64,000 nt of DNA, taken from the NCBI RefSeq assembly GCF_040675875.1, contig NZ_JBEGII010000001.1:744001-808000 (forward strand). The letters are read 5' to 3'. The DNA is from Microbacterium sp. LWO12-1.2 (GTDB lineage Bacteria > Actinomycetota > Actinomycetes > Actinomycetales > Microbacteriaceae). Position 1 is the first letter of the stretch. Every line of letters begins with the position of its first letter. Positions 1-64,000 of the stretch are shown here, one piece after another. The notes beneath the pieces were generated by a model. That model did not search any database. It saw nothing but the letters and a program-made list of their open reading frames with translations, and was not told the DNA's origin. A program made the translations under genes and the position numbers.

Positions 1-106
1 CTGGCGCCTCGGTGCCGTCGAGCACCGAGGCGACGGCACGCCGGATAGGACGGCTCGCGGAGTGGACCGCGATCGTAACGTCCACCAGAGGAGCGACAGC
101 GGTCAC
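1..106 (-). CDS. Family 2-type glycosyltransferase, N-terminal fragment (runs off left edge)
   Basis: Only about 35 codons are inside the window. From a GTG start the peptide reads VTAVAPLVDVTIAVHSASRP and continues into RRAVASVLDGTEAP. This matches residue for residue the N-terminus of the next gene upstream (SPLVDVTIAVHSATRPIARAVASVV), so it is a third tandem copy of the same glycosyltransferase type. The start GTG overlaps the TGA of the neighbour in a GTGA tetranucleotide, which implies translational coupling within an operon running leftwards. Donor and acceptor sugars cannot be inferred. Confidence 0.8.
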   Translation of the reverse strand, partial: MTAVAPLVDVTIAVHSASRPIRRAVASVLDGTEAP

Positions 107-1188
107 AGCTGGCCGACCCTCTGCGAGCGCGCACCGGCGAAAAGCGTGCGTAGCGGCGCCTGCCGGTGCAGGGCCAGGAACGGATTCCGGGTGAGCTGTG
201 CTCCGAGGGAGAGGTAGATCCATCGACGCCCGAGGAGGGCGCGTGTGCGCTCGGGATCAGGGTAGCCGGTGCGAAGCTCGTCGATGACCCGTCGGTCCGC
301 CTGCGAGAGGACGGACAGCACCCCCGGCGCCCACCCGCAGACCCGATCCAGCATTCGGAGGAGTTCGTCGCTCACCGACGCGATCCCCGGGCTGTCGAGG
401 CGGGCGGCCACCGCATCGAAGAAGTGGATGCGAATCAGCTTGACCGCGAGCGCGCGTCGATCAGCGGACGATGTGCGGGCGAACCAGTCCGCGTCCTCGA
501 TCGTACGCAGGAACTCGAAATCGGCCGCGACGCTCCGTGGAGCAGATGTGACCCGGTCGTCCGCGTCGTCGTGTCCCACATAGGGCGGGCCGTAAAGGTC
601 ATACGCAATGCTCTCCGCGGTGATCCAGAGTGCGGCCGAGTAGGAGAGATCCTCGCCCGATGCCAGGCCCTGCGCGAACCGGAGGTCGCCGAAGCGTGAA
701 CGGTCGATGAGGCCGAGTGGCGCGCTCCGATAGTGCAGACGATCGCGATCCGCGCTAAGACCGGTGGTGCGACGGCCTCGCCTGACCGGCGGGTACGGGT
801 CTGGGCCGCCCGTCACGAGTCGAATGCGACCGATCACCACCTGGGCTCCGGTGCGCCGCTGGAGAGCGAGCCAGGAGTCGATCGCGCCCGGCGCGAACTC
901 GTCGTCAGAGCCGAGGAGTGTGTGGAACCGCGCCGTGGCCTCCGCCATACCGAGGTTCATCGGGCCGGCCGGCGATGGAATGCCGTCGCGCAGGGCGAGC
1001 AGACGCACGTCCGGGTGATCGGCGTACTCGCCGAGGTTCGTCCGGATGATCTCCGGGTCGATGTTGTGCGCGACCACGTTCACGCGGACCGGCGCCGCAG
1101 TGCCGTTCACGACGGAGGCGACGGCGCGCGCGATCGGGCGGGTGGCTGAGTGGACGGCGATCGTGACATCGACAAGTGGAGATTCCAT
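103..1188 (-). CDS. Family 2-type glycosyltransferase (GT-A fold)
   Basis: The 361-residue protein begins with a GT-A-type strand (VDVTIAVHSATRPIARAV), followed by VRVNVVAHN and a GSDDE motif near residue 95 that fits the metal/nucleotide-sugar-binding DxD. It shares these blocks and the later LGLIDRSRFG and ASGEDL segments with the 351-residue protein encoded just upstream, so the two are paralogues. No membrane segment is seen, so it is probably cytosolic or peripheral and adds a sugar to a lipid-linked glycan. The ATG start is supported by alignment with the paralogue. A TAACAT -10-like box lies 9 nt upstream at 1198-1203. Specificity is unknown. Confidence 0.85.
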   Translation of the reverse strand: MESPLVDVTIAVHSATRPIARAVASVVNGTAAPVRVNVVAHNIDPEIIRTNLGEYADHPDVRLLALRDGIPSPAGPMNLGMAEATARFHTLLGSDDEFAPGAIDSWLALQRRTGAQVVIGRIRLVTGGPDPYPPVRRGRRTTGLSADRDRLHYRSAPLGLIDRSRFGDLRFAQGLASGEDLSYSAALWITAESIAYDLYGPPYVGHDDADDRVTSAPRSVAADFEFLRTIEDADWFARTSSADRRALAVKLIRIHFFDAVAARLDSPGIASVSDELLRMLDRVCGWAPGVLSVLSQADRRVIDELRTGYPDPERTRALLGRRWIYLSLGAQLTRNPFLALHRQAPLRTLFAGARSQRVGQL

Positions 1189-1224
1189 ACCAGGTCGATG
1201 TTACCGCGAGGCTTCGGCTCGTCC

Positions 1225-2280
1225 CTACGGCAGCATGTCGCGGAGCGTGCGATACGGCGCCTGTCGGTGCAGCGAGAGGAACGGGTTTGCGGTCAGGCGA
1301 CCGTCCGGGCCGCCTCCCCACCGAGCCGTGAGGTGGGTTCGGATCTGCTCCGCGGAGGGCGCGCTGCCACCGAGTTCGACCAGTACCTTCCGATCCGCTC
1401 GGGCGAGGAGGGCGATGGCGCCGGGGGACATCCGCTCGATCCTGGCGGCGACGGCGAGAAGCTCGGCGCTGTGTGCCTCGATACCGCCGGGGGCTTCGAG
1501 GCGCGCGGCAACGGCATCCATCAGATGCACGCGCAGGTTCTTGACGCCGAAGGCCCGTCGCAGGTCTGCGCCCGCCGCCGCGTACCAGGGCCGCGCAGCG
1601 ACGATATCCAGAAAGGCGAAGTCCTCAGCCAGCGGCCGCACCGTCCTGGTCACGCGATCGGTGGCGTCGTCGTGGCCGAAGTAGGCGGGGCCGTTCCGGT
1701 CGTAGGCGATGTGGGAGCCGGTGAACCAAAGCTCTGCGGTGAACTCCAGGTCCTCTCCCGACGCGAGGCCGGGGGTGAAACGGAGGTGCCCGAAGCGGGA
1801 GCGGTCGATGAGCCCGAGCGGCATGCATCGGTAAAGGAGCCGGTCCTTGACCGGATCGAGATCGCGCGTGCGTCCTCGCCGTGTGGGCGGCGTGGTCTCG
1901 ACGCTCTGCTCGACGCGGACACGAGGGATGACGGTCGTGGCTCCCGTCGACACGGCGACGGTATGCCAGGAGTCGAGTGCGCCGGGGTCGAGTTCATCGT
2001 CTGAGCCGAGTACGCAGAAGTACGGTGCCTCCGCGGCGTCGATGCCGTGGTTCATCGGGCCGGCCGGAGACGAGATCCCGTCCTGGAGCGAGAGCACCCG
2101 CACCCCCGGATGATCTGCAAGATCGGCGAGGTTCGCGGCGATGGCGTCGGCATTGGTGTTGTGAGCGACGACCGTGACGCGGACGGCAACGGTGTTCGCG
2201 AGCACCGAGCGAACTGCGCGCTCGATCGGACGACTGGGCGTGTGCACGGGGATGACCACGTCCACGTCGGGCAACGGCAT
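1225..2280 (-). CDS. Family 2-type glycosyltransferase (GT-A fold), paralogue
   Basis: A 351-residue glycosyltransferase beginning PDVDVVIPVHTPSRPIERAV, with a GSDDELDPGALDSW block near residue 95 that contains the acidic DxD-type motif. It shares PLGLIDRSRFG, LASGEDL and the C-terminal NPFLSLHRQAPYRTL with the downstream gene, which has NPFLALHRQAPLRTL. The pair and the partial gene at the left edge form a duplicated array. It is first in the leftward operon, and a TAGAAT box at 2288-2293 sits exactly 7 nt before the ATG, suggesting a leaderless mRNA. Acceptor and donor are not predictable. Confidence 0.87.
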   Translation of the reverse strand: MPLPDVDVVIPVHTPSRPIERAVRSVLANTVAVRVTVVAHNTNADAIAANLADLADHPGVRVLSLQDGISSPAGPMNHGIDAAEAPYFCVLGSDDELDPGALDSWHTVAVSTGATTVIPRVRVEQSVETTPPTRRGRTRDLDPVKDRLLYRCMPLGLIDRSRFGHLRFTPGLASGEDLEFTAELWFTGSHIAYDRNGPAYFGHDDATDRVTRTVRPLAEDFAFLDIVAARPWYAAAGADLRRAFGVKNLRVHLMDAVAARLEAPGGIEAHSAELLAVAARIERMSPGAIALLARADRKVLVELGGSAPSAEQIRTHLTARWGGGPDGRLTANPFLSLHRQAPYRTLRDMLP

Positions 2281-2287
2281 GTGCTCG

Positions 2288-2293
2288 ATTCTA
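2288..2293 (-). promoter_or_regulatory. -10 box TAGAAT for leaderless glycosyltransferase mRNA
   Basis: On the minus strand TAGAAT is followed by 7 nt and then the ATG at 2280. This is the spacing expected when transcription starts on the A of the start codon. No clear -35 hexamer is visible. Confidence 0.55.
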
Positions 2294-2326
2294 ACGGGCG
2301 CTGCCGAGCGCTGGGCCGTCTGCAGG

Positions 2327-2332
2327 TATCCT
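2327..2332 (+). promoter_or_regulatory. Possible -10 box TATCCT for the acyltransferase
   Basis: TATCCT lies about 60 nt before the GTG start of the acyltransferase gene, in the 112-bp divergent intergenic region. This gene has its own Shine-Dalgarno, so a leadered mRNA is expected. Confidence 0.35.
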
Positions 2333-2392
2333 TGCTCCAGCCGGTCGCCCCTGCGGACCGTGCGTCCTCACCGACAAGAAGGCAACTTCCGC

Positions 2393-3538
2393 GTGCACGC
2401 TGTATCGACCCTCGCCCAGCGGACCGGACGGCTCGACTCGCTCACCGGTCTGCGGTGGTGGGCCGCTTTCGCAGTGTTCCTGTACCACATGAACAACTTC
2501 GCGCCCCTCCCGGGCCCGACCCAGACGGTGCTGCTCAACGGCTATCTCGGCGTGACATTCTTCTTTGTACTGTCCGGGTTCGTCTTGACCTGGTCAGCGC
2601 GCCCGGCAGTGCCGATCTCGACGTTCTACTGGCGAAGATTCGCGCGCATCTGGCCCGCGCACATGGTTGCACTCCTGATCGCGATCCCGGTGTTCTACAC
2701 GCTGTTCCCCGTCGGCGATGGTAGCTTCCTCAAGCCGTTCGATCTGGCGATCCTCTTGTTGTCAGTGCCCATCATCCAAGCCTGGTGGTCGAACCCGATG
2801 ATCCTTTTCTCGGGGAACCCGGCGGCGTGGACTCTGACCTGCGAAGCCTTCTTCTATGCGCTTCACCCGTGGATCTCGCGGGTGCTCGTTCCGATGGCGA
2901 AGCGCGGCGCATTGCTTCTCGCGGCTGGCGTCGTTCTGTACGCCTTCGCGTTCCGGCTCACGGCGCTGCTCTGGCCCGAGAGCGGTCTCGGGATCGTCCC
3001 GGTTCCGATGCAGCGGCTTCCCGAGTTCGTGTTGGGTATGGCGTTGGCGTGGGCGATGCGCTCGGGGTGGCGTCCGCGCATTCACCCGCTCATCGGAGTG
3101 GCGACTCTGGGGGCCGTGGTGGCGCTCCGACTAGTCGCCGAGCGCTATGCCGCGGGCGGGCCTTGGGGAGTTCTCGTCGACGGGATATCCAACGAACTCT
3201 TCACGGTCGCCTGTGGGATCGCGATCGTGGCTCTTGCCAACCATGCGCTGCGTGGGGGACGGATCTGGTTTGCCTCGACCTGGCAGGTGCGTCTCGGAGA
3301 GTGGTCTTTCGCCTTCTACCTGGTGCACGCGACGTTCATCTACCTCGCACTGCGGATTTTCGGCTACCAGCCGGCGTCCTGGACGAATCTTCTCTGGTTC
3401 GCGGCCCTGTTCGTTGTCGACCTGGTCGCCGCGTGGGCGCTGCACACCTTCGTCGAGCATGCCCTGGAGAAGCGGATGCGCCGTTGGAAGGACAACCGCG
3501 ACGAGAAGCGGGTGAAGGTTCGCGTCGCGTCAGTCTGA
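2393..3538 (+). CDS. Acyltransferase family 3 membrane protein (OafA/YrhL type)
   Basis: A 381-residue integral membrane protein with about ten hydrophobic segments. The N-terminus RLDSLTGLRWWAAFAVFLYH carries the family-defining R(x)LDxLxGLR-(x)n-H pattern, followed by FFFVLSGFVLTW and FYWRRFARIWPAHM. Family members move acyl groups (often acetyl) from the cytosol onto exported glycans. The GTG start was chosen because an AGAAGG Shine-Dalgarno lies about 10 nt upstream and all homology begins here; the longer reading back to 2174 overlaps the divergent gene. It converges on the next operon with a 9-nt overlap. It probably O-acetylates the glycan made by this locus. Confidence 0.9.
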   Translation: MHAVSTLAQRTGRLDSLTGLRWWAAFAVFLYHMNNFAPLPGPTQTVLLNGYLGVTFFFVLSGFVLTWSARPAVPISTFYWRRFARIWPAHMVALLIAIPVFYTLFPVGDGSFLKPFDLAILLLSVPIIQAWWSNPMILFSGNPAAWTLTCEAFFYALHPWISRVLVPMAKRGALLLAAGVVLYAFAFRLTALLWPESGLGIVPVPMQRLPEFVLGMALAWAMRSGWRPRIHPLIGVATLGAVVALRLVAERYAAGGPWGVLVDGISNELFTVACGIAIVALANHALRGGRIWFASTWQVRLGEWSFAFYLVHATFIYLALRIFGYQPASWTNLLWFAALFVVDLVAAWALHTFVEHALEKRMRRWKDNRDEKRVKVRVASV

Positions 3539-4750
3539 CGTGCGGATCCACCCGTTCAGCAGTGCCTCGGCGCTGCGCGCACCCGAGTGCACGGCCTCGA
3601 CGAATCGCGGGCCGGCGGCAGCCGCAGCACGCGCCGTCTCCGGATCCTCGATCAGCGCGGTGATGACCGACCTGAGCGTCTCGGGGTCGGCCTCCACGAT
3701 GGGAAGCGGCATTCCGATCTCGGCGGCGATGCGCGCGCGGATGTCGGGAAGCACGTGCCCGACGACCACTCGACCCGCGGCCATCGCTTCGCAAGCGGCC
3801 ACACCGTACGACCCGAGGCGGAACTGATCCAGCACGATGTCTGCGTCGGCGAGGATGCCCGGCATGCGGTCGGAGCTGACGCCGGTGATCAGCTCGTACT
3901 CGACCGCGCCCCCGTCGATCAACGGTGCGAGCGCCGGTTCGATGAGGTGGCTGCCCTTCTGCACGGCAGAGCTGGAGGAATGGATGACCCGCACATGATC
4001 CTTGGCCATCGCAGGCTGGTCGGTGCGGAACCGATCGATGTCGATCACGACAGGGCACCAGATGCCCCACGGTACGTCGTCGAGGAGATCGGGAGTCGAG
4101 ACGAAGGTCGGACGGCGCAGTCGCGTGAGCAGTTCGAGATTCGCGTCCGCATCGGCCTGCAGCACCTCGGTGCGTGGATCCTCCGGATACGGCGACCATG
4201 GCGTGCGACGGGCGTGTTCACGAGGATTGCGGATATCGGTGCCATGAGAAAGGAAAGCCACCGAGACACCGGCTTCCTCCAGCGCAGTGACCTCTGCGCT
4301 CACCTGTCGATCGAACAGCCGACCGAACAGGGGGCGCTCGGCCTCGATGAGCACGTGGGAGAACTGTCGCACGGCATCCCACTCCGCCTGCGTCCACTCC
4401 GACGACGATGTGGACGCGACAGGTACGGGAGTGTCCGCAGGGAAGGAGAATCCGATGGGCAGCACGATCTCCATGTTGCGCGCGCGGAGGTCAGGGGCAG
4501 CCGTCTCGAGGGCGCGAGCCCATCGGTACCCCTGGCCCGAGTAGTTCGTGGGGCCGATGAAGACCCGGACGGGGGCGTCGGGGACGTCCGTGATGGGAGC
4601 CTCGCCGCCGCCCAAGGCCCGATGAGCGAGACGACCGATCAGACCGTCGGGGTCGCGGGCCGCCGAATCGAGAGCACGATTGACCCACGTGGGAAGCTGC
4701 GAGCGGTTCCTGATGATCCACCCGGCGATGGCGTTGAGCTGTCTGCGCAT
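3530..4750 (-). CDS. Group 1 (GT-B) glycosyltransferase, paralogue A
   Basis: About 406 residues. It carries the signature blocks of a four-member paralogous family in this locus: an N-terminal glycine-rich PTNYSGQGYRWARALE, SHGTDIRNPREH, FVSTPDLLDDVPWGIWCP, RVIHSSSSAVQKGSHLI and QFRIGDYG-like QFRLGSYGVAACEAMAAG. The last block aligns with the EX7E region of GT4 enzymes, but the first Glu is Gly. I chose the ATG at 4750 because a GGAG lies 10 nt upstream; an ATG at 4771 would add seven residues. It is the last gene of a four-gene leftward operon and lies directly after the 395-residue glycosyltransferase. Sugar specificity is unknown. Confidence 0.85.
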   Translation of the reverse strand: MRRQLNAIAGWIIRNRSQLPTWVNRALDSAARDPDGLIGRLAHRALGGGEAPITDVPDAPVRVFIGPTNYSGQGYRWARALETAAPDLRARNMEIVLPIGFSFPADTPVPVASTSSSEWTQAEWDAVRQFSHVLIEAERPLFGRLFDRQVSAEVTALEEAGVSVAFLSHGTDIRNPREHARRTPWSPYPEDPRTEVLQADADANLELLTRLRRPTFVSTPDLLDDVPWGIWCPVVIDIDRFRTDQPAMAKDHVRVIHSSSSAVQKGSHLIEPALAPLIDGGAVEYELITGVSSDRMPGILADADIVLDQFRLGSYGVAACEAMAAGRVVVGHVLPDIRARIAAEIGMPLPIVEADPETLRSVITALIEDPETARAAAAAGPRFVEAVHSGARSAEALLNGWIRTSD

Positions 4751-4751
4751 C

Positions 4752-5939
4752 TCAGGCGTGCTCCGCGGCATCGTCGCCGGACGCTTCGAGCACGTCCACG
4801 ACTCGTGCGGCGACGGCCGCGAGCGAATGGCCGGCTGCGGTCCAAGCCGCCACCCGGTGGCGTTCCGGAGCGGTGAGCGGATCCGTTGCCAGTGCCGTCA
4901 TGGCTGCAGCGACGGACGCGGCATCGTATGTGCTCACGATCCCGCCGCGGACCTCCGCGTTCGCGCGGTGGAGAAACGCACCCGTGGGCCCGGCCTCCGG
5001 CCCCACGAAGATCACGGGGCATCCGGCGGCCATCGACGAATAGGCTTTGGTGGCGAAGGCATATTCGTATCCCGAGTCGGGGAGCTGGGTGGCGAAGCTG
5101 GCCACCGCCCGGTGCAGGTGGGGGACGAGGTCGGCGCTCGGTATGGTCTCGATGAAATCGACGGCGTGGTCGACGCCGAGCTCCCTCGCGCGTTGCTCGA
5201 GTGCCTCCCGCTCGCTGCCGTTTCCGATGAACCGGAGGACGTATCCGGGATGCGTGACGGTGAACGCCGCGAACCCATCCACGATGATCTCCGCACCGTG
5301 CCAATGCGAATATGTGCCCGCGTACACGAACACACGTTCGGTCGGCACCTCTGCCTCTGTCGGCGGGAGGAACGAGGTGGTGTCGGCGCCGAATCCCGTC
5401 ACGACGACCGGCCGCGAGATACCGAGGGTGGCGATGCGATCCAGGACGCCCTGCGAGATCGTGACGATCGCGCGCGCTCCCCGCATCGCGAAGCGCTCCG
5501 TCGCCCGCAAGACGCGGAGCACGAGCCGTGATGCGGTCACCTGCTGAGCAGCGTCCGACCAGACATCCGCGGCATCGTAGACGTAGGGGATGCGGCGCAG
5601 TGTGCACACGACGCGGACGACGAAACCGGTGGTGGGCGGTGGCTCCATGAAGACCACGTCGGGCCGGGGGAGGAAGAGCAGCCGGAAGAACAGAGGCACA
5701 TCGAAGCTGAGATACGGGAGGTAGCCCCGCACGTAGCCGCTGCGGTCGCGCAGCACAGGAGACATGCGCACGTCTTCGGCTGGCTCGCCGACGTCGATGC
5801 CGTGCGGAGGCCGCGCTGTGAGAACGGTGACGTGGTGCCCGCGAGCGACGGCGTCGTCGGCGACAGCTCCGAGGAATGAGGATGCCGCGGATGGTTCAGG
5901 ACGGTAGATGCGAGAGACGATCGCGATGCGCATGCTCAT
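4752..5939 (-). CDS. GT4-type glycosyltransferase (WbuB-like)
   Basis: A 395-residue GT-B enzyme starting MSMRIAIVSRIYRPEPSAAS, with a glycine-bearing N-terminal nucleotide-fold loop, VYDAADVWSDAA in the middle, and VFVYAGTYSHWHGAEIIVDG opening the donor-binding domain. The C-terminal YEYAFATKAYSSMAAGCPVIFVG is the donor-contacting block and resembles WbuB-type amino-sugar transferases, but the exact donor is inference. The start ATG overlaps the upstream TGA (ATGA), giving coupling to the preceding gene. It is not a close paralogue of its three operon neighbours. Confidence 0.88.
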   Translation of the reverse strand: MSMRIAIVSRIYRPEPSAASSFLGAVADDAVARGHHVTVLTARPPHGIDVGEPAEDVRMSPVLRDRSGYVRGYLPYLSFDVPLFFRLLFLPRPDVVFMEPPPTTGFVVRVVCTLRRIPYVYDAADVWSDAAQQVTASRLVLRVLRATERFAMRGARAIVTISQGVLDRIATLGISRPVVVTGFGADTTSFLPPTEAEVPTERVFVYAGTYSHWHGAEIIVDGFAAFTVTHPGYVLRFIGNGSEREALEQRARELGVDHAVDFIETIPSADLVPHLHRAVASFATQLPDSGYEYAFATKAYSSMAAGCPVIFVGPEAGPTGAFLHRANAEVRGGIVSTYDAASVAAAMTALATDPLTAPERHRVAAWTAAGHSLAAVAARVVDVLEASGDDAAEHA

Positions 5940-7111
5940 GCCGCGAGGAAATGCTTCATCAGCTGATCGCGCGAGAAGTCGCCGTTGTGGAGGCGGGCCA
6001 CGAAGTCCTTGCCGGTACGGGCGATGGCTCGGTACTCGTCGCGCCGAACGGCGATGTCACGGAGCATATGCTCGAGGGTGTCCGGCGTTGTATCCGGTAT
6101 CGGCAGCGCCATGCCCGCGTGGGTCTCGACCTCACGGCGCACCTGCTCCGTGATGTGAGCGAGGACGACACGCCCCGACGTCATGCTCTCGCAGGCCGCG
6201 ACCCCGTAGTCGCCGATCCGGAACTGATCGAGGACCACGTCGGCTGACGCCATCACGGCGGGCATCTCGTGGTTCGGGACGCGGTCGAGTTGGATGAACT
6301 CGATGAGTCCCTCGTCGTGGAGACGTTGGGCGATCGGCACGATCAGGGGTGTTCCCTTGACATGCGGATTCGTGGGGCCGTGGATGACGCGGATGCGGTC
6401 GCGTTCGAGAAGCGGTTCGTCATTGATCCACTGTTGCTGGTCGATCACCACTCCGAGGAACTGCGCCTGGGGGAGGTCGACGAGCAGGCCCGCAGTCGAG
6501 ACGAACGTCGGTAGATCGAGATCCGCGATGGCCGCCAGATTGGCAGCCACGGCCTTCTCCGCGAGGTCGACGGGGATCCACTCGTCGCTGTCGGTGAACG
6601 GGGACCACGGCGTCGATTCGAGATGCGTCGACGGCAGGCGCACCTCATTTCCGTGTCCGACGATGCCGACATGCACGCCGCGCTCCCGCAGCAGCGCGGT
6701 CTGGCGCCGCAGATCTCCCGAGAACATCCCGCCGAGGATCGGGAAGCACGCTTCGATCAGTACGTGCGTGTAGTTCTCGGCGATCGCGTCGAGCATCGCC
6801 TTCTGCCACGCACGCGAGTGCTCGGCGGTGCGCCAGGGGACGGTGTAGTCGGCCGGGTACTGCAGAAGGTTGTTGCCGGAATGCACGTAGTTGACTCCGG
6901 AAACCGTGCCGGACGTCTCCGCGGCCCGTGACCACCGGTACCCCTGTCCCGCATAGTTCACAGGGCCGACGAGCATCCGGGTGGGACGGCTGAGGTCGGG
7001 CACCGGGGGTGGTGGTGGCGTCACTCCCTGCAGTCGGTCGACCGTCGAGGCGATCGTGTCCTGTACAGGTTTGGGGACGAGTTTCCAGACGGCTTCAACG
7101 CGCGGGTGCAT
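5936..7111 (-). CDS. Group 1 (GT-B) glycosyltransferase, paralogue B
   Basis: A 391-residue member of the local paralogous family. It shows PVNYAGQGYRWSRAAET near residue 50, THVLIEACFPILGG, GHGNEVRLPSTHLESTPWSP, FVSTAGLLVDLP, RVIHGPTNPHVKGTPLI and QFRIGDYGVAACESMTSG. The Gly at the position of the first Glu of EX7E is conserved. A proline run (TPPPPPVPDLSRP) separates a short N-terminal helix from the catalytic region. The ATG is supported by an AGGAAG Shine-Dalgarno 8-9 nt upstream. It overlaps its upstream neighbour by 17 nt and the next gene by 4 nt. Confidence 0.85.
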   Translation of the reverse strand: MHPRVEAVWKLVPKPVQDTIASTVDRLQGVTPPPPPVPDLSRPTRMLVGPVNYAGQGYRWSRAAETSGTVSGVNYVHSGNNLLQYPADYTVPWRTAEHSRAWQKAMLDAIAENYTHVLIEACFPILGGMFSGDLRRQTALLRERGVHVGIVGHGNEVRLPSTHLESTPWSPFTDSDEWIPVDLAEKAVAANLAAIADLDLPTFVSTAGLLVDLPQAQFLGVVIDQQQWINDEPLLERDRIRVIHGPTNPHVKGTPLIVPIAQRLHDEGLIEFIQLDRVPNHEMPAVMASADVVLDQFRIGDYGVAACESMTSGRVVLAHITEQVRREVETHAGMALPIPDTTPDTLEHMLRDIAVRRDEYRAIARTGKDFVARLHNGDFSRDQLMKHFLAA

Positions 7112-8330
7112 CGGCTTCTTCCTGTTCCGTTCCTGACCGGGGGAGCATCAGCCACGCCTGATCGAGGACCTCTGCGGATCGTCGACCGTCGTGGACGGCG
7201 CGGACGAATGCATCCCCCGGCGTGCGGAGCTCCTCGAGGTCGTCGCGAGCGGCAAGTTCACGGAGAACGTGTTCGATCGTATCCGGCGTGGCTTCGACGA
7301 TCGGCGGGGTCATTCCCGTCGCGTTCTTCACGGCGTTCCTGACGCGCTCGCTGAGGTGCCCGACGACGATGCATCCCGAGGCGAGTGCCTCACAGGCGGC
7401 GACGCCGTATGAGCCAATCCTGAGCTGATCGATCAGGACGTCGGCCATTGCGAAGCGGTCCGGCATCTGGGCCGTCGGTACGCCCTGGATGATGTCCAGA
7501 TCGATGATGCCCTCCGCTTCCAGCCGTTCCAGCGTGTTTCGAATGAGGTGCGTCCCTTTGATCACCGACACGGAGGGCGCATGGGCGACGCGCAGGCGCC
7601 GGTCGCGACTGCGCGCGCTCCGCGGGCGCTCCCACCGCGAGATGTCGACGGCGACTGGGCACCAGACCGCAGCAGGCAGGTCCTCGAGCAGGTCGGGGGT
7701 CGACACGAAGACCGGGCGCCCGCTGGTCTCGAGGAGGTCGATGTTGCGCGTCGCGACGACCTCGTCGCGCGCTGCGTAGATCTCAGGGTCCGCGTAGTGG
7801 GACCACGGGTTGTCGCGCAGATGCCGCGATGGCAGGCGCACATCGGTGCCGTGCGCGAGGAAGGCGACATTCACACCGCCCTTCGCAAGGGCATCGACCT
7901 GGGCCGCCACGGAACGCCCGAGCAGCCGGCCGAACGGCGGCTCCTCAGCCTCGATCAGGACGTGTGTCGCGCGCTGCGCTGCTTCCAGCTGTGCGCGCTG
8001 CCAGGCGGTGTCATTGTGATAGGTCGGCACCGGCACCACGAGATCGGCGGGGTAGTCGAACCCGCAGGGGACCTCGATGGCCATGTTTCGCGCGGAGATG
8101 CCCTGCGAGTGTCGCTCGAGTGCCCGGGCCCAGGCGAAGGCCTGGCCGGAGTAGTTGACGGGAGCGATCAACACGCGAGTGAGGCGCTCCTCGAACACGG
8201 TCACGCCCACTGCACCGGGGACGGGTTTGCCGTAGCGGCGTGCCGCGATCCGTCCGATGGGGCTCATCGGGGAGTCGGCGATCCGGTCTATCACGGCGTT
8301 CACCCACCGGGGGATTCTGTTCCGGTTCAC
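7095..8330 (-). CDS. Group 1 (GT-B) glycosyltransferase, paralogue C
   Basis: A 411-residue protein that starts with GTG (VNRNRIPRWVNAVIDRIAD). It carries PVNYSGQAFAWARALE, THVLIEAEEPPFGRLLGR, AHGTDVRLPSRHLRDNPWSH, FVSTPDLLEDLPAAVWCP, RVAHAPSVSVIKGTHLI and QLRIGSYGVAACEALASG. It is closest in organisation to paralogue A. It is the first gene of the operon of four glycosyltransferases and has a perfect TATAAT upstream at 8372-8377. The GT-B fold is supported by the two-domain layout; the acceptor is unknown. Confidence 0.85.
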   Translation of the reverse strand: MNRNRIPRWVNAVIDRIADSPMSPIGRIAARRYGKPVPGAVGVTVFEERLTRVLIAPVNYSGQAFAWARALERHSQGISARNMAIEVPCGFDYPADLVVPVPTYHNDTAWQRAQLEAAQRATHVLIEAEEPPFGRLLGRSVAAQVDALAKGGVNVAFLAHGTDVRLPSRHLRDNPWSHYADPEIYAARDEVVATRNIDLLETSGRPVFVSTPDLLEDLPAAVWCPVAVDISRWERPRSARSRDRRLRVAHAPSVSVIKGTHLIRNTLERLEAEGIIDLDIIQGVPTAQMPDRFAMADVLIDQLRIGSYGVAACEALASGCIVVGHLSERVRNAVKNATGMTPPIVEATPDTIEHVLRELAARDDLEELRTPGDAFVRAVHDGRRSAEVLDQAWLMLPRSGTEQEEADAPAR

Positions 8331-8371
8331 GTCGAGCGTGCATTCTCCGGAGGACAGGAAATCATCTCGCC

Positions 8372-8377
8372 ATTATA
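8372..8377 (-). promoter_or_regulatory. -10 box TATAAT for the four-gene glycosyltransferase operon
   Basis: A perfect TATAAT on the minus strand about 40 nt before the GTG at 8330. A CTGACC hexamer 19 nt further upstream is a possible -35. It is the only intergenic space before the operon and is divergent from the deacetylase promoter. Confidence 0.65.
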
Positions 8378-8413
8378 CCGAGGCGCCGAAACGGGAGGTC
8401 AGCGGCAGACGGC

Positions 8414-8419
8414 TATCAT
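8414..8419 (+). promoter_or_regulatory. -10 box TATCAT for the deacetylase gene
   Basis: TATCAT sits in the divergent intergenic region and would give a start near 8426, leaving a leader of about 52 nt before the ATG at 8478. The -35 is not obvious. Confidence 0.5.
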
Positions 8420-8433
8420 TGAGCGGGTTGCCG

Positions 8434-8460
8434 CGGTCCCGTTCCGATGGACCGGGACCG
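8434..8460 (+). promoter_or_regulatory. Hairpin in the 5' leader of the deacetylase gene
   Basis: CGGTCCCG (8434-8441) and CGGGACCG (8453-8460) form a perfect 8-bp stem with an 11-nt loop. The loop and right flank can also pair differently: CCGTTCCGAT against ATTGGAACGG with one mismatch. The structure lies between the presumed transcription start and the ATG. It may affect translation or RNA stability; function is inference. Confidence 0.4.
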
Positions 8461-8477
8461 ATTGGAACGGTGGATCG

Positions 8478-9152
8478 ATGACCTCCTCAGAGCCGGGCAA
8501 GAAGGGCTTCTCGCTCAAGGACTATGCGGAGACGCTGCATGCCTACCTTGACAGCGGATATGCGGTCACCAGCTTCGCGAAGTACCTCGATGCGCCGCAG
8601 GAGAAGCACCTCATCCTCCGCCACGACATCGACAACAGCATCGAGCAGGCCATGCGCGTCGCCAGGGTCGATGCCGAAGCAGGTTGCTCGTCGAGCATCT
8701 TCCTCCGGGTGCATGCGCGTGGATACAGTCTGATGAGTCTGCCCTCGCTCGTGATGATCCGCGAGATGGAAGAACTCGGGCATGAGGTCCAGCTGCACCT
8801 CGAGGGAGGCATCGGTGAGGTGCTCGGAGGCGACAATTTTGAGTGGGCCGAGCGTCAGCGGACGGTCTTCGAGACAGCCGTGGGACGCTCGATCGGCGGC
8901 TTCAGCCTGCATGAACCTGCGCGCCTTGGCGGGTTCGAGTTCGCCGCAGAACTGCTCGACCGTTGGTCGGACACGGTGAGCTACCACGCCTATGAGCCGC
9001 GGTTCATGATGCCCAATATGAAGTATCTGAGCGACAGCAGCGGAAACTGGCGCGAGGGGCACTTCGCCGAATGGATCGACAAGGAGCCGGTCATCCAGGT
9101 TCTGACGCACCCCTTCTGGTGGTTCGAGAAGGTGCCGGCCGAGAACTACTGA
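8478..9152 (+). CDS. NodB-like polysaccharide deacetylase family protein
   Basis: A 224-residue protein without a signal peptide. LILRHDIDNSIEQA near residue 40 supplies the Asp pair of metal-binding motif 1 of the carbohydrate esterase 4 / NodB fold. GHEVQLHLEGG near residue 105 supplies two His like motif 2, and the C-terminal VLTHPFWWF resembles the last motif. Such enzymes remove N- or O-acetyl groups from sugars, and this one would act in the cytosol. The start was set at the ATG after the leader; the frame is open upstream but shows no homology. It sits between glycosyltransferases and the N-acyltransferase, so it could expose an amine for re-acylation (inference). Confidence 0.75.
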   Translation: MTSSEPGKKGFSLKDYAETLHAYLDSGYAVTSFAKYLDAPQEKHLILRHDIDNSIEQAMRVARVDAEAGCSSSIFLRVHARGYSLMSLPSLVMIREMEELGHEVQLHLEGGIGEVLGGDNFEWAERQRTVFETAVGRSIGGFSLHEPARLGGFEFAAELLDRWSDTVSYHAYEPRFMMPNMKYLSDSSGNWREGHFAEWIDKEPVIQVLTHPFWWFEKVPAENY

Positions 9153-9168
9153 CGGGAGTGGTGCGAGC

Positions 9169-10074
9169 TCAGCGCTTGTTGTCGCCGAGTCTGCGTGCCG
9201 GGTTGCCGATGCGGATCTCATCCGCAGGGACGGACTTCACTGCGACCGCGCCGATGCCCAGAAGAGAGTTGCGCCCCAGAGTCACCCCTTGGATGACGGA
9301 CGCGTTCGGACCGATCCAGGCATCGTCGTCGATCACGACGCTGCCCGATATCTCCGCGCATGCGGTGATGATCACGTTGCGCCCGATCCGGCAGTTGTGC
9401 GCGACGTGCACGTGGTCGTCGATCTTGGTGTGATCGCCCACGCGGGTGGGGGAGATGGTGCCGGAGCACACGGTCGTGAAGTTCCCGACCTCGACGTGCT
9501 CCTCGATGATCACCGAGCCGACGTGCGGGATGCGGATGTTGTCACCGTCGGCGTCGCGTTCCATGCCGAAACCCTCCTCGCCGATGACGGCGTGGCTCTT
9601 GATGAGAGCGTACGCTCCGATGCGCACGTCATGACCGATAACGACGTGGTCGCGGATCTCAGCACCGTCGGCGACTACTGCGCCGGCGCGGATCACGGTG
9701 TACTCGCCGACATGGGCTCCGGGATGCACCTGCGCCTCCGGGTCGACGCGAGCGGTCGCGGCGATGCCGGGGATCGGTCGTCGCGCGAAGTGGGCCGCGA
9801 CCGCTTGAGCGAAGGCGGCGCGAGCGTTCTGTACGAGAATCGCCGTTCCAACGATGCTCTCGCTGGGGAGCGTGGAGGGGGCCAGCAGGATCGCACCGGC
9901 ACGGAGCGCGGCGGTGGCCGCATCCGCGTTCGCCACCGGATCGACCACGAAAGTCAGATCGCCCTCCGCAGCCTCACCCAAAGGGGCGAGTCCCGTCACC
10001 GCGCGGTCGGGGCCAGCGAGGACGGCGGAGAGCTGTTCGGTGATGACGGCGGCGGTGAGTTGTGGCGCGTTCAT
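9169..10074 (-). CDS. LpxD-like acyl-ACP-dependent N-acyltransferase (hexapeptide repeat)
   Basis: A 301-residue protein. Residues 1-100 resemble the LpxD N-terminal domain (GLAPLGEAAEGDLTFVVDP). Residues 105-290 are left-handed beta-helix hexapeptide repeats such as VIGHDVRIGAYALI and VTLGRNSLLGIGAV. The block DDHVHVAHNCRIG around residues 219-230 keeps the His (near 226) that is the catalytic base of LpxD, which transfers 3-hydroxyacyl groups from ACP to an amino sugar. Gram-positive bacteria make no lipid A, so the substrate must be another UDP-amino sugar or glycan intermediate. It is divergent from the ACP-SDR-KSIII genes that could supply its acyl donor. A TAGGGT box lies 6 nt before the ATG. 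Confidence 0.85.
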   Translation of the reverse strand: MNAPQLTAAVITEQLSAVLAGPDRAVTGLAPLGEAAEGDLTFVVDPVANADAATAALRAGAILLAPSTLPSESIVGTAILVQNARAAFAQAVAAHFARRPIPGIAATARVDPEAQVHPGAHVGEYTVIRAGAVVADGAEIRDHVVIGHDVRIGAYALIKSHAVIGEEGFGMERDADGDNIRIPHVGSVIIEEHVEVGNFTTVCSGTISPTRVGDHTKIDDHVHVAHNCRIGRNVIITACAEISGSVVIDDDAWIGPNASVIQGVTLGRNSLLGIGAVAVKSVPADEIRIGNPARRLGDNKR

Positions 10075-10080
10075 GCTCCG

Positions 10081-10086
10081 ACCCTA
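10081..10086 (-). promoter_or_regulatory. -10 box TAGGGT for leaderless LpxD-like gene
   Basis: Minus-strand TAGGGT is followed by 6 nt and the ATG at 10074. It is back to back with the TATGAT box of the divergent ACP gene, so both arms of the acyl module are controlled from one 65-bp region. Confidence 0.5.
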
Positions 10087-10127
10087 CTGCGACCGGCGCG
10101 CCGCGGCCGGCGCCAAAAGGGTGTTGA

Positions 10128-10133
10128 TATGAT
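10128..10133 (+). promoter_or_regulatory. -10 box TATGAT for the ACP gene
   Basis: TATGAT is followed by 6 nt and the ATG at 10140. A CGGAG immediately before the ATG could also act as a weak ribosome binding site if a short leader is made. Confidence 0.55.
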
Positions 10134-10139
10134 CGGAGC

Positions 10140-10364
10140 ATGGATGAGAAGGCGTTCCTTGATCTGGTGGCGGAGATTCTCGAGGTCGAGACCGATGAGG
10201 TCGCGCTGGCGGACGAGCTGGACGCAGTCGGCTGGGACTCTCTCGCCAACATCAGCTTCATCGCCGAGGTCGACGAGGCGGTAGGGGTCACCATCGACGC
10301 CGACGAGCTCGCGAATGCGAAGACTGTCGCCGACCTGCACGCGCTCACTCGTGCTGGTGTCTGA
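10140..10364 (+). CDS. Acyl carrier protein (dedicated, glycan locus)
   Basis: A 74-residue acidic protein predicted to be a four-helix ACP. GWDSLANISFIAEVDE around residues 31-46 contains the DSL motif whose Ser (about residue 34) receives 4'-phosphopantetheine. It resembles stand-alone ACPs of secondary glycan or polyketide loci; nothing in the immediate context suggests the housekeeping fatty-acid ACP. Its end overlaps the start of the ketoreductase, and the ketoacyl synthase III follows, so it should carry the acyl chain these enzymes build. The LpxD-like transferase is encoded divergently. Confidence 0.9.
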   Translation: MDEKAFLDLVAEILEVETDEVALADELDAVGWDSLANISFIAEVDEAVGVTIDADELANAKTVADLHALTRAGV

Positions 10365-11124
10365 CAGCTCCGACTATCTGAACCTCGGCGGCCGTTCCGT
10401 CGTGGTCACGGGGGCCACATCCGGCATCGGACGGCAGACGGCGCTGGCGCTGAGCCGCCAAGGAGCGCGCGTCGCGCTGATCGGACGGCGTGAGACCGAA
10501 CTCGCCGAGACCCGGGACATGCTCGCGGGTGAAGGACACATGGTCGTGCCGTACGACCTCACGGATCACTCCGGCGTCTCTGCCTTGCTTCGCGGGATCG
10601 CCGCCGAGCTTGGGCCGCTCGATGGGCTCGTGCACGCTGCGGGCGTGCATGTGACGGCGCCTCTGCGCATTGCGACGGCAGACCAGACGGCCGCGCTGTT
10701 CGACATCAACGTCACCAGTGCGCTGATGCTGGCCAAGGCGTTCCGCCACCCCAAAGTGCGTGCCGAATCGTCGAGTATCGTATTGCTGTCTTCTGCGGTG
10801 GGTCTCGTCGGCGAGGCGGGAGTGAGCGCATACGCCGCGAGCAAGGCCGCAGTCGCTTCCCTTGGCAAGTCCCTCGCACTCGAGCTCGCGCGAGAGGGCG
10901 TGCGTGTGAACAGCATCGCCGCGGGGATCGTCATGACGGCCCTGACCGAGCGCCTGAGGTCCTCTGTCGGTGCCGATGCTTGGGGTGAGATCGACGCGGC
11001 TCATCCGCTAGGGCTCGGCACCGTCGACGATGTCGCGGGGGCTGCGCTCTACCTCCTCTCGCCCGTGTCTCGGTGGGTGACCGGCTCGGTCATGGTCGTC
11101 GACGGCGGGTACACGGCGAGGTGA
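10357..11124 (+). CDS. SDR-family 3-oxoacyl-ACP reductase-like protein
   Basis: About 255 residues with the classical SDR layout: TGATSGIG cofactor loop near residue 19, HAAG near residue 90, catalytic Ser in VLLSSAVG and YAASK near residue 158, and the C-terminal VTGSVMVVDGGYTA typical of FabG-type enzymes. It should reduce a beta-ketoacyl thioester or a sugar ketone with NAD(P)H; the neighbouring ACP and KSIII favour the first. The start GTG at 10357 overlaps the ACP stop; GTG at 10351 is an alternative. It is probably translationally coupled to the ACP. Confidence 0.85.
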   Translation: MSDSSDYLNLGGRSVVVTGATSGIGRQTALALSRQGARVALIGRRETELAETRDMLAGEGHMVVPYDLTDHSGVSALLRGIAAELGPLDGLVHAAGVHVTAPLRIATADQTAALFDINVTSALMLAKAFRHPKVRAESSSIVLLSSAVGLVGEAGVSAYAASKAAVASLGKSLALELAREGVRVNSIAAGIVMTALTERLRSSVGADAWGEIDAAHPLGLGTVDDVAGAALYLLSPVSRWVTGSVMVVDGGYTAR

Positions 11125-11138
11125 CGCTGCTCGGCCCG

Positions 11139-11144
11139 TAGACT
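11139..11144 (+). promoter_or_regulatory. -10 box TAGACT for leaderless KSIII gene
   Basis: TAGACT followed by 6 nt and the ATG at 11151. It lies in the 26-bp gap between the SDR and KSIII genes and could add an internal promoter to the ACP-SDR-KSIII unit. Confidence 0.45.
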
Positions 11145-11150
11145 TGCCGC

Positions 11151-12158
11151 ATGGGTGCACGCATTGCAGCAGTCGACTACTACCTGCCTGAGACCGTCCT
11201 GAGCAACGAGGATCTGTCGAGAGAGTTCCCCGAATGGAGTGTGGAGAAGATCTCTGGCAAGACCGGGATCGACCGCCGCCACATCTCCGGAGCTGACGAG
11301 TTCTCCTCCGATCTTGCGATTGCTGCCGCCCGCCGCCTCTTCGAGCGCGAAGGTATCGACCCTCAGTCGATCGACTATGTCATCCTCTGCACTCAGAGCC
11401 CCGACTACTACCTGCCATCGACGGCGTGCATCGTGCAGGACGCTCTCGGGATCCCGACCTCGGCGGGTGCGACGGACATCACGCTCGGGTGCTCCGGCTA
11501 CGTCTATGCCCTGGGCCTCGCCAAGGGCCTGATCGAGTCCGGTCAGGCACGGAACGTGCTCGTCGTGACGGCCGATACGTACACGAAGTTCATCAACCCC
11601 GCTGACAAGTCCGTGCGCACGATCTTCGGCGATGGTGCGGCGGCGACGCTCGTCACCTCGGATGGCTCGGACACCGCACTCACGGCCTTCACCTACGGCA
11701 CCGATGGCGCCGGCGGCAAGAGCCTCATAGTCCCCAACGGCGGGCTCCGCGCAGGCTCGGCCCTGCAGCCGAAGGCGGACACTGCGGTGCGCGATCTGGT
11801 CGAGTCCGGCTACGACCTCTACATGGACGGCCCGGACATCTTCAACTTCACCCTGCGCGTCGTCCCAGAGACGGTCGAGGAGATCCTCGCCAAGGCGCAG
11901 CTGGAGCAGGACGACATCGATCTGTTCGTATTCCATCAGGCCAACGCGTTCATGCTCGAGCACCTGCGCAAGAAGCTGAAGGTGCCGGCAGAGAAGTTCT
12001 TCGTCTCCCTCGCCGAGTCGGGGAACACGGTGTCCTCGACCATCCCGATCGCGCTCGCCGACGCGGAGCGACAGGGCGCACTCATCCCGGGCATGCGCGT
12101 GATGATGCTCGGATTCGGTGTCGGCTTGTCCTGGGGCGGACTGGTCGCGACGTGGTGA
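11151..12158 (+). CDS. 3-oxoacyl-ACP synthase III family (KASIII/FabH-like)
   Basis: A 335-residue thiolase-fold enzyme. The catalytic triad is visible as Cys near 114 (LGCSGYVYAL), His near 262 (FVFHQANAF) and Asn near 292 (ESGNTVSSTIP). It has normal length for KASIII. KASIII condenses an acyl-CoA with malonyl-ACP, and with acetyl-CoA and the adjacent SDR this would yield 3-hydroxybutyryl-ACP. The ACYV/GYV context and location in a sugar locus match the accessory KSIII proteins found in flagellin- and O-glycan clusters rather than the fab operon. The product chain length is inference. Confidence 0.88.
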   Translation: MGARIAAVDYYLPETVLSNEDLSREFPEWSVEKISGKTGIDRRHISGADEFSSDLAIAAARRLFEREGIDPQSIDYVILCTQSPDYYLPSTACIVQDALGIPTSAGATDITLGCSGYVYALGLAKGLIESGQARNVLVVTADTYTKFINPADKSVRTIFGDGAAATLVTSDGSDTALTAFTYGTDGAGGKSLIVPNGGLRAGSALQPKADTAVRDLVESGYDLYMDGPDIFNFTLRVVPETVEEILAKAQLEQDDIDLFVFHQANAFMLEHLRKKLKVPAEKFFVSLAESGNTVSSTIPIALADAERQGALIPGMRVMMLGFGVGLSWGGLVATW

Positions 12159-13324
12159 ATGCGCCGGTCGCACGTCCGACGCTCCTGATTCTCTCCTTCG
12201 TCCCGATCGACGGCGACCCCCGCGTCATAAAACAGGTTCGCCGGTTCGTCGACGAGTACGACGTCACGACCTGCTCGCCGGGACCGTCGCCGCACCCCAG
12301 TGTGAGTCATGTCCAAATCCGCGGCAATATGACGCCGCGCCAGGACATCGTCACCAGGGTGCTGGACGAGGTCGCTCACCGTACTGAATGGTTCCGGCGG
12401 ATGTATTTCCAGTCCGCCGGAGTCGTCGAGACGACGCACCTTCTCCGCGGGCGCCGGTTCGACGCTGTGATCGCCAACGACGCTGAGACGGTGGGAGTGG
12501 CGTGCCAGCTCTTCGGCGCCGACCGCGTGCATGCCGATCTCCACGAGTTTTTCCCCGACATGGGCTTCGAGGACTCGGCCTTGGGACGGAGGCATCAGCG
12601 CTACTGGTCGTGGATGACGAAGAAACTCGTGTCGCAGGCGCACTCGTCCACAACTGTCGGCGGAGAGATCGCGAAGCGCTATCACGAGTACGGCGTCCAT
12701 CCCGGTGTGGTCACGAACTCCACGTACCTCCGTGACCTGCCCTACCGCCCTGTCGGCTCGGCGATCCGGCTCGTGCACAGCGGCAACCCTTTCCACGAGC
12801 GCAGCCTCGGCGAGATCATGCGCGCCGTCGCCGCCTCGCCGGTGGAGGTCACTTTCGACCTCTACTTGACGTGGCACCCCGAGAAGGAGCGTGCGGAGTT
12901 CGTGGCCCTCGCCGAAGAACTCGGGCCGCGAATCACCGTGCACGATCCTGTGTCGCAATCGGTTCTCATCGAGACCCTCAATGAGTACGACATGGGAATC
13001 CACATCCTGCAGCCCGTGAGCACGAACAACGTGATGGCGCTGCCGAACAAGTTCTTCGACTACGTCCAGGCGAGGCTCGGGATCATCGTCGGGCCGTCGA
13101 TCGAGATGGCGCGGATCGTCCGGGAGCACGGGATCGGAGTGGTGACGGAGGACTTCGATCCGGTGTCGATAGCGGCGGCGATCGACGCACTCACCCCTGA
13201 GGTCGTCGACGGCTTCAAGCAGGCGGCGATGCGCGCGGCCGACCCACTCTCGTCCGAGCGTCAGGTGGAGGTGTGGGCGAAGGCCGTGGAGGAGATCGTC
13301 TCCTCGTCGGACGGTCGTGCCTGA
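12152..13324 (+). CDS. GT-B fold glycosyltransferase
   Basis: About 390 residues. The N-terminus LLILSFVPIDGDPRVIKQVR resembles the DPRV loop of many GT4 enzymes. The middle has ADLHEFFPDMGF, and the C-terminal part NKFFDYVQARLGIIVGPSIEMA is the donor-binding block. IRLVHSGNPFHERSL begins the second Rossmann domain. There are two adjacent GTG starts (12152 and 12155); the second makes a GTGA overlap with the KSIII stop. It is translationally coupled to the next glycosyltransferase, which starts before this gene ends. The donor is unknown. Confidence 0.85.
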   Translation: MVNAPVARPTLLILSFVPIDGDPRVIKQVRRFVDEYDVTTCSPGPSPHPSVSHVQIRGNMTPRQDIVTRVLDEVAHRTEWFRRMYFQSAGVVETTHLLRGRRFDAVIANDAETVGVACQLFGADRVHADLHEFFPDMGFEDSALGRRHQRYWSWMTKKLVSQAHSSTTVGGEIAKRYHEYGVHPGVVTNSTYLRDLPYRPVGSAIRLVHSGNPFHERSLGEIMRAVAASPVEVTFDLYLTWHPEKERAEFVALAEELGPRITVHDPVSQSVLIETLNEYDMGIHILQPVSTNNVMALPNKFFDYVQARLGIIVGPSIEMARIVREHGIGVVTEDFDPVSIAAAIDALTPEVVDGFKQAAMRAADPLSSERQVEVWAKAVEEIVSSSDGRA

Positions 13325-14495
13325 CATCGCCGCGCGCGCCTATCGGTTCGCGCAGAGGGTCGTCCCCGACGCGGTCGCAGGATACGTGCTCCCTGGGCAC
13401 GTCCGCCAGTTCCAGCAGACGGGGGTGACCGCAGTGGGCGATGCCCGGCGCCGTCTGCTGATCGCGCCGGTGAACTCCGCCGGTCAGGGGTACGCGTGGG
13501 CGCGTGCGTCTGAGAGGCTGAGCGATGTCGCCGCGGCGAGTGCGATGTTCCGCGGTGGCGATGACGTCTTCGGATTCACGGCCGATCATCTGATCCCCGC
13601 GACGGCGCTGATCGGCAATGACCGCTGGCGCCGTGCGCAGCGCCGGGGGATACTCCGCGGCTTCACTCACGTGCTGATCGAGTCCGGCCGACATCTCTTC
13701 GAAATCGACGGCGACCCGATCGCTCTGGTGCGCGAGCTGCAGGCGGCGGGCATCCGCGTGGCGTTCGTCTGGCACGGCAGCGACATCCGGCTCCCGAGCG
13801 CGCACGCAGCGCGGGAGGTCGACTCGCCATTTCACGGCGATGCATATCCCGGGACATCCGTGCTTGAGGAGATCGCGGCTTCGCACGCGCGTCTCGCGGA
13901 GAGCGCCGGGATCCCGGTGTTCGTCTCCACCCCTGATCTTCTGTCGTACGCTCCCGGCGCGACGTGGCTCCCTGTCGTCGTCGATCCGCGGCGATGGGCG
14001 GATGCGGCGTCTCGCCCCGTACTGACAGGTGATGGTCCGCTGCGCGTCGTACATGCACCATCCCGGGCCAGCCTGAAGGGCAGCCACGCGATCGCCGACA
14101 CCATGCGGCGTCTGCACGATGAGGGCATCGTGGAGTACACCGAGCTCCACGGGATACCCGCGGAGCGGATGCCGGAGGTCGTCGGCAGCGCGGATGTGGT
14201 GCTCGACCAGTTCCTGGCCGGTGCCTACGGCGTCGCGGTGTGCGAGGCACTGGCGGCGGGACGGCTGGTCGTGAGCCACGTCGCCGACGACACAAGAGAA
14301 GCCGTGCGTCGGTTGAGCGGCAGGACGCTCCCCGTCGTGCAGTCGCGCGCATCCGAGCTCGAGGGGGTGCTGCGTGAGGTCGCGGCGGAGCGTGCGCGCT
14401 TCGCGGCGACGGCCGCAGAAGGGCCTGCGTTCGTCCGCGTCGTCCACGATGGCACCATGTCGGCTGAAGCGTTGCGGCCGTTCCTCGACTCCTGA
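13317..14495 (+). CDS. Group 1 (GT-B) glycosyltransferase, paralogue D
   Basis: A 392-residue fourth member of the local paralogous family: PVNSAGQGYAWARASE, THVLIESGRHLFE, WHGSDIRLPSAH, FVSTPDLLSYAPGATWLP, RVVHAPSRASLKGSHAI and QFLAGAYGVAVCEALAAG. It is encoded 5 kb from the other three and on the opposite strand. The GTG start lies inside the preceding glycosyltransferase gene (8-nt overlap). Again Gly replaces the first Glu of the EX7E region. Its place between the acyl module and wecB suggests that it acts on the same glycan. Confidence 0.83.
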   Translation: MPDIAARAYRFAQRVVPDAVAGYVLPGHVRQFQQTGVTAVGDARRRLLIAPVNSAGQGYAWARASERLSDVAAASAMFRGGDDVFGFTADHLIPATALIGNDRWRRAQRRGILRGFTHVLIESGRHLFEIDGDPIALVRELQAAGIRVAFVWHGSDIRLPSAHAAREVDSPFHGDAYPGTSVLEEIAASHARLAESAGIPVFVSTPDLLSYAPGATWLPVVVDPRRWADAASRPVLTGDGPLRVVHAPSRASLKGSHAIADTMRRLHDEGIVEYTELHGIPAERMPEVVGSADVVLDQFLAGAYGVAVCEALAAGRLVVSHVADDTREAVRRLSGRTLPVVQSRASELEGVLREVAAERARFAATAAEGPAFVRVVHDGTMSAEALRPFLDS

Positions 14496-14523
14496 ATCCC
14501 ATTCGCTGCATAGAGGAGAACCT

Positions 14524-15588
14524 GTGAAGATCATCAGCGTGGTAGGCGCGCGACCGCAGTTCGTCAAGCTCGCCCCGATCCACCACGCCGCGAAGGCGGC
14601 CGGTGTCGAGCACGTCATCGTGCACACCGGTCAGCACTATGATCCGATGCTCTCCGACGTGTTCTTCGACGACCTCGGGATCGGTGCTCCCGACGTGCAT
14701 CTGGGGGTCGGAAGCGGGTCGCATGGCGTGCAGACGGGCGCGATGCTCTCAGCCCTCGATGCGGTGTTCGACGAGCACCGACCTGACTGGGTGCTCGTCT
14801 ACGGCGACACGAACTCCACCGTTGCCGCAGCGCTGAGCGCCGTGAAGATGCACATCCCCGTCGCGCACCTCGAGGCGGGACTGCGCAGCTTCAACCGCCG
14901 GATGCCGGAGGAACACAACCGCGTGATGACAGACCACGCGGCCGATCTGCTCCTGGCTCCGACGCAGGTCGCCGTCGAGCACCTCGAGCGCGAGGGACTG
15001 GCCGAGCGGACAGTGCTTGTCGGCGACGTCATGACGGATGTGCTGTTCGACGTGCGTGATCGGGTCGCGGAAGCCAGTTCGGGACTCCTGGAGGAGTTCG
15101 GGTTGAGTGAAGGAGGTTACTACCTCGCGACCATCCACCGCGCTGAGAACACCGATGACCCCGCGCGGCTGCAGCAGGTGGTCAGCGCGCTGGCGGGGCT
15201 CGACAAGCCGGTGATCCTGCTCGCCCACCCGCGTGTCGTCGCCAAGGCTGCCGCACACGGGATCGACCTCACCCAGGGGGCGCTCATCTCGCGCTCGCCG
15301 CTGGCGTACCCCGAGCTGATCGCGGCCGCCGCGTCGAGTGCCGGAGTGGTCACCGACTCCGGAGGACTCCAGAAGGAGGCATTCCTCTTGCGGGTGCCGT
15401 GCACGACCGTGCGCACCGAGACGGAGTGGGTCGAGACGATCGATCTGGGGTGGAACGTGCTCGCGAACACGGCGGCGGAGATCTCGTCCGGGGTGACGCG
15501 GCCGCGTCCGCCGGCGACGGAGGACGCGCCATACGGCGACGGACAGGCCGCGGGGAGAGTGATCGCGGTCCTGACTGAACGGACCTGA
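14524..15588 (+). CDS. wecB: UDP-N-acetylglucosamine 2-epimerase
   Basis: A 354-residue non-hydrolysing UDP-GlcNAc 2-epimerase that interconverts UDP-GlcNAc and UDP-ManNAc. The N-terminus VKIISVVGARPQFVKLAP is the family hallmark. HTGQHYDPMLSD, VYGDTNSTVA, HLEAGLRSFNRRMPEEHNR and TDSGGLQKEA carry the expected substrate-binding and catalytic acidic residues and His. The GTG start was chosen because an AGGAGA lies 6-7 nt upstream and homology starts here. wecC follows after a 47-bp gap, so the product is probably fed to UDP-ManNAcA. Confidence 0.95.
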   Translation: MKIISVVGARPQFVKLAPIHHAAKAAGVEHVIVHTGQHYDPMLSDVFFDDLGIGAPDVHLGVGSGSHGVQTGAMLSALDAVFDEHRPDWVLVYGDTNSTVAAALSAVKMHIPVAHLEAGLRSFNRRMPEEHNRVMTDHAADLLLAPTQVAVEHLEREGLAERTVLVGDVMTDVLFDVRDRVAEASSGLLEEFGLSEGGYYLATIHRAENTDDPARLQQVVSALAGLDKPVILLAHPRVVAKAAAHGIDLTQGALISRSPLAYPELIAAAASSAGVVTDSGGLQKEAFLLRVPCTTVRTETEWVETIDLGWNVLANTAAEISSGVTRPRPPATEDAPYGDGQAAGRVIAVLTERT

Positions 15589-15589
15589 T

Positions 15590-15605
15590 CCTCTCGGCGG
15601 AGAGG
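15590..15605 (+). terminator. Short hairpin between wecB and wecC
   Basis: CCTCTC (15590-15595), loop GGCG and GAGAGG (15600-15605) form a 6-bp stem right after the wecB stop. There is no U tract, so it is at best a weak terminator or processing site. Confidence 0.3.
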
Positions 15606-15622
15606 GGCCCGTCTGGCCTAGA

Positions 15623-15628
15623 TATACT
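15623..15628 (+). promoter_or_regulatory. -10 box TATACT for leaderless wecC
   Basis: TATACT followed by exactly 7 nt and the ATG of wecC at 15636. No Shine-Dalgarno is seen. Confidence 0.6.
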
Positions 15629-15635
15629 GGCGATC

Positions 15636-16940
15636 ATGCGCATTGCCGTCGTGGCCCTCGGAAAGATCGGGCTCCCCCTCGCACTCCAGTTCGCAGGCCA
15701 GGGCCACGAAGTGATCGGCGTCGATGTGAACGCCGGTCTCGTAGACCTCGTGAATCGTGGTGTGGAGCCGTTCCCCGGAGAAGCAGAGCTGCAGGAACGG
15801 CTGACGGCTGAGACCGTTGCGGGACGACTGCGCGCGACCACGGACTACGCCGAGGCGATTCCGTCCGCGGATGCGGTCGTGGTCGTGGTGCCGCTCTTCG
15901 TCAACGAGGAGACTGCCGAGCCGGAGTACGGCTGGATGGACCAGGCGACCGCATCGCTCGCAGCGCACCTTACACCGGGGACTCTCGTGTCGTACGAGAC
16001 GACTCTCCCCGTCGGTGTCACTCGCGGTCGTTGGAAGCCCATGATCGAGCGGATTTCGGGTCTGACCGAAGGAGAGGATTTCCACGTCGTCTTCTCCCCG
16101 GAGCGTGTATTCTCCGGCCGTATCTTCGCGGACCTCCGCAAGTACCCGAAGCTGATCGGAGGCCTGTCCGCGGAGGGTGCTCGTCGTGCGACCGAGTTCT
16201 ACGAGGCCGTGCTCGAGTTTGACGAGCGACCTGATCTCTCCCGTGCGAACGGCGTGTGGGACCTGGGCAGCGCGGAGGCCGCCGAGATGGCTAAGCTCGC
16301 CGAGACCACCTACCGTGACGTGAACATCGGTCTCGCTAATCAGTTCGCGCTCTTCGCGGGAGCGAATGGCATCGATGTGTACCAGGTGATCGAGGCCTGC
16401 AATTCTCAGGTCTTCAGCCACATCCATCGCCCCGGCATCGCCGTCGGCGGCCATTGCATCCCCGTGTACCCGAAGTTGTACCTCTCGACCGACCCTGATG
16501 CGAATATCGTCCGCACGGCACGGGAGTTCAACGAGTCGATGCCCGAGCGCCTGGTCGCCCAGGCGGCCGGCATGCTCGGAGACCTGTCGGGGCTGCAGGC
16601 CGTGGTGCTCGGTGCGGCATACCGTGGCGGTGTCAAGGAGACCGCATTCTCCGGTGTCTTCCCCACGGTCGCCGCTCTCGAGCAGCGCGGCGCTGTGGTG
16701 CGCGTGCACGATCCGCTCTACACCGATCAGGAGCTGCAGAGCCTCGGATTCGTGCCCTACTCCTTGGGGGAGGACGTCGATATCGCCATCGTCCAGACCG
16801 ATCACGCGGGCTACCGTGAGCTTGCGCCCGCGCAGCTCCCCGGGATAAGGCTGCTCGTCGATGGTCGCGCTGCTACAGACGCGGACCGCTGGGCAGGCAC
16901 TCCTCGTCTGGTGGTGGGCACCCCCGCCAGCGGATTGTGA
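15636..16940 (+). CDS. wecC: UDP-N-acetyl-D-mannosamine dehydrogenase (nucleotide-sugar dehydrogenase)
   Basis: A 434-residue UDP-sugar 6-dehydrogenase. The NAD-binding loop is ALGKIGLPLA near residue 8. YETTLPVGVT (119-129) and SPERV are family motifs. The central helix AKLAETTYRDVNIGLANQ carries the conserved Lys, and the catalytic Cys is near 274 in GGHCIPVYP. Pairing with wecB points to oxidation of UDP-ManNAc to UDP-ManNAcA with two NAD+. VALGKIG departs slightly from the usual GxGxxG at the first Gly. It acts in the cytosol and feeds the glycosyltransferases of the locus. Confidence 0.9.
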   Translation: MRIAVVALGKIGLPLALQFAGQGHEVIGVDVNAGLVDLVNRGVEPFPGEAELQERLTAETVAGRLRATTDYAEAIPSADAVVVVVPLFVNEETAEPEYGWMDQATASLAAHLTPGTLVSYETTLPVGVTRGRWKPMIERISGLTEGEDFHVVFSPERVFSGRIFADLRKYPKLIGGLSAEGARRATEFYEAVLEFDERPDLSRANGVWDLGSAEAAEMAKLAETTYRDVNIGLANQFALFAGANGIDVYQVIEACNSQVFSHIHRPGIAVGGHCIPVYPKLYLSTDPDANIVRTAREFNESMPERLVAQAAGMLGDLSGLQAVVLGAAYRGGVKETAFSGVFPTVAALEQRGAVVRVHDPLYTDQELQSLGFVPYSLGEDVDIAIVQTDHAGYRELAPAQLPGIRLLVDGRAATDADRWAGTPRLVVGTPASGL

Positions 16941-16966
16941 CGGCACGAACGGTCCGGCTCGGCTGA

Positions 16967-18136
<1,170 letters not shown>

Positions 18137-18146
18137 ACTCGACACT

Positions 18147-18965
18147 GTGAGTCACACTGCGGTCGGGGCACCGGGGACGCCCCGTAGATATCTGCATTCT
18201 CTGTGGCTTCTCTCCGCCCGCGACCTCAAGGTCCGCTACGCGACCAGCATGCTGGGCTACGTCTGGTCGGTGCTCGACCCGCTGGTGATGAGCCTGATCT
18301 ACTGGTTCGTCTTCACGCAGGTGTTCCACCGGGACGTGGGCGAGGAGCCGTACATCGTGTTCCTCATCAGCGCCCTGCTGCCGTGGGTGTGGTTCAACTC
18401 GTCTGTGAGCGACTTCACGCGTGCCTTCAAGAAGGACGCGAGATTGGTGCGATCGACCGCGATCCCGCGCACGATCTGGGTGAACCGGATCGTGCTGAGC
18501 AAGGGGATCGAGTACCTGTTCTCGCTCCCCGTGCTCGTGCTGTTCATCGTGATCAGCCTGCTGATGGAGACGAATCCCGACAACGTCGTCCAGGTCGGCT
18601 GGGGGATCCTGTGGATGCCGGTGGCGATGCTGTTGCAGGCGATCCTGCTGGTCGGGCTGGGACTGCTCATCGCGCCGCTCTGTGTCATGTACGTCGACCT
18701 CGAGCGGACCACGGCGTTGATCCTGCGGGCGATGTTCTACGCGACCCCCATCATCTACAACGTCACGGACCTTCCCGGAATCGCCCAGACGCTCGGGGCT
18801 TTCAACCCCCTCGCCGGGATCTTCATGCTGTACCGGATGGCGTTCTTCCCCGACCAGTGGAATCTGTTCACGCTCGTGATCAGCGTCGTGATGAGCCTGG
18901 CGATCCTCGCGCTCGGAGTCTGGGCATTCCGCCGGCTCGAGCGTCCCGTGCTGAAGGAGCTGTGA
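18147..18965 (+). CDS. wzm: ABC-2 polysaccharide/galactan exporter permease
   Basis: A 272-residue membrane protein with six predicted helices. The start RYLHSLWLLSARDLKVRY...LGYVWSVLDPL is characteristic of Wzm/TagG permeases, where a basic amphipathic N-terminus precedes helix 1. With the ATPase encoded next, it would move an undecaprenyl-linked glycan across the membrane. In mycobacteria the equivalent pair exports galactan. The gene ends one base into the ATG of wzt (TGATG), so the subunits are translationally coupled. Confidence 0.93.
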   Translation: MSHTAVGAPGTPRRYLHSLWLLSARDLKVRYATSMLGYVWSVLDPLVMSLIYWFVFTQVFHRDVGEEPYIVFLISALLPWVWFNSSVSDFTRAFKKDARLVRSTAIPRTIWVNRIVLSKGIEYLFSLPVLVLFIVISLLMETNPDNVVQVGWGILWMPVAMLLQAILLVGLGLLIAPLCVMYVDLERTTALILRAMFYATPIIYNVTDLPGIAQTLGAFNPLAGIFMLYRMAFFPDQWNLFTLVISVVMSLAILALGVWAFRRLERPVLKEL

Positions 18966-19699
18966 TGTCGGCGGCGATCGAAGTGCAGGGACTCGGCGTC
19001 CATTTCCGACGTAACAGACGAGGCAGTCGCAGCTTCAAGGACCTGTTCGGCGGAGCGTCGCGGAGGTCCCGGCCTGGCGAGTTCTGGGCGCTCCGAGACG
19101 TCTCCTTCACTGTGCAGTCGGGAGAGTCGATCGGCGTCGTCGGACGCAACGGGCAGGGCAAGTCCACGCTCCTCCGCCTCGTGGCCAAAGTGCTGCTGCC
19201 GGACGCGGGGACCGTCTCCGTCAACGGCGGGGTCGCGCCTCTGATCGAGATCACCGGCGGTTTCGTCGGAGATCTGACCGTCCGCGAGAACGTCCGTCTG
19301 ACGGCCGGCCTGCACGGCATGTCTCGTGACGAGGTGTCGCGTCGATACGACAGCATCATCGAGTTCGCCGAACTCCACGGCTTCGAGGAGACGCCGTACA
19401 AGCACCTCTCCAACGGCATGAAGGTGCGTCTTGCGTTCTCGGTCGTGTCGCAGCTCGACGAGCCGATTCTCCTGGTCGACGAGGTGCTCGCTGTCGGTGA
19501 CAAGGCCTTCCGGGAGAAGTGCTACACCCGCATAGACGAGTTGCTCGCCGAGGGGCGCACCCTGTTCTTCGTCAGCCACAACGAACGCGATCTCCGTCGC
19601 TTCTGCACGCGGGGACTGTATCTCGACAAGGGCGCTCTCGTGCTGGATGCACCGATCGCCGAGGTCCTCGACCGGTACAACGGCGACTACGCCGGCTGA
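18965..19699 (+). CDS. wzt: ABC exporter ATPase for lipid-linked glycan
   Basis: A 244-residue ATPase. Walker A GRNGQGKST lies near residue 62, the signature HLSNGMKVRLAFSV near 150, Walker B EPILLVDEVLAVGD near 165 and the H-loop VSHNERDL near 200. It stops right after the nucleotide-binding domain and lacks the C-terminal carbohydrate-binding domain of O9a-type Wzt. Export should therefore not need a modified non-reducing end, as in the TagH- and mycobacterial Wzt-type systems. It converges on the next gene through a bidirectional hairpin. Confidence 0.93.
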   Translation: MSAAIEVQGLGVHFRRNRRGSRSFKDLFGGASRRSRPGEFWALRDVSFTVQSGESIGVVGRNGQGKSTLLRLVAKVLLPDAGTVSVNGGVAPLIEITGGFVGDLTVRENVRLTAGLHGMSRDEVSRRYDSIIEFAELHGFEETPYKHLSNGMKVRLAFSVVSQLDEPILLVDEVLAVGDKAFREKCYTRIDELLAEGRTLFFVSHNERDLRRFCTRGLYLDKGALVLDAPIAEVLDRYNGDYAG

Positions 19700-19701
19700 T
19701 C

Positions 19702-19722
19702 GGTCGGGCTCAGAGCCCGACC
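19702..19722. terminator. Bidirectional hairpin between wzt and the stalked membrane protein gene
   Basis: GGTCGGGC (19702-19709) and GCCCGACC (19715-19722) form a perfect 8-bp stem with a 5-nt loop. The minus-strand stop codon lies in the loop. It separates convergent genes; there is no strong U tract on either side. Confidence 0.5.
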
Positions 19723-20303
19723 AGGGTCCGCAGGTCCTGCGCGGCCGCGCGGGCGGCGTCGACGGCCCCCGAGACGCCCGAGCCCGCGGAGACGGCTGAA
19801 CGGAGGTCAGAGAGGCGCTGGCTGTAGATTTCGAGGTCATCCCGCCATGCCTCCGCGATCGACGCCGGCGCCTGCGCGTCCGACAACCGTTGCGCGTCCT
19901 GCTGCAGGCTGTCGACCACAGGAAGAGCATCCTGGCCGCTCGCACCGGCGACGATGTCCAGACCGCGCAGCGCATCGTTGAGCCATCCGCTCACCTGACC
20001 GCGGAACGCCTCGATGGTCGGATCGACGACCGGAGGCGGGGTCACGACCGGTGCCGACGTCTCCGTGGAGGTGGGTGTGGGTGTCGGCGTCGGTGTGGTG
20101 CTCGACGAGGGGGAGGGCGTCGGCGTCGAGCTGGTGCCCGGCTCGGGCGCGGTACCGCGGGGCAGCACGAAGAACAGCACCAGACCCACGATGACGACCG
20201 CAGCCACGATGAGACCGATGATCAGCCACATCCGCCCGCGGTGCCGCGGTGCCGGAGGGATGGGTGCCCAGCGGAGTTCGGGCTGCGGGTCGCTCACGAT
20301 CAT
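19710..20303 (-). CDS. Single-pass membrane protein with Pro/Thr-rich stalk
   Basis: A 197-residue protein that I do not recognise. Residues 1-24 are cytosolic, 25-48 are a strong membrane helix (MWLIIGLIVAAVVIVGLVLF), 50-95 are a Thr/Pro/Ser-rich extracellular linker, and 96-197 are a helical domain rich in Ala, Asp and Gln with regular hydrophobic spacing. The start ATG overlaps the GlfT1 stop (ATGA), so it is co-translated with the galactofuranosyltransferases. That and the stalk suggest a surface or envelope role near the glycan, but no function can be named. Confidence 0.75.
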   Translation of the reverse strand: MIVSDPQPELRWAPIPPAPRHRGRMWLIIGLIVAAVVIVGLVLFFVLPRGTAPEPGTSSTPTPSPSSSTTPTPTPTPTSTETSAPVVTPPPVVDPTIEAFRGQVSGWLNDALRGLDIVAGASGQDALPVVDSLQQDAQRLSDAQAPASIAEAWRDDLEIYSQRLSDLRSAVSAGSGVSGAVDAARAAAQDLRTLVGL

Positions 20304-21262
20304 GCCTCCAGGGGTGCCATGGGCTGCCAGGTGCGGTCCCGACCGAGCTTGCCGCCTTCGCGGATGCCGCGGAACAGGTTGCTGGTCCCGCGCACCGTCC
20401 GCTCGACGAACACCAGGCGGATCAGCTCCTTGAAGAAGGTCGCCGTCGTGCCCAGGCCGAACAACACCGGGTTGTGGACGCCGTGTGCGCGGTAGTACTG
20501 CTTGATGAAAGCACGATTGCGCATGATGTAGAAGCGGTAGGCGTTGCTCGATGCGTTCATGTGGCGCACGCCCATGTCCCACTGCTTGATCTCGCGGGTG
20601 CGGCGGAGGACGAACTCGTCCACGATGACGGCGGTCGTCCTTCGCGAGGCCAGCCAGCCGTACATCTGGTCATCCCAGTAGATGAAGAACCGCGGGTCGG
20701 GTAGACCGATCTGCTGCACGATCGAGCGGTGGATGAACATGCCCTCGAAGCACCCGCTGTTCATCTCCTTGTACCCGGACTCATCGAAACCGGCCGGGGC
20801 GAAGGGAATCGGGATACCCATGCGCTCGGCGATGCGGTACTGCCAGTAGAACTCACTGCCGTCGTAGTCGTAGCGCCGTCCTTGGATGCTCTTGAAGCGG
20901 GGGGCCCACTTGCCCATCCTGGCCAGACCGTCGGGGAGCACTTCGACGTCGTCGTCCATCATCCAGATCCACTCGGATCCGAGCTCGTACGCGGTGCGCA
21001 TGCCTTCGCTGAATCCTCCGGAGCCACCGGTGTTCGTCTCGAGACGTCGATAGACGATCTCGGTGCCGAGTCGCTCCCGGAAGGACTCTACGACCTCTGT
21101 GGTGTCGTCCGCCGAGGCGTTGTCGATGATCACGACACGGCCAGGTTTCGGGTCCATGTCCGTGATGCTCGTCAGCAGTCCGGTGAGCAGATGCGAGCGG
21201 TTGAAGGTGACGATCACGATCGTCGCCGCGGTCGGATCGAATGCAGCGGGTGCCGCGGTCAT
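20300..21262 (-). CDS. glfT1: Galactofuranosyltransferase GlfT1-like (GT2)
   Basis: About 320 residues. GT-A start TIVIVTFNRSHLLTGLL, then TNTGGSGGFSEGM, the DDD motif in WIWMMDDDVEVLPDG, and FFIYWDDQMYGWLASR with the second acidic pair. These match the galactofuranosyltransferase subgroup of GT2 that also includes GlfT2. In mycobacteria GlfT1 adds the first Galf residues to the lipid-linked linker. The ATG overlaps the GlfT2 stop in ATGA, which decides this start over the ATG at 21289. The assignment as the priming rather than polymerising enzyme rests on size and pairing. Confidence 0.85.
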   Translation of the reverse strand: MTAAPAAFDPTAATIVIVTFNRSHLLTGLLTSITDMDPKPGRVVIIDNASADDTTEVVESFRERLGTEIVYRRLETNTGGSGGFSEGMRTAYELGSEWIWMMDDDVEVLPDGLARMGKWAPRFKSIQGRRYDYDGSEFYWQYRIAERMGIPIPFAPAGFDESGYKEMNSGCFEGMFIHRSIVQQIGLPDPRFFIYWDDQMYGWLASRRTTAVIVDEFVLRRTREIKQWDMGVRHMNASSNAYRFYIMRNRAFIKQYYRAHGVHNPVLFGLGTTATFFKELIRLVFVERTVRGTSNLFRGIREGGKLGRDRTWQPMAPLEA

Positions 21263-23169
21263 GCCTTCTCCTCGAAGATCTGCTGCCAAGACTGGGGGGA
21301 GACGAGCTCGGGAAGCGCGTCACGGTACTGCCTCTGGAGTTCTGGCCAGCGGCGGCGGAGCTCGCCATGTAGTCGGATCGACTCTCGCAGCATCTGCCGA
21401 TACTTGCGGCGGTCGCGGGTGTAGATGTTCTTCCCGGAGCCGTCCGCGGCGCTCACCAGAGCGCTGTCGAACGCAGGAACTCGCCACCAGTGCGCGTCTT
21501 CCTTGCCGAACTCGACCTCGGGCTGGGTGACGTTTTCCGGACGAGGTTCATGTAGCCAGTGCGAGAGCAGGGTCGACAGCGTGAATCGGCGCAACGCGAA
21601 TCCGGTGGGGGTGTCCAGCTCGTTCGGAGTCATCTGCTTGTACACCTGGCGTCCGCGGCGCGAATGCAGCACGGCGGACGGGTCGCGATGCACCACGGTT
21701 TCGGGGAAATCCGCGGCGAGGGCACGGGCGGCGGGCATCGCGGTGCCGATATTCCTGCGCAGGTGCAGCGGGCCGGACAGCACGTCGCGCAGCGCCATGG
21801 CGCGCAGAGCCACGGGGTAGTACTGCATCATCATCAGGTGCTTGAGGTCGACCCGTCGACTGTGCGTCAGCAAGCGCCCGCCGCGCGGGGCGTTCGAGTG
21901 AAGAAGTCCGGCGACGATGCGATTGCGGGCATGGAAGTACGCCTGCCAGTCGATCGTGTCGTCCTTGTTGACCCAGGAGACGTGCCAAAGGGCGACGCCG
22001 GGCATCGATACCGTGGGGAATCCCGCTTCCCCGGCGCGCAGGCAGAACTCGGCGTCATCCCACTTGATGAATGCGGGCAGAGAGAGGCCGACCTCGCGGA
22101 TCGCGGCAAGGGGGATCAGACACATCCACCACCCGTTGTAGTCGGCGTCCATGCGCATGTGCAGCAGCGTCGACTGCCGGAGGTTCGCGACGCCGAAGTC
22201 GTGCGGCATCTTCTCCTGGTAAAGGTTGCGCCACATGAACGGCGCCTCGTCGACGACCTCTGCCCATCCGTGCAGCTTGGGGCGGTCGAGCAGGTCGAAC
22301 ATGTGACCGCCGACGAGCACAGGTGTCGTGGCGTACTGCCCGAAGACGATCGAACGGCGCAGGGACTCCGGCTCCAGCCGGACGTCATCATCGAGCAACT
22401 GCACGAAGTCGCTCTCGGGACGCTGCAGGGTCTCGTGCATCGCGCGCGCGAACCCTCCAGAGCCTCCGAGGTTGGCCTGGCGGATCACCTGAAGGGTCTC
22501 GCCGAGGTCGGCGGCGACCTCGTCATAGCCGTCCTGGTCGGCGACGGTCTGGGTGCCCTGGTCGATCAGGAAGATGCGGTCGACAAACTCGAGCGCGTCC
22601 GGTGACGCCGCGAGCGCGCGCAGTGTCTCCACACAGTAGTCCGGCTTGTTGTAGGTCGTGATTCCGAGTGAGGCCTTGCCTGTGCGGGCGGGCTCCTGCT
22701 CAGTCGTCCACTCGGCGCCTTCGAGTACCGCATGCTTCTCGTCCGCGACTATGTCAAACCAGATCCAGCCGCCGTCGCTGTACTGGGTGAGCTCCAGGTC
22801 GAATGATGCCGAGGATTCGCCCGTGACCTCTCTCGTCGCGACGCGCTGGCGGATGCCGGAACCGTTCGACCGATATACGAGGATCGTCGCGGGACCCGTG
22901 GTGCGTACGGTGAGGCGGATTCGACGCACGCTGGTCCAGTGCTGCCAGTACGACGCTGGAAACGCGTTGAAGTAGGTGCCGAGCGACACGCGGCGACCCG
23001 CGATGATCCGAGCGCGATGCCGTCCCAGGATGTTGCCGAGGTGGGCACGATTGGACACGCGGACAGGTTCGCCCTCGATCACCGACCACGTCTCGGGGTC
23101 GGCATAAAGCGGCAGTAGATCGGGGTCGCGATCAAGCGGGAAGACGACATTCTGCAGGACGTGGACCAC
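21259..23169 (-). CDS. glfT2: Polymerising galactofuranosyltransferase GlfT2-like
   Basis: A 636-residue protein of the same length class as mycobacterial GlfT2 and with its domain order: an N-terminal beta-sandwich (about 1-160), a GT-A domain, and a helical C-terminus. Visible motifs are RQANLGGSGGFAR near 230, DDD near 260-262, YNGWWMC near 344-350, KWDDAEF near 369-375 and WHVSW with His near 396. In GlfT2 the corresponding residues bind metal and UDP-Galf and act as base. It would polymerise Galf from UDP-Galf made by Glf. It starts with GTG and has a GGAGA 8-9 nt upstream. It is first in a three-gene operon. Confidence 0.93.
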   Translation of the reverse strand: MVHVLQNVVFPLDRDPDLLPLYADPETWSVIEGEPVRVSNRAHLGNILGRHRARIIAGRRVSLGTYFNAFPASYWQHWTSVRRIRLTVRTTGPATILVYRSNGSGIRQRVATREVTGESSASFDLELTQYSDGGWIWFDIVADEKHAVLEGAEWTTEQEPARTGKASLGITTYNKPDYCVETLRALAASPDALEFVDRIFLIDQGTQTVADQDGYDEVAADLGETLQVIRQANLGGSGGFARAMHETLQRPESDFVQLLDDDVRLEPESLRRSIVFGQYATTPVLVGGHMFDLLDRPKLHGWAEVVDEAPFMWRNLYQEKMPHDFGVANLRQSTLLHMRMDADYNGWWMCLIPLAAIREVGLSLPAFIKWDDAEFCLRAGEAGFPTVSMPGVALWHVSWVNKDDTIDWQAYFHARNRIVAGLLHSNAPRGGRLLTHSRRVDLKHLMMMQYYPVALRAMALRDVLSGPLHLRRNIGTAMPAARALAADFPETVVHRDPSAVLHSRRGRQVYKQMTPNELDTPTGFALRRFTLSTLLSHWLHEPRPENVTQPEVEFGKEDAHWWRVPAFDSALVSAADGSGKNIYTRDRRKYRQMLRESIRLHGELRRRWPELQRQYRDALPELVSPQSWQQIFEEKA

Positions 23170-23241
23170 GGGGAGATTCTCCGATGTTGTTGCACCGACT
23201 GCCGCTTTCGCAGGAGGCAGTGGACTCGACGAGCAGAGAGT

Positions 23242-23247
23242 AGCCTA
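23242..23247 (-). promoter_or_regulatory. -10 box TAGGCT for the glfT2-glfT1 operon
   Basis: Minus-strand TAGGCT about 73 nt before the GTG of glfT2. It is the best -10 candidate in the 154-bp divergent region shared with galE. Confidence 0.4.
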
Positions 23248-23310
23248 CCGCCCGCCACCTTCGGATCTGCGGAGAGGCGAGGCCGCCCGCGTTCCACGGA
23301 GGCTCCGCGA

Positions 23311-23316
23311 TAGGAT
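23311..23316 (+). promoter_or_regulatory. -10 box TAGGAT for leaderless galE
   Basis: TAGGAT followed by 7 nt and ATG at 23324. It also overlaps the in-frame ATG at 23315, which argues that translation begins at 23324. Confidence 0.55.
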
Positions 23317-23323
23317 GACCGCG

Positions 23324-24313
23324 ATGAAGGTATTGATCACCGGCGGAGCCGGCTACATCGGATCCACAGTCGCAACCGCATGCATCGAGGCGGGAATCGA
23401 CACCGTGCTGATCGACGATCTGTCCACAGGTCGGCGGGCATTCGGTGAGGGACGCAATCTTTACGTCGGCGACATCGCGGACCGCGAGCTCGTGGCCACA
23501 GTGCTCTCGGAGCATCCGGACATCGACGCGGTCATCCACTGCGCAGCGCGGATCGTCGTGCCGGAATCCGTCGTGGATCCGCTGGGCTATTACGACGCGA
23601 ACGTGGGCAAGACCATCGTCCTGCTGCAGAGTCTGCGAGATGCCGGCGTCGGACGCATCGTGTTCAGCTCGTCCGCCGCGGTGTACGCGGGGGAGAGCGG
23701 CGCGGGAGTCGACGAGTCAGGCGTGCTCGCCCCCTCGAGCCCCTACGCCACGACCAAGGCCATGGTGGAGCAGATCCTCCACGATGCGGCGACCGCGGGA
23801 GACTTCCGCGCGATCGCGCTGCGCTACTTCAACCCCATCGGGGCCGACCCCCAGCTGCGCACGGGCCTGCAGAACCCGACCCCATCGCACGCTCTCGGGA
23901 TGATCATGCGGGCGAAGGCGGCGAACGAGCCGTTCTCGATCACCGGCACCGACTGGGCGACCAGGGACGGTTCAGGGCTGCGTGACTACATCCACGTCTG
24001 GGATCTCGCGCTCGCACATGTCGCCGCGGTGCAGCGGTTCGACGACGTCGCGCCCGAGGACGAGCCCTACCAGGTCATCAACATCGGAACGGGTGACGGC
24101 GTGACGGTGCGCGAGCTCGTCGCGGCGTTCGAACGCGTCACCGGTGAGGCACTGCCGGTCGTGGAGACCGCCCGTCGGCCGGGAGACCAGGCCGGTGCCT
24201 TCGCGATCGTGGACCGAGCGGCAGACGTGCTCGACTGGCGTGCAGAGCGATCCGTCGACGACGGTGTGCGGGACGCGCTCGCCTGGGCGGCCACGCTCCG
24301 CACTCTGGACTGA
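23324..24313 (+). CDS. galE: UDP-glucose 4-epimerase
   Basis: A 329-residue extended-SDR epimerase that converts UDP-glucose to UDP-galactose, the precursor for Glf. MKVLITGGAGYIGSTVA is the classical N-terminal NAD loop. SSSAAVY and SPYATTKAMVEQIL give the Ser and Tyr-x3-Lys catalytic residues; RYFNPIGAD and GLRDYIHVWDLALAHV are GalE-diagnostic. I start at ATG 23324 because it gives the canonical GalE N-terminus and sits 7 nt after a -10 box; ATG 23315 would add three residues. It lies next to the galactan genes. Confidence 0.95.
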   Translation: MKVLITGGAGYIGSTVATACIEAGIDTVLIDDLSTGRRAFGEGRNLYVGDIADRELVATVLSEHPDIDAVIHCAARIVVPESVVDPLGYYDANVGKTIVLLQSLRDAGVGRIVFSSSAAVYAGESGAGVDESGVLAPSSPYATTKAMVEQILHDAATAGDFRAIALRYFNPIGADPQLRTGLQNPTPSHALGMIMRAKAANEPFSITGTDWATRDGSGLRDYIHVWDLALAHVAAVQRFDDVAPEDEPYQVINIGTGDGVTVRELVAAFERVTGEALPVVETARRPGDQAGAFAIVDRAADVLDWRAERSVDDGVRDALAWAATLRTLD

Positions 24314-24357
24314 TGCGCCCGCGCTCGGGAGCGGCATCGTGACCGCGGCCGGGCGGC

Positions 24358-25656
24358 TCAGCTCTGCGGGCGCAACGTCGGGATGGCGCCCGTCTGCGCG
24401 GCATCGATGTTCTCGCGCCACGAGCGCGACTGGCCCGCACGCAGGGCGCACAGCACGAGCATGAACCAGCCGGCCCCGACCAGGGTGAAGCTCTCGAACA
24501 TCGAGTCGACGGCAAGGGTGACCAGGGTGATCGGCGTCCATGCGTAGACGACAGAGCGGCGCACGCTCGCGACGAGCCAGGACCGGATCAACGCCACTCC
24601 GCCCAGCAGGAGGAACAGCACGAGCCCCGCGGTGCCCAGCTGGAGGAGGACGTCGAAAAACGCGTTCAGGGCGCTCTGGTGATGATCGTCCAGCTGGAAG
24701 TTGATGTACGTGAAGGGGTACTCGCCGCGCGCCCACGCACCGAACCACCCCCACCCCTCGATCGGTTTCAGCGCGACGAAGTCGAGGATCGTGTTCCACA
24801 GGTCGCCGCGGAGCGAGAAGTCGGATCCGGCGTCGAGGAGGGCGATGATCTGGTGTCGCAGGGCGAACGCCACTGTCAGGGCGAGCGCCACCAGGATGCC
24901 GAGTACCCACTGCACCAGGTTGCGGCGCTCCGCAGAGGCGTGTCGCACGATGGTGAGCGCTGCGGTGACGACACCGACCGCGGCGGCGAGCACCAGTACG
25001 GTCGGTGATGCGGAGAGGAAGGCCAGGGCGCCGGCCAGCGCGATCGAGGCGACGGCCCTCGGCGCGTTCACCGACTGCGTCCGCCATTCGATCACGAACG
25101 TGATGAGGGCGAGCACCGCGATGAATCCCAGCATGTTCCGGCTGCCGAAGATGCCCTGGATCGGGCCGCCCTCGGCCAGATTCCCCTGGATGCCCAAGAA
25201 GGTGAACGGCACGTCCAACAGGATGCCGGACAGGATCTCGATGCCCAACGACACCGTGAGCAGCACGCGCAGGGTGTCGCCGATGGCGCGGACGGTCTGC
25301 AAGGTGTCTCGAATGTGGCCGACCGTCAGCGCCAGGAAGGCGAAGCCGAACAGCGACATCCAGCCGAAGAACGTCTCCGACCGATCGGTGGTCCACACCA
25401 GGCTGACCAGCGCCCAGCCGAGGAAGGCGAACAGCGACGAGGGGGCGATCCGCAGGGGGGACAGCTCATCGCGGCGCACCCAGAGGATCGCGGCGCCCAG
25501 CACGCACAGGATGGCGATGATCGTCGCGAGCGTGACCGCGGACGTCATCTGCTCGACCGCGAACGACCCGAACACCGCGCCGAGCACCGCGAGAGTGAAG
25601 GCGCGGGCCATCTCCACGGAGCCGAGCAGCCGGGCGAGGCGATACGCCGGCGTCAC
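24358..25656 (-). CDS. O-antigen ligase/polymerase family membrane protein (Wzy_C), copy 1
   Basis: A 432-residue protein with about ten to twelve membrane segments. A large extracytoplasmic loop around residues 280-330 contains PIEGWGWFGAW and DDHHQSALNAFFDVLLQLG, the His-bearing region typical of WaaL/Wzy_C proteins. Such proteins join or polymerise undecaprenyl-linked glycans on the outer face of the membrane. The start GTG overlaps the stop of the upstream paralogue (GTGA), and the reading upstream in frame is only antisense-type sequence. It could ligate the exported glycan to an acceptor such as peptidoglycan or a lipid. Confidence 0.85.
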   Translation of the reverse strand: MTPAYRLARLLGSVEMARAFTLAVLGAVFGSFAVEQMTSAVTLATIIAILCVLGAAILWVRRDELSPLRIAPSSLFAFLGWALVSLVWTTDRSETFFGWMSLFGFAFLALTVGHIRDTLQTVRAIGDTLRVLLTVSLGIEILSGILLDVPFTFLGIQGNLAEGGPIQGIFGSRNMLGFIAVLALITFVIEWRTQSVNAPRAVASIALAGALAFLSASPTVLVLAAAVGVVTAALTIVRHASAERRNLVQWVLGILVALALTVAFALRHQIIALLDAGSDFSLRGDLWNTILDFVALKPIEGWGWFGAWARGEYPFTYINFQLDDHHQSALNAFFDVLLQLGTAGLVLFLLLGGVALIRSWLVASVRRSVVYAWTPITLVTLAVDSMFESFTLVGAGWFMLVLCALRAGQSRSWRENIDAAQTGAIPTLRPQS

Positions 25657-27068
25657 GGGACGCGCCGCGGTCGTGTGCCGCGTTCGAACACGAGATCCCG
25701 CTCGCCGACGCCGACCAGGGGGACCGACTTCAGCTTGAAGGACAGCAGCACCAGCAGCATCCATCCCCACAGCATGATCGGCGTGGACTCGGAGAGCCCC
25801 TGCACGAGGAGGACGACCGTGAACAGGCTGGGAAGGAGAGTGAGCGGGGAGTACGCCCGACGGGAGTTCAGATCCCACCGGGGACGGTCGACCGCGAAGA
25901 ACCAGGCACGCCAGAGCAGACTCAGGTAGGCGATGGCCATCAGCGCGACTCCGAGCGCACCGAGCTGCATGAACACGTCGAGCCACATGTTGTGCGCGTG
26001 GAAGACGGTGATGCCGTGGTCCGTGATCCAGCCGTCGAATGCGGGGTCCGAGGGGATCCAGGGGCTGGAGAAACCATTGCCGAAGAACGGATGCTCGCTC
26101 GCCCGCTCGAGAACCTTGGTCCAGATCTTCTCGGAGCGGCCGGTGAGGTCCGCGCTGCGTCCCAGCAGGGCGAAGAGGGGTTCGCGGAGCACCCAGACCG
26201 CGGCGCCGCCGATGACGGTGGTGCCGATCGCGATCGTGTAGACCCTGGTGCGTGCGCCGGGGGTGCGCGCCCGACGCATCGCGAGCGCGACCACCAGGAC
26301 CACGACCACGGCTGCGGCGCACACGAAGGCCGTCGCCGACGATGTGCGGAGGAGGAAGTACGCAGCGAGCAGAATCCACAGGGCGAGAGTGGTGCGCCAC
26401 CGGGCTCGCGCGGCGAACAGCACTCCGAAGGTGATGATCGCGAACAGGGAGATGATGGCGAGCAGATTCGCGTTGCCGACGATCCCCTGGATGCGTCCGC
26501 CGTCGAACAGGTTGTCGCGCACCCAATACCACTGCGGATCGATCTTGCCGTCCGGCAGCGTGAGGAAGTTCGGCAGCAGCGGTCCATGCAGGACCAACGA
26601 CACCCACAGCTCGAGTGCGAGCGACAGGCCCAGGATCCACTTGAACGCGGACGAGAGCGCGCGGATGATCTCGTTCCAGGTGAGCACATGCACGAGGAAG
26701 AGCGCATTCACCGTCACTGCGGCGAGCAGGACCCACGTGACCAGGGTCGGCACTCGCCACTGCGACCACGCGACGGAGATCAGCGCGAGGGTCACGTAGC
26801 CCAGTGCGGTCCACGGCAGGCGACGCCAGCGGAACGGCTGCGGGCGCTTGCGGGCGAGCATGGGCACGCCGATGGCGACCGTCGCGAGGGTGAAGACGGC
26901 CAGCACGACCCCGGCACCGTCCTGGCCGAGGAGGTTGTAGACGGCCGAGTGCGCGAAGGTCACGATCAGCACCAGGATCGCGTAACCGCGCAGCAAGAGA
27001 TGCCCCGTCGATTCGCGTTCGGGTGCGGTGGGCCGGGCCGCGACCGGATGCTTGGTGTACTGAGCCAT
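25653..27068 (-). CDS. O-antigen ligase/polymerase family membrane protein (Wzy_C), copy 2
   Basis: A 471-residue polytopic membrane protein with about eleven segments. The long external loop holds HPFFGNGFSSPW and FHAHNMWLDVFMQLGALG, the Wzy_C motif with its conserved His and downstream Gly. GRIQGIVGNANLLAII parallels PIQGIFGSRNMLGFIA in copy 1, so the two are related. The ATG is preceded by TAGCCT with 7-nt spacing (leaderless). Together the pair may do polymerisation and ligation; which does which cannot be decided. Confidence 0.87.
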   Translation of the reverse strand: MAQYTKHPVAARPTAPERESTGHLLLRGYAILVLIVTFAHSAVYNLLGQDGAGVVLAVFTLATVAIGVPMLARKRPQPFRWRRLPWTALGYVTLALISVAWSQWRVPTLVTWVLLAAVTVNALFLVHVLTWNEIIRALSSAFKWILGLSLALELWVSLVLHGPLLPNFLTLPDGKIDPQWYWVRDNLFDGGRIQGIVGNANLLAIISLFAIITFGVLFAARARWRTTLALWILLAAYFLLRTSSATAFVCAAAVVVVLVVALAMRRARTPGARTRVYTIAIGTTVIGGAAVWVLREPLFALLGRSADLTGRSEKIWTKVLERASEHPFFGNGFSSPWIPSDPAFDGWITDHGITVFHAHNMWLDVFMQLGALGVALMAIAYLSLLWRAWFFAVDRPRWDLNSRRAYSPLTLLPSLFTVVLLVQGLSESTPIMLWGWMLLVLLSFKLKSVPLVGVGERDLVFERGTRPRRVP

Positions 27069-27075
27069 CGCGTTC

Positions 27076-27081
27076 AGGCTA
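27076..27081 (-). promoter_or_regulatory. -10 box TAGCCT for leaderless ligase operon
   Basis: Minus-strand TAGCCT followed by 7 nt and the ATG at 27068. Confidence 0.5.
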
Positions 27082-27124
27082 CCGCGCCGCACCCGGCGCG
27101 TCGCTGAACATGGCTGACCAGCTC

Positions 27125-27130
27125 TACGCT
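27125..27130 (+). promoter_or_regulatory. -10 box TACGCT for leaderless manA
   Basis: TACGCT followed by GGGGGC and the ATG at 27137. The G run could alternatively act as a poor ribosome binding site. Confidence 0.45.
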
Positions 27131-27136
27131 GGGGGC

Positions 27137-28267
27137 ATGCTGCTGAGTCTGACCAACGCCCCCCGTGACTACGCCTGGGGCTCGGCCTCCCTCCTGGCCG
27201 AGCTGGAGGGGCGCTCGCCCTCCGGGGCGCCGGAGGCGGAAGTGTGGTTCGGGGATCACCCGGGTGACCCGGCCGACGTCGATGGCGACGGCACTCTGGA
27301 CGAGATCACCGGCGGTACTCTTCCCTACCTGCTGAAGCTGCTCGCGGCCGCTCAGCCGCTCTCGATCCAGGTGCATCCCACGATCGCTCAGGCGCAGCAG
27401 GGATGGGCCGCAGAGAGCGGGAAGGCTCTCGACGATCCGACGCGCAACTACCGTGACGACAATCACAAGCCGGAGCTGATCGTCGCGCTGAGTGAGACGT
27501 TCCAGTCCCTGAGCGGATTGCGTCCGGTCTCCGAGACGCTATCCCTGCTCGAGGCGCTCGGCGACAGTGAAGGCGTGGCGGAGCTCCGCGCTCATCTGAC
27601 CGGTGACGCGGATGTGCTCCGCGACACACTCAGCTGGCTGCTGAGCGGCACGGTGCAGTGGCAGGTGGACGACATCATCGCCTCGATCGCCGCCGCAGCG
27701 GAGCGTGCGGATGCGGGGGAGTGGGACGCCACGATCCAGGCCATCGCCGGCGTGGCCCGCACGTACCCGGGGGACCCCGGTGTCGTGGTCGCTCTGCTGA
27801 TGAACCACGTCGTCCTGCGCCGCGGCGAAGGACTCTTCCTCCGTGCCGGCCTCCTGCATGCGTACCTCGAAGGGCTCGGGGTGGAGATCATGGCGGCGAG
27901 CGACAACGTGCTGCGTGGAGGTCTCACGCCCAAGCGCATCGACGTGGCCGAGCTGCTGTCGATCGTGGACTCGGTGCCGTCGGAGGTGCCGGTGCTGCGG
28001 CCCGCGTCCGATGGTGCCATCACCTCGTACCCGGTGCCGGTCGCCGACTTCGCGCTCGACCGCGTGACGTTGACGGGCGAGCCCGTGGTGCGAGCGGTCA
28101 CCGGGCCCACCATGGTGCTCGCGACGGCCGGCGATGTCGCGGTCGAGACCGAGTCGGGCACGGTGCGCACCGTACCGGTGGGGACCGCCGCGTTCGTGTC
28201 TGCGGATGAACCCGAGCTGCGCCTGAGCGGAGTGGGCGAGGCGTTCATCGCTGCGCCCGGTCGCTGA
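27137..28267 (+). CDS. manA: Mannose-6-phosphate isomerase, class I
   Basis: A 376-residue type I phosphomannose isomerase that interconverts fructose-6-P and mannose-6-P. PRDYAWGSASLLAEL opens the protein. LSIQVHPTIAQAQQG carries the zinc-binding Gln and His, DDNHKPELIVAL adds His and Glu, and ASDNVLRGGLTPKRID contains the last zinc/substrate block. The cupin-like C-terminal domain is present. The ATG was chosen because homology starts there. In many actinobacteria manA lies close to whiB2, as here. It supplies mannose donors for envelope glycans. Confidence 0.95.
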   Translation: MLLSLTNAPRDYAWGSASLLAELEGRSPSGAPEAEVWFGDHPGDPADVDGDGTLDEITGGTLPYLLKLLAAAQPLSIQVHPTIAQAQQGWAAESGKALDDPTRNYRDDNHKPELIVALSETFQSLSGLRPVSETLSLLEALGDSEGVAELRAHLTGDADVLRDTLSWLLSGTVQWQVDDIIASIAAAAERADAGEWDATIQAIAGVARTYPGDPGVVVALLMNHVVLRRGEGLFLRAGLLHAYLEGLGVEIMAASDNVLRGGLTPKRIDVAELLSIVDSVPSEVPVLRPASDGAITSYPVPVADFALDRVTLTGEPVVRAVTGPTMVLATAGDVAVETESGTVRTVPVGTAAFVSADEPELRLSGVGEAFIAAPGR

Positions 28268-28288
28268 ATCGCGCTGCCGCGCCGGCCG

Positions 28289-28324
28289 GGCGTGTCGTGT
28301 CGAGACGAATCGCGGCGACACGCC
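28289..28324 (+). terminator. Inverted repeat after manA
   Basis: GGCGTGTCG (28289-28297) and CGACACGCC (28316-28324) make a 9-bp perfect stem with an 18-nt loop. There is no U tract; it may be a terminator or part of the whiB2 upstream region. Confidence 0.35.
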
Positions 28325-28376
28325 GATGCGTCGTCAAGAACCTTCAAGAGATGATTGAGGGTTTACTATCCGCGAC

Positions 28377-28405
28377 TTGACCGCAGCGAATGACACGGGT
28401 GTAAT
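28377..28405 (+). promoter_or_regulatory. Promoter of whiB2 (TTGACC-N17-TGTAAT)
   Basis: TTGACC (28377-28382) and TGTAAT (28400-28405) are separated by exactly 17 nt. Transcription would start near 28412 and leave about 43 nt of leader with a GGGAGAT ribosome site before the ATG at 28455. This is the most consensus-like two-box promoter seen in the window. Confidence 0.65.
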
Positions 28406-28454
28406 TAGGTATGCACGGCCCGCCGGGGGGCGGAGACAGGGTTGGGAGATCGAG

Positions 28455-28772
28455 ATGACGGGATACCGTTCAGACGTACCGGAGAACTGGTTCGTCGATC
28501 CGATCAACCTCGGAGTGCCCGGCGTCCGCAAGCCGGACTCCGAGGACGACACCGCTCTCGGTTGGCAGAGCGAAGCGCTCTGCTCGCAGACGGACCCTGA
28601 AGCGTTCTTCCCCGAGAAGGGCGGATCGACGCGTGACGCGAAGCGGATCTGCACATCGTGCGATGTCCGTGGCGAATGCCTCGAGTATGCGTTGAACAAC
28701 GATGAGCGCTTCGGTATCTGGGGCGGCCTCTCGGAGCGCGAGCGCCGCAAGCTCAAGCGCCGCGCGAGCTGA
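28455..28772 (+). CDS. whiB2: WhiB-family iron-sulfur regulator, WhiB2/WhmD type
   Basis: A 105-residue protein. Four cysteines near 43, 66, 69 and 75 (C-x22-C-x2-C-x5-C) bind the [4Fe-4S] cluster. GIWGGLSERERRKLKRRA gives the turn motif and basic C-terminal helix. The N-terminal VPENWFVDPINLGVPG extension is typical of the WhiB2/WhmD/Streptomyces WhiB branch, which controls septation and cell division. GGGAGAT 5-11 nt upstream supports this ATG; the open frame further upstream lies in the promoter. Confidence 0.93.
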   Translation: MTGYRSDVPENWFVDPINLGVPGVRKPDSEDDTALGWQSEALCSQTDPEAFFPEKGGSTRDAKRICTSCDVRGECLEYALNNDERFGIWGGLSERERRKLKRRAS

Positions 28773-28878
28773 GCGCACAGCTCCCTCGATGCGCGGCGCC
28801 TCAGAGTGCGCCCGATATCGTCGACACGGCTTCGCGGGCGCGCCGCGTGCGGTGCCTCCGCGCTCGCTGACCCGCGCA

Positions 28879-28884
28879 TAGGCT
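28879..28884 (+). promoter_or_regulatory. -10 box TAGGCT before the large membrane glycosyltransferase
   Basis: TAGGCT followed by 9 nt and the ATG at 28894; a nearly leaderless start is possible. Confidence 0.4.
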
Positions 28885-28893
28885 GACGACGTC

Positions 28894-31800
28894 ATGCCAG
28901 CCCGAGTTCACGCCATCATCGTCGCGCGCGCCGGATCCTCCTCCCGCGCGCAGCTTCTCCGCACACTGGAAGCGCTGCGCTCCCAGTCGACTCCGGTCTC
29001 CGCGGTGACGCTCGTGATCTGCGGGGACGCCGCCTCGGTGCGTGAGAGTGAAGCGGTCGCCCGCACGGTCGAGGGGATCATCGAGGCGCGCAGCACCACC
29101 TCCTTCGCGGAAGCGATCGAACTGGCACGGCCACGCGTCGCCGAGGGATCGGCGATCTGGTTGCTCGCGCAGGACACGGCTCCGCACACCAGGGCTTTGG
29201 AGCGCCTGACCGGGATGCTCGAACGCTCCCCCTCTGCGGCGATCATCGCGCCGAAGCTCGTCGCGACCGACAACGATCGAGAGATCGTGTCGCTGGGCGT
29301 CAGTATGACCGCACTGGGACGAACCGTCGAACTCGCGGCCGGGGAACTCGATCAGGGACAGCACGACGGGGCGGATGACGCACTCGGATCCGATATTCGC
29401 GGCGTGCTGATCCGTTCCGAGGTGCGCGATGCGCTGCGTCCGGACCCCGCGCTGGCGGGGGCGGACGAAGGCCTCGACCTCGGAGTGCGAGCGCGTCTGG
29501 GCGGTGGGCGCGTCGTGCTCGCTCCGAGCGCGCGCGTGTCTGTCGGGCCGGACGGACCCGCCACACTCCCGAACGGTCGCGCGCGGCGCGCCTACGTCAC
29601 CCGACTCGCGCAGCTTCATCGCCGGCTGGCCTATGCGCCGGCCGCCGCGGTCGCGCTGCACTGGCTCACATTGCTCCCGCTGGCTCTGTGGCGATCGATC
29701 ACCCACCTGATCGGCAAACGTCCCGAGTCGGTCCTCCCCGAGTGGGGCGCCGCCCTCACGGCCATGGCCCGCCTTCCTTCCGTTGCGCGCTCTCGAGCAC
29801 GGATCCGGTCGTTCCGGACATCGACATGGGCGAGCATCGCCCCCCTCAGGGTGACCGGTTCCGAACTGCGCCGACGACTGGACGACGGTCACGGCAGTGA
29901 GGGTGGTGCCGTCAGCGAGCTGCGCTTCTTCTCCGGTGGTGGAGCATGGGCGGTGCTCGCCGCACTCGCCGTCAGCATCGCTGCGTTCACGACCCTCCTC
30001 GCCTGGCCGGTGCTCGGCGGCGGGGGGATTCTGCCGCTCCGCGACACCGTCGCCGCACTCTGGGCTGACGCCGCGTGGGGAGTGCGGGGGATCGGTCTCG
30101 GGGTGATCGGCCCCGCGGACCCGTATGCGGCGGTCGTCGCTCTGTTGGGGTCGCTGTGGCCTGCCGGCCCGTCCTTCTCGCTCGTGCTCCTCTGGATCCT
30201 GGCTCTGCCGCTCGCAGTGCTCGGCGGGTGGTTCGCTGCCACTCGCGTCACGGACCGCGCCGGTCTGCGGATCTTCGCCGGTGTCGCGTGGGCGCTCGCT
30301 CCGACATTCCTCACCGCGCTCGTCGAGGGGCGCCCGTCTGCCGTTCTCGTGCATCTGCTGCTGCCATGGCTGTTCCACAGCGCCGTCGTCGCTCACCGGT
30401 CCTGGGGAGCCGCCGGAGCGGCGTCACTGCTGCTCGCCGCCGTCGTCGCCTGCGCTCCATCGTTGGCACCGGCCCTCGCGCTGTTGTGCGTGATCGCTAT
30501 CGGCATCACGCTCGGGACGGCACAGTTCCGCGGAGCGGGACGACTCCTCTGGCTGCCGGTTCCCACTCTGCTGCTCTTCGCTCCGCTGGTGTTCTGGCAG
30601 TTCGCGCACGGCACGCCGCTGTCGCTGCTCGCAGACCCCGGACTTGTCGTCTCCAGCGCCGCCACGCCGGATGCCGCGGGACGGCTGGCGATCGCGACGG
30701 GATTCCCCACGCCCGATCTGGCCGGATGGATGCAGTTCCCGCTGCTCCCGATCGGGCAGTGGGCCGCACTGCTCTGCGCTCCGGTAGCGCTGCTCGCGCT
30801 GGCCGCTGCGATCGCCCCACGATGGCGCGCCGGTATCACGATGCTCGTCGTCGCCGCGTCCGGTCTCGCCACGGCCTTCCTGGCCGTGGGGATCACGGTG
30901 AGCTTCACGCAGGGTGCGCCCGTGGCCATCTGGCCCGGCGCCGGGCTGAGCCTCGCGTGGCTCGGTGTCGTCGGCGCGGCACTCGTCACGCTCGACACCG
31001 CGATCACTCTTCCGCGGCTGCGTGTCGCCGCGACGACGGCATCCGCACTGGCACTGGTCATCTGTGCGGTCCCCGCTCTGACGGCGTTCCACACCGATCG
31101 CTCCGCGCTCACGAACGGTCCGCAGTCGACGCTGCCGGCGTATGTCGCAGCGCAGGCCGCGTCGGAAGGTCCCGTCGGGACCCTGGTGCTCACGGCCCAG
31201 AATGACGGCGGTCTCGCAGTCGACGTGGTGTGGGGCGAGAGTGAGACGCTCGGGGCACAGAGCACGATGATGTCGACGGCGACGGAACCGCAAGGTGCAG
31301 ACATCTCGGTGCTGTCGGTCGATCTGCTCTCGGCGCGCGACTTCGATGCACCGGGCGAGCTGGCGGCGCAGGGCATCTCCTATGTGCTTCTGGCGCAGCG
31401 GGACGGCGGAGAGGGCGACAAAGCGCGTGCACTGCGCACATCCGCCATCTCGTCGATCGACCAGAGGGCCGGATTCGTGCATGCGGGGACGACGGAACGC
31501 GGAGTGCTCTGGCGTGTGGAGGCCGATGTGTCCGAACGCACCGCTCTCAGCAGCGCTCAGCAGGGGACCGCGAGGCTCGTGATCACCGTGCAGCTGATGG
31601 CGATCCTCGCCGCGCTGCTGCTGTCGGTACCCACGAGGGCCTCACGTCGCGCCGCGCGCGCGCAGTCGCGCATCGTCGGACGCGCCCCCGAAGAACCGCT
31701 GGTCCTGCCGCGGCACGCGGAGGACCTGCACGTCGACGAGGACACGACCATCGCGCCGCCGGAGACGATCGCACCGCCGGCGGATCTCGGGCATCCCGAC

Positions 31801-31926
31801 GAGACCGCAGCGCCGGAGAGCACAGCGCCGGAGGAGACCGTGCCGCCGGACGAGACCCTGCCGGACGAGACCTCCGCGGAAGCCGACGGATTGCATCAGG
31901 AGCGCGACGCGGAGGAGGAGCGATGA
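28894..31926 (+). CDS. Large membrane protein with N-terminal GT2-like domain
   Basis: A 1010-residue protein. Residues 1-230 resemble a GT2 fold (ARVHAIIVARAGSSSRAQLLRTLEAL, then WLLAQDTAPH at the place of the DxD region, without a clear DxD). From about residue 345 to 740 there are roughly ten hydrophobic segments with Gly/Ala/Leu-rich helices. A non-membrane region follows to about 885, then one last helix and an acidic Pro/Glu/Thr-rich cytosolic tail. Proteins of this design lie next to whiB2 in many actinobacteria and are annotated as glycosyltransferases. The lack of a clear DxD leaves activity uncertain. It is coupled by ATGA to the DUF5719 gene. Confidence 0.8.
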   Translation: MPARVHAIIVARAGSSSRAQLLRTLEALRSQSTPVSAVTLVICGDAASVRESEAVARTVEGIIEARSTTSFAEAIELARPRVAEGSAIWLLAQDTAPHTRALERLTGMLERSPSAAIIAPKLVATDNDREIVSLGVSMTALGRTVELAAGELDQGQHDGADDALGSDIRGVLIRSEVRDALRPDPALAGADEGLDLGVRARLGGGRVVLAPSARVSVGPDGPATLPNGRARRAYVTRLAQLHRRLAYAPAAAVALHWLTLLPLALWRSITHLIGKRPESVLPEWGAALTAMARLPSVARSRARIRSFRTSTWASIAPLRVTGSELRRRLDDGHGSEGGAVSELRFFSGGGAWAVLAALAVSIAAFTTLLAWPVLGGGGILPLRDTVAALWADAAWGVRGIGLGVIGPADPYAAVVALLGSLWPAGPSFSLVLLWILALPLAVLGGWFAATRVTDRAGLRIFAGVAWALAPTFLTALVEGRPSAVLVHLLLPWLFHSAVVAHRSWGAAGAASLLLAAVVACAPSLAPALALLCVIAIGITLGTAQFRGAGRLLWLPVPTLLLFAPLVFWQFAHGTPLSLLADPGLVVSSAATPDAAGRLAIATGFPTPDLAGWMQFPLLPIGQWAALLCAPVALLALAAAIAPRWRAGITMLVVAASGLATAFLAVGITVSFTQGAPVAIWPGAGLSLAWLGVVGAALVTLDTAITLPRLRVAATTASALALVICAVPALTAFHTDRSALTNGPQSTLPAYVAAQAASEGPVGTLVLTAQNDGGLAVDVVWGESETLGAQSTMMSTATEPQGADISVLSVDLLSARDFDAPGELAAQGISYVLLAQRDGGEGDKARALRTSAISSIDQRAGFVHAGTTERGVLWRVEADVSERTALSSAQQGTARLVITVQLMAILAALLLSVPTRASRRAARAQSRIVGRAPEEPLVLPRHAEDLHVDEDTTIAPPETIAPPADLGHPDETAAPESTAPEETVPPDETLPDETSAEADGLHQERDAEEER

Positions 31927-33305
31927 GCACCACTCGAACGGTTCGCGTCGCAGCGACCGGCGCCCGCCTTGTCACCGGGGCGGCTGTCGCGGTGGCCTGC
32001 GTGATCGGCGTCGTGAGCGCGATCCATGCACCCTGGCCCGAGGTGACGCACGATCCGGCGCAGGTGGAGGTGACTCCCTTGCCCGGTGACAGCCTGCTGG
32101 TGTGCAACGGCGACCTCCGAGCTCTCGGGCGAAACTCCGTCGACCCGTTGAGCATGGTCTCGGCAGCGACTCCGAGCCTCACCGTCGACGGCACGTCCGG
32201 CGCGCCGACGATAGCCACGTTGCAGGTGCCCGATCTCGCCGGTGCCGGCGAGGTGCGCACGATCACTGGTGCCGTCGAGGATCGGACAGCGCCGCTGGTC
32301 GCTGCGTCCGAGTCCGCCATCGTCTCCGCGGAAGACATGAGCGGCTTCGCCGCGTTGCCGTGCGGGACGCCCCGGCTGGAGTCCTGGCTCGTCGGTGGAA
32401 CCGTGGACACCGGGGCCTCTGATCTGATCGTGCTCACCAACGCGGCGGAGGTGCCGTCGACCGTGACCCTGTCCGTGTACGGCACGAGTCGCAGCAGTCG
32501 CACGGTGATCGTCCCGGCGCAGACGCAGGTCGCGCTCCCCGTCACATCGATCGCGGCAGGGAACTCGTTTCCCGTCGTGCAGGTCACTGCTGATGGTGCG
32601 CCGGTGCGCGCCGTGCTCCAGTCCTCGCTCGTGCGCACTCTGGACCCCGCAGGAGTCGATCTCCAGGATGCCGTGCCCGGACCGCAGCTCCATCCCGTGT
32701 TCGCCGGTGTGCAGGCTTTTGCCGCCGACGGCGACGACGCAGAGATGACCGTGCTCCGGATGCTCTCGCCGGAGGATGCGGCGCAGGCGCGTGTGACCGT
32801 TCGTGCAGCCGGATCGAACACGGTGGCGAACGAATTCACGGTGTCGCTCGTAGCGGGGGAGCCGGCACAGGTGTCGCTCAGCGGCCTGACGCCCGGATCG
32901 TACAGCGTGCAGATCGATGCGGATGCGCCGATCGTCTCGGCGATCCGGCAGCAGGACGGCCTCGTGCGCGGCTCCGACTTCTCCTGGATGACCCCCGCGC
33001 CCGAGATCGACGCCGACGTTCTCCTGGCCGTTCCTGCGGGGCCGGCACCGCGACTGCACCTGCTCAACGACACGGATTCGGACGTCACGATCACGCTCGA
33101 ACCCACAGACGGCGGGCCGACCACGGACATCACCGTTCCAGCGGACGGTTCCGTCGATACCGCGGTGACGACTCGGACGAACTATCTGCTGCGCACCTCC
33201 GGCACGGTGCACGCCGCTGTGACGATGAGCGCCGACGGCCGACTCGCAGGGTGGCCTGTGCAGCCGAGCGCCGGAGCCGCGCAGAGCATCACCGTCTACC
33301 CCTGA
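31923..33305 (+). CDS. DUF5719 family secreted/anchored protein
   Basis: A 460-residue protein with an N-terminal membrane or signal segment at about residues 15-35 (GARLVTGAAVAVACVIGVVS) and an otherwise extracellular beta-rich region with many Val/Thr/Ser and Asp residues. Repeated segments such as LIVLTNAAEVPSTVTLSVYG and LHLLNDTDSDVTITLEP look like Ig-type strands. Two cysteines (LLVCNGDL and LPCGTP) could form a disulfide. DUF5719 proteins accompany the large GT2-like membrane protein in actinobacteria, and here the start overlaps it (ATGA). Function is unknown; an envelope-glycan partner role is inference. Confidence 0.8.
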   Translation: MSTTRTVRVAATGARLVTGAAVAVACVIGVVSAIHAPWPEVTHDPAQVEVTPLPGDSLLVCNGDLRALGRNSVDPLSMVSAATPSLTVDGTSGAPTIATLQVPDLAGAGEVRTITGAVEDRTAPLVAASESAIVSAEDMSGFAALPCGTPRLESWLVGGTVDTGASDLIVLTNAAEVPSTVTLSVYGTSRSSRTVIVPAQTQVALPVTSIAAGNSFPVVQVTADGAPVRAVLQSSLVRTLDPAGVDLQDAVPGPQLHPVFAGVQAFAADGDDAEMTVLRMLSPEDAAQARVTVRAAGSNTVANEFTVSLVAGEPAQVSLSGLTPGSYSVQIDADAPIVSAIRQQDGLVRGSDFSWMTPAPEIDADVLLAVPAGPAPRLHLLNDTDSDVTITLEPTDGGPTTDITVPADGSVDTAVTTRTNYLLRTSGTVHAAVTMSADGRLAGWPVQPSAGAAQSITVYP

Positions 33306-33332
33306 TCCGCGGATCGCGACGGCTGCGGGATG

Positions 33333-33758
33333 TCAGTGGTCGTGGCCGAGGTCCCAGGGCTCGCGGCCGACGTACTCTGCGGCGGCGCGGAACACTGCAC
33401 TCTCGATGGCCATGCGACGGTGAGCGTTGTCGTCGTGCCCCGGAGGGAGCAGTCGTTCGATGGGCAGGCGGAAGAGCACGATGCGGCGCTGCTCCCGGTC
33501 CAGATACCACCGAGGCACCTCCTCAGCGGTGTCGAAGCCCGGCATGGCACCGATCTCGAAGCGCACGTCCTGCAGCTCCGGCCAGGTGCCGCGAAGGAAC
33601 TCGACGGCGGTCCCGACGGTCAGATCGAAACGGTCGATCCGGCCGTCCAACGGTGCCAGCGGCGGGCGCACCACTTCGCTGCGTCCGAGGCGACCATGAC
33701 GGCCATGGCGCGCGCCACGCCGCGGGGCGGCGGAGGGGGCACTGCGTCGACGAGGCAT
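33333..33758 (-). CDS. Metallopeptidase-family protein (Rv3259-like), HExxH not visible
   Basis: A 141-residue basic-then-acidic protein. After an Arg-rich N-terminus (residues 1-35) comes DRFDLTVGTAVEFL, then RIVLFRLPIERLLPPG and AIESAVFRAAAEYVGREPWDL. The VLFRxPIER block is typical of the Rv3259 family, which databases call metallopeptidase family proteins. The expected zinc motif HExxH is absent: the corresponding helix reads AIESAVFRAAAEYVG. It may be a non-catalytic relative. It converges on the DUF5719 gene, and TAGACT sits 6 nt before the ATG. Confidence 0.7.
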   Translation of the reverse strand: MPRRRSAPSAAPRRGARHGRHGRLGRSEVVRPPLAPLDGRIDRFDLTVGTAVEFLRGTWPELQDVRFEIGAMPGFDTAEEVPRWYLDREQRRIVLFRLPIERLLPPGHDDNAHRRMAIESAVFRAAAEYVGREPWDLGHDH

Positions 33759-33764
33759 GTCGAA

Positions 33765-33770
33765 AGTCTA
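33765..33770 (-). promoter_or_regulatory. -10 box TAGACT for leaderless metallopeptidase-family gene
   Basis: Minus-strand TAGACT followed by 6 nt and the ATG at 33758. Confidence 0.5.
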
Positions 33771-33825
33771 GGCGCTGAGGCAGGCGGGCGCGGCGCGGCA
33801 TCCGGTCTGCCGTGTTCCTTCGACG

Positions 33826-33831
33826 TACGCT
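33826..33831 (+). promoter_or_regulatory. -10 box TACGCT for leaderless DUF3499 gene
   Basis: TACGCT followed by 7 nt and the ATG at 33839. The in-frame upstream ATG at 33812 lies before the box and is unlikely. Confidence 0.5.
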
Positions 33832-33838
33832 GGCCGTG

Positions 33839-34045
33839 ATGAACGGACGACTCTGCTCGAAGGTCGGGTGCGCGCGGGAAGCCGTCGCGACCCTCACCTA
33901 TGACTACGGCGACCAGATGGCCGCGCTCGGACCGCTGGGGCTCGCGCAGCACCCGCACGCACATGATCTGTGCGCCCCGCACGCGGAGCGACTCTCGGTA
34001 CCCGCCGGGTGGCTCGTCGTACGTCACGAGGCACTGCGCGCCTGA
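33839..34045 (+). CDS. DUF3499 family small protein
   Basis: A 68-residue protein starting MNGRLCSKVGCAREAVATLT, with a CSKxGC pair and a later HDLCAPHAERL that add Cys and His. This looks like a small zinc-binding knuckle. YDYGDQMAALGPL in the middle is a DUF3499 hallmark. The family lies next to the Rv3259-type gene in mycobacteria and is conserved in actinobacteria; its function is unknown. The divergent pair shares an 80-bp region. Confidence 0.85.
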   Translation: MNGRLCSKVGCAREAVATLTYDYGDQMAALGPLGLAQHPHAHDLCAPHAERLSVPAGWLVVRHEALRA

Positions 34046-34143
34046 GCCCTTCCTCGACACGCGGCGCGCGCGGGCGATACCGTATCGCCGCCTGGGTATC
34101 CTGACGGCGGACGTGCCACGGCGGCGCGCCAGGAAAGGCTGTC

Positions 34144-35070
34144 GTGATCGTCTGGCGTCGCTGGATCTTCCCCCTGCTCCTCGTCATCATTCTCGGGGCG
34201 AGTGCTGCCGCGTTGGTGAAGATCGCCTTCTTCCCCGATCGGGTCGAGAGCATCGTGAGTCCGGAGGCCGGCATCACCGACCCGGTCGTGGCCGTCGAGC
34301 GAGGCGCCGTCGTCAACGCGTTGTCGTTGAGCGGCAACATCGCCCGTGACGAGGTGGTCGCTGTGCGCGGTGAGATCAATGGCACCGTGCTCGCCGTGCA
34401 CGTCGGCGAAGGGGCGACGGTCGCGGCCGGCCAGAAGCTGTTCACCGTGCGTCAGGACGATCCACGCAAGGACATCGACATCCTCGCGCCGGAAGCGGGA
34501 GACGTCTCGGAGATCGCGCTCGTGAAGGGCCAGATGACGTCGGTGGGCACCGAGATCTACAAGTTGACGCCCGCGCGCTACCACCTGCTCGCGACCGTCG
34601 AGCCCGTGCAACTGTACCGGCTGGTCAACGCCCCCACCGAGGGCACCGTCACGGTGACCGGTGGCCCCGCTCCGTTCACCTGCACCGGCGTACGTGTGCA
34701 GGTCACCGCCGAGGGCACGGCGAGCGTCCGCTGCGCCATCCCGACGGATCAGACCGTGTTCGCGGGTCTTCCCGCGACCATGGATCTCGCACTGGGGCAG
34801 GTCGAGGATGCGCTCGTGGTGCCGGTCACCGCGGTGCAGGGCGGTGCCGGGTCCGGGAATGTCTGGGTCGATGCGGGTGATGGGACAGAGCCGGAGAAGC
34901 GCGCAGTCACGCTCGGTGTGAACGACGGTGCGATGGTGGAGGTCACCGAAGGGCTCGCCGAGGGGGACAGCATCCGCCAGTTCGTCCCCGGGTTCGTGGC
35001 ACCGGTGGAGGAGTTCTGCTACGAGGTGTCCCCGGGCGTCGAACAGTGCGACAGCGGGATGAGCTGGTGA
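34144..35070 (+). CDS. MacA/HlyD-like membrane fusion (adaptor) protein
   Basis: A 308-residue protein with one N-terminal membrane helix (about 7-28). VVAVERGAVVNALSLSGNIA and the lipoyl half-motifs GTVLAVHVGEGATVAAGQKLFTV and ISEIALVKGQMTSVGTEIYKL follow, then a beta-barrel region (SVRCAIPTDQTVFAGLPATMDL) and a membrane-proximal domain ending EGDSIRQFVPGF. This is the usual adaptor order, though without a long helical hairpin. It starts GTG after AGGAAAGGC. It is the first of a three-gene operon with an ATPase and a MacB-like permease; GTGA links it to the ATPase. The cargo is unknown. Confidence 0.85.
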   Translation: MIVWRRWIFPLLLVIILGASAAALVKIAFFPDRVESIVSPEAGITDPVVAVERGAVVNALSLSGNIARDEVVAVRGEINGTVLAVHVGEGATVAAGQKLFTVRQDDPRKDIDILAPEAGDVSEIALVKGQMTSVGTEIYKLTPARYHLLATVEPVQLYRLVNAPTEGTVTVTGGPAPFTCTGVRVQVTAEGTASVRCAIPTDQTVFAGLPATMDLALGQVEDALVVPVTAVQGGAGSGNVWVDAGDGTEPEKRAVTLGVNDGAMVEVTEGLAEGDSIRQFVPGFVAPVEEFCYEVSPGVEQCDSGMSW

Positions 35071-35882
35071 CGCTCGTCGCTCTGGAGGACGTCGAGAAGA
35101 GCGTCCTCCTCGCCGATGACTCGCGCCTGGACATCCTGCGCGGGATCAGTCTGTCCGTCGGCGCCGGCGACCATGTCTCGATCGTCGGGCGTTCGGGCTC
35201 CGGCAAGTCGACGCTGCTCAACATCCTCGGGATGCTGGACGCCCCGACGTCGGGCACCGTGTCCTTCGAAGGACGAGAGGTGCGCAAGATGCGCTCCGGA
35301 CGCCTCGACCGTGTGCGCGGCGACAACGTCGGCTTCGTGTTCCAGCAGTTCAACCTGCTGCCGGGGCGCACGGCGCTCGACAACGTGATGATGCCGCTCG
35401 GCCATGCCAAAGGGCGTCTGTTCTGGAACCGGCGGCAGATCGCGGCCGACATGCTCGAACGGGTCGGTCTCGGCCATCGCATCGAGCAGATCGCCGACCG
35501 GCTCTCCGGCGGCGAGCAGCAGCGCGTCGCCATCGCGCGAGCTCTCGTTCGCAAGCCCGTGCTGATCCTCGCAGACGAGCCGACAGGCGCCCTCGACATC
35601 GAGACGGGGGCGTCTGTGATGTCGCTCCTCGACGAGGTCGCCACCGAGACCGATGCGGCGCTGGTGACCATCACGCACGACCTCCACGTCGCCGCCAGGG
35701 CGCGCAGGCACTACCGGCTGGATGCGGGGCGGCTGGAGGAAGCTGATCTGCGCCGGGCCTTCGAAGCGTCGACGCTGTCGGCAGCCGTGCCGGCCGCCTC
35801 TGAGCCGGCTGCAGCTGCTCCCACGTCCCACGCTCCCGCGGTACTTCCGCCGTTGCCTGCCGCGAACGGCGTGGGCGCATGA
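35067..35882 (+). CDS. MacB/LolD-type ABC ATPase
   Basis: A 271-residue ATPase: Walker A GRSGSGKST near residue 43, Q-loop FVFQQFNLLPGRTA, signature RLSGGEQQRVAIARAL, Walker B LILADEPTGALD and H-loop ITHDLHVAARA. All are intact. The C-terminal 40 residues are Ala/Pro-rich and outside the fold. GTG at 35067 overlaps the adaptor stop. It powers the permease that follows; the pair belongs to the mechanotransmission (MacB/FtsX) class rather than classical transporters. Confidence 0.93.
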   Translation: MTLVALEDVEKSVLLADDSRLDILRGISLSVGAGDHVSIVGRSGSGKSTLLNILGMLDAPTSGTVSFEGREVRKMRSGRLDRVRGDNVGFVFQQFNLLPGRTALDNVMMPLGHAKGRLFWNRRQIAADMLERVGLGHRIEQIADRLSGGEQQRVAIARALVRKPVLILADEPTGALDIETGASVMSLLDEVATETDAALVTITHDLHVAARARRHYRLDAGRLEEADLRRAFEASTLSAAVPAASEPAAAAPTSHAPAVLPPLPAANGVGA

Positions 35883-37093
35883 GCGGGTTCCTCGGCGCGC
35901 TGTCCGACGCCTGGGCGGAGATCCGTGTCCACAAGCTCCGGGTGCTGCTGAGCCTGATCGGCATCGCGGTCTCGGTCGGCGCCCTCACCGCGGTCGTCGC
36001 GATCTCGGAGTACCAGCGGCAGTTCCAGACCGAGCAGTCCGACCGCTTCGGCGGACGGGCGGCGACGATCGTGGTCACGGTCGCCAACGAGGACGGCACA
36101 CCGGTCGACTTCGACGATTTCGACGAGCGGTTCGCCCGTGTATCGGAGCGGTTCGGATTCAGTCACACCGGCCGCATCGTCGGGGGCATGATGCAGAGCG
36201 TGCAGTTGCCGGACGGCGTCACCGACGTCGGCGCGCGGCTGATCGACCCCCTGTACCCGCAGATCCATCGCGAGGTGCTGCTGGACGGACGCTGGTTCGT
36301 CGATGCGGATCTCGAGGCGCTCGCACCGCCGGTGGTGATCACGGAGGCGCTCTGGGACCGGATCGGACGGACGCCGCTCGCCCAGCATCCGACGCTGTCG
36401 CTCACAGGCGGGGCAGGGGGCACCTACCAGGTGGTCGGCGTCGTGCCGAGGCAGGGAACCGGAGACGAGGAGCTTCGCGTCGATCTGCTCTACGACGCGT
36501 ACCGTTCGCGTGTCGACGCGCTGCCGGAACGCGCGTGGCCGCAGTACGAGGTCTGGGTCGGAGCCGACCAGGCGGACGAGATCGGCCCCGTGCTGGCGAT
36601 GGACCTGCGAGCGGGACTGCCGGAGGGGCAGACCGTCTCGGTCAGCCGTTCTGACTGGGCAGCGCAGCCGGGAGCGCTCGACGTGCAGGCGACGTTCGAG
36701 ATGATCACCGGCGGTATCGCCGCGTTGATCCTGGCTCTCGGAGCGCTCAGCCTCATCAACATCCAATTGGTGGCGATGCGGCAGCGGGTGCGCGAGATCG
36801 GTGTGCGTCGTGCTTTCGGGGCGACCTCGGGCCGCGTCTTCTTCTCCGTCTTCCTGGAGAGCCTGGTGGCCACGACGGTGGCGGGAGTGGTCGGGATCGC
36901 GATCGTGGTGGCGATCCTGCGCTCCGACTGGGTGGTGACGTCACTGTTCTACGGCATCCAGGACGTTCCGCCGTTCCCGATGCGCGCCGCACTGGTCGGC
37001 CTGGTGGCGTCGGTGATCGTGGGGGCCGTGTCAGGCTTCATCCCGGCACTCTTCGCTCTGCGTGTGAAGGTGATCGACGCGATCCGCTTCTGA
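35879..37093 (+). CDS. MacB/FtsX-type ABC permease
   Basis: A 404-residue protein with one N-terminal helix (VLLSLIGIAVSVGALTAVVA), a roughly 250-residue extracellular domain of MacB type, and three C-terminal helices. LVAMRQRVREIGVRRAFGAT between helices is the FtsX-family signature. ATGA overlaps the ATPase gene. Together with the adaptor it could extrude a peptide or lipid from the outer leaflet or remodel the envelope; the substrate is unknown. Confidence 0.9.
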   Translation: MSGFLGALSDAWAEIRVHKLRVLLSLIGIAVSVGALTAVVAISEYQRQFQTEQSDRFGGRAATIVVTVANEDGTPVDFDDFDERFARVSERFGFSHTGRIVGGMMQSVQLPDGVTDVGARLIDPLYPQIHREVLLDGRWFVDADLEALAPPVVITEALWDRIGRTPLAQHPTLSLTGGAGGTYQVVGVVPRQGTGDEELRVDLLYDAYRSRVDALPERAWPQYEVWVGADQADEIGPVLAMDLRAGLPEGQTVSVSRSDWAAQPGALDVQATFEMITGGIAALILALGALSLINIQLVAMRQRVREIGVRRAFGATSGRVFFSVFLESLVATTVAGVVGIAIVVAILRSDWVVTSLFYGIQDVPPFPMRAALVGLVASVIVGAVSGFIPALFALRVKVIDAIRF

Positions 37094-37128
37094 CTCGGCG
37101 GGTCCGTCCTCACGGGCGGATCCCCGGG

Positions 37129-37938
37129 TCACACTCCGACGCGGCGACCCGTGAGCTTCTCGGCGCGGCTGTCGGCGTTCTCGAGCGCCCGCCTCTCGCG
37201 CTCGCGGCGCAGCACGGTGATGCCGATCAGCACGTGCTCCGGCGGGGCCGCGGGTATGGGGGAGACGAAGGGCGCGGCTTCGGTGAGCAGATCGCGTGCC
37301 ACCCGTTCGCGTGCCGCAGGGACCATGCGCGGGGCGCTCTGCAGGAACTGTGAGATGCGACGTGCGAGGCGGTCGGGCATGCGCGCGACATCGGCGATCC
37401 GCGCCCACTCGTGCAGCCCGGCCGGCATCGCCGGCACGTGAGACACCAGCTGCGGAGTGCGCACGCGCTGGCTGTAGGTGCCGGCGACAAGGTCTCCGAG
37501 GCGCTGCGAACGGGCGTTGAAGGCGCCGGTGAGCACCGCGAGACCACCGAAGGTCATGTAGATCTCCAGGACTCCGAGCAGCGCGCGGATGAAGGCGTGT
37601 CGGAACCCGGCTGCACCACCGTCGACGCGCACGATGCGGCCGCCCACGGCGAGCTTGCCGAGACTGCGGCCCTTCAACGCGACCTCCATCGTGATCGGCA
37701 GCACGACGAAGCTCACGACGAGCGCCGAGACGGTCGCGATCCGATCGGTCGCCTCGTCGAGCACTCCGGCGTCGATGAGCCAGATGCGCAGGAAGATCCA
37801 CAGGATGAAGACCGCGAAGCCGAGCAGCATGTCGATGAGGGCTCCGAGTGCGCGCAGCAGGAAACCGATGGGCTGCACATCGATCGCGACGGCTTCTCCG
37901 GAGAGCACCTCATCGGAGGTATCGATCGGCGTGGACAT
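37129..37938 (-). CDS. RDD family membrane protein
   Basis: A 269-residue protein. The RDD domain spans roughly residues 20-165: LRALGALIDMLLGFAVFIL and three further helices, with RSLGKLAVGGRIVRVDGG and NARSQRLGDLVAGTYSQRVR as conserved blocks. The R and two D residues that name the family can be placed in LRALGALID and LGDL. The soluble C-terminus (165-269) is Arg/Ala-rich. Its ATG overlaps the ATG of the divergent SpoIIM-like gene. RDD and SpoIIM proteins often occur with DUF58/MoxR genes, as here. Function is unknown. Confidence 0.88.
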   Translation of the reverse strand: MSTPIDTSDEVLSGEAVAIDVQPIGFLLRALGALIDMLLGFAVFILWIFLRIWLIDAGVLDEATDRIATVSALVVSFVVLPITMEVALKGRSLGKLAVGGRIVRVDGGAAGFRHAFIRALLGVLEIYMTFGGLAVLTGAFNARSQRLGDLVAGTYSQRVRTPQLVSHVPAMPAGLHEWARIADVARMPDRLARRISQFLQSAPRMVPAARERVARDLLTEAAPFVSPIPAAPPEHVLIGITVLRRERERRALENADSRAEKLTGRRVGV

Positions 37939-38947
37939 GAGTACAGTAAATCAGGTGGATGCTGATGCGCTGACGGATGCACGCCGTGCCGAGTGGCAGC
38001 GGTTGGACGATCTCAGCCGTGCCCGGCTCGACGGTCACGGCGTCGATGAGCTCATCGTGCGATACCGTGCGGCGTCGGCGGACCTCGCCGAGCTGAAGAC
38101 CTCCGTGGGCGATTCACCGCAGGGCGCGTACCTGTCGACCATCCTGGTCCGCGCGCGGCTGCGGCTGACGGGTGCTTCCGACAACATCCTCACGCAGACC
38201 GGTCGGTTCTTCACCTCCCAGCTGCCCGCCGCTCTCTACCGAGTGCGTTGGCTGACGCTCATCATCGCGCTCGGCTTCATCGCGGTCGCGGTCGGCACCG
38301 CTGCCTGGATCGCGAACGACCCTGCCCTGGTCGCGACGCTCGGGGAGCCGGATGCGCTGGAGCAGTACGCCGACGAGAGCTTCACCGGCTACTACACCGA
38401 GAACCCCGCCGCCGTGTTCATGGGCATGGTGTGGACCAACAACGCCTGGATCGCGATGCAGTGCGTGCTCTTCGGAGTGACCGGCATCTGGCCGATCTAC
38501 ATGCTCGTGCAGAACGCGATGGGGCTGGGAGTCTCGGGCGCCGTCATGGCCGCCCACGATCGCGCAGACGTCATGGTGCTGTACGTGCTCCCGCACGGGA
38601 TGCTGGAGATGACGTGCATCTTCGTCGCGGCCGCCGCCGGCCTTCGAGTCTTCTGGGCCTGGGTCGCCCCGGGACATCGCTCGCGCGGCGAGGCACTGGC
38701 GACGGAGGGGCGCGCCCTGGCGACTGTGGCGATCGGCCTCGTCTTCGCACTGTTCCTCGCCGGGCTCGTCGAAGGATTCGTGACCGGCTGGGCACTCCCG
38801 TGGCCCGTGAAGATCGGCATCGGTGCCGCCGCGCTCGCGATCTTCCTCATCTACATGGTGGTGATCGGCGGACGGGCCTATCGGCGCGGCGAGACCGGCG
38901 ACCTGATCGAGTACGAGGCGGGGACTCCGCGACTGGTCGCCGGCTGA
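37937..38947 (+). CDS. Stage II sporulation protein M-like (DUF95) membrane protein
   Basis: A 336-residue membrane protein with about six helices after a 90-residue cytosolic helical N-terminus (EWQRLDDLSRARLDGHGVDELIVRYR). ENPAAVFMGMVWTNNAWIAMQ and PHGMLEMTCIFVAAAAGLR are typical of the SpoIIM/DUF95 family. The host does not sporulate by any sign in the window, so the name is only family-based. GTG at 37955 is an alternative start: TACAGT lies exactly 7 nt before it, so the true protein may begin VDADALTD. It is divergent from RDD with start codons overlapping in CATG. Confidence 0.87.
   Translation: MSTVNQVDADALTDARRAEWQRLDDLSRARLDGHGVDELIVRYRAASADLAELKTSVGDSPQGAYLSTILVRARLRLTGASDNILTQTGRFFTSQLPAALYRVRWLTLIIALGFIAVAVGTAAWIANDPALVATLGEPDALEQYADESFTGYYTENPAAVFMGMVWTNNAWIAMQCVLFGVTGIWPIYMLVQNAMGLGVSGAVMAAHDRADVMVLYVLPHGMLEMTCIFVAAAAGLRVFWAWVAPGHRSRGEALATEGRALATVAIGLVFALFLAGLVEGFVTGWALPWPVKIGIGAAALAIFLIYMVVIGGRAYRRGETGDLIEYEAGTPRLVAG
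37942..37947 (+). promoter_or_regulatory. Possible -10 box TACAGT for a leaderless SpoIIM-like start
   Basis: TACAGT followed by 7 nt and an in-frame GTG at 37955. If real, the annotated ATG at 37937 would lie upstream of the transcript. Confidence 0.4.
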
Positions 38948-38970
38948 AACGGGCGTTCGACGCCTCTGCG

Positions 38971-40278
38971 TCAGAGCCGTCCTGCCGCCTTCAGCTCCAG
39001 GTAGCGGTCGGCGATGCGCGGCGGCAGTGCCTCGGGGTCGGCCGCGATCGCCTCGCCTCCGGCCCGTCGGATCGCATCGGCCACGTTCTCGGCGTCGCGT
39101 AGCGTCCTTTCCGCCGCTGCGGCGAGGTAGACCTCTTCCCGCGACCCGCGCTGCTGCGCGAGCGAGGAGATGTCGTCGTCCGTGACGGAGCCGACCAGCA
39201 CGGTCGTTGCGCGAGAGGCGTTCGGGAACGCGCCGAGGAACGCGCGCGCGGACTCCGCGGCATCCTGCGCGGTCAGGACCACGATGAGCGAAGGACGTGT
39301 GGTCAGCGTGCGCACGGCGGCGAACGCGCCGTGCCAATCGGTGTCGACCAGGCGCGCATGCACCGGCGCCATGGCATCGGTCAGAGCGGGAAGGAGCGCG
39401 GCGCCATCGACGCCGGTCACTCTGGCACGCACGACCCGGTCGTACATGAGCAGGTGCACGTGATCTCCCGCGCGAGACGCGAGTGCTGCGAGCAGAAGCG
39501 CCGCCTCGAGAGCCGCATCCACTCTGGTGCCGTCGCCGACACGGGCGGCGGCGGTGCGTCCCGTGTCGATGATGATGACGACATGGCGGTCGCGCTCGGG
39601 GCGCCACGTCCTCAGCATCGTGGTCCCGGCCCTGGCGGTGGCACGCCAATCGATCGAGCGGACGTCGTCGCCGCGCACATACTCCCGCAGCGAATCGAAC
39701 TCGGTGCCCTGCCCGCGCACCTGGATGCTGGTGTTCCCGTCGAGCTCGCGCAGTCGGGCCAGCCGGGACGGAAGATGCTTGCGCGATGAGAAGGCAGGGA
39801 GCACCCGGAAGGCGCCGCGCACCGAATGGCGCGCCTGGCGGCCGGCCAGGCCGAGGGGACCACGAGAGCGCAGCATCACGAACTCGCTGACCAGCTCACC
39901 TCGACGACGGGGGAGCAGCGGAATCGCGACGCGCACGCGCTCGCCGGACGGGATGAGCAGGGTCTGCCTGGTGGGTTCCGCGCCGGCCGTCGGCTGCCAC
40001 GCGTCACGGAGGATCCCGTGCAGGGTGCGCTGACCGTGATTGTGCACGGCGACGCTGACCGGCACCGGCTCTCCCAGGCGAGCGCGGGCCGGAACCCGGC
40101 GCGACACCGTCACCGTCCGCGGACTGGCAGCCAGCGCGACGTCGAGGCCCACCAGGAGCGCGCAGAGGGCCACCCAGGCGCCCGCCAGGGCATACGGCGG
40201 ATAGCCCGCGAGTCCGGCGAGGACGAGCGGGAGGACGCCGATGGCGATGGCGACGGCGAGGCGACCGGTGACGAACAC
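38971..40278 (-). CDS. DUF58 domain protein
   Basis: A 435-residue protein. Two N-terminal helices lie at about 8-50, then an Ig-like region, then the DUF58 core with FDSLREYVRGDDVRSIDWRATARAG near residues 195-218. A VWA-like fold follows: VVIIIDTGRTAAAR with the start of a MIDAS-type D-x-G-x-T arrangement. DUF58 proteins pair with MoxR ATPases. It begins with GTG only one base after the MoxR stop. It is the last gene of a five-gene operon and probably acts in envelope assembly. Confidence 0.9.
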   Translation of the reverse strand: MFVTGRLAVAIAIGVLPLVLAGLAGYPPYALAGAWVALCALLVGLDVALAASPRTVTVSRRVPARARLGEPVPVSVAVHNHGQRTLHGILRDAWQPTAGAEPTRQTLLIPSGERVRVAIPLLPRRRGELVSEFVMLRSRGPLGLAGRQARHSVRGAFRVLPAFSSRKHLPSRLARLRELDGNTSIQVRGQGTEFDSLREYVRGDDVRSIDWRATARAGTTMLRTWRPERDRHVVIIIDTGRTAAARVGDGTRVDAALEAALLLAALASRAGDHVHLLMYDRVVRARVTGVDGAALLPALTDAMAPVHARLVDTDWHGAFAAVRTLTTRPSLIVVLTAQDAAESARAFLGAFPNASRATTVLVGSVTDDDISSLAQQRGSREEVYLAAAAERTLRDAENVADAIRRAGGEAIAADPEALPPRIADRYLELKAAGRL

Positions 40279-40279
40279 C

Positions 40280-41305
40280 TTAGATCGGCACCCTGGTCTG
40301 CTGCACGACCGACGTCAGCACGGCGTCGGCCGAGACGCCCTCCATCTGGGCATCCGGTCGCAGCTGCAGGCGATGACGCCAGACGGGCACCAACATCGTC
40401 TGCACGTGGTCGGGCGTCACCGCAGAGGAGGCGTTGAGCCAGGCCCACGCCTTCGCCGCAGCCAGCAGGCCCGTCGAGGCGCGGGGGCTGGCGCCGAGCT
40501 CGACGGACGGGGACTGGCGTGTCGCACGGGCGAGGTCCACGACGTAGCCGAGCACGTCGTCCGTGACCTCGACACGTCCCGCAGCCTCCTGCGCCGCGCG
40601 GATCTCCTCGGCGGTGACGACGGCCTCGACCCCTGTCAACTCACGCGGGGAGAAGCCTTCGGCGTGGCGGCGGAGCACGGACACCTCCGCGTCGCGCTCC
40701 GGCATCCCGACGACGAGCTTCATGAGGAAGCGATCCAGCTGAGCTTCCGGGAGCGAGTAGGTGCCCTCGTGCTCGATCGGGTTCTGTGTCGCCGCGACCA
40801 GGAAGGGGTCGGGGAGTGCGCGGCTCACGCCGTCCGCCGATACCTGACGCTCCTCCATCGCCTCCAGAAGAGCGGCCTGGGTCTTCGGGGGCGTGCGGTT
40901 GATCTCGTCGGCGAGCAGGATGTGGGTGAACACAGGACCCGCGCGGAAGTCGAATTCGCCGGTGCGCGCGTCGTACACGAGCGATCCGGTCACATCTCCC
41001 GGCATGAGGTCGGGGGTGAACTGCACGCGCTTGGTGTCCAGTCCCAGTGCGCGAGCGAACGACCGCACGACCAGCGTCTTCGCGACGCCAGGCACGCCTT
41101 CCAGAAGCACGTGGCCTCGCGCGAGCAGCGACACCAGCAGCCCGGTGACGGTGCCGGCTTGGCCGACGACGGCTTTGTCGACCTCGGTGCGCACGCGGTG
41201 CATCGCCTGGCGCAGTGCGGCGTCGTCGGCGGGATTGTTCTCAGCGATCACGTGATGCCCTCGGCTTCCGTCGGGATGGGTGGATGAGGCGTCGGATGAT
41301 GTCAT
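40280..41305 (-). CDS. MoxR-family AAA+ ATPase
   Basis: A 341-residue AAA+ protein: Walker A GVPGVAKT near residue 72, Walker B HILLADEINRTPPKTQAAL near 127, sensor 1 FLVAATQNPIEHEGTYSLPEAQLDRF, and a C-terminal lid with sensor 2 Arg in SPRASTGLLAAAKAWAW. It is a typical MoxR length. MoxR proteins act as chaperones for VWA-type partners, here DUF58. ATGA couples it to the DUF4350 gene upstream. The first 30 residues are polar and not conserved. Confidence 0.93.
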   Translation of the reverse strand: MTSSDASSTHPDGSRGHHVIAENNPADDAALRQAMHRVRTEVDKAVVGQAGTVTGLLVSLLARGHVLLEGVPGVAKTLVVRSFARALGLDTKRVQFTPDLMPGDVTGSLVYDARTGEFDFRAGPVFTHILLADEINRTPPKTQAALLEAMEERQVSADGVSRALPDPFLVAATQNPIEHEGTYSLPEAQLDRFLMKLVVGMPERDAEVSVLRRHAEGFSPRELTGVEAVVTAEEIRAAQEAAGRVEVTDDVLGYVVDLARATRQSPSVELGASPRASTGLLAAAKAWAWLNASSAVTPDHVQTMLVPVWRHRLQLRPDAQMEGVSADAVLTSVVQQTRVPI

Positions 41306-42489
41306 CCGTCGCTCCGGGTCGTGTGAGTGGTGGCCTCGACGGCGGTCTCGAGCTCGCCGAGTCGTCGCGCCAGTTCGATCAGCGCGGCGTCATCGCCGGG
41401 AAGAGGTCCCGCGAGCAACGTCTGCAGCGTTCCGCGCGGGATGCGCAGGCGATCCGAGGCCGCATCTGCGACTTCATCCGCGCTGGCGTGCGCCGCGAGC
41501 CCGAGTCGACGCGCGAGTCGGCGCTGGGCGCCATCGCGAAGAGCGTCGGCGGCGTGCGCGGAGTCTGCTGCCTTCGCGGTCAGGCGGGCACGTCCGTGCA
41601 TCGTCTCGGAGGCGCGCACGGTGACCGGGAGGGTTTCAGAGACGAGCGGCCCGAAGCGCTGCCCTCGCCAGATCGCGGCGGCGACACCGGCGAGGAGCAG
41701 CAGCAGGATCACCGGAGTGAGCCAGTCCGGCGTGAGCGAGCCGAGGGTGCCCTCGGACTGTCCTTCGATGTCGGAGTCCCCGAACGTCGGGACGTACCAC
41801 ACGATCCGATCGGTCTGACCGAGGAGAGCGAGCGCCAGGGCCGCGTTGCCGTCTTCGGCGAGATACGCGTTGCTGAAGAGCTTCGAGCCCTCCACGACGA
41901 CGTGACGCCCGTCCATGCGGTCATCCACGAGCACCGCAGCACCTGTGCTCCCTCCGAAGCACGCGGCGACGCCGTCGGCCGGGGTGAAGAGGCGGTCGGG
42001 CCGGATCTCGCCGACGCGGGCGAACTCCGGGACCTCGCACCCCGCAGCGACGGCGGGTGAGGTCCCTGGCGCGTCTTGACCGATGCGCAACAGGCTCAGC
42101 AGCCGGCTCGCGGTCGACAGGAACACCACCCGATCCGCAGGCTCCATGAGTTCGGTCAGACCTTCGTCGCTGAGCGTGTACGGGTTCGCCATCACCAGCG
42201 TCGTCTCGTCGTCGATCGCCGCGCGAGCCTCCGTGCGCGAACGCGACACGATCACATCGACGCCCTGATCGCGCAGGATCTCCGCCAGTGCGAGGGCTCC
42301 GGAGTCGTTGCGTCCCTCGGGGTCGAGGCCGCCGTGCCTTCCGGGTGCGCTGGCGCTCACTCGCAGGGCGATGAAGGCGACGCCGACGACCAGAGCGGCG
42401 ACGATCAGCCATCCGATCAGGGTCCGCCAGCGCGGAGGGCGGCGCACCGCCGTTGATGGCGTGCCGGTCCGCTCGGTGGTGAGCGTCAT
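41302..42489 (-). CDS. DUF4350 domain membrane protein
   Basis: A 395-residue protein with a first helix at about 25-45 (LIGWLIVAALVVGVAFIALRV) and a second near 260-280 (PVILLLLLAGVAAAIW). The extracellular domain NDSGALALAEILRDQGVDVIVSRS is the DUF4350 hallmark, a GATase-like fold without a visible catalytic triad. The C-terminal 100 residues are cytosolic and helical. It is a standard component of the DUF4129-DUF4350-MoxR-DUF58 cluster in actinobacteria. It overlaps both neighbours by 4 nt. Exact role is unknown. Confidence 0.88.
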   Translation of the reverse strand: MTLTTERTGTPSTAVRRPPRWRTLIGWLIVAALVVGVAFIALRVSASAPGRHGGLDPEGRNDSGALALAEILRDQGVDVIVSRSRTEARAAIDDETTLVMANPYTLSDEGLTELMEPADRVVFLSTASRLLSLLRIGQDAPGTSPAVAAGCEVPEFARVGEIRPDRLFTPADGVAACFGGSTGAAVLVDDRMDGRHVVVEGSKLFSNAYLAEDGNAALALALLGQTDRIVWYVPTFGDSDIEGQSEGTLGSLTPDWLTPVILLLLLAGVAAAIWRGQRFGPLVSETLPVTVRASETMHGRARLTAKAADSAHAADALRDGAQRRLARRLGLAAHASADEVADAASDRLRIPRGTLQTLLAGPLPGDDAALIELARRLGELETAVEATTHTTRSDG

Positions 42490-43124
42490 GCGAGCACCGC
42501 CTCTGGGCGACGGGCGCGCAACCGGTCGTCCGTGTCCGCCAGTTCACGGTAACTCTCCGCGCTCGCCGGATGACGCAGGTAGCGGACGTCGTCGAACGAC
42601 ACCGCCGCACGCCGCACGGCGGCGCTCTCGTCGGCGAAAACCGTGCTCGCCTCGCGGGCGATGGCCTGCGCAGTGGCTCCGGGAGCAGGGTCGATCAGGT
42701 CGCGTTCGAGGAGTCCGCGCGCGAGTGCACGGAAGCGCAGGATCGTCGCCGCGTCCCAGTCGCCGTCGCGCGCGTGTCGATCGGCGTCCGAACGCAGCTG
42801 CGCGGCGCTCCGATCGTCACTTGCGCCCAGGAGATCGCCCCGCGCGGCGCGGACGCTCCTCGCGCTGCGGGGCCGGCCCCAGATGATCAGTGCGACGACC
42901 AGGGCGGCGACGATGATGACGCTGACGATGATGAGGGCGGCCGGACCGACGTTCGCACCGTTCTCCGAGGTGAACAGGTCGCGCAGAAAGCGTCCGATGT
43001 CACGGGCGAGAAGGTCGAACCAGGTCGGCTTCGCGTCGGCGTAGCGGGGGTTCGCGAGTTCTTCCTCGGCCCACCGCCGCGCCTCGTCACCATCGGGAAC
43101 GTAGACGTCGAACGATCGGATCAT
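42486..43124 (-). CDS. DUF4129 domain membrane protein
   Basis: A 212-residue protein with one helix at about 63-85 (ALIIVSVIIVAALVVALIIW) and a cytosolic DUF4129 region with DWDAATILRFRALARGLLERDLIDPAPGATAQAIAREA near residues 125-160. The N-terminus contains WAEEELANPRYADAKPTWFD, also typical. Fully overlapped (ATGA) with genes on both sides. DUF4129 is often part of transglutaminase-like or MoxR-linked envelope complexes; no catalytic residues are apparent here. Confidence 0.87.
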   Translation of the reverse strand: MIRSFDVYVPDGDEARRWAEEELANPRYADAKPTWFDLLARDIGRFLRDLFTSENGANVGPAALIIVSVIIVAALVVALIIWGRPRSARSVRAARGDLLGASDDRSAAQLRSDADRHARDGDWDAATILRFRALARGLLERDLIDPAPGATAQAIAREASTVFADESAAVRRAAVSFDDVRYLRHPASAESYRELADTDDRLRARRPEAVLA

Positions 43125-44599
43125 ACGGAACCATCACCGTCGGCGCCGGGAGCCGTCCAGCCGCCGTCGGTCGGAGGCGCCCACGGGCTGTCGCTCGGCG
43201 CCGTGGGCGTCGCGGGCGGCTGGACGCCGGCAGCGGAGACCGGCGGTGGTGCCGGCGCGAATGCGGGCGGCTGCGGCGCGGGGGCCGGCGCGGGATAGGC
43301 GTGATCCTGAGGGGGAGGCGACGGCTGCGCCTGCGGGGAGTGCGGCTGGCCGGGGTAGGACTGGCCGGGGTACTGCTGTCCTGCGAATGGCTGCCCGGCG
43401 TACGCAGGAGTGGAAGGGGGCGCCTGCAGCGGGGCGGGATACACGGGCGCCCCGTACAGCGGTGGGGTCGCGTAGCCGGTCGACATCATGACGTGCTCCG
43501 GGACCTGGCGGGGCGGCGGCACGTTCGAGACTGCTCGGCTCGGGTCGACGACGTACGGATCGCCGAGCTGCTCGTCGGTCCATCCGAGATCGCGCCGCTC
43601 CACGTGGGAGATGAGCGTCTGGTCAAGCCCCTCGTACCTCATCCGGCAGTCGAGGTAGACGAGGGCGGATCCGGTGCTTTGAACGACGAGTGTGATCGCC
43701 TGCAGGACGAGCAGCAGGATCTGCGGTGCGACCAGCGTGAACACGTAGCTGATGATCGCGCTGGGCTCCGGGGAACCCGTCGGGGCGACGACCGAGCCGA
43801 GCAGCGAGCTGAGCAGCGCGACGGGCAGGCTCACGACCTGCATGGCGAGACCCATGATCGCGCTGATGAGGAAGGTCACACCCCACGCGACCCAGAAGCG
43901 TCCGCGGGTCAGGCGCCAAGAGCGCACGAGCGCTTCCCGGAAGCGCGCACCCTCGAGCACCAGGATCGAGGGCACGAGAAGGAGCTTGGTCGACAGCCAC
44001 ACCACGAGCGGGATGCAGGCGAGCGCGATCAGGATCACGACGATCACCAACACGCCGATGAGCTCGGCGCTCCCACCCAGGCCACCGGCGATGAACGCGC
44101 CGATGAGAACGGCGACGATCGCGATGAACCCGAAGACGGCGATCACAGACAAGGACGCGAAGCCGGTGAGGCGCCAGAAGGCGGGGGCCATCTTCTTCCA
44201 CAGCATCCGCAGCGTCGCCTTCACGCCGATCGCCGCGTAGCCGATCTCCGCAGCCACGACTCCCTGCATGATCGCGGTGAAAGCGATCGACGCGAGGCCG
44301 ACGGCGAGACCGGCCACGATGTTGACGGCGATGGTGCCGGCGAGCATCGCGTCGTAGTCGGGGGAGCCGACCGGCACCGTCTCCAACCGGGCGAAGCTGG
44401 TGAACAGGACGACGCCCATGATCCCCGCCGTGGCCAGGACGACGATGAGCTGGATGACGACAGCGAAGCCGAACAGCACCTTCGGGTTGTGTCGGAGCGC
44501 GGCGAAGGCCTTGCCCAGCAGCATCCCGAACGTCAAGGGATGAAGGGGGATGATGCCCTTCTTCGGGGCAGGGGTCCACATCTGACCGCTCACAGGCAT
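43121..44599 (-). CDS. GDPD membrane-domain protein with Pro/Gln-rich tail
   Basis: A protein of about 492 residues. Six or more hydrophobic segments (residues 35-330) correspond to the glycerophosphoryl diester phosphodiesterase membrane domain, with GARFREALVRSWRLTRGRFWVAWG as the family motif. No phosphodiesterase catalytic domain is attached. Residues 370-492 are a Pro/Gln/Tyr/Ala-rich disordered tail with PGQxYPGQ-type repeats. The ATG at 44599 directly follows GGAGGG; the GTG at 44593 has better spacing from this site. It is first in the five-gene operon and divergent from mtrA. Confidence 0.8.
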   Translation of the reverse strand: MPVSGQMWTPAPKKGIIPLHPLTFGMLLGKAFAALRHNPKVLFGFAVVIQLIVVLATAGIMGVVLFTSFARLETVPVGSPDYDAMLAGTIAVNIVAGLAVGLASIAFTAIMQGVVAAEIGYAAIGVKATLRMLWKKMAPAFWRLTGFASLSVIAVFGFIAIVAVLIGAFIAGGLGGSAELIGVLVIVVILIALACIPLVVWLSTKLLLVPSILVLEGARFREALVRSWRLTRGRFWVAWGVTFLISAIMGLAMQVVSLPVALLSSLLGSVVAPTGSPEPSAIISYVFTLVAPQILLLVLQAITLVVQSTGSALVYLDCRMRYEGLDQTLISHVERRDLGWTDEQLGDPYVVDPSRAVSNVPPPRQVPEHVMMSTGYATPPLYGAPVYPAPLQAPPSTPAYAGQPFAGQQYPGQSYPGQPHSPQAQPSPPPQDHAYPAPAPAPQPPAFAPAPPPVSAAGVQPPATPTAPSDSPWAPPTDGGWTAPGADGDGSV

Positions 44600-44677
44600 T
44601 CCCTCCGTCGTGCGCTCCCATCGTGTCATATCCACCTGCCTGGTGCGCAGACCTGGGGACGCCGGTACTGGGTGCCA

Positions 44678-44683
44678 TAAGGT
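44678..44683 (+). promoter_or_regulatory. -10 box TAAGGT for leaderless mtrA
   Basis: TAAGGT followed by 7 nt and the ATG of mtrA at 44691. The spacer contains GTAAC, which resembles half of an MtrA-type binding site, but a second half is not clear. Confidence 0.55.
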
Positions 44684-44690
44684 AACAGTT

Positions 44691-45371
<681 letters not shown>

Positions 45372-45377
45372 GCGTCC

Positions 45378-47063
45378 ATGGCAGTGACCACGACGACCAC
45401 CACGGCGGTCGCCGTTCTGCGCGACTGGCGCAGTTGGCCGACGGTCTTCGCGACGCTCTGGCGGCGTTCGCTGCGGTTCCGCACGCTGACCATCACCCTG
45501 CTCGCGACATCACTGGCCATCTTCATCACCTGCGTGACGATGGCCCTCGTGATTCAGAACGACCTCTTCATCTCGCGGAAGAACGTCGTCCTCGAGGATG
45601 CGCGTCGCGCGATCGACGATGCACAGAGCAAGCTCGATGTGGCAGAGGTCGGTGATGATCCTGCCGCACTGCAGGAACTCTGGCGGAGCATCACACAGGG
45701 ACTGGCTCGCACTTCGAGTGCCGAGCAGCTCGCGGGTTTCCGCATCGAGAAGGGGCCCAACCCGCTGCGACTGAACGGCTTCACGCAGGGTGGCCTGACC
45801 GCGAACCAGCTGAGTGACGGGCTCCGCAACCGCGTGAAGGAGTTCGACTACCTTCAGGCCTGGCAGTCGATCGCACTCGTGAGCGACGGGGGCCGGGAGG
45901 TACCGGGGATCGTGGTCGGGCAGCAGCTCCAGGTCCCGGAGGCCGGGCCGTTCGAGATCTACTTCGCGTACGACCTCGGCGACGCGGATCAGACCCTGGT
46001 CTTCGTGCAGCGCACCCTGTGGATCGCGGGAATCGGCCTCGTGGCGATCGTCGCAGCGATCTCCTGGGTCGTGCTGCGCACGGTCTCGACACCGATCATC
46101 CAGGCGGCCGAGACCAGTGCGCGTCTGGCTTCGGGTGATCTGGGAGTGCGCCTCGAGGTGCGGGGCGAGGACGAGCTGGCCACTCTCGGCCGTTCTTTCA
46201 ACGCGATGGCCGACAGCATCGAGTCGCAGATCAAGGAGCTCGGTGAGCTCTCGATGGTGCAGCAGCGATTCGTCTCCGACGTCTCGCATGAGCTGCGCAC
46301 CCCGCTGACGACGATCCGCCTGGCCGCGGACATGCTGAACGATCAACGAGAAGAGTTCGACCCGACGACGGCGAGAACTGCCGAGCTGCTGTACACGCAG
46401 GTGCAGAGGTTCGACATCCTGCTGTCGGACCTGCTCGAGATCAGCCGCTACGACGCCGGATCCGTACAGCTCGAACTGGAGGCGACGAGCCTCGCCCACG
46501 TCGCCGAAGACGTTATCGAGCAGATGCGACCGCTCGCCGAGGGGCGGGGCACGGAGCTCAGACTCGTCGCTCCGGGCGGATACTCGCCGGTCGACATGGA
46601 CCCGCGCCGGGTCCGCCGAGTGCTGCGCAACCTCATCGGTAACGCGATCGAGCACGGCGAGGGCCGACCGATCGTCGTGACCGTCGACAGCAATCAGCAT
46701 GCGGTGGCCGCTGGGGTGCGCGACTTCGGCATGGGGATGGTTCCCGAGGATGCAGTGCGCGTCTTCGACCGGTTCTGGCGCGCGGACCCCTCGCGGCAAC
46801 GTACGATCGGCGGCACCGGCCTCGGCCTGTCGATCTCTCTGGGCGATGCGACTCTGCATGGCGGGACGCTCGGAGTCTGGTCCGAGCTCGGTGAAGGCAC
46901 CAACTTCGTGCTCACACTGCCCCGCCACGGGACGGTGCTGGAGGGGGCGAGTCCGATTGCGCTCGAACCACAGGAACCGCTGGCCGAGATCGGCGATGCG
47001 ACGCAGCCCATCTCCCTCGCCGACCTGGCCAGGGAGCTTCTCGACCGCGAGGACGAATCATGA
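45378..47063 (+). CDS. mtrB: Sensor histidine kinase MtrB
   Basis: A 561-residue kinase: helix 1 at about 36-59, an extracellular domain of about 150 residues, helix 2 near 213-234, and HAMP (VSTPIIQAAETSARLASGDL). HisKA SDVSHELRTPLTTIR follows, with the phosphorylated His near 304. The ATPase domain has N-box NLIGNAIEHGEG, DFGMGMV (a variant of DxGxG) and G2 GGTGLGLSI. The usual DNGPG reads FGMGM, as known for MtrB. It phosphorylates MtrA. It begins 6 nt after the mtrA stop. Confidence 0.96.
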   Translation: MAVTTTTTTAVAVLRDWRSWPTVFATLWRRSLRFRTLTITLLATSLAIFITCVTMALVIQNDLFISRKNVVLEDARRAIDDAQSKLDVAEVGDDPAALQELWRSITQGLARTSSAEQLAGFRIEKGPNPLRLNGFTQGGLTANQLSDGLRNRVKEFDYLQAWQSIALVSDGGREVPGIVVGQQLQVPEAGPFEIYFAYDLGDADQTLVFVQRTLWIAGIGLVAIVAAISWVVLRTVSTPIIQAAETSARLASGDLGVRLEVRGEDELATLGRSFNAMADSIESQIKELGELSMVQQRFVSDVSHELRTPLTTIRLAADMLNDQREEFDPTTARTAELLYTQVQRFDILLSDLLEISRYDAGSVQLELEATSLAHVAEDVIEQMRPLAEGRGTELRLVAPGGYSPVDMDPRRVRRVLRNLIGNAIEHGEGRPIVVTVDSNQHAVAAGVRDFGMGMVPEDAVRVFDRFWRADPSRQRTIGGTGLGLSISLGDATLHGGTLGVWSELGEGTNFVLTLPRHGTVLEGASPIALEPQEPLAEIGDATQPISLADLARELLDREDES

Positions 47064-48778
47064 ACGGACGTCGGGCGACGCAGGCGCTGCGGGGCATCGC
47101 GCTGGTGCTCGCTGCGCTGCTGCTGCCCGCGTGCACGGGATTGCCGATGAGCGGGGATGTGAACGCCGGACTGGAACTGGGCGAGGCGCCTGAGGTCAAC
47201 GACCTTCTGCTCGTCGCCTCTGGCCCCCCGCCGGGAGCGAGCCCGCAGGAGATCGTCGAGGGTTTCCTGGAAGCGGCGATCACCCCTGCGGACAACTGGA
47301 GCATCGCCCGCACGTTCCTCACCCCGGAACTGCAGCCCACGTGGCGCCCCGGAGTCGGCGTATCGATCGATGCGGCCGTGAGCTCACGGACGGTCTCGTC
47401 GAGCATCTCGAACAAGGACGCCGAGGATGCGACGTCGGGGGATGTGAAGGTCCAGTTCGATCTCGTCGCGAACGTCGATGAGTTCGGTGCCTACTCCGAG
47501 TCGACCGGGGCCTCGAACGTGACGTTCACCGTGCAGCGCCTCGACGACGGGGAGTGGCGCATCTCGAAAGCTCCGGACGGGATCGTGATCGACGAGTCGC
47601 GGTTCTCGCTCGTGTTCGATGGCTACCCCCTGCAGTACTTCGATCAGAGCTGGACTCATCTGGTTCCGGATGTGCGCTGGTTCCCCCGGCGCACGAGCAT
47701 CGCGACGACCGTCACACAGAACCTCATCGGTGGGGCTCCGAGCCCCTGGCTGGCGCAGTCCGTGCAGTCGGCATTCCCCGCGGATGTGGAGCTCGCGCAG
47801 GATGCCGTGCCGATCGTGGAGCAGGTCGCCGAGGTCGCCCTCACAAGCGCGGCGGCGCGCCTGAACCAGGCGACGCTCGCCCGCATGCGCACTCAGCTGG
47901 AGGAGACCTTCGAAGCTTGCGGGGTGCGCGTGTCGCAGGTGAGGTTCACGGTCGACGGTCGTTCGCTCAACGCAGGCATCGTGAAGCTGCGTGACGAGAC
48001 GGTCGATCCCGGTTCGCTCATCCTGACCGATGACGCGTTCGGCGCCATCGTCGGCGATCAGATCTCGCCGATTCCCGGCATCAGCGAGGAGATCGTCGGG
48101 CTGTCGCAGGACGTGGCGGCGATCGAGGTGGCTGCGGACTCCTCGCAGGCCGCCGTCCAGCTCGCAGACGGGAACGTCTACCGGGTGGGCAACGGACGCG
48201 TGGATCAGTTCCAAGCCCCGGTCACGACCGTCGCCCCGTCGATGGACCCGTTCGGGTACACCTGGATGGTGGCTGCGGACGACCCCACAGCCGTGCAGGC
48301 GTGGGGGAGCGATGTCTCCGTCGCCCGTGCCGTCGCCAAGGCCTGGCCCACGGCGTCGGCCATCTCCGCGTTGCGGGTGTCAGCGGACGGCGCCAGAGTC
48401 GCTGCGGTGATCACCGTTGGCGGTCAGCACTGGGTGGTCGTCGCAGCGATCGTGAGAGACGACGGCGTGCCGGTCGAGCTCGGTCCCGCCAATCAGCTCA
48501 CCAGGATCGACGATGCCGCCCATGATCTGGTCTGGCTGGGAGCGACGCTCCTCGCCGTGCTGATACCTGGCGAGGGGACTCCGCTGCTGACCCAGATGGT
48601 CGGTGGCCCCGGGACCGTCGAAGCCGCGCCAGCGGGAGCAGACTCGCTCGCGGGGGCACGCACGGCCACGGGAGTGCGTGTGCGGGACGCTGAGGGCACT
48701 CTCTTCGCGCACTCCGGGTCCGCGTGGCGGGAGATCGCGTCTGGCGTCCGGGTGCTGGCCACCCGAGCTGGCGAGTGA
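47060..48778 (+). CDS. lpqB: Lipoprotein LpqB
   Basis: A 572-residue lipoprotein. The signal peptide ends with LLLPACTG, placing the lipidated Cys near residue 25. A GerMN-like domain (ILADAQLEQ-like region, RMRTQLEETFEACGVRVSQVRFTV near 270-300) is followed by a beta-propeller-like C-terminus. LpqB modulates MtrB at the membrane in mycobacteria. Its ATG overlaps the mtrB stop (ATGA), which keeps the three-component order mtrA-mtrB-lpqB. Confidence 0.94.
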   Translation: MNGRRATQALRGIALVLAALLLPACTGLPMSGDVNAGLELGEAPEVNDLLLVASGPPPGASPQEIVEGFLEAAITPADNWSIARTFLTPELQPTWRPGVGVSIDAAVSSRTVSSSISNKDAEDATSGDVKVQFDLVANVDEFGAYSESTGASNVTFTVQRLDDGEWRISKAPDGIVIDESRFSLVFDGYPLQYFDQSWTHLVPDVRWFPRRTSIATTVTQNLIGGAPSPWLAQSVQSAFPADVELAQDAVPIVEQVAEVALTSAAARLNQATLARMRTQLEETFEACGVRVSQVRFTVDGRSLNAGIVKLRDETVDPGSLILTDDAFGAIVGDQISPIPGISEEIVGLSQDVAAIEVAADSSQAAVQLADGNVYRVGNGRVDQFQAPVTTVAPSMDPFGYTWMVAADDPTAVQAWGSDVSVARAVAKAWPTASAISALRVSADGARVAAVITVGGQHWVVVAAIVRDDGVPVELGPANQLTRIDDAAHDLVWLGATLLAVLIPGEGTPLLTQMVGGPGTVEAAPAGADSLAGARTATGVRVRDAEGTLFAHSGSAWREIASGVRVLATRAGE

Positions 48779-48798
48779 GGGCGAGCGGCACTCGCCCT
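48778..48798 (+). terminator. Hairpin at the lpqB stop codon
   Basis: AGGGCGAG (48778-48785) and CTCGCCCT (48791-48798) form an 8-bp stem with a 5-nt loop. The left arm begins with the last base of the lpqB stop codon. There is no U tract, so termination may be weak. Confidence 0.4.
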
Positions 48799-48882
48799 GC
48801 ACCGCGCGAGAGTGCACGGAGTTGTCCCCGCCGCCCGGCAGGCTGACCTTCCCATCGGCTGCCCCTGGCCGAGGATCGGCGC

Positions 48883-49566
48883 ATGTCCTCCTCGTCGCTG
48901 CGAATGCCACTCCGCCGCATCCTCTCTGAACTGGCCGGGCTCCTCCTCGCCGCGTCCTGCGCGGGGTGCGGGGAGCCGGGGGAGCTGTTGTGCACGGTAT
49001 GCCGCGCAGAGCTCACGTCGTGCCGGGTGGACACCATCACGCCGGATGGTCTCACCGTGCATGCCGCGCTCTCGTTCGACGGCGTCGCGGCGCGATGCAT
49101 CCGCCGTCTCAAAGGTGAAGGCGAGACGCTGCTCGCCGGTGTGCTCGGTGACGCGCTCGCTCCGGTTCTCGACGAGGTATCGGCCTCAGGGGCGATAGTC
49201 GTGCCGGTGCCGACCAGCCGCGCCGCATTCCGCCGCCGCGGCTATCGGGTACCAGACCTTCTCGTCCGCCGAGCCGGAGCGGAACCGGTGGACCTGCTCA
49301 TCCACGAGGGTGAGCGCGAGGATCAACGCGGTCTCGACGTGCGTGAGCGCCGCGACAACGTCCGAGGGAGCATGCGCGCACGGCATCGCGGTGCAGGGGA
49401 GCAGGTCGTGGTGGTGGATGACGTCGTCACCACCGGTGCGACGCTGGACGAGGCAGCGCGAGCCCTCAGGCAGGCAGGATTCGAAGTGCTATCCGCCGTT
49501 GCGCTCGCCGCCACGCCGCGTCACCGAAGACTCATCGAGGACTCATCGGCGACACGGAGGAAATGA
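48883..49566 (+). CDS. ComF-family phosphoribosyltransferase
   Basis: A 227-residue protein. An N-terminal zinc knuckle CAGCGEPGELLCTVC lies near residues 26-40. The C-terminal type I PRTase fold has QVVVVDDVVTTGATLDEAARAL as the PRPP loop near 175-195. ComF proteins act in DNA uptake or recombination-linked processes; most actinobacterial members have unknown function. It sits between lpqB and hpf, as in mycobacteria (Rv3242c). Confidence 0.9.
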   Translation: MSSSSLRMPLRRILSELAGLLLAASCAGCGEPGELLCTVCRAELTSCRVDTITPDGLTVHAALSFDGVAARCIRRLKGEGETLLAGVLGDALAPVLDEVSASGAIVVPVPTSRAAFRRRGYRVPDLLVRRAGAEPVDLLIHEGEREDQRGLDVRERRDNVRGSMRARHRGAGEQVVVVDDVVTTGATLDEAARALRQAGFEVLSAVALAATPRHRRLIEDSSATRRK

Positions 49567-49648
49567 CCCGTGACATCCGTCCACGGGCGGACTACGGTTG
49601 GGGGTCACAAGGCGACCACGGTCCGCCCTTGGCCGGGAGGACCGGGAC

Positions 49649-49655
49649 AAGGAGG
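49649..49655 (+). promoter_or_regulatory. Strong Shine-Dalgarno of hpf
   Basis: AAGGAGG lies 5 nt before the ATG at 49661. It is one of the strongest ribosome binding sites in the window and decides the hpf start; the open frame upstream is not translated from here. Confidence 0.7.
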
Positions 49656-49660
49656 CAGCA

Positions 49661-50317
49661 ATGGAAACGAGCATCGTTGGCGTCGGGGTGGGTATCACTG
49701 ACCGATTCCGCACCGTTGTCGAAGAGAAGATCGCCAAGATCCAGACGTTCGCCGGACGCGCGCAACGCCTGGATGTGAAAGTCACGCATCGCGTGTATCG
49801 CAACGGCCACGTTCCGGACGAGACTGTCGAGCTCACACTCGTCGGCAAGGGTCCGGTGGTGCGAGCGGAGGCGACGGACGGCGACAAGTTCGTCGCTCTC
49901 GACCTGGCGGTCGACAAGATGTCGGAGCAGCTGCGACGCGCGAAGGAGAAGCGAGTCGACGGTCGACAGCACCCGCGCGGTGCGCATTTCGAGAAGGGCA
50001 GCGGTGCCCTGGAAGGAATCGATGTGCAGCCGGCATCCGTGGAGGTCCTCCACGCGGTCGCGACGGGCAACGTCCCCGTGCAGAACGATGAGGAAGAGGC
50101 GTACTCGCCCGTCGTCATCCGCACCAAGAGCTTCGATGCGGAATGGATGACCGTCGAGGAGGCGGTCGACCGCATGGAGCTCGTCGGACACGACTTCTTC
50201 CTGTTCGTCGATGTGCGCAGCGACCACCCCAGCGTCGTGTACCGCCGCAAGGGCTGGGACTACGGTGTGATCGCGTTGAGCACCCAGGCGCCGCCGGCGG
50301 AAGCCCTCGCGTCCTGA
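49661..50317 (+). CDS. hpf: Long-form ribosome hibernation promoting factor
   Basis: A 218-residue two-domain HPF. The N-terminal S30AE domain runs METSIVGVGVGITDRFR to about residue 110 with the Lys/Arg-rich helix RRAKEKRVDGR. The C-terminal dimerisation domain begins near 155 with VVIRTKSFDAEWMTVEEAVDRMELVGHDFFLFVD. Long HPF alone dimerises 70S ribosomes into 100S particles in stationary phase. It lies just upstream of secA, as in mycobacteria (Rv3241c), but here a coiled-coil gene and padR on the other strand intervene. Confidence 0.95.
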   Translation: METSIVGVGVGITDRFRTVVEEKIAKIQTFAGRAQRLDVKVTHRVYRNGHVPDETVELTLVGKGPVVRAEATDGDKFVALDLAVDKMSEQLRRAKEKRVDGRQHPRGAHFEKGSGALEGIDVQPASVEVLHAVATGNVPVQNDEEEAYSPVVIRTKSFDAEWMTVEEAVDRMELVGHDFFLFVDVRSDHPSVVYRRKGWDYGVIALSTQAPPAEALAS

Positions 50318-50339
50318 GCTGAGACAGATCCGAGAAACA

Positions 50340-50377
50340 CGAAGCGGCCCGGTTCCGAGAGGAACCGGGCCGCTTCG
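50340..50377. terminator. Strong bidirectional hairpin terminator
   Basis: A perfect 17-bp stem: left arm 50340-50356, loop GAGA, right arm 50361-50377. It sits between the convergent hpf and coiled-coil genes, 22 nt after the hpf stop. It is the strongest intrinsic-type hairpin seen in the window, though U tracts are poor. Confidence 0.8.
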
Positions 50378-50390
50378 TCGTCGCGCATGG

Positions 50391-51719
50391 TCAGTCGAAG
50401 ATGCCGTCCAGGAGGCTGCCGATCACGAGACCGCCGAGGATGCCGGAGGCGATGTCGCCGCCTCCTCCGCCACGGCGTCCGCCGCCGCCTCCCCAGCCGC
50501 CTCCGCCGCCCCATCCGTCGTCCTGGGGGCGAGAGGAGTCGATGTCGCGCTGGGCGAGTTGGAGAGCTTCCGAGGCGAGGTGGGCGACGCGCCGGGCGCC
50601 GGCCAGTGCCGCTTCGCGCGTCTCTTCGGCGGGGAGCATGTCGGACAGATCGATGCGCAACCGCTCGGCCTCAGCGAGCCGCGTGCGGGCGTCCGCGCCG
50701 ATCCACCCGCGATGACCGGCGATCAGGCCGCGTGCGACGCCCAGCTGCCGATCCGCGTCGTCGATCGCGTGCTGCACCTGCTGCACCGAAGGCAGGGGGT
50801 TGGCGGCGCGATGCTTCGCCGTCGCGATCGCGTCGTCCAGAGCCGTGTTGGCATCCCGGAGCTGCGAGAGCTCGGCGAACGGGTCGTTGCGGGCGCCGGA
50901 GGGAGCGAGCGCACCCAGGGCTGCCTGCAGAGCCGACACGGCCGACGTGACGGCCGGTACCTGGGGGGCGGTGCGCGCCGCGATCAGATCGCCGCGGGAG
51001 TCCGCTACGACCTCGGCGAGCGTCGACTCCGCACGCAGGGCCTCGATCTCGAAGTCCTCGACCGCATCGAGGAGCGCGGAGGCCCGCCGAGTGGCTTCTG
51101 TGGCGGTCTCCAGTGCGACGTTCGCCTCTTCGTTCTGCTTCGCAGCCCGCCGGCGCTCGGACACCGAGGCGCCGTGGACGGCGAAGGCGATGAGCTGTTC
51201 AGCCTCCGCTGCGCTCGCCGCGATCTGCGTCATGGCGGAATCCGCATAGCGACTCGAGAGGCGCTCGACCGCGGCCTTGGTCTGGGGGATACGCGCGCTC
51301 AGGGCCTCGGCGTCCGCTCGCACCTGGGCGATGATCTCGGGGGCACGGCGCACCTTCGCGACCGAGGCGGCCAGCACGTCCGTCTTCTCGTCGAGCAGAT
51401 CCTGCGCCCAGTCGCACAGCTGGATGATGCGCGCGTTCCTGGTGCGCAGCTCCTCCGCGGTGTCGGGGATCTCATCGTGGTTCAGCTGGTGCATCTGGAA
51501 AGCCTCGCGCAGGTGCGTCCGCACTGCGGCGAGGGCCTTGCGCAGGTCGGCGGTCAGTGACTCGCCGAGTTCCGCCTCGGCGAACGCCAACTCATCGGAC
51601 GTGGTCCGGATGCGCTCGTCCGCCGCAACCAGCGCCTGCTCCGCGCGTCGCGCGAGATCGGCGTCCTGAGCGGCGAGTGCTTCCTGCTCGCGCTTACGTC
51701 TGCCCCAAATTCCAGCCAT
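50391..51719 (-). CDS. Coiled-coil protein with glycine-rich C-terminus (conserved hypothetical)
   Basis: A 442-residue protein, mostly helical and Ala/Glu/Leu-rich from residues 8 to 400, with long coiled-coil stretches (for example EQALVAADERIRTTSDELAF and RRAAKQNEEANVALETATEA). No membrane helix is seen until the last 20 residues, where DIASGILGGLVIGSLLDGIF follows a Gly-rich linker (WGGGGGWGGGGG). This tail resembles the end of actinobacterial TPM-domain proteins, but the TPM domain itself is absent. I cannot assign a function. Confidence 0.75.
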   Translation of the reverse strand: MAGIWGRRKREQEALAAQDADLARRAEQALVAADERIRTTSDELAFAEAELGESLTADLRKALAAVRTHLREAFQMHQLNHDEIPDTAEELRTRNARIIQLCDWAQDLLDEKTDVLAASVAKVRRAPEIIAQVRADAEALSARIPQTKAAVERLSSRYADSAMTQIAASAAEAEQLIAFAVHGASVSERRRAAKQNEEANVALETATEATRRASALLDAVEDFEIEALRAESTLAEVVADSRGDLIAARTAPQVPAVTSAVSALQAALGALAPSGARNDPFAELSQLRDANTALDDAIATAKHRAANPLPSVQQVQHAIDDADRQLGVARGLIAGHRGWIGADARTRLAEAERLRIDLSDMLPAEETREAALAGARRVAHLASEALQLAQRDIDSSRPQDDGWGGGGGWGGGGGRRGGGGGDIASGILGGLVIGSLLDGIFD

Positions 51720-51790
51720 GTGCTGATCCTACTTTCCGAGTGCGATGCGATGGCTGAGCATCCGCTTCAGGCGAACGCCGGAGGAACGCG

Positions 51791-52387
51791 TCACGCCGCG
51801 TCGACCCGCGCCGGCCGACCTCTCTTCGGGCGTTCGGTGGTGAGCGCGAGCGAGAAGGCGGTCGCGGGGTGCTGGGAGAGGCGCTCCTCGACGCGATCGA
51901 GCCATCGGGTCTCGGCCTCGGCGGCGAACAACATCGAGTCCATCACCAACGACCAGGCGAGCTCTTCCGGGCCGCCTGCGCTCTCACCGCGGTATCTCGC
52001 CTGCTGCAGGGCGTGCAGCTGTGCCAGGGACTCCACGCGCTGTGCGCGGATGACGGCTGCCACATCCGTTCCAGGGAGAGTTGCGGCGACCGCGAGCTTG
52101 ACCGCGAGCTCATCACGCGTCGTGCTGTTGCGCACGACGGGGGAAGCCAGCCATCGGGCGACCTCGAGGGAACCGTCCTCGGTGATCTGCCAGTACACGT
52201 GACCGCGTTCATCGGCCTCACCTCGCCGGACGAGCCCGTCTCGTTCGAGGCGCTCGAGCGTGTTGTAGATCTGCCCGACGTTGAGAGTCGACGTCGCCCC
52301 TGTGCGTCTGTCGTACTCGTGCTTCAACTGATAGCCGTAGCAGGGGCCTTGATCCAGGATGGCGAGCAGGCTCTGGCGCACCGACAT
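51791..52387 (-). CDS. PadR-family transcriptional regulator
   Basis: A 198-residue PadR protein. SVRQSLLAILDQGPCYGYQLKHEY begins the winged helix, and LNVGQIYNTLERLERDGLV with HVYWQIT gives recognition helix and wing. A helical C-terminal half (100-185) provides dimerisation (ESLAQLHALQQARYRG). ATG at 52387 is preceded by GGAGAT at good spacing. Two nested inverted repeats overlap its promoter, so autorepression is likely. The effector is unknown; no efflux pump lies next to it. Confidence 0.92.
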   Translation of the reverse strand: MSVRQSLLAILDQGPCYGYQLKHEYDRRTGATSTLNVGQIYNTLERLERDGLVRRGEADERGHVYWQITEDGSLEVARWLASPVVRNSTTRDELAVKLAVAATLPGTDVAAVIRAQRVESLAQLHALQQARYRGESAGGPEELAWSLVMDSMLFAAEAETRWLDRVEERLSQHPATAFSLALTTERPKRGRPARVDAA

Positions 52388-52413
52388 GATGATCTCCCGT
52401 CGAGACGAATGCG

Positions 52414-52442
52414 ATACCGAGTATATGCATACCCGATATGCA
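52414..52442. promoter_or_regulatory. PadR operator and promoter: two inverted repeats
   Basis: ATAC-N3-GTAT (52414-52424) overlaps a minus-strand TATACT -10 box (52420-52425). TGCATA-N5-TATGCA (52426-52442) is exactly 17 nt, the usual length of the promoter spacer upstream of that box. Both are AT-rich in a GC-rich genome and have the look of PadR sites. They also lie upstream of secA on the plus strand. Confidence 0.6.
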
Positions 52443-52493
52443 TCCGTGGCGGATGCGGGGACGCGTGCAGGCGACGTGCAGGTCACGGGCCGG

Positions 52494-52499
52494 TAACAT
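52494..52499 (+). promoter_or_regulatory. Possible -10 box TAACAT of secA
   Basis: TAACAT lies about 70 nt before the secA start, downstream of the PadR operator. The -35 is not clear. Confidence 0.35.
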
Positions 52500-52568
52500 G
52501 ACAACATATGCCTGGCGATCGTCTGAACGTCCGCCGGCTTTTGACCCACCAACAGGGAGATGACATCC

Positions 52569-55379
<2,811 letters not shown>

Positions 55380-55390
55380 CAGTACCGGTG

Positions 55391-55425
55391 AGAAGGGGTC
55401 GATCCTGAAGGATCGGCCCTTTCTC
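55391..55425 (+). terminator. Terminator after secA
   Basis: A 14-16 bp stem (left arm to 55405, loop TGAA, right arm from 55410) with two G:U pairs, followed by CTCCTTAA. It lies 12 nt after the secA stop and is followed by the GntR gene. Confidence 0.7.
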
Positions 55426-55482
55426 CTTAATCGGCGGGCGGTTACCGGTCGAGGCCGTGCATGCAGAGGGGAGTAGGAGCCT

Positions 55483-56178
55483 GTGACCAGCGCAGATGAG
55501 GGTGTTCTCGAATCCACCAGGGTCGCCGATTGGCTCCGTGACGCCATTCTCGACGGTGTCAGATCCCCCGGAAGCCGTCTGATCGAACGAGACCTGGCCG
55601 CCGAGTTCGGCGTCAGCAGGGTTCCCGTGCGTGACGCCCTCAAGATCCTCGAGGTGGAGGGACTGGTGACGTTGCGGCCGCGGACCTGGGCGATCGTGCG
55701 CGAGTTCACCGCGTCGGACATGACGGATCTCGATGAGGTCCGCTCGGTACTGGAACCGCTCGCTTTCCGCCGGGCGGCAGAGCGGCACCGTCGCAACGGT
55801 TTGGACGAGCTGCGGCGTGCTCTCGACGAGGAGACGATCAGCGCGGCGGCCGGCGATCCGATCGCATCACGTCGAGCAGCGGCCGACTTCCACGAGCAGG
55901 TGACCGTCCTCACGGAGAACCGGGTGCTCGGAGACCTCATGCAGGGCATGCGCAGCAAGCTGCGCTGGGGGCTCTCGCAGCACGACGATCTCGCGCACGT
56001 CACGGAGCAGCATCACGCGCTCTTCCAGGCGATCAGCGCACGTGACGGCGACCTCGCTGAGGAACTCGCGCTGGCTCACATCGAGAGCAGCCGCCTCGAG
56101 CGCGAGGCGCACATGCGTGCCGTCACGGTCCCGGGGGCGTCGCCACGGGTGCACGAGGAGTCCTCGCGACGGTTGTAG
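55483..56178 (+). CDS. GntR-family (FadR subfamily) transcriptional regulator
   Basis: A 231-residue regulator: winged helix at residues 12-75 (VADWLRDAILDGVRSPGSRLIERDLAAEFGVSRVPVRDAL...), then an FCD ligand domain (LDEVRSVLEPLAFRRAAERH, ADFHEQVTVLTENRVLGDLM, EQHHALFQAISARDGDLAEE). The Asp/His positions for metal in FCD (D, H, H) are partly visible. GTG start with AGGAG 5 nt upstream. It is likely to control a nearby metabolic gene; the aminotransferase that follows by 9 nt is the obvious candidate. Confidence 0.9.
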   Translation: MTSADEGVLESTRVADWLRDAILDGVRSPGSRLIERDLAAEFGVSRVPVRDALKILEVEGLVTLRPRTWAIVREFTASDMTDLDEVRSVLEPLAFRRAAERHRRNGLDELRRALDEETISAAAGDPIASRRAAADFHEQVTVLTENRVLGDLMQGMRSKLRWGLSQHDDLAHVTEQHHALFQAISARDGDLAEELALAHIESSRLEREAHMRAVTVPGASPRVHEESSRRL

Positions 56179-56181
56179 GCT
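56176..56181 (+). promoter_or_regulatory. -10 box TAGGCT for leaderless aminotransferase gene
   Basis: TAGGCT starts with the stop codon of the GntR gene and is followed by 6 nt and the ATG at 56188. Confidence 0.5.
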
Positions 56182-56187
56182 TGCTCG

Positions 56188-57414
56188 ATGACACCATCGC
56201 GCACCTTCGACCAGTCGTCGAAGCTCAAGAACGTCCTGTACGAGATTCGCGGAAACGCCCTCGTCGAGGCGGCGCGTCTGGAAGCAGAGGGTCACAAGAT
56301 CCTCAAGCTGAACACCGGGAATCCGGCGATCTTCGGATTCGATGCGCCTCACCAGATCGTCCACGACATGCTGGCCGCGCTGCCGACGGCACACGGCTAC
56401 AGCGACAGCAAGGGCATCGTCTCCGCACGTCGTGCGGTGGTCAGTCGCTATGAGGAGATCGAGGACTTCCCGCGCTTCGGGCCGGACGACGTGTACCTCG
56501 GCAACGGAGTCTCCGAGCTGATCACGATGACCATGCAGGCGCTCCTCGACGAGGGCGACGAGGTTCTGATCCCGGCACCCGACTACCCGCTGTGGACCGC
56601 GATGACGAGCCTCGCCGGTGGTACGCCCGTGCACTACCTCTGCGACGAGGAAGATGCGTGGCAGCCCGACCTCGAAGACATCCGTTCGAAGATCACTCCG
56701 CGCACCAAGGCGCTCGTGATCATCAACCCCAACAACCCGACGGGAGTCGTCTACTCGCGGGAGATCCTCGAAGGGCTGGTGCAGATCGCACGGGAGCATC
56801 AGCTGCTCCTGCTCTCGGACGAGATCTACGATCGCATCCTCTTCGACGGAGCCGTGCACATTCCGACGGCAACCCTGGCTCCCGATCTGCTGTGCCTGAC
56901 GTTCAACGGCCTGTCCAAGACCTATCGCGTGGCCGGATACCGATCCGGGTGGCTGGTGATCACCGGGCCCCAGACGCACGCCAAGGGTTTCATCGAGGGG
57001 ATCACCCTGCTGGCGTCGACGCGTCTGTGCCCCAATGTGCCGGCGCAGCATGCCGTACAGGCCGCACTTTCCGGGGTCCAGTCGATCGATGCTCTCATCG
57101 CACCCTCGGGGCGTCTGCACGAGCAGCGCGACATCGCCTGGGAGGGGTTGGAGAGGATTCCGGGGGTCTCCTGCGTCAAGCCGGAAGGCGCGCTGTACGC
57201 CTTCCCGCGGCTCGATCCTGAGGTGCACGAGATCCGCGACGACGCGAAGCTCGTCTACGATCTGCTCGTGTCGGAGCACATGCTGCTGGTGCAGGGCACC
57301 GGATTCAACTGGCCGACGCCTGACCACCTCCGCCTCGTCACTCTCCCCGAGCCGCGCGTCCTGAGCGAGGCCGTCGAAAGACTCGGGAACTTCCTCGCGA
57401 GTTACCGCCAGTAG
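56188..57414 (+). CDS. PLP-dependent aminotransferase (AlaA/AspC type, class I)
   Basis: A 408-residue fold-type I aminotransferase. KLNTGNPAIFGF near residue 40, SDSKGIVSARRAV, NPNNPTGVVYS near 181, SDEIYDRILFD near 210, and SKTYRVAGYRSGW with the PLP Lys near 244. The GNPAIFGF and SKTYRVAGYR forms are typical of AlaA-type alanine/pyruvate transaminases. It ends 77 nt inside the convergent CpaE-like gene. Confidence 0.92.
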   Translation: MTPSRTFDQSSKLKNVLYEIRGNALVEAARLEAEGHKILKLNTGNPAIFGFDAPHQIVHDMLAALPTAHGYSDSKGIVSARRAVVSRYEEIEDFPRFGPDDVYLGNGVSELITMTMQALLDEGDEVLIPAPDYPLWTAMTSLAGGTPVHYLCDEEDAWQPDLEDIRSKITPRTKALVIINPNNPTGVVYSREILEGLVQIAREHQLLLLSDEIYDRILFDGAVHIPTATLAPDLLCLTFNGLSKTYRVAGYRSGWLVITGPQTHAKGFIEGITLLASTRLCPNVPAQHAVQAALSGVQSIDALIAPSGRLHEQRDIAWEGLERIPGVSCVKPEGALYAFPRLDPEVHEIRDDAKLVYDLLVSEHMLLVQGTGFNWPTPDHLRLVTLPEPRVLSEAVERLGNFLASYRQ

Positions 57415-58585
57415 CGGCTGAAACCGGGGTCGGCGCCATCGAGGCGGCGAGCCCGCGGATCGACGCCACCAGCGATGATCGCGGAGTGACGTCCGACATC
57501 GGCCGCGCATGGAGCAGAGCGGCGTCTGCCGCACGCTGGTCGAACGGGAGGAAAGTGACATCCGTGATGCCCGCGAATCGTTCGAGTGTGTGCCGGATCT
57601 GACCGCGCGCATCGATTCCGAGCGGTCCTGACCGCACCCGGTTGATGACGACGCTGGTCGGCGTCGGCCCCGCGAGTCGGCGCAGCTCCGCATGGTCGCG
57701 GAGGAAACGACTGATACCGACGGGGTCCGCCGACGCGACCGCGATGATCGCATCCGCCTCTCGCACGGACGCCGTCGTCGCGGCGTGTCTTCGGGGACCC
57801 GCCATGTCATAGGTCGCTTCGTCATCGGCGTCGAAGGCGCCGTTCACGTCGACGACGGTCTCGTCGGCCCAGAGCCGACAGGCTTGCAGCGCGGCTGTGA
57901 GTCGCGCTGCCGAGAGCTCGGGCCACCGCGTCGGCCGGTTGATCCCGGGGAGCACATCGAGATCGCCCCCGCTGGTCTCGACGCTGCTCGCGAGCCGCGT
58001 GAGCTCGCGCGCGTCGAGCCCTCCGAGCTCCGCGCGCCGACAGGCTGCCGCGATGCCCGGCGCATCGTCGCTGAGCCCCAGCAGCAGGGCGAGCGAGGGG
58101 GCGACGGTGTCGGCGTCGACGAGTGCCGTCCGGCGTCCGGAGCGCGCGAGTTCGACGGCGAGTTGCACGGCAACGCTCGAGCGGCCAGGGGCGCCCTGCG
58201 GCCCCCATACCGCGATGACCCGCGGGGCCTGACGTGCCTCTCGGCGGGGGGAAGCGGGGATGTCCTGGAGCAGTGCGGCGGCGACTTCCCACCCGCTCGC
58301 GCTACTCGGGAGCCCGGCGCCGATTCCGAGACGACCGAGCACCCGGCTGTCGGTCCCGCCCAGGGCCAGGATGCGGACCCCGGCGCGATCGCACGCGGAG
58401 ATCAGCTCGGACGTCAGGATCGAACGCGCGGCCGGAACCACTATGGCCTCGACGTCGGCGAGGAACGTGCGGATGGCTTCGAACGCAGGGGCCGCCGTCG
58501 CAACGACCGTGAGGCCTTCCAACTCCAGCTCGGAGGCCAGTTCTCGCGCACGCGGCTCGGTCAGGGCGAGCAGCACCCTCGTCAC
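57338..58585 (-). CDS. CpaE/MinD-like P-loop ATPase
   Basis: A 415-residue protein. An N-terminal receiver-like domain (1-110) is followed by a ParA/MinD fold: deviant Walker A GPQGAPGRSSVAVQLA near 130, TALVDADTVAPSLALLLGLSD near 153, and VVDVNGAFD for Walker B. The Lys that starts the usual KGGxGKT motif and the second Lys are replaced (GPQGAPGRS), so ATPase activity may be altered. A Gly/Arg/Ser-rich tail of about 30 residues overlaps the aminotransferase gene by 77 nt. Encoded with a SAF protein, as CpaB-CpaE pairs are in tad loci, but no other tad gene is present. Confidence 0.82.
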   Translation of the reverse strand: MTRVLLALTEPRARELASELELEGLTVVATAAPAFEAIRTFLADVEAIVVPAARSILTSELISACDRAGVRILALGGTDSRVLGRLGIGAGLPSSASGWEVAAALLQDIPASPRREARQAPRVIAVWGPQGAPGRSSVAVQLAVELARSGRRTALVDADTVAPSLALLLGLSDDAPGIAAACRRAELGGLDARELTRLASSVETSGGDLDVLPGINRPTRWPELSAARLTAALQACRLWADETVVDVNGAFDADDEATYDMAGPRRHAATTASVREADAIIAVASADPVGISRFLRDHAELRRLAGPTPTSVVINRVRSGPLGIDARGQIRHTLERFAGITDVTFLPFDQRAADAALLHARPMSDVTPRSSLVASIRGLAASMAPTPVSAATGGNSRGSSRVFRRPRSGRAARGE

Positions 58586-59202
58586 GAGCCGGATCCCACC
58601 GGCACCACGGAGAGCGCGGAGCCACCGGTGACTGCGGCGAGCACATCCGCGACGTCCGCGCGGTCGATCACCATCTCCACCGCGACACCCGACTCCGCGA
58701 GCATGCCGTCCGGCTCCCGCACGTCGCGCACGATCACGTCCGCGACCAGGATCCTGGGTGCCTCGAAGGTGCGGCCGTCGTCGTGCGGCGGAGCATGCCA
58801 GAGCTCCACCACGGCTCCCGCGGTCACCTCATCGGGCACCGGCGTTCCGCTCTCCACGACGATCGTGGTGGTGCGGCTGTCGTCGGCGTCACCGATCGCC
58901 GAGACCGGAATCAGCTCGCCCTCGGCGACAGTCCGAGCCGCGATGTGTCCCGGCTTCAAGTCCTGCGGCGACAGGTAGTCATCGGAGAGCGTGCCGAGCC
59001 CGACTTCGACCACCTGGAAGTCACCCGAGACGAGCGCTTCGCCCTGCGTGATCGTTCTGGTCGCCTGCAGCGCGGGAGCCGTGTGATCGGATGACGAGAC
59101 GATGAGCCAGACGCCGGAGATGGAGAGTGCGATCAAGGCGATGCCGATGAGGAACCGGACATCTCCCCAGAAGGCACGCCGAGGACGGGAGGGAGTGGTC
59201 AT
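58582..59202 (-). CDS. SAF domain (CpaB/RcpC-like) membrane protein
   Basis: A 206-residue protein with one membrane helix at about 16-38 (FLIGIALIALSISGVWLIVSS). A SAF domain follows (TRTITQGEALVSGDFQVVEV, then LKPGHIAARTVAEGELIPVSAIG), and an acidic C-terminal domain. The ATG at 59202 was preferred over earlier starts because it precedes the basic patch before the helix. Its stop overlaps the CpaE-like start by 4 nt. CpaB-like proteins sit in pilus-assembly complexes; here the pilus partner is missing. Confidence 0.83.
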   Translation of the reverse strand: MTTPSRPRRAFWGDVRFLIGIALIALSISGVWLIVSSSDHTAPALQATRTITQGEALVSGDFQVVEVGLGTLSDDYLSPQDLKPGHIAARTVAEGELIPVSAIGDADDSRTTTIVVESGTPVPDEVTAGAVVELWHAPPHDDGRTFEAPRILVADVIVRDVREPDGMLAESGVAVEMVIDRADVADVLAAVTGGSALSVVPVGSGS

Positions 59203-59242
59203 GGCGAACATCGTCACAGAGATCGGGAGGGGCGCGGTCGAG

Positions 59243-59251
59243 TTATCCACA
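59243..59251. promoter_or_regulatory. Perfect DnaA box TTATCCACA
   Basis: TTATCCACA exactly matches the consensus DnaA box, within CGAGTTATCCACA. It lies in the 98-bp intergenic region before the small HTH gene and the divergent SAF gene. The same 13-mer recurs at 60214-60226. Confidence 0.6.
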
Positions 59252-59300
59252 GGAGCGCGGGGGACTCGGGGTTCGAGAGCACGTGGGAGAGAATGGGCTC

Positions 59301-59579
59301 ATGCCCGATTCGTCCCCTGCCGTTCCGCGCTTTCTCGCGCCCGCGCAGGTGGCGGAGCTGCTCCAGATCGGCGTTGATGAGGTCATCGACCTCGTGCACG
59401 AAGGTGAGCTTCGAGGCATGCAGCTGGGGACGCCGGCGCGCTGGCGCGTCGAGGAGTCCAGTGTGGAGGACTACCTCGCCGCGCGGGTGGAGAACTCCCG
59501 GCGGATGGCGTTGTGGCGACAGTCCCAGGTCGCGAGCTTTCCCGAGGTCTGGGGAGGATCGACGGCTCAGAGCCTCTGA
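59301..59579 (+). CDS. Small helix-turn-helix (excisionase/MerR-type) DNA-binding protein
   Basis: A 92-residue protein. PRFLAPAQVAELLQIGVDEVIDLVHEGELRGMQLGTPARWRVEESSVEDYLAARV is a complete HTH_17-type winged helix, so it should bind DNA. No integrase or phage gene lies nearby, which speaks against an excisionase and for a regulator. It is divergent from the SAF-CpaE pair and may control it. The last 13 nt overlap the convergent next gene. Confidence 0.8.
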   Translation: MPDSSPAVPRFLAPAQVAELLQIGVDEVIDLVHEGELRGMQLGTPARWRVEESSVEDYLAARVENSRRMALWRQSQVASFPEVWGGSTAQSL

Positions 59580-60178
59580 TCGCCCACAGTGCGCAGCGCG
59601 ATGAGCGTCGTGAGCGGGATGATCCGGAAACCCTGAACCGCAGCGGCGAGTCGAGCAGTGCCGGCATCATGGACCGCCAGGTCGAGATGATCCGAGCCCG
59701 CGCGATCGATCGTGCCGTGCACATCATCGCCGATCGTCAGACTGAGGTGCACCGGAACGCGGCGGCGGGCGAGATCCCGGAGGACGAATCCGAGGCTCAT
59801 CCGCTCGCGGAGGGCGCGCCCGGGATCGGCCACGTCTTCCAGGCTCGCCAGCACGCTGCCATGGTCGGCGCGGATCGCGACGATGGCGTGCAGTGGCACG
59901 ATCCGGGTCGATCTGCCCATGAGCAGATCATCGCCTGGCGCGGATTCTGCGGCCACCCAGTCGGCGCCGAGCGCACGCATCGTGACGGGGAGCCGGCGCC
60001 CGTCGGCGAGCTCGACCGTCACGGTCGCCCGCGCCTCGCACAGATGCCGTAGACGGCTCCGGAGGTCCAGACGCGAGATGCGCAGCCGCTCCGACTCTGC
60101 GTTCAGCACCGCGCGCTCCGTCTCCCACTCCGCGGCCAGCTGACCCTCGAGGTCTTCGAAAAGGCGATCCCAATGCAC
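59567..60178 (-). CDS. Conserved hypothetical protein
   Basis: A 203-residue protein starting with GTG (VHWDRLFEDLEGQLAAEWET). Residues 1-50 are helical with coiled-coil character. The rest contains small beta-rich repeats such as ATVTVELADGRRLPVTMRALGADW and VPVHLSLTIGDDVHGTIDRAGSDHLDLAVH that resemble two Sm-like or OB-like strands. I do not recognise the family. TACGCT lies 7 nt before the GTG (leaderless type). Confidence 0.7.
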   Translation of the reverse strand: MHWDRLFEDLEGQLAAEWETERAVLNAESERLRISRLDLRSRLRHLCEARATVTVELADGRRLPVTMRALGADWVAAESAPGDDLLMGRSTRIVPLHAIVAIRADHGSVLASLEDVADPGRALRERMSLGFVLRDLARRRVPVHLSLTIGDDVHGTIDRAGSDHLDLAVHDAGTARLAAAVQGFRIIPLTTLIALRTVGDQRL

Positions 60179-60185
60179 GGCTCCG

Positions 60186-60191
60186 AGCGTA
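60186..60191 (-). promoter_or_regulatory. -10 box TACGCT for leaderless hypothetical gene
   Basis: Minus-strand TACGCT followed by 7 nt and the GTG at 60178. Confidence 0.45.
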
Positions 60192-60217
60192 GGTGAGCGG
60201 CCGATGCCATGTACGAG

Positions 60218-60226
60218 TTATCCACA
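60218..60226. promoter_or_regulatory. Perfect DnaA box TTATCCACA
   Basis: Second exact consensus DnaA box, in the same CGAGTTATCCACA context, located in the 123-bp divergent region between the hypothetical gene and the Rv3235-family gene. Confidence 0.6.
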
Positions 60227-60301
60227 TACATTGCCGAAGCCCCCTCCCGTGATGCCCTGCTCGTGCTCGACTGGCCCTTCGTCTTCCCCAGGAGAGAACC
60301 G

Positions 60302-60691
60302 ATGATGAGCGTGCACGAGTACTTCGCCCCGCAACCCACCCCGACGGCTGCGCTGCCGGACCCTGCGCCCCTGTTGCGCAGTCTCACGCAGGGGGTGCTG
60401 GAGGCACTGGCGGGGGTGAGGGAGGTCGAGCAGCTCGCACGCTGGTTCAGCGAAGATGCGTACCGCAATCTCGTGAGCCGAGCGAACCTGTCGGCAAGGG
60501 CGCGCAGCGCGCGCGGAGTGGCTCCCACCCGGCCGACCTTCGAGATCCGCTCGATCAGAGTGTCCGAGCCGCTCGACGGTGTCATCGAGGCGGTCGCCGT
60601 CGTCGCAGGGCCGGGCCGGACTCGCGCTGTGGCGATCCGGCTGGAAGGGCTGGACCGCCGCTGGCGGGCGACCTCCCTGGCGGTGCTCTGA
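60302..60691 (+). CDS. Rv3235-family protein
   Basis: A 129-residue protein. After a Pro/Thr-rich start (MMSVHEYFAPQPTPTAALPD) comes a globular domain with ALAGVREVEQLARWFSEDAYRNLVSRA, then RPTFEIRSIRVSEPLDGVIEAVAVVAGPGRTRAVAIRLEG and the Trp-containing RWRATSLAVL. This order is the Rv3235-family signature. Function is unknown; it is conserved near secA in actinobacteria. ATG 60302 has GGAGAG 6-7 nt upstream and so is preferred over the ATG at 60209, which lies on the DnaA box. Confidence 0.8.
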   Translation: MMSVHEYFAPQPTPTAALPDPAPLLRSLTQGVLEALAGVREVEQLARWFSEDAYRNLVSRANLSARARSARGVAPTRPTFEIRSIRVSEPLDGVIEAVAVVAGPGRTRAVAIRLEGLDRRWRATSLAVL

Positions 60692-60703
60692 CCGAAGTCG
60701 CCG

Positions 60704-60709
60704 TAGGCT
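60704..60709 (+). promoter_or_regulatory. -10 box TAGGCT for leaderless pdtaS
   Basis: TAGGCT followed by 6 nt and the GTG at 60716. Confidence 0.5.
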
Positions 60710-60715
60710 GGGGGA

Positions 60716-62203
60716 GTGTCAACGCTTAGTGATCTCGCCCACGCGCAGGGCCGTCTGACCGACAACGACGTCGAGTGGCTTCATCGCCTCGCAGGGGACG
60801 GGCAGTTGCTCGCCGATCTCGCATCGGCCGATATCGTCGTGTGGATCCAGACCGATGACGGATCGTTCATCGCCGTCGCGCATGCGCGGCCGAGCGGGGC
60901 GGCCACGCTCTTCTACCGCGACATCGTCGGCGAGCGGGTGCGCCCGCAGTGGCGCACTCAGGTGCAGGGTGCGTTCGACTCCGCCGAGATCGTCGACTCC
61001 TCGTCGCCCGACTGGTTCGAGGAGACACCGACCAGGGTCAGGGCCGTACCGATCGTCGTCGGTCGACGGGGAGCGGGCGCGGGCGCGCCGACGGCCATCG
61101 GTGTCGTCACCCGGCACACGAACCTGGGTGAGGTGCGCACGCCCTCTCGACAGCAGATCACTTTCGACGAATGTGCGAACGATCTGTTCCGGATGATCGC
61201 CGACGGCAGCTTCCCCGATCTCGCGGCGCCGACATCTCCCCGGCGCGGCGCTCCGCGGGCCTCGGACGGGCTCATCCGGATCGACGTCGACGGCATCACG
61301 ACCTTCGCCAGTCCCAACGCCCTCTCCGCCTTCAATCGCATGGGGTTCGATGACGAGCTGGAGGGAGAGTCCCTCGCCGAGGTCACTACCCGTCTGGTGC
61401 CTCCGTCCCGACAGGTCGACGAATCCCTCCCTGTCGTGGTGACGGGACGGGCGCCGTGGCGCACCGACATCGAAGCGCGGGGAGTGACTGTCTCGCTTCG
61501 TGCCATCCCGCTGAAGGATCATGGCACCAGGATCGGCGCGATCGTGCTCTGCCGCGACGTCTCAGAGCTGCGGCATCAGGAGCAGGAGCTCATCACCAAG
61601 GATGCGACGATCCGCGAGATCCACCATCGTGTGAAGAACAACCTGCAGACGGTCGCTTCACTGCTGCGCATCCAGGCCCGCCGGACCCACTCCGATGAGG
61701 CGCGGGAAGCGCTCACGCAGGCGATGCGCCGGGTCGACTCGATCGCCGTCGTGCACGACACGCTCGCGCAGGGGCTGACGCAGAAGGTCGACTTCGACGA
61801 GGTCTTCCATCGGGTGCTCAAGCTCGTGGCCGAGGTCGCCTCCGCGCCCAACACGCGGGCGCAGACGCAGCTCACCGGGCGCTTCGGCGTTCTGCCCAGC
61901 GAATACGCGACGCCACTCGCGCTCGCCCTCACCGAGGTCGTCACGAACGCAGTCGAGCACGGTCTGGCCGGTCAGGAAGGCGTGATCGCGATCGATGCGG
62001 CGCGCACGGAGGAGAGCCTCCGGGTGACGGTGAAGGACACCGGCCACGGTCTCCCCGAGGGGCGCATCGGGCAAGGGCTCGGCACCCAGATCATCCGCAC
62101 GCTGATCCAGGGCGAGCTCGGGGGCACGATCGAGTGGCATGGCAGCGAGGGAGATGGCACCGAGGTGATCATCGACATCCCGCTGCGCTGGCTGACCAAA
62201 TGA
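60716..62203 (+). CDS. pdtaS: Cytosolic sensor histidine kinase PdtaS
   Basis: A 495-residue soluble kinase. N-terminal GAF (about 20-165) and PAS (about 185-290) domains precede a HisKA_2 region with IREIHHRVKNNLQTVASLLRIQARR, phospho-accepting His near 303. The HWE/HisKA_2-type ATPase domain has LTEVVTNAVEHG and DTGHGLPEGRIGQGLGTQIIRTL. There is no membrane helix. PdtaS pairs with the ANTAR-type RNA-binding regulator PdtaR, which is not in this window. It is followed by whiB1 convergently, the same neighbour as in mycobacteria (Rv3220c-Rv3219). Confidence 0.93.
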   Translation: MSTLSDLAHAQGRLTDNDVEWLHRLAGDGQLLADLASADIVVWIQTDDGSFIAVAHARPSGAATLFYRDIVGERVRPQWRTQVQGAFDSAEIVDSSSPDWFEETPTRVRAVPIVVGRRGAGAGAPTAIGVVTRHTNLGEVRTPSRQQITFDECANDLFRMIADGSFPDLAAPTSPRRGAPRASDGLIRIDVDGITTFASPNALSAFNRMGFDDELEGESLAEVTTRLVPPSRQVDESLPVVVTGRAPWRTDIEARGVTVSLRAIPLKDHGTRIGAIVLCRDVSELRHQEQELITKDATIREIHHRVKNNLQTVASLLRIQARRTHSDEAREALTQAMRRVDSIAVVHDTLAQGLTQKVDFDEVFHRVLKLVAEVASAPNTRAQTQLTGRFGVLPSEYATPLALALTEVVTNAVEHGLAGQEGVIAIDAARTEESLRVTVKDTGHGLPEGRIGQGLGTQIIRTLIQGELGGTIEWHGSEGDGTEVIIDIPLRWLTK

Positions 62204-62204
62204 C

Positions 62205-62245
62205 AAAAGCCGGACGAGGTCGCATTGCGACATCGTCCGGCGGTA
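62205..62245. terminator. Terminator hairpin between pdtaS and whiB1
   Basis: GCCGGACGA (62209-62217) pairs with TCGTCCGGC (62233-62241), and an inner GTCGC/GCGAC stem closes on ATT. On the minus strand it ends in TTTT, so it should end whiB1 transcription; it may also act on pdtaS. Confidence 0.75.
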
Positions 62246-62315
62246 TCAGCGGTGCGGCTCTGCAGAGGCCTCGGAGGAGGTCAGCAGAGTCGTTCCGCGT
62301 GGACGCGGACCTCGG

Positions 62316-62564
62316 TCAGGAGGCGCGGCGGGCGCGAGCGGCGCGACGCTTCAAGGCGCGGCGCTCGTCTTCGGAGAGACCACCCCAGACACCCGAATCC
62401 TGGCTGGACTCGAGGGCGTACTGCAGGCAGATCTCGGTGACCGTGCAGGTGGCGCAGACGGTCTTCGCCTTCTCGATCTGATCGACGGCCGGACCGGTGT
62501 TCCCGACAGGGAAGAACAGTTCGGGGTCGACGGTCAAGCAGGCGGCCTTATCGCGCCAATCCAT
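62316..62564 (-). CDS. whiB1: WhiB-family iron-sulfur regulator WhiB1
   Basis: An 82-residue protein with cysteines near 9, 37, 40 and 46, which coincide with the cluster ligands of mycobacterial WhiB1. It begins MDWRDKAACLTVDPELFFPVG and ends with GVWGGLSEDERRALKRRAARARRA. The [4Fe-4S] cluster reacts with nitric oxide, and WhiB1 binds SigA. A GAGGAG lies 6-7 nt upstream of the ATG and decides this start; the reading upstream is open but not conserved. Confidence 0.94.
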   Translation of the reverse strand: MDWRDKAACLTVDPELFFPVGNTGPAVDQIEKAKTVCATCTVTEICLQYALESSQDSGVWGGLSEDERRALKRRAARARRAS

Positions 62565-62796
62565 GGGGGCTCCTCGGTATGGGATTTCAAGAGATGTCGC
62601 GACGCGACGACTCGATTCGGGCGGCGGCTCGGGTTCCGCTACCCTGTTCAGATGCGGACGGATGCCCGCGAATTGTGATGCGAGCGAATCGCCCGCCCCA
62701 CGCCGCTGTGGGAGCACATGACGCTGTCTATTCTGTTACATGAAACCTGCGAAATCAAGGGTTTTCATCCTTCTCATTCGATTCTCAGGAGACATC

Positions 62797-63183
62797 GTGC
62801 GTGCACCAGGACTCGCCGCAGCGGCAGCGGCCGTACTCGCCCTCGAGGGAGCGGCCCTCGTCGTCTTCGCGATCATCGAGCTCATGGGACTGGGCGCGGG
62901 AGATGCTGCGTCGCTGCCGACGGCGATCGCACTCATCGTGCTGACCTTGATCGGCGCGGGCGCGCTCTTCGCCTTCGCCTTCGGCGCCCGTATCGGACGC
63001 TCGTGGGCCCGGTCGGGCGGAGTCGTCTTCCAGGTCCTCGCTGTCGCGCTCGCCCTCGCATCGCTGACGCTGCAGCCCATCCCGTGGGCCTTCACGATGG
63101 GCGTCGGTGTACCGGGCATCATCGGGTTCGTGTTGCTCATCTCCAGTGCTCGTCGTGAGAGTGAGCGCGCGGAGACCGACTGA
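62797..63183 (+). CDS. Small four-helix membrane protein (hypothetical)
   Basis: A 128-residue protein with four hydrophobic segments and little else: AAAAAVLALEGAALVVFAIIEL, LPTAIALIVLTLIGAGALFAFAF, VFQVLAVALALASL and WAFTMGVGVPGIIGFVLLI. I chose GTG 62797 because AGGAGA ends 4-5 nt upstream; ATG 62740 would add 19 residues and has a TATTCT 5 nt before it. I do not recognise a family beyond general actinobacterial membrane proteins. Confidence 0.7.
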   Translation: MRAPGLAAAAAAVLALEGAALVVFAIIELMGLGAGDAASLPTAIALIVLTLIGAGALFAFAFGARIGRSWARSGGVVFQVLAVALALASLTLQPIPWAFTMGVGVPGIIGFVLLISSARRESERAETD

Positions 63184-63196
63184 CGGCGATGGCCGC

Positions 63197-63670
63197 TCAG
63201 GCGTCGATGCCGAGGAGCTTGCGCAGTCGCGCGACGTGTCCCGTCGCCTTGACGTTGTACTGAGCGAGGCTGACGACTCCGTTCTCGTCGAGCACGAACG
63301 TCGAGCGGAGGACGCCTTCGACGACCTTGCCGTAGTTCATCTTCTCGCCCCACGCCCCATAGGCGTCGTGCACGGCGTGATCGGGGTCGCTGAGCAGGGT
63401 GAACGTGAGGCCGTCGCGTTCGCGGAACTCTGCGAGCTTCGAGGGCTCATCGCGTGAGACGCCGACGACACGGTAGCCGGCGCCCTGCAGGGAGGAGATG
63501 CTGTCGCGGAAGTCGCAGGCCTGCGTCGTGCACCCCGGGGTCATCGCCGCCGGGTAGAAGTAGAGGACCGTCTTCTGGCCGCGGAGGTCGGAGAGGCGCA
63601 CGGTGGCGCCATCCTGGTCGAGCAGGGCGAAGTCGGGGGCGGGAGATCCGTTTTCCAGGCGCTGAGTCAC
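63197..63670 (-). CDS. bcp: Thioredoxin-dependent peroxiredoxin (Bcp/PrxQ)
   Basis: A 157-residue peroxiredoxin. The peroxidatic Cys is near 47 in PAAMTPGCTTQACDFRD, and the second Cys near 52 marks the PrxQ/Bcp C-x4-C type. GSPAPDFALLDQDG starts the fold and STFVLDENGVV ends it. It reduces hydroperoxides using thioredoxin. It starts 9 nt after the rsgA stop, so both are probably co-transcribed. Confidence 0.95.
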   Translation of the reverse strand: MTQRLENGSPAPDFALLDQDGATVRLSDLRGQKTVLYFYPAAMTPGCTTQACDFRDSISSLQGAGYRVVGVSRDEPSKLAEFRERDGLTFTLLSDPDHAVHDAYGAWGEKMNYGKVVEGVLRSTFVLDENGVVSLAQYNVKATGHVARLRKLLGIDA

Positions 63671-63679
63671 CCCTCCAGC

Positions 63680-64000
63680 CTATCGTCCGGGCGCCTGCTC
63701 GGCCTTGTCGGCGAATGTCTGCAGGAGTCGCTGCAGCGAGTCCAGCCGCGCGCGTTCGGCCTCGCTGAGGTCGCCGCGCTCCTCGGCCTCGATCAGGGCG
63801 CAGTCCGGAGCGTCGGCGAGATGCGTGCAGCCGCGGGGGCAGTTCTCGGCGATGAGGGCGAGCTCGGTGAAGGCCGCCAGGATGTTGGCCGGCTCCACGT
63901 GGCCGAGCCCGAACGAGCGCACACCCGGGGTGTCGATGACCCACCCTGAGCCGTCTGCACCTTCATAACGGAGCGAGACCGTCGAAGACGAGGTGTGGCG
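63680..64000 (-). CDS. rsgA: Ribosome small subunit-dependent GTPase A, C-terminal part (runs off right edge)
   Basis: About 106 residues are inside the window. The fragment reads RHTSSSTVSLRYEG, then VIDTPGVRSFGLGHVE, where DTPG is the G3 motif of this circularly permuted GTPase. A zinc-binding tail follows (NCPRGCTHLADAPDCALI, with three Cys and a His). RsgA assists late 30S subunit maturation. It is followed by bcp. The N-terminal OB domain and the other G motifs lie outside. Confidence 0.93.
   Translation of the reverse strand, partial: RHTSSSTVSLRYEGADGSGWVIDTPGVRSFGLGHVEPANILAAFTELALIAENCPRGCTHLADAPDCALIEAEERGDLSEAERARLDSLQRLLQTFADKAEQAPGR

Follow-up and report, generated by a model that had tools for sequence, protein, structure and literature searches.

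The window, a 64,000-nucleotide stretch of the Microbacterium sp. LWO12-1.2 genome, was examined around five genes for which an acyl-ACP synthesis and N-acylation module had been claimed. All five open reading frames were confirmed at the stated positions, and they are listed here with their neighbours.

2174-3538: Acyl_transf_3 membrane acyltransferase (89.4 bits)
8478..9152, forward strand: CE4/NodB-fold deacetylase-like protein, 224 aa (profile and fold comparison)
9169..10074, reverse strand: putative LpxD-sister left-handed beta-helix N-acyltransferase, 301 aa (LpxD N-domain PF04613, 45.4 bits, cut-off 30.8; Hexapep, 97.1 bits)
10075..10139: divergent intergenic region of 65 bp between the acyltransferase and ACP genes
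10140..10364, forward strand: acyl carrier protein (ACP), 74 aa, S34 in DSL (PP-binding, 42.9 bits)
10351 (or 10357)..11124, forward strand: SDR, probably a 3-ketoacyl-ACP reductase, 257 aa (adh_short_C2, 180.6 bits; adh_short, 158.3 bits)
11151..12158, forward strand: KASIII, C114/H262/N292 (PRK09352, 302 bits, cut-off 249)
12152..13324, forward strand: glycosyltransferase-like protein (weak Pfam match, E 0.0075)
14374..15588 (start probably 14524), forward strand: WbpI-like, putative UDP-2,3-diacetamido-2,3-dideoxyglucuronate 2-epimerase (PDB 8sxv, 371 bits)
15636..16940, forward strand: WbpA/WecC-like nucleotide-sugar 6-dehydrogenase (TIGR03026, 288.9 bits, cut-off 189.8)

The ACP and SDR frames overlap by 14 or 8 nt, depending on which SDR start is used, and the KASIII gene overlaps the glycosyltransferase-like gene by 7 nt. 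The glycosyltransferase-like gene lies downstream of the module in L003 and L004.

Judged by its sequence, the 301-residue protein belongs to a sister family of LpxD and is not LpxD itself. The original prediction of an LpxD-family enzyme with its catalytic His was upheld for the N-domain and for H226, which aligns with catalytic H239 of E. coli LpxD, a residue kept in 69/69 sister and canonical loci; the protein nevertheless scored below both NCBIfam LpxD models (TIGR01853, the equivalog, 176.2 bits against a cut-off of 242.5; the second, 187.2 against 207). At the position of E. coli H276 it has Gly263, and His is seen there in 0 of 42 sister loci versus 26 of 27 canonical loci. E. coli F41 is conserved in 27 of 28 aligned sisters and Y47 is not conserved in that alignment; in E. 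coli LpxD these two residues form the uracil-stacking pair, and its N-domain binds uracil. The C-terminal extension of LpxD serves for ACP docking, and alignment to the E. coli enzyme showed none in the window protein, which ends at GNPARRLGDNKR. Residues past E. coli position 308 number 8 in L003 and L004 and 5-27 in 40 of 42 sister loci (38 in L042 and 117 in L038), compared with 30-50 in 26 of 27 canonical LpxDs, the other (L054) being cut by its contig. Because this extension is missing, acyl transfer from ACP stays a proposal. The sister C-terminus carries GNPA(R/K), which we take to resemble the ends of acetyl-CoA-dependent left-handed beta-helix enzymes.

A NeuD/PglD-type acetyltransferase was considered and rejected, TIGR03570 giving 114.1 bits (cut-off 160.8) against 187 and 176 for the LpxD models, and none of its six Pfam matches with E ≤ 0.001 being PglD_N. 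A better alignment with acetyltransferases, named beforehand as grounds for abandoning the prediction, was thus not seen in the model scores, although the absent extension points the other way. LpxC gave 0 matches in the host genome; the same search gave matches in 4 of 14 control genomes.

For the acyl-supply genes, the motifs described earlier were all recovered: D33-S34-L35 in the ACP, YAASK at 161 in the SDR, and the Cys/His/Asn triad in the KASIII (ACP_syn_III_C, 110.5 bits). The SDR has TGATSGIG at 20 as well. The SDR reached 156 bits against TIGR01830, under the cut-off of 297.75; its top NCBIfam rows are general SDR models, as is the model behind its best Pfam name, 'Enoyl-ACP reductase' (PF13561). 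The KASIII, at 268.7 bits, fell under the TIGR00747 cut-off of 292.1 and shares 29% identity with the host's other FabH. Apart from that one further FabH, the genome encodes a single FabD and a single AcpS. Identity of the window KASIII to those adjoining LpxD sisters in Pelosinus (L024) and Caldiserica (L034) is 49% and 44%, respectively; ACP-, SDR- and KASIII-type genes recur beside the sister gene in both, their ACPs having DSL and no Pfam match. KASIIIs from L035 (34%) and another Microbacteriaceae genome, G008 (27%), are no nearer to it than housekeeping FabH (29-33%), and no ACP gene was found in L035. Elsewhere, L011 has two KASIII genes, and AMP-ligase, LuxE, LuxC and AcpS genes lie upstream of the sister gene in L012.

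The first gene had been called a NodB-like deacetylase. Profile and fold comparison agree with this, the AlphaFold2 model (pLDDT 91) predicting a CE4/NodB deacetylase fold, but the family assignment escapes Pfam, PF01522 giving no match at E ≤ 10. Among 10 CE4-like relatives, PF01522 was matched weakly in two (E 0.0037 and 0.013). In an alignment of 26 rows, inspected for the metal-binding Asp/His set of CE4 enzymes, R48, H49, D50, H107 and H145 are invariant and D52 and H211 nearly so. CE4-like relatives without an adjoining acyltransferase gene occur in G359, G470 and G582. Identity as WbmS was rejected for the window protein (10% identity to Bordetella WbmS, PDB 3hft; no PF22537 match). A WbmS-like gene (PF22537, 103.7 bits), a third deacetylase type, does occur in G008, where it adjoins LpxD-like, ACP-like (under the Pfam cut-off) and KASIII genes.

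Pairing across genomes was followed in a capped sample of 42 LpxD-sister loci from many phyla, using stretches of up to 10 kb each way. A deacetylase-type gene adjoins the sister gene in 39 of these (CE4-like in 25, PIG-L in 14) and canonical LpxD in 0 of 27 loci, the latter being lipid A loci and not glycan loci at large. Of 38 gaps measured between the two genes, 28 ranged from -13 to +100 nt and 37 were at most 557 nt. On the tree, the CE4-like label changes at least five times and the PIG-L label at least four, on well supported branches. This repeated switching of partner type, together with the pairing counts, supports deacetylation followed by re-acylation. The expectation that all five genes would travel together fared less well: KASIII and SDR genes lie beside the sister gene in only 9 of 42 loci, and the five are not one inseparable unit. 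Acyl supply is therefore an optional add-on and, with 33 of 42 stretches showing no KASIII, acyltransferases of this family are not tied to an ACP supply. Sampled evenly, 396 Actinomycetota genomes yielded four full-length sister genes, one of which (in G470) has no deacetylase gene within 1.5 kb; the same holds for two partial matches (G523 and G529).

By family, genes of all five Wbp enzyme kinds are present in the host region. Gfo, DegT and hexapeptide genes (WbpB/E/D-like) follow one another at G000:C1:738485-741176, which places them 11-14 kb upstream of the module, and the WbpA- and WbpI-like genes are inside the window. The upstream three fall just outside it and so were not visible when the original prediction was made. 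Their families fit the Wbp route and no equivalog cut-off was reached; the Gfo protein scored 205.5 bits against the UDP-GlcNAc 3-dehydrogenase model, under 450, and for the DegT protein WbpE is not the top PDB hit. The putative WbpI-like protein, whose PDB matches start at residue 51, scores higher against 8sxv than against 4neq, a UDP-GlcNAc 2-epimerase (246 bits), and also passes the WecB model (TIGR00236, 256 bits, cut-off 210.15). WbpI- and WbpA-type genes lie <7 kb from the sister gene in L003, L004, L005 and L010, and in the last of these, from Salinibacterium, Gfo- and DegT-type genes join them within <8 kb. DegT occurs in 21 of 42 sister loci versus 0 of 27 canonical loci, and Gfo with DegT in only 4 of 42 sister-locus stretches. 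Neither WbpI- nor WbpA-type genes were found in the stretches around the sister genes of Leucobacter (L006-L008). With Wbp-type genes both inside the window and shortly before its start, a 2,3-diamino-2,3-dideoxyuronic acid is the likely acceptor sugar. One such sugar, ManNAc3NAcA, occurs in a teichuronic-acid-like polymer of Streptomyces griseus (PMC13274773).

Taken together, we somewhat favour reading the locus as a pathway that N-deacetylates and then re-acylates a sugar destined for an exported, possibly teichuronic-acid-like, glycan. Wbp-type enzymes would produce UDP-2,3-diacetamido-2,3-dideoxyuronic acid, from which the CE4-fold protein would then take off one N-acetyl group, most likely at C-2. 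The single FabD of the host would load malonyl onto the module ACP, KASIII would join a short acyl-CoA (probably acetyl-CoA) to it, and the SDR, acting as ketoreductase, would give a 3-hydroxyacyl-ACP. The acyl group would stay at this stage because no dehydratase was recognised by Pfam among the genes at 3530-13324. Finally, the LpxD sister would move the 3-hydroxyacyl group onto the freed amine. That this group is 3-hydroxybutyryl is a guess; (R)-3-hydroxybutyryl is reported on GlcNAc3NRA in P. shigelloides O51 (PMC10609480).

The strongest competitor keeps re-acylation and differs in the acceptor, which could be plain GlcNAc, ManNAc(A) or GalNAc, or a lipid- or polymer-linked sugar instead of a UDP-linked one, with the Wbp-type genes as bystanders. 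It overlaps with the favoured explanation and has a substantial, if lesser, chance of being right; the recurrence of WbpI- and WbpA-type genes close to the sister gene in four loci and retention of the LpxD N-domain with F41 argue against it. Use of acetyl-CoA or another acyl-CoA by the acyltransferase, with ACP, SDR and KASIII serving another acylation of the glycan locus (e.g. O-acylation), seems unlikely. The missing extension, the GNPA(R/K) end, the many relatives without KASIII and the Acyl_transf_3 protein in the window would all suit it, but 65 bp separate the ACP and acyltransferase genes, KASIII and SDR genes are seen again beside the sister gene in three further phyla, and removing and then restoring a plain acetyl group would presumably be futile.

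That the five genes adjoin merely by gathering in a glycan locus, and form no pathway, is very improbable. Glycan loci recombine often, KASIII is infrequent among the sister loci and the controls are all lipid A loci; against this stand the 39/42 versus 0/27 pairing, the position of the deacetylase gene directly at the sister gene and not elsewhere in the stretches, the overlapping frames and the partner switching.

Among known systems, the favoured pathway resembles the LpxC and LpxD steps of lipid A synthesis, in which, after N-deacetylation, an LpxD-fold enzyme attaches a 3-hydroxyacyl group to the amine. It differs in that the window deacetylase has a predicted CE4 fold and is not LpxC, the acyltransferase is without the H276 equivalent and the C-terminal extension, and the host is Gram-positive. 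A lipid A variant uses GnnA/GnnB/LpxA, GnnA and GnnB resembling the Gfo/DegT pair in kind. The Pseudomonas Wbp and Bordetella Wlb enzymes constitute the UDP-ManNAc3NAcA pathway, as Westman reportedly set out in 2009; the host has genes that by family fit all five kinds, but its locus adds a deacetylase and a second N-acyltransferase. In the O-polysaccharide locus of Flavobacterium psychrophilum, wfpC/D/E/F/G have roles predicted by the authors in placing 3,5-dihydroxyhexanoyl on an amino sugar (PMC6519341), an earlier proposal of an ACP/KAS/reductase set devoted to the N-acyl group of a sugar. That locus, like the window, combines ACP, 3-ketoacyl-ACP synthase, reductase (here a ketoreductase-type SDR) and acyltransferase genes, but in this Gram-negative the acyltransferase is a PglD homologue, there are two synthases, and the amine comes from a PglE/PglF route for which the cited passages name no deacetylase step (PMC6519341). 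Aeromonas group II flagellin glycan islands encode ACP, 3-oxoacyl-ACP reductase, AMP-dependent synthetase, LuxE and LuxC (PMC7874193). A similar AMP-ligase/LuxE/LuxC set is present in L012. The Aeromonas glycans contain pseudaminic acid, and the cited passages mention no LpxD sister (PMC7874193).

More broadly, and tentatively, the LpxD-sister/deacetylase pair may be a widespread, modular means of exchanging N-acetyl for other acyl groups on UDP-amino sugars, with interchangeable deacetylases (CE4-like, PIG-L, WbmS-like) and acyl suppliers (ACP-KASIII-SDR or LuxE/LuxC/ligase). Lipid A synthesis by LpxC and then LpxD would be a specialised case within this general scheme, which would serve to modify the surface glycans of Gram-positive bacteria as well. 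The analysis sets apart an LpxD sister family whose partner deacetylase family goes undetected by Pfam. Relatives that carry the name UDP-3-O-[3-hydroxymyristoyl] glucosamine N-acyltransferase, or are called 'GCN5 family acetyltransferase', could be reannotated. The ManNAc3NAcA teichuronic-acid-like polymer is an umbrella toxin receptor in Streptomyces (PMC13274773), and N-acyl swaps in such sugars could change toxin or phage recognition. Lipid-A-like logic appears outside lipid A, in an actinobacterium, giving a route by which such a bacterium could place short 3-hydroxyacyl amides on its surface glycan.

All five open reading frames predicted between positions 8478 and 12158 of the window were found where expected. 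Together with the features of the surrounding glycan region that are discussed here, they are as follows:

8478-9152, plus strand, CE4-like protein of 224 residues
9169-10074, minus strand, LpxD-like acyltransferase of 301 residues
10140-10364, plus strand, ACP
10351 or 10357-11124, plus strand, SDR
11151-12158, plus strand, KASIII
16976-18136, UDP-galactopyranose mutase (338 bits, over cut-off)
18203-19699, polysaccharide-export-type ABC transporter genes
21259-23169, GlfT2-like galactofuranosyltransferase

Downstream of KASIII lie glycosyltransferase-like genes, an epimerase, a nucleotide-sugar dehydrogenase, and the mutase. The same gene order is seen in the Microbacterium loci L003 and L004, the nearest named relatives among the matches listed, whose acyltransferases are 94% and 85% identical, respectively. 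No direct repeats of at least 60 bases were found in window 1-24000. Four paralogous glycosyltransferase-like proteins (3530-4771, 5936-7111, 7095-8330 on the minus strand, and 13317-14495 on the plus strand) share 36-46% mutual identity, and none has a Pfam match above cut-off. The mutase and the GlfT2-like gene may indicate a galactofuranose polymer as an additional product of the locus. In stretch L139, transporter genes lie at 9731-11379, where polysaccharide-export-type ABC transporter genes were recognized by eye, and at 17187-18989; ABC-type and PglK/MsbA-like exporters within one glycan region suggest more than one export route.

The acyltransferase carries an LpxD N-domain and hexapeptide repeats by Pfam. 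In NCBIfam, its top models are LpxD (187.2 and 176.2 bits, both below their own cut-offs), which outscore NeuD/PglD, the acetyltransferase alternative (114.1 bits). For comparison, at least 70 loci were picked with two peptide patterns; of 70, L072 was excluded because its match covers 54 residues only, leaving 69 among the matches listed, 42 with LpxD-sister genes and 27 with canonical LpxD. These classes were set by scores, neighbours, and sequence ends, ahead of residue comparison. Among these listed matches, the catalytic His that was predicted to be retained (E. coli LpxD His-239) is present in 69 of 69 loci, whereas a His at the position of E. coli His-276 occurs in 26 of the 27 canonical loci and in none of the 42 sister loci. 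The part past E. coli residue 308 is 5-27 residues long in 40 of the 42 sister rows listed (exceptions: L042, 38; L038, 117, where the frame was read beyond the gene) and 30-50 residues long in 26 of the 27 canonical rows, L054 being cut by its contig. A 54-row tree, built from E. coli and 53 of the 69 loci (14 loci below 100 bits, including L063, were omitted, as were L014 and L038), placed canonical LpxD on one side of a branch (99/93), with L029, a sister by residue, nearest to it. LpxC had no match in the host genome. A genuine LpxD was rejected because LpxD hallmarks are missing and LpxC is absent; by the sequence features tested, the acyltransferase is not LpxD.

For the CE4-like protein, the source name of its relatives, "GCN5 family acetyltransferase," was rejected because the structural model of the 224-residue protein has a predicted CE4 fold. 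A PDB sequence search returned chance rows only; a profile search returned six rows, 4 or 5 of them CE4-type and none significant (E 0.034-0.59). Profile comparison used 26 rows, with L038 excluded.

Among the matches listed, 25 of 42 sister loci contain a CE4-like gene, 14 a PIG-L gene, and 3 neither (L007 and L031, both at contig ends, and L019); no CE4-like or PIG-L gene was found in the 27 canonical loci listed. Since the latter are lipid A loci, they serve as a control for relatives of LpxD but not for glycan loci in general. Gaps between acyltransferase and deacetylase genes (n = 38) fell between -13 and +100 nt in 28 cases, were negative in 12, and did not exceed 557 nt in 37, the largest being 2,092 nt in L014; in L063, the two matches are 11 nt apart. 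On the tree, the CE4-like label requires 8 changes and the PIG-L label 6, of which at least 5 and at least 4, respectively, are forced by well supported branches. L032 (Paucibacter), counted as CE4-like, also has a PIG-L-like ORF (2632-2895, 88 codons, 86 bits) between its CE4-like and acyltransferase genes, which may be left over from an exchange of partners. In the Microbacteriaceae genome G008, a WbmS-like deacetylase gene (PF22537, 103.7 bits) accompanies LpxD-like (PF04613, 24.1), ACP-like (PP-binding, 15.6), and KASIII genes, ordered and oriented as in the window; the LpxD-like and ACP-like matches are below cut-off, and the SDR is absent.

Of the five genes, whose co-occurrence in other genomes was a condition of the original prediction, the deacetylase-type gene is beside the sister gene in 39 of 42 loci, whereas KASIII and SDR accompany it in only 9 of 42 among the matches listed (L003, L004, L005, L010, L011, L014, L024, L034, and L035). 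An ACP was found with a custom profile in 7 of these 9; those of L024 and L034, the latter found by eye, have the DSL motif and no Pfam match, and no ACP was found in L035. The window KASIII is 49% identical to that of L024 (Pelosinus), 44% to L034 (Caldiserica), 34% to L035, 33% to E. coli FabH (truncated), 29% to the host's other FabH, and 27% to G008; among solved structures, it is closest to 3gwa (342 bits). Cys-His-Asn is kept in all 15 KASIII/FabH rows compared. FabD and AcpS each have a single match in the host genome, and FabH has one besides the window KASIII. In L011, two KASIII genes stand in tandem, just as two synthases are described for the C6 acyl group of Flavobacterium psychrophilum. 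AMP-ligase, LuxE, LuxC, and AcpS genes lie upstream of the sister gene in L012, and in the Leucobacter loci L006-L008 a Gfo/Idh/MocA gene occupies the place of the window's ACP gene.

The acceptor would likely be a 2,3-diaminouronic acid. Upstream of the window (G000:C1:738485-741176), genes for a hexapeptide transferase, a DegT aminotransferase, and a Gfo/Idh/MocA dehydrogenase lie in a row. The window itself holds a WbpI-like epimerase (371 bits to 8sxv, a WbpI-type structure, and 246 to the UDP-GlcNAc 2-epimerase 4neq); plain WecB was rejected for the gene at 14374 because 8sxv-type epimerases match it far better, although the gene also scores above the cut-off of the WecB model. With this epimerase and the window dehydrogenase, the upstream trio presumably makes up the full set of five enzyme kinds in the UDP-ManNAc3NAcA pathway. 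Among the matches listed, the 42 sister loci contain DegT (21), WbpD-like (14), WbpA-like (14), WbpI-like (9), and Gfo (10) genes, and the 27 canonical loci 0, 0, 0, 0, and 3, respectively. In L003, L004, L005, and L010, the WbpI- and WbpA-like genes are no more than 7 kb from the sister gene; neither was found in the stretches examined of L006-L008, L011, and L013. In L044 and L063 (Marinomonas and Enterovibrio), LpxD-sister, PIG-L, and WbpI-like genes lie near one another, downstream of DegT, WbpD-like, and WbpA-like genes. As the aminotransferase would yield a free C-3 amine, a deacetylase would be needed only where an acetyl group already blocks the amine, the simplest case being C-2. In L035 (Sphaerochaeta), one CE4-like gene is flanked by two LpxD-sister genes (7976-8869 and 9635-10567), perhaps serving two amines of one diamino sugar.

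Full-length sister genes (at least 259 bits) were found in 4 of 396 evenly sampled Actinomycetota genomes, partnered by a CE4-like gene in the host and G528 and by PIG-L in G539; in G470, neither lies within 1.5 kb, and the CE4-like gene is ~13 kb away. Two partial sister matches in this sample (86 and 83 bits) had no CE4-like or PIG-L gene beside them. The CE4-like profile matched 11 of the 396 genomes. When wider regions were examined, a strong sister gene lay beside the CE4-like gene in the host and G528, and weaker left-handed beta-helix genes (106-107 bits) lay near, not adjacent to, it in G607 and G589; no gene of either kind was found in the stretches around it in G359, G470, and G582 or in its 1.5-kb flanks in G364, G423, G558, and G626. 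Some sister match (E ≤ 0.001) occurs in 239 of 249 Microbacteriaceae genomes, mostly to short hexapeptide stretches; strong matches (at least 378 bits) are confined to the host, G047, and G151, with lesser ones in G008 (141 bits) and G177 (94 bits). The module is a rare accessory.

ManNAc3NAcA is described in an actinomycete teichuronic-acid-like polymer (PMC13274773), and (R)-3-hydroxybutyryl on GlcNAc3NRA in a glycan of P. shigelloides O51 (PMC10609480). The nearest described system is wfpC-G of F. psychrophilum (PMC6519341). Searches of open-licence literature listed no paper in which such acyl supply is joined by both a deacetylase and an LpxD sister, and none on an actinobacterial pathway of this kind. 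The observation of the module is confirmed, and its interpretation is partly supported and extended: by analogy, the module would work like LpxC-LpxD, with the N-acetyl group of an amino sugar removed and the amine re-acylated with a 3-hydroxyacyl group.
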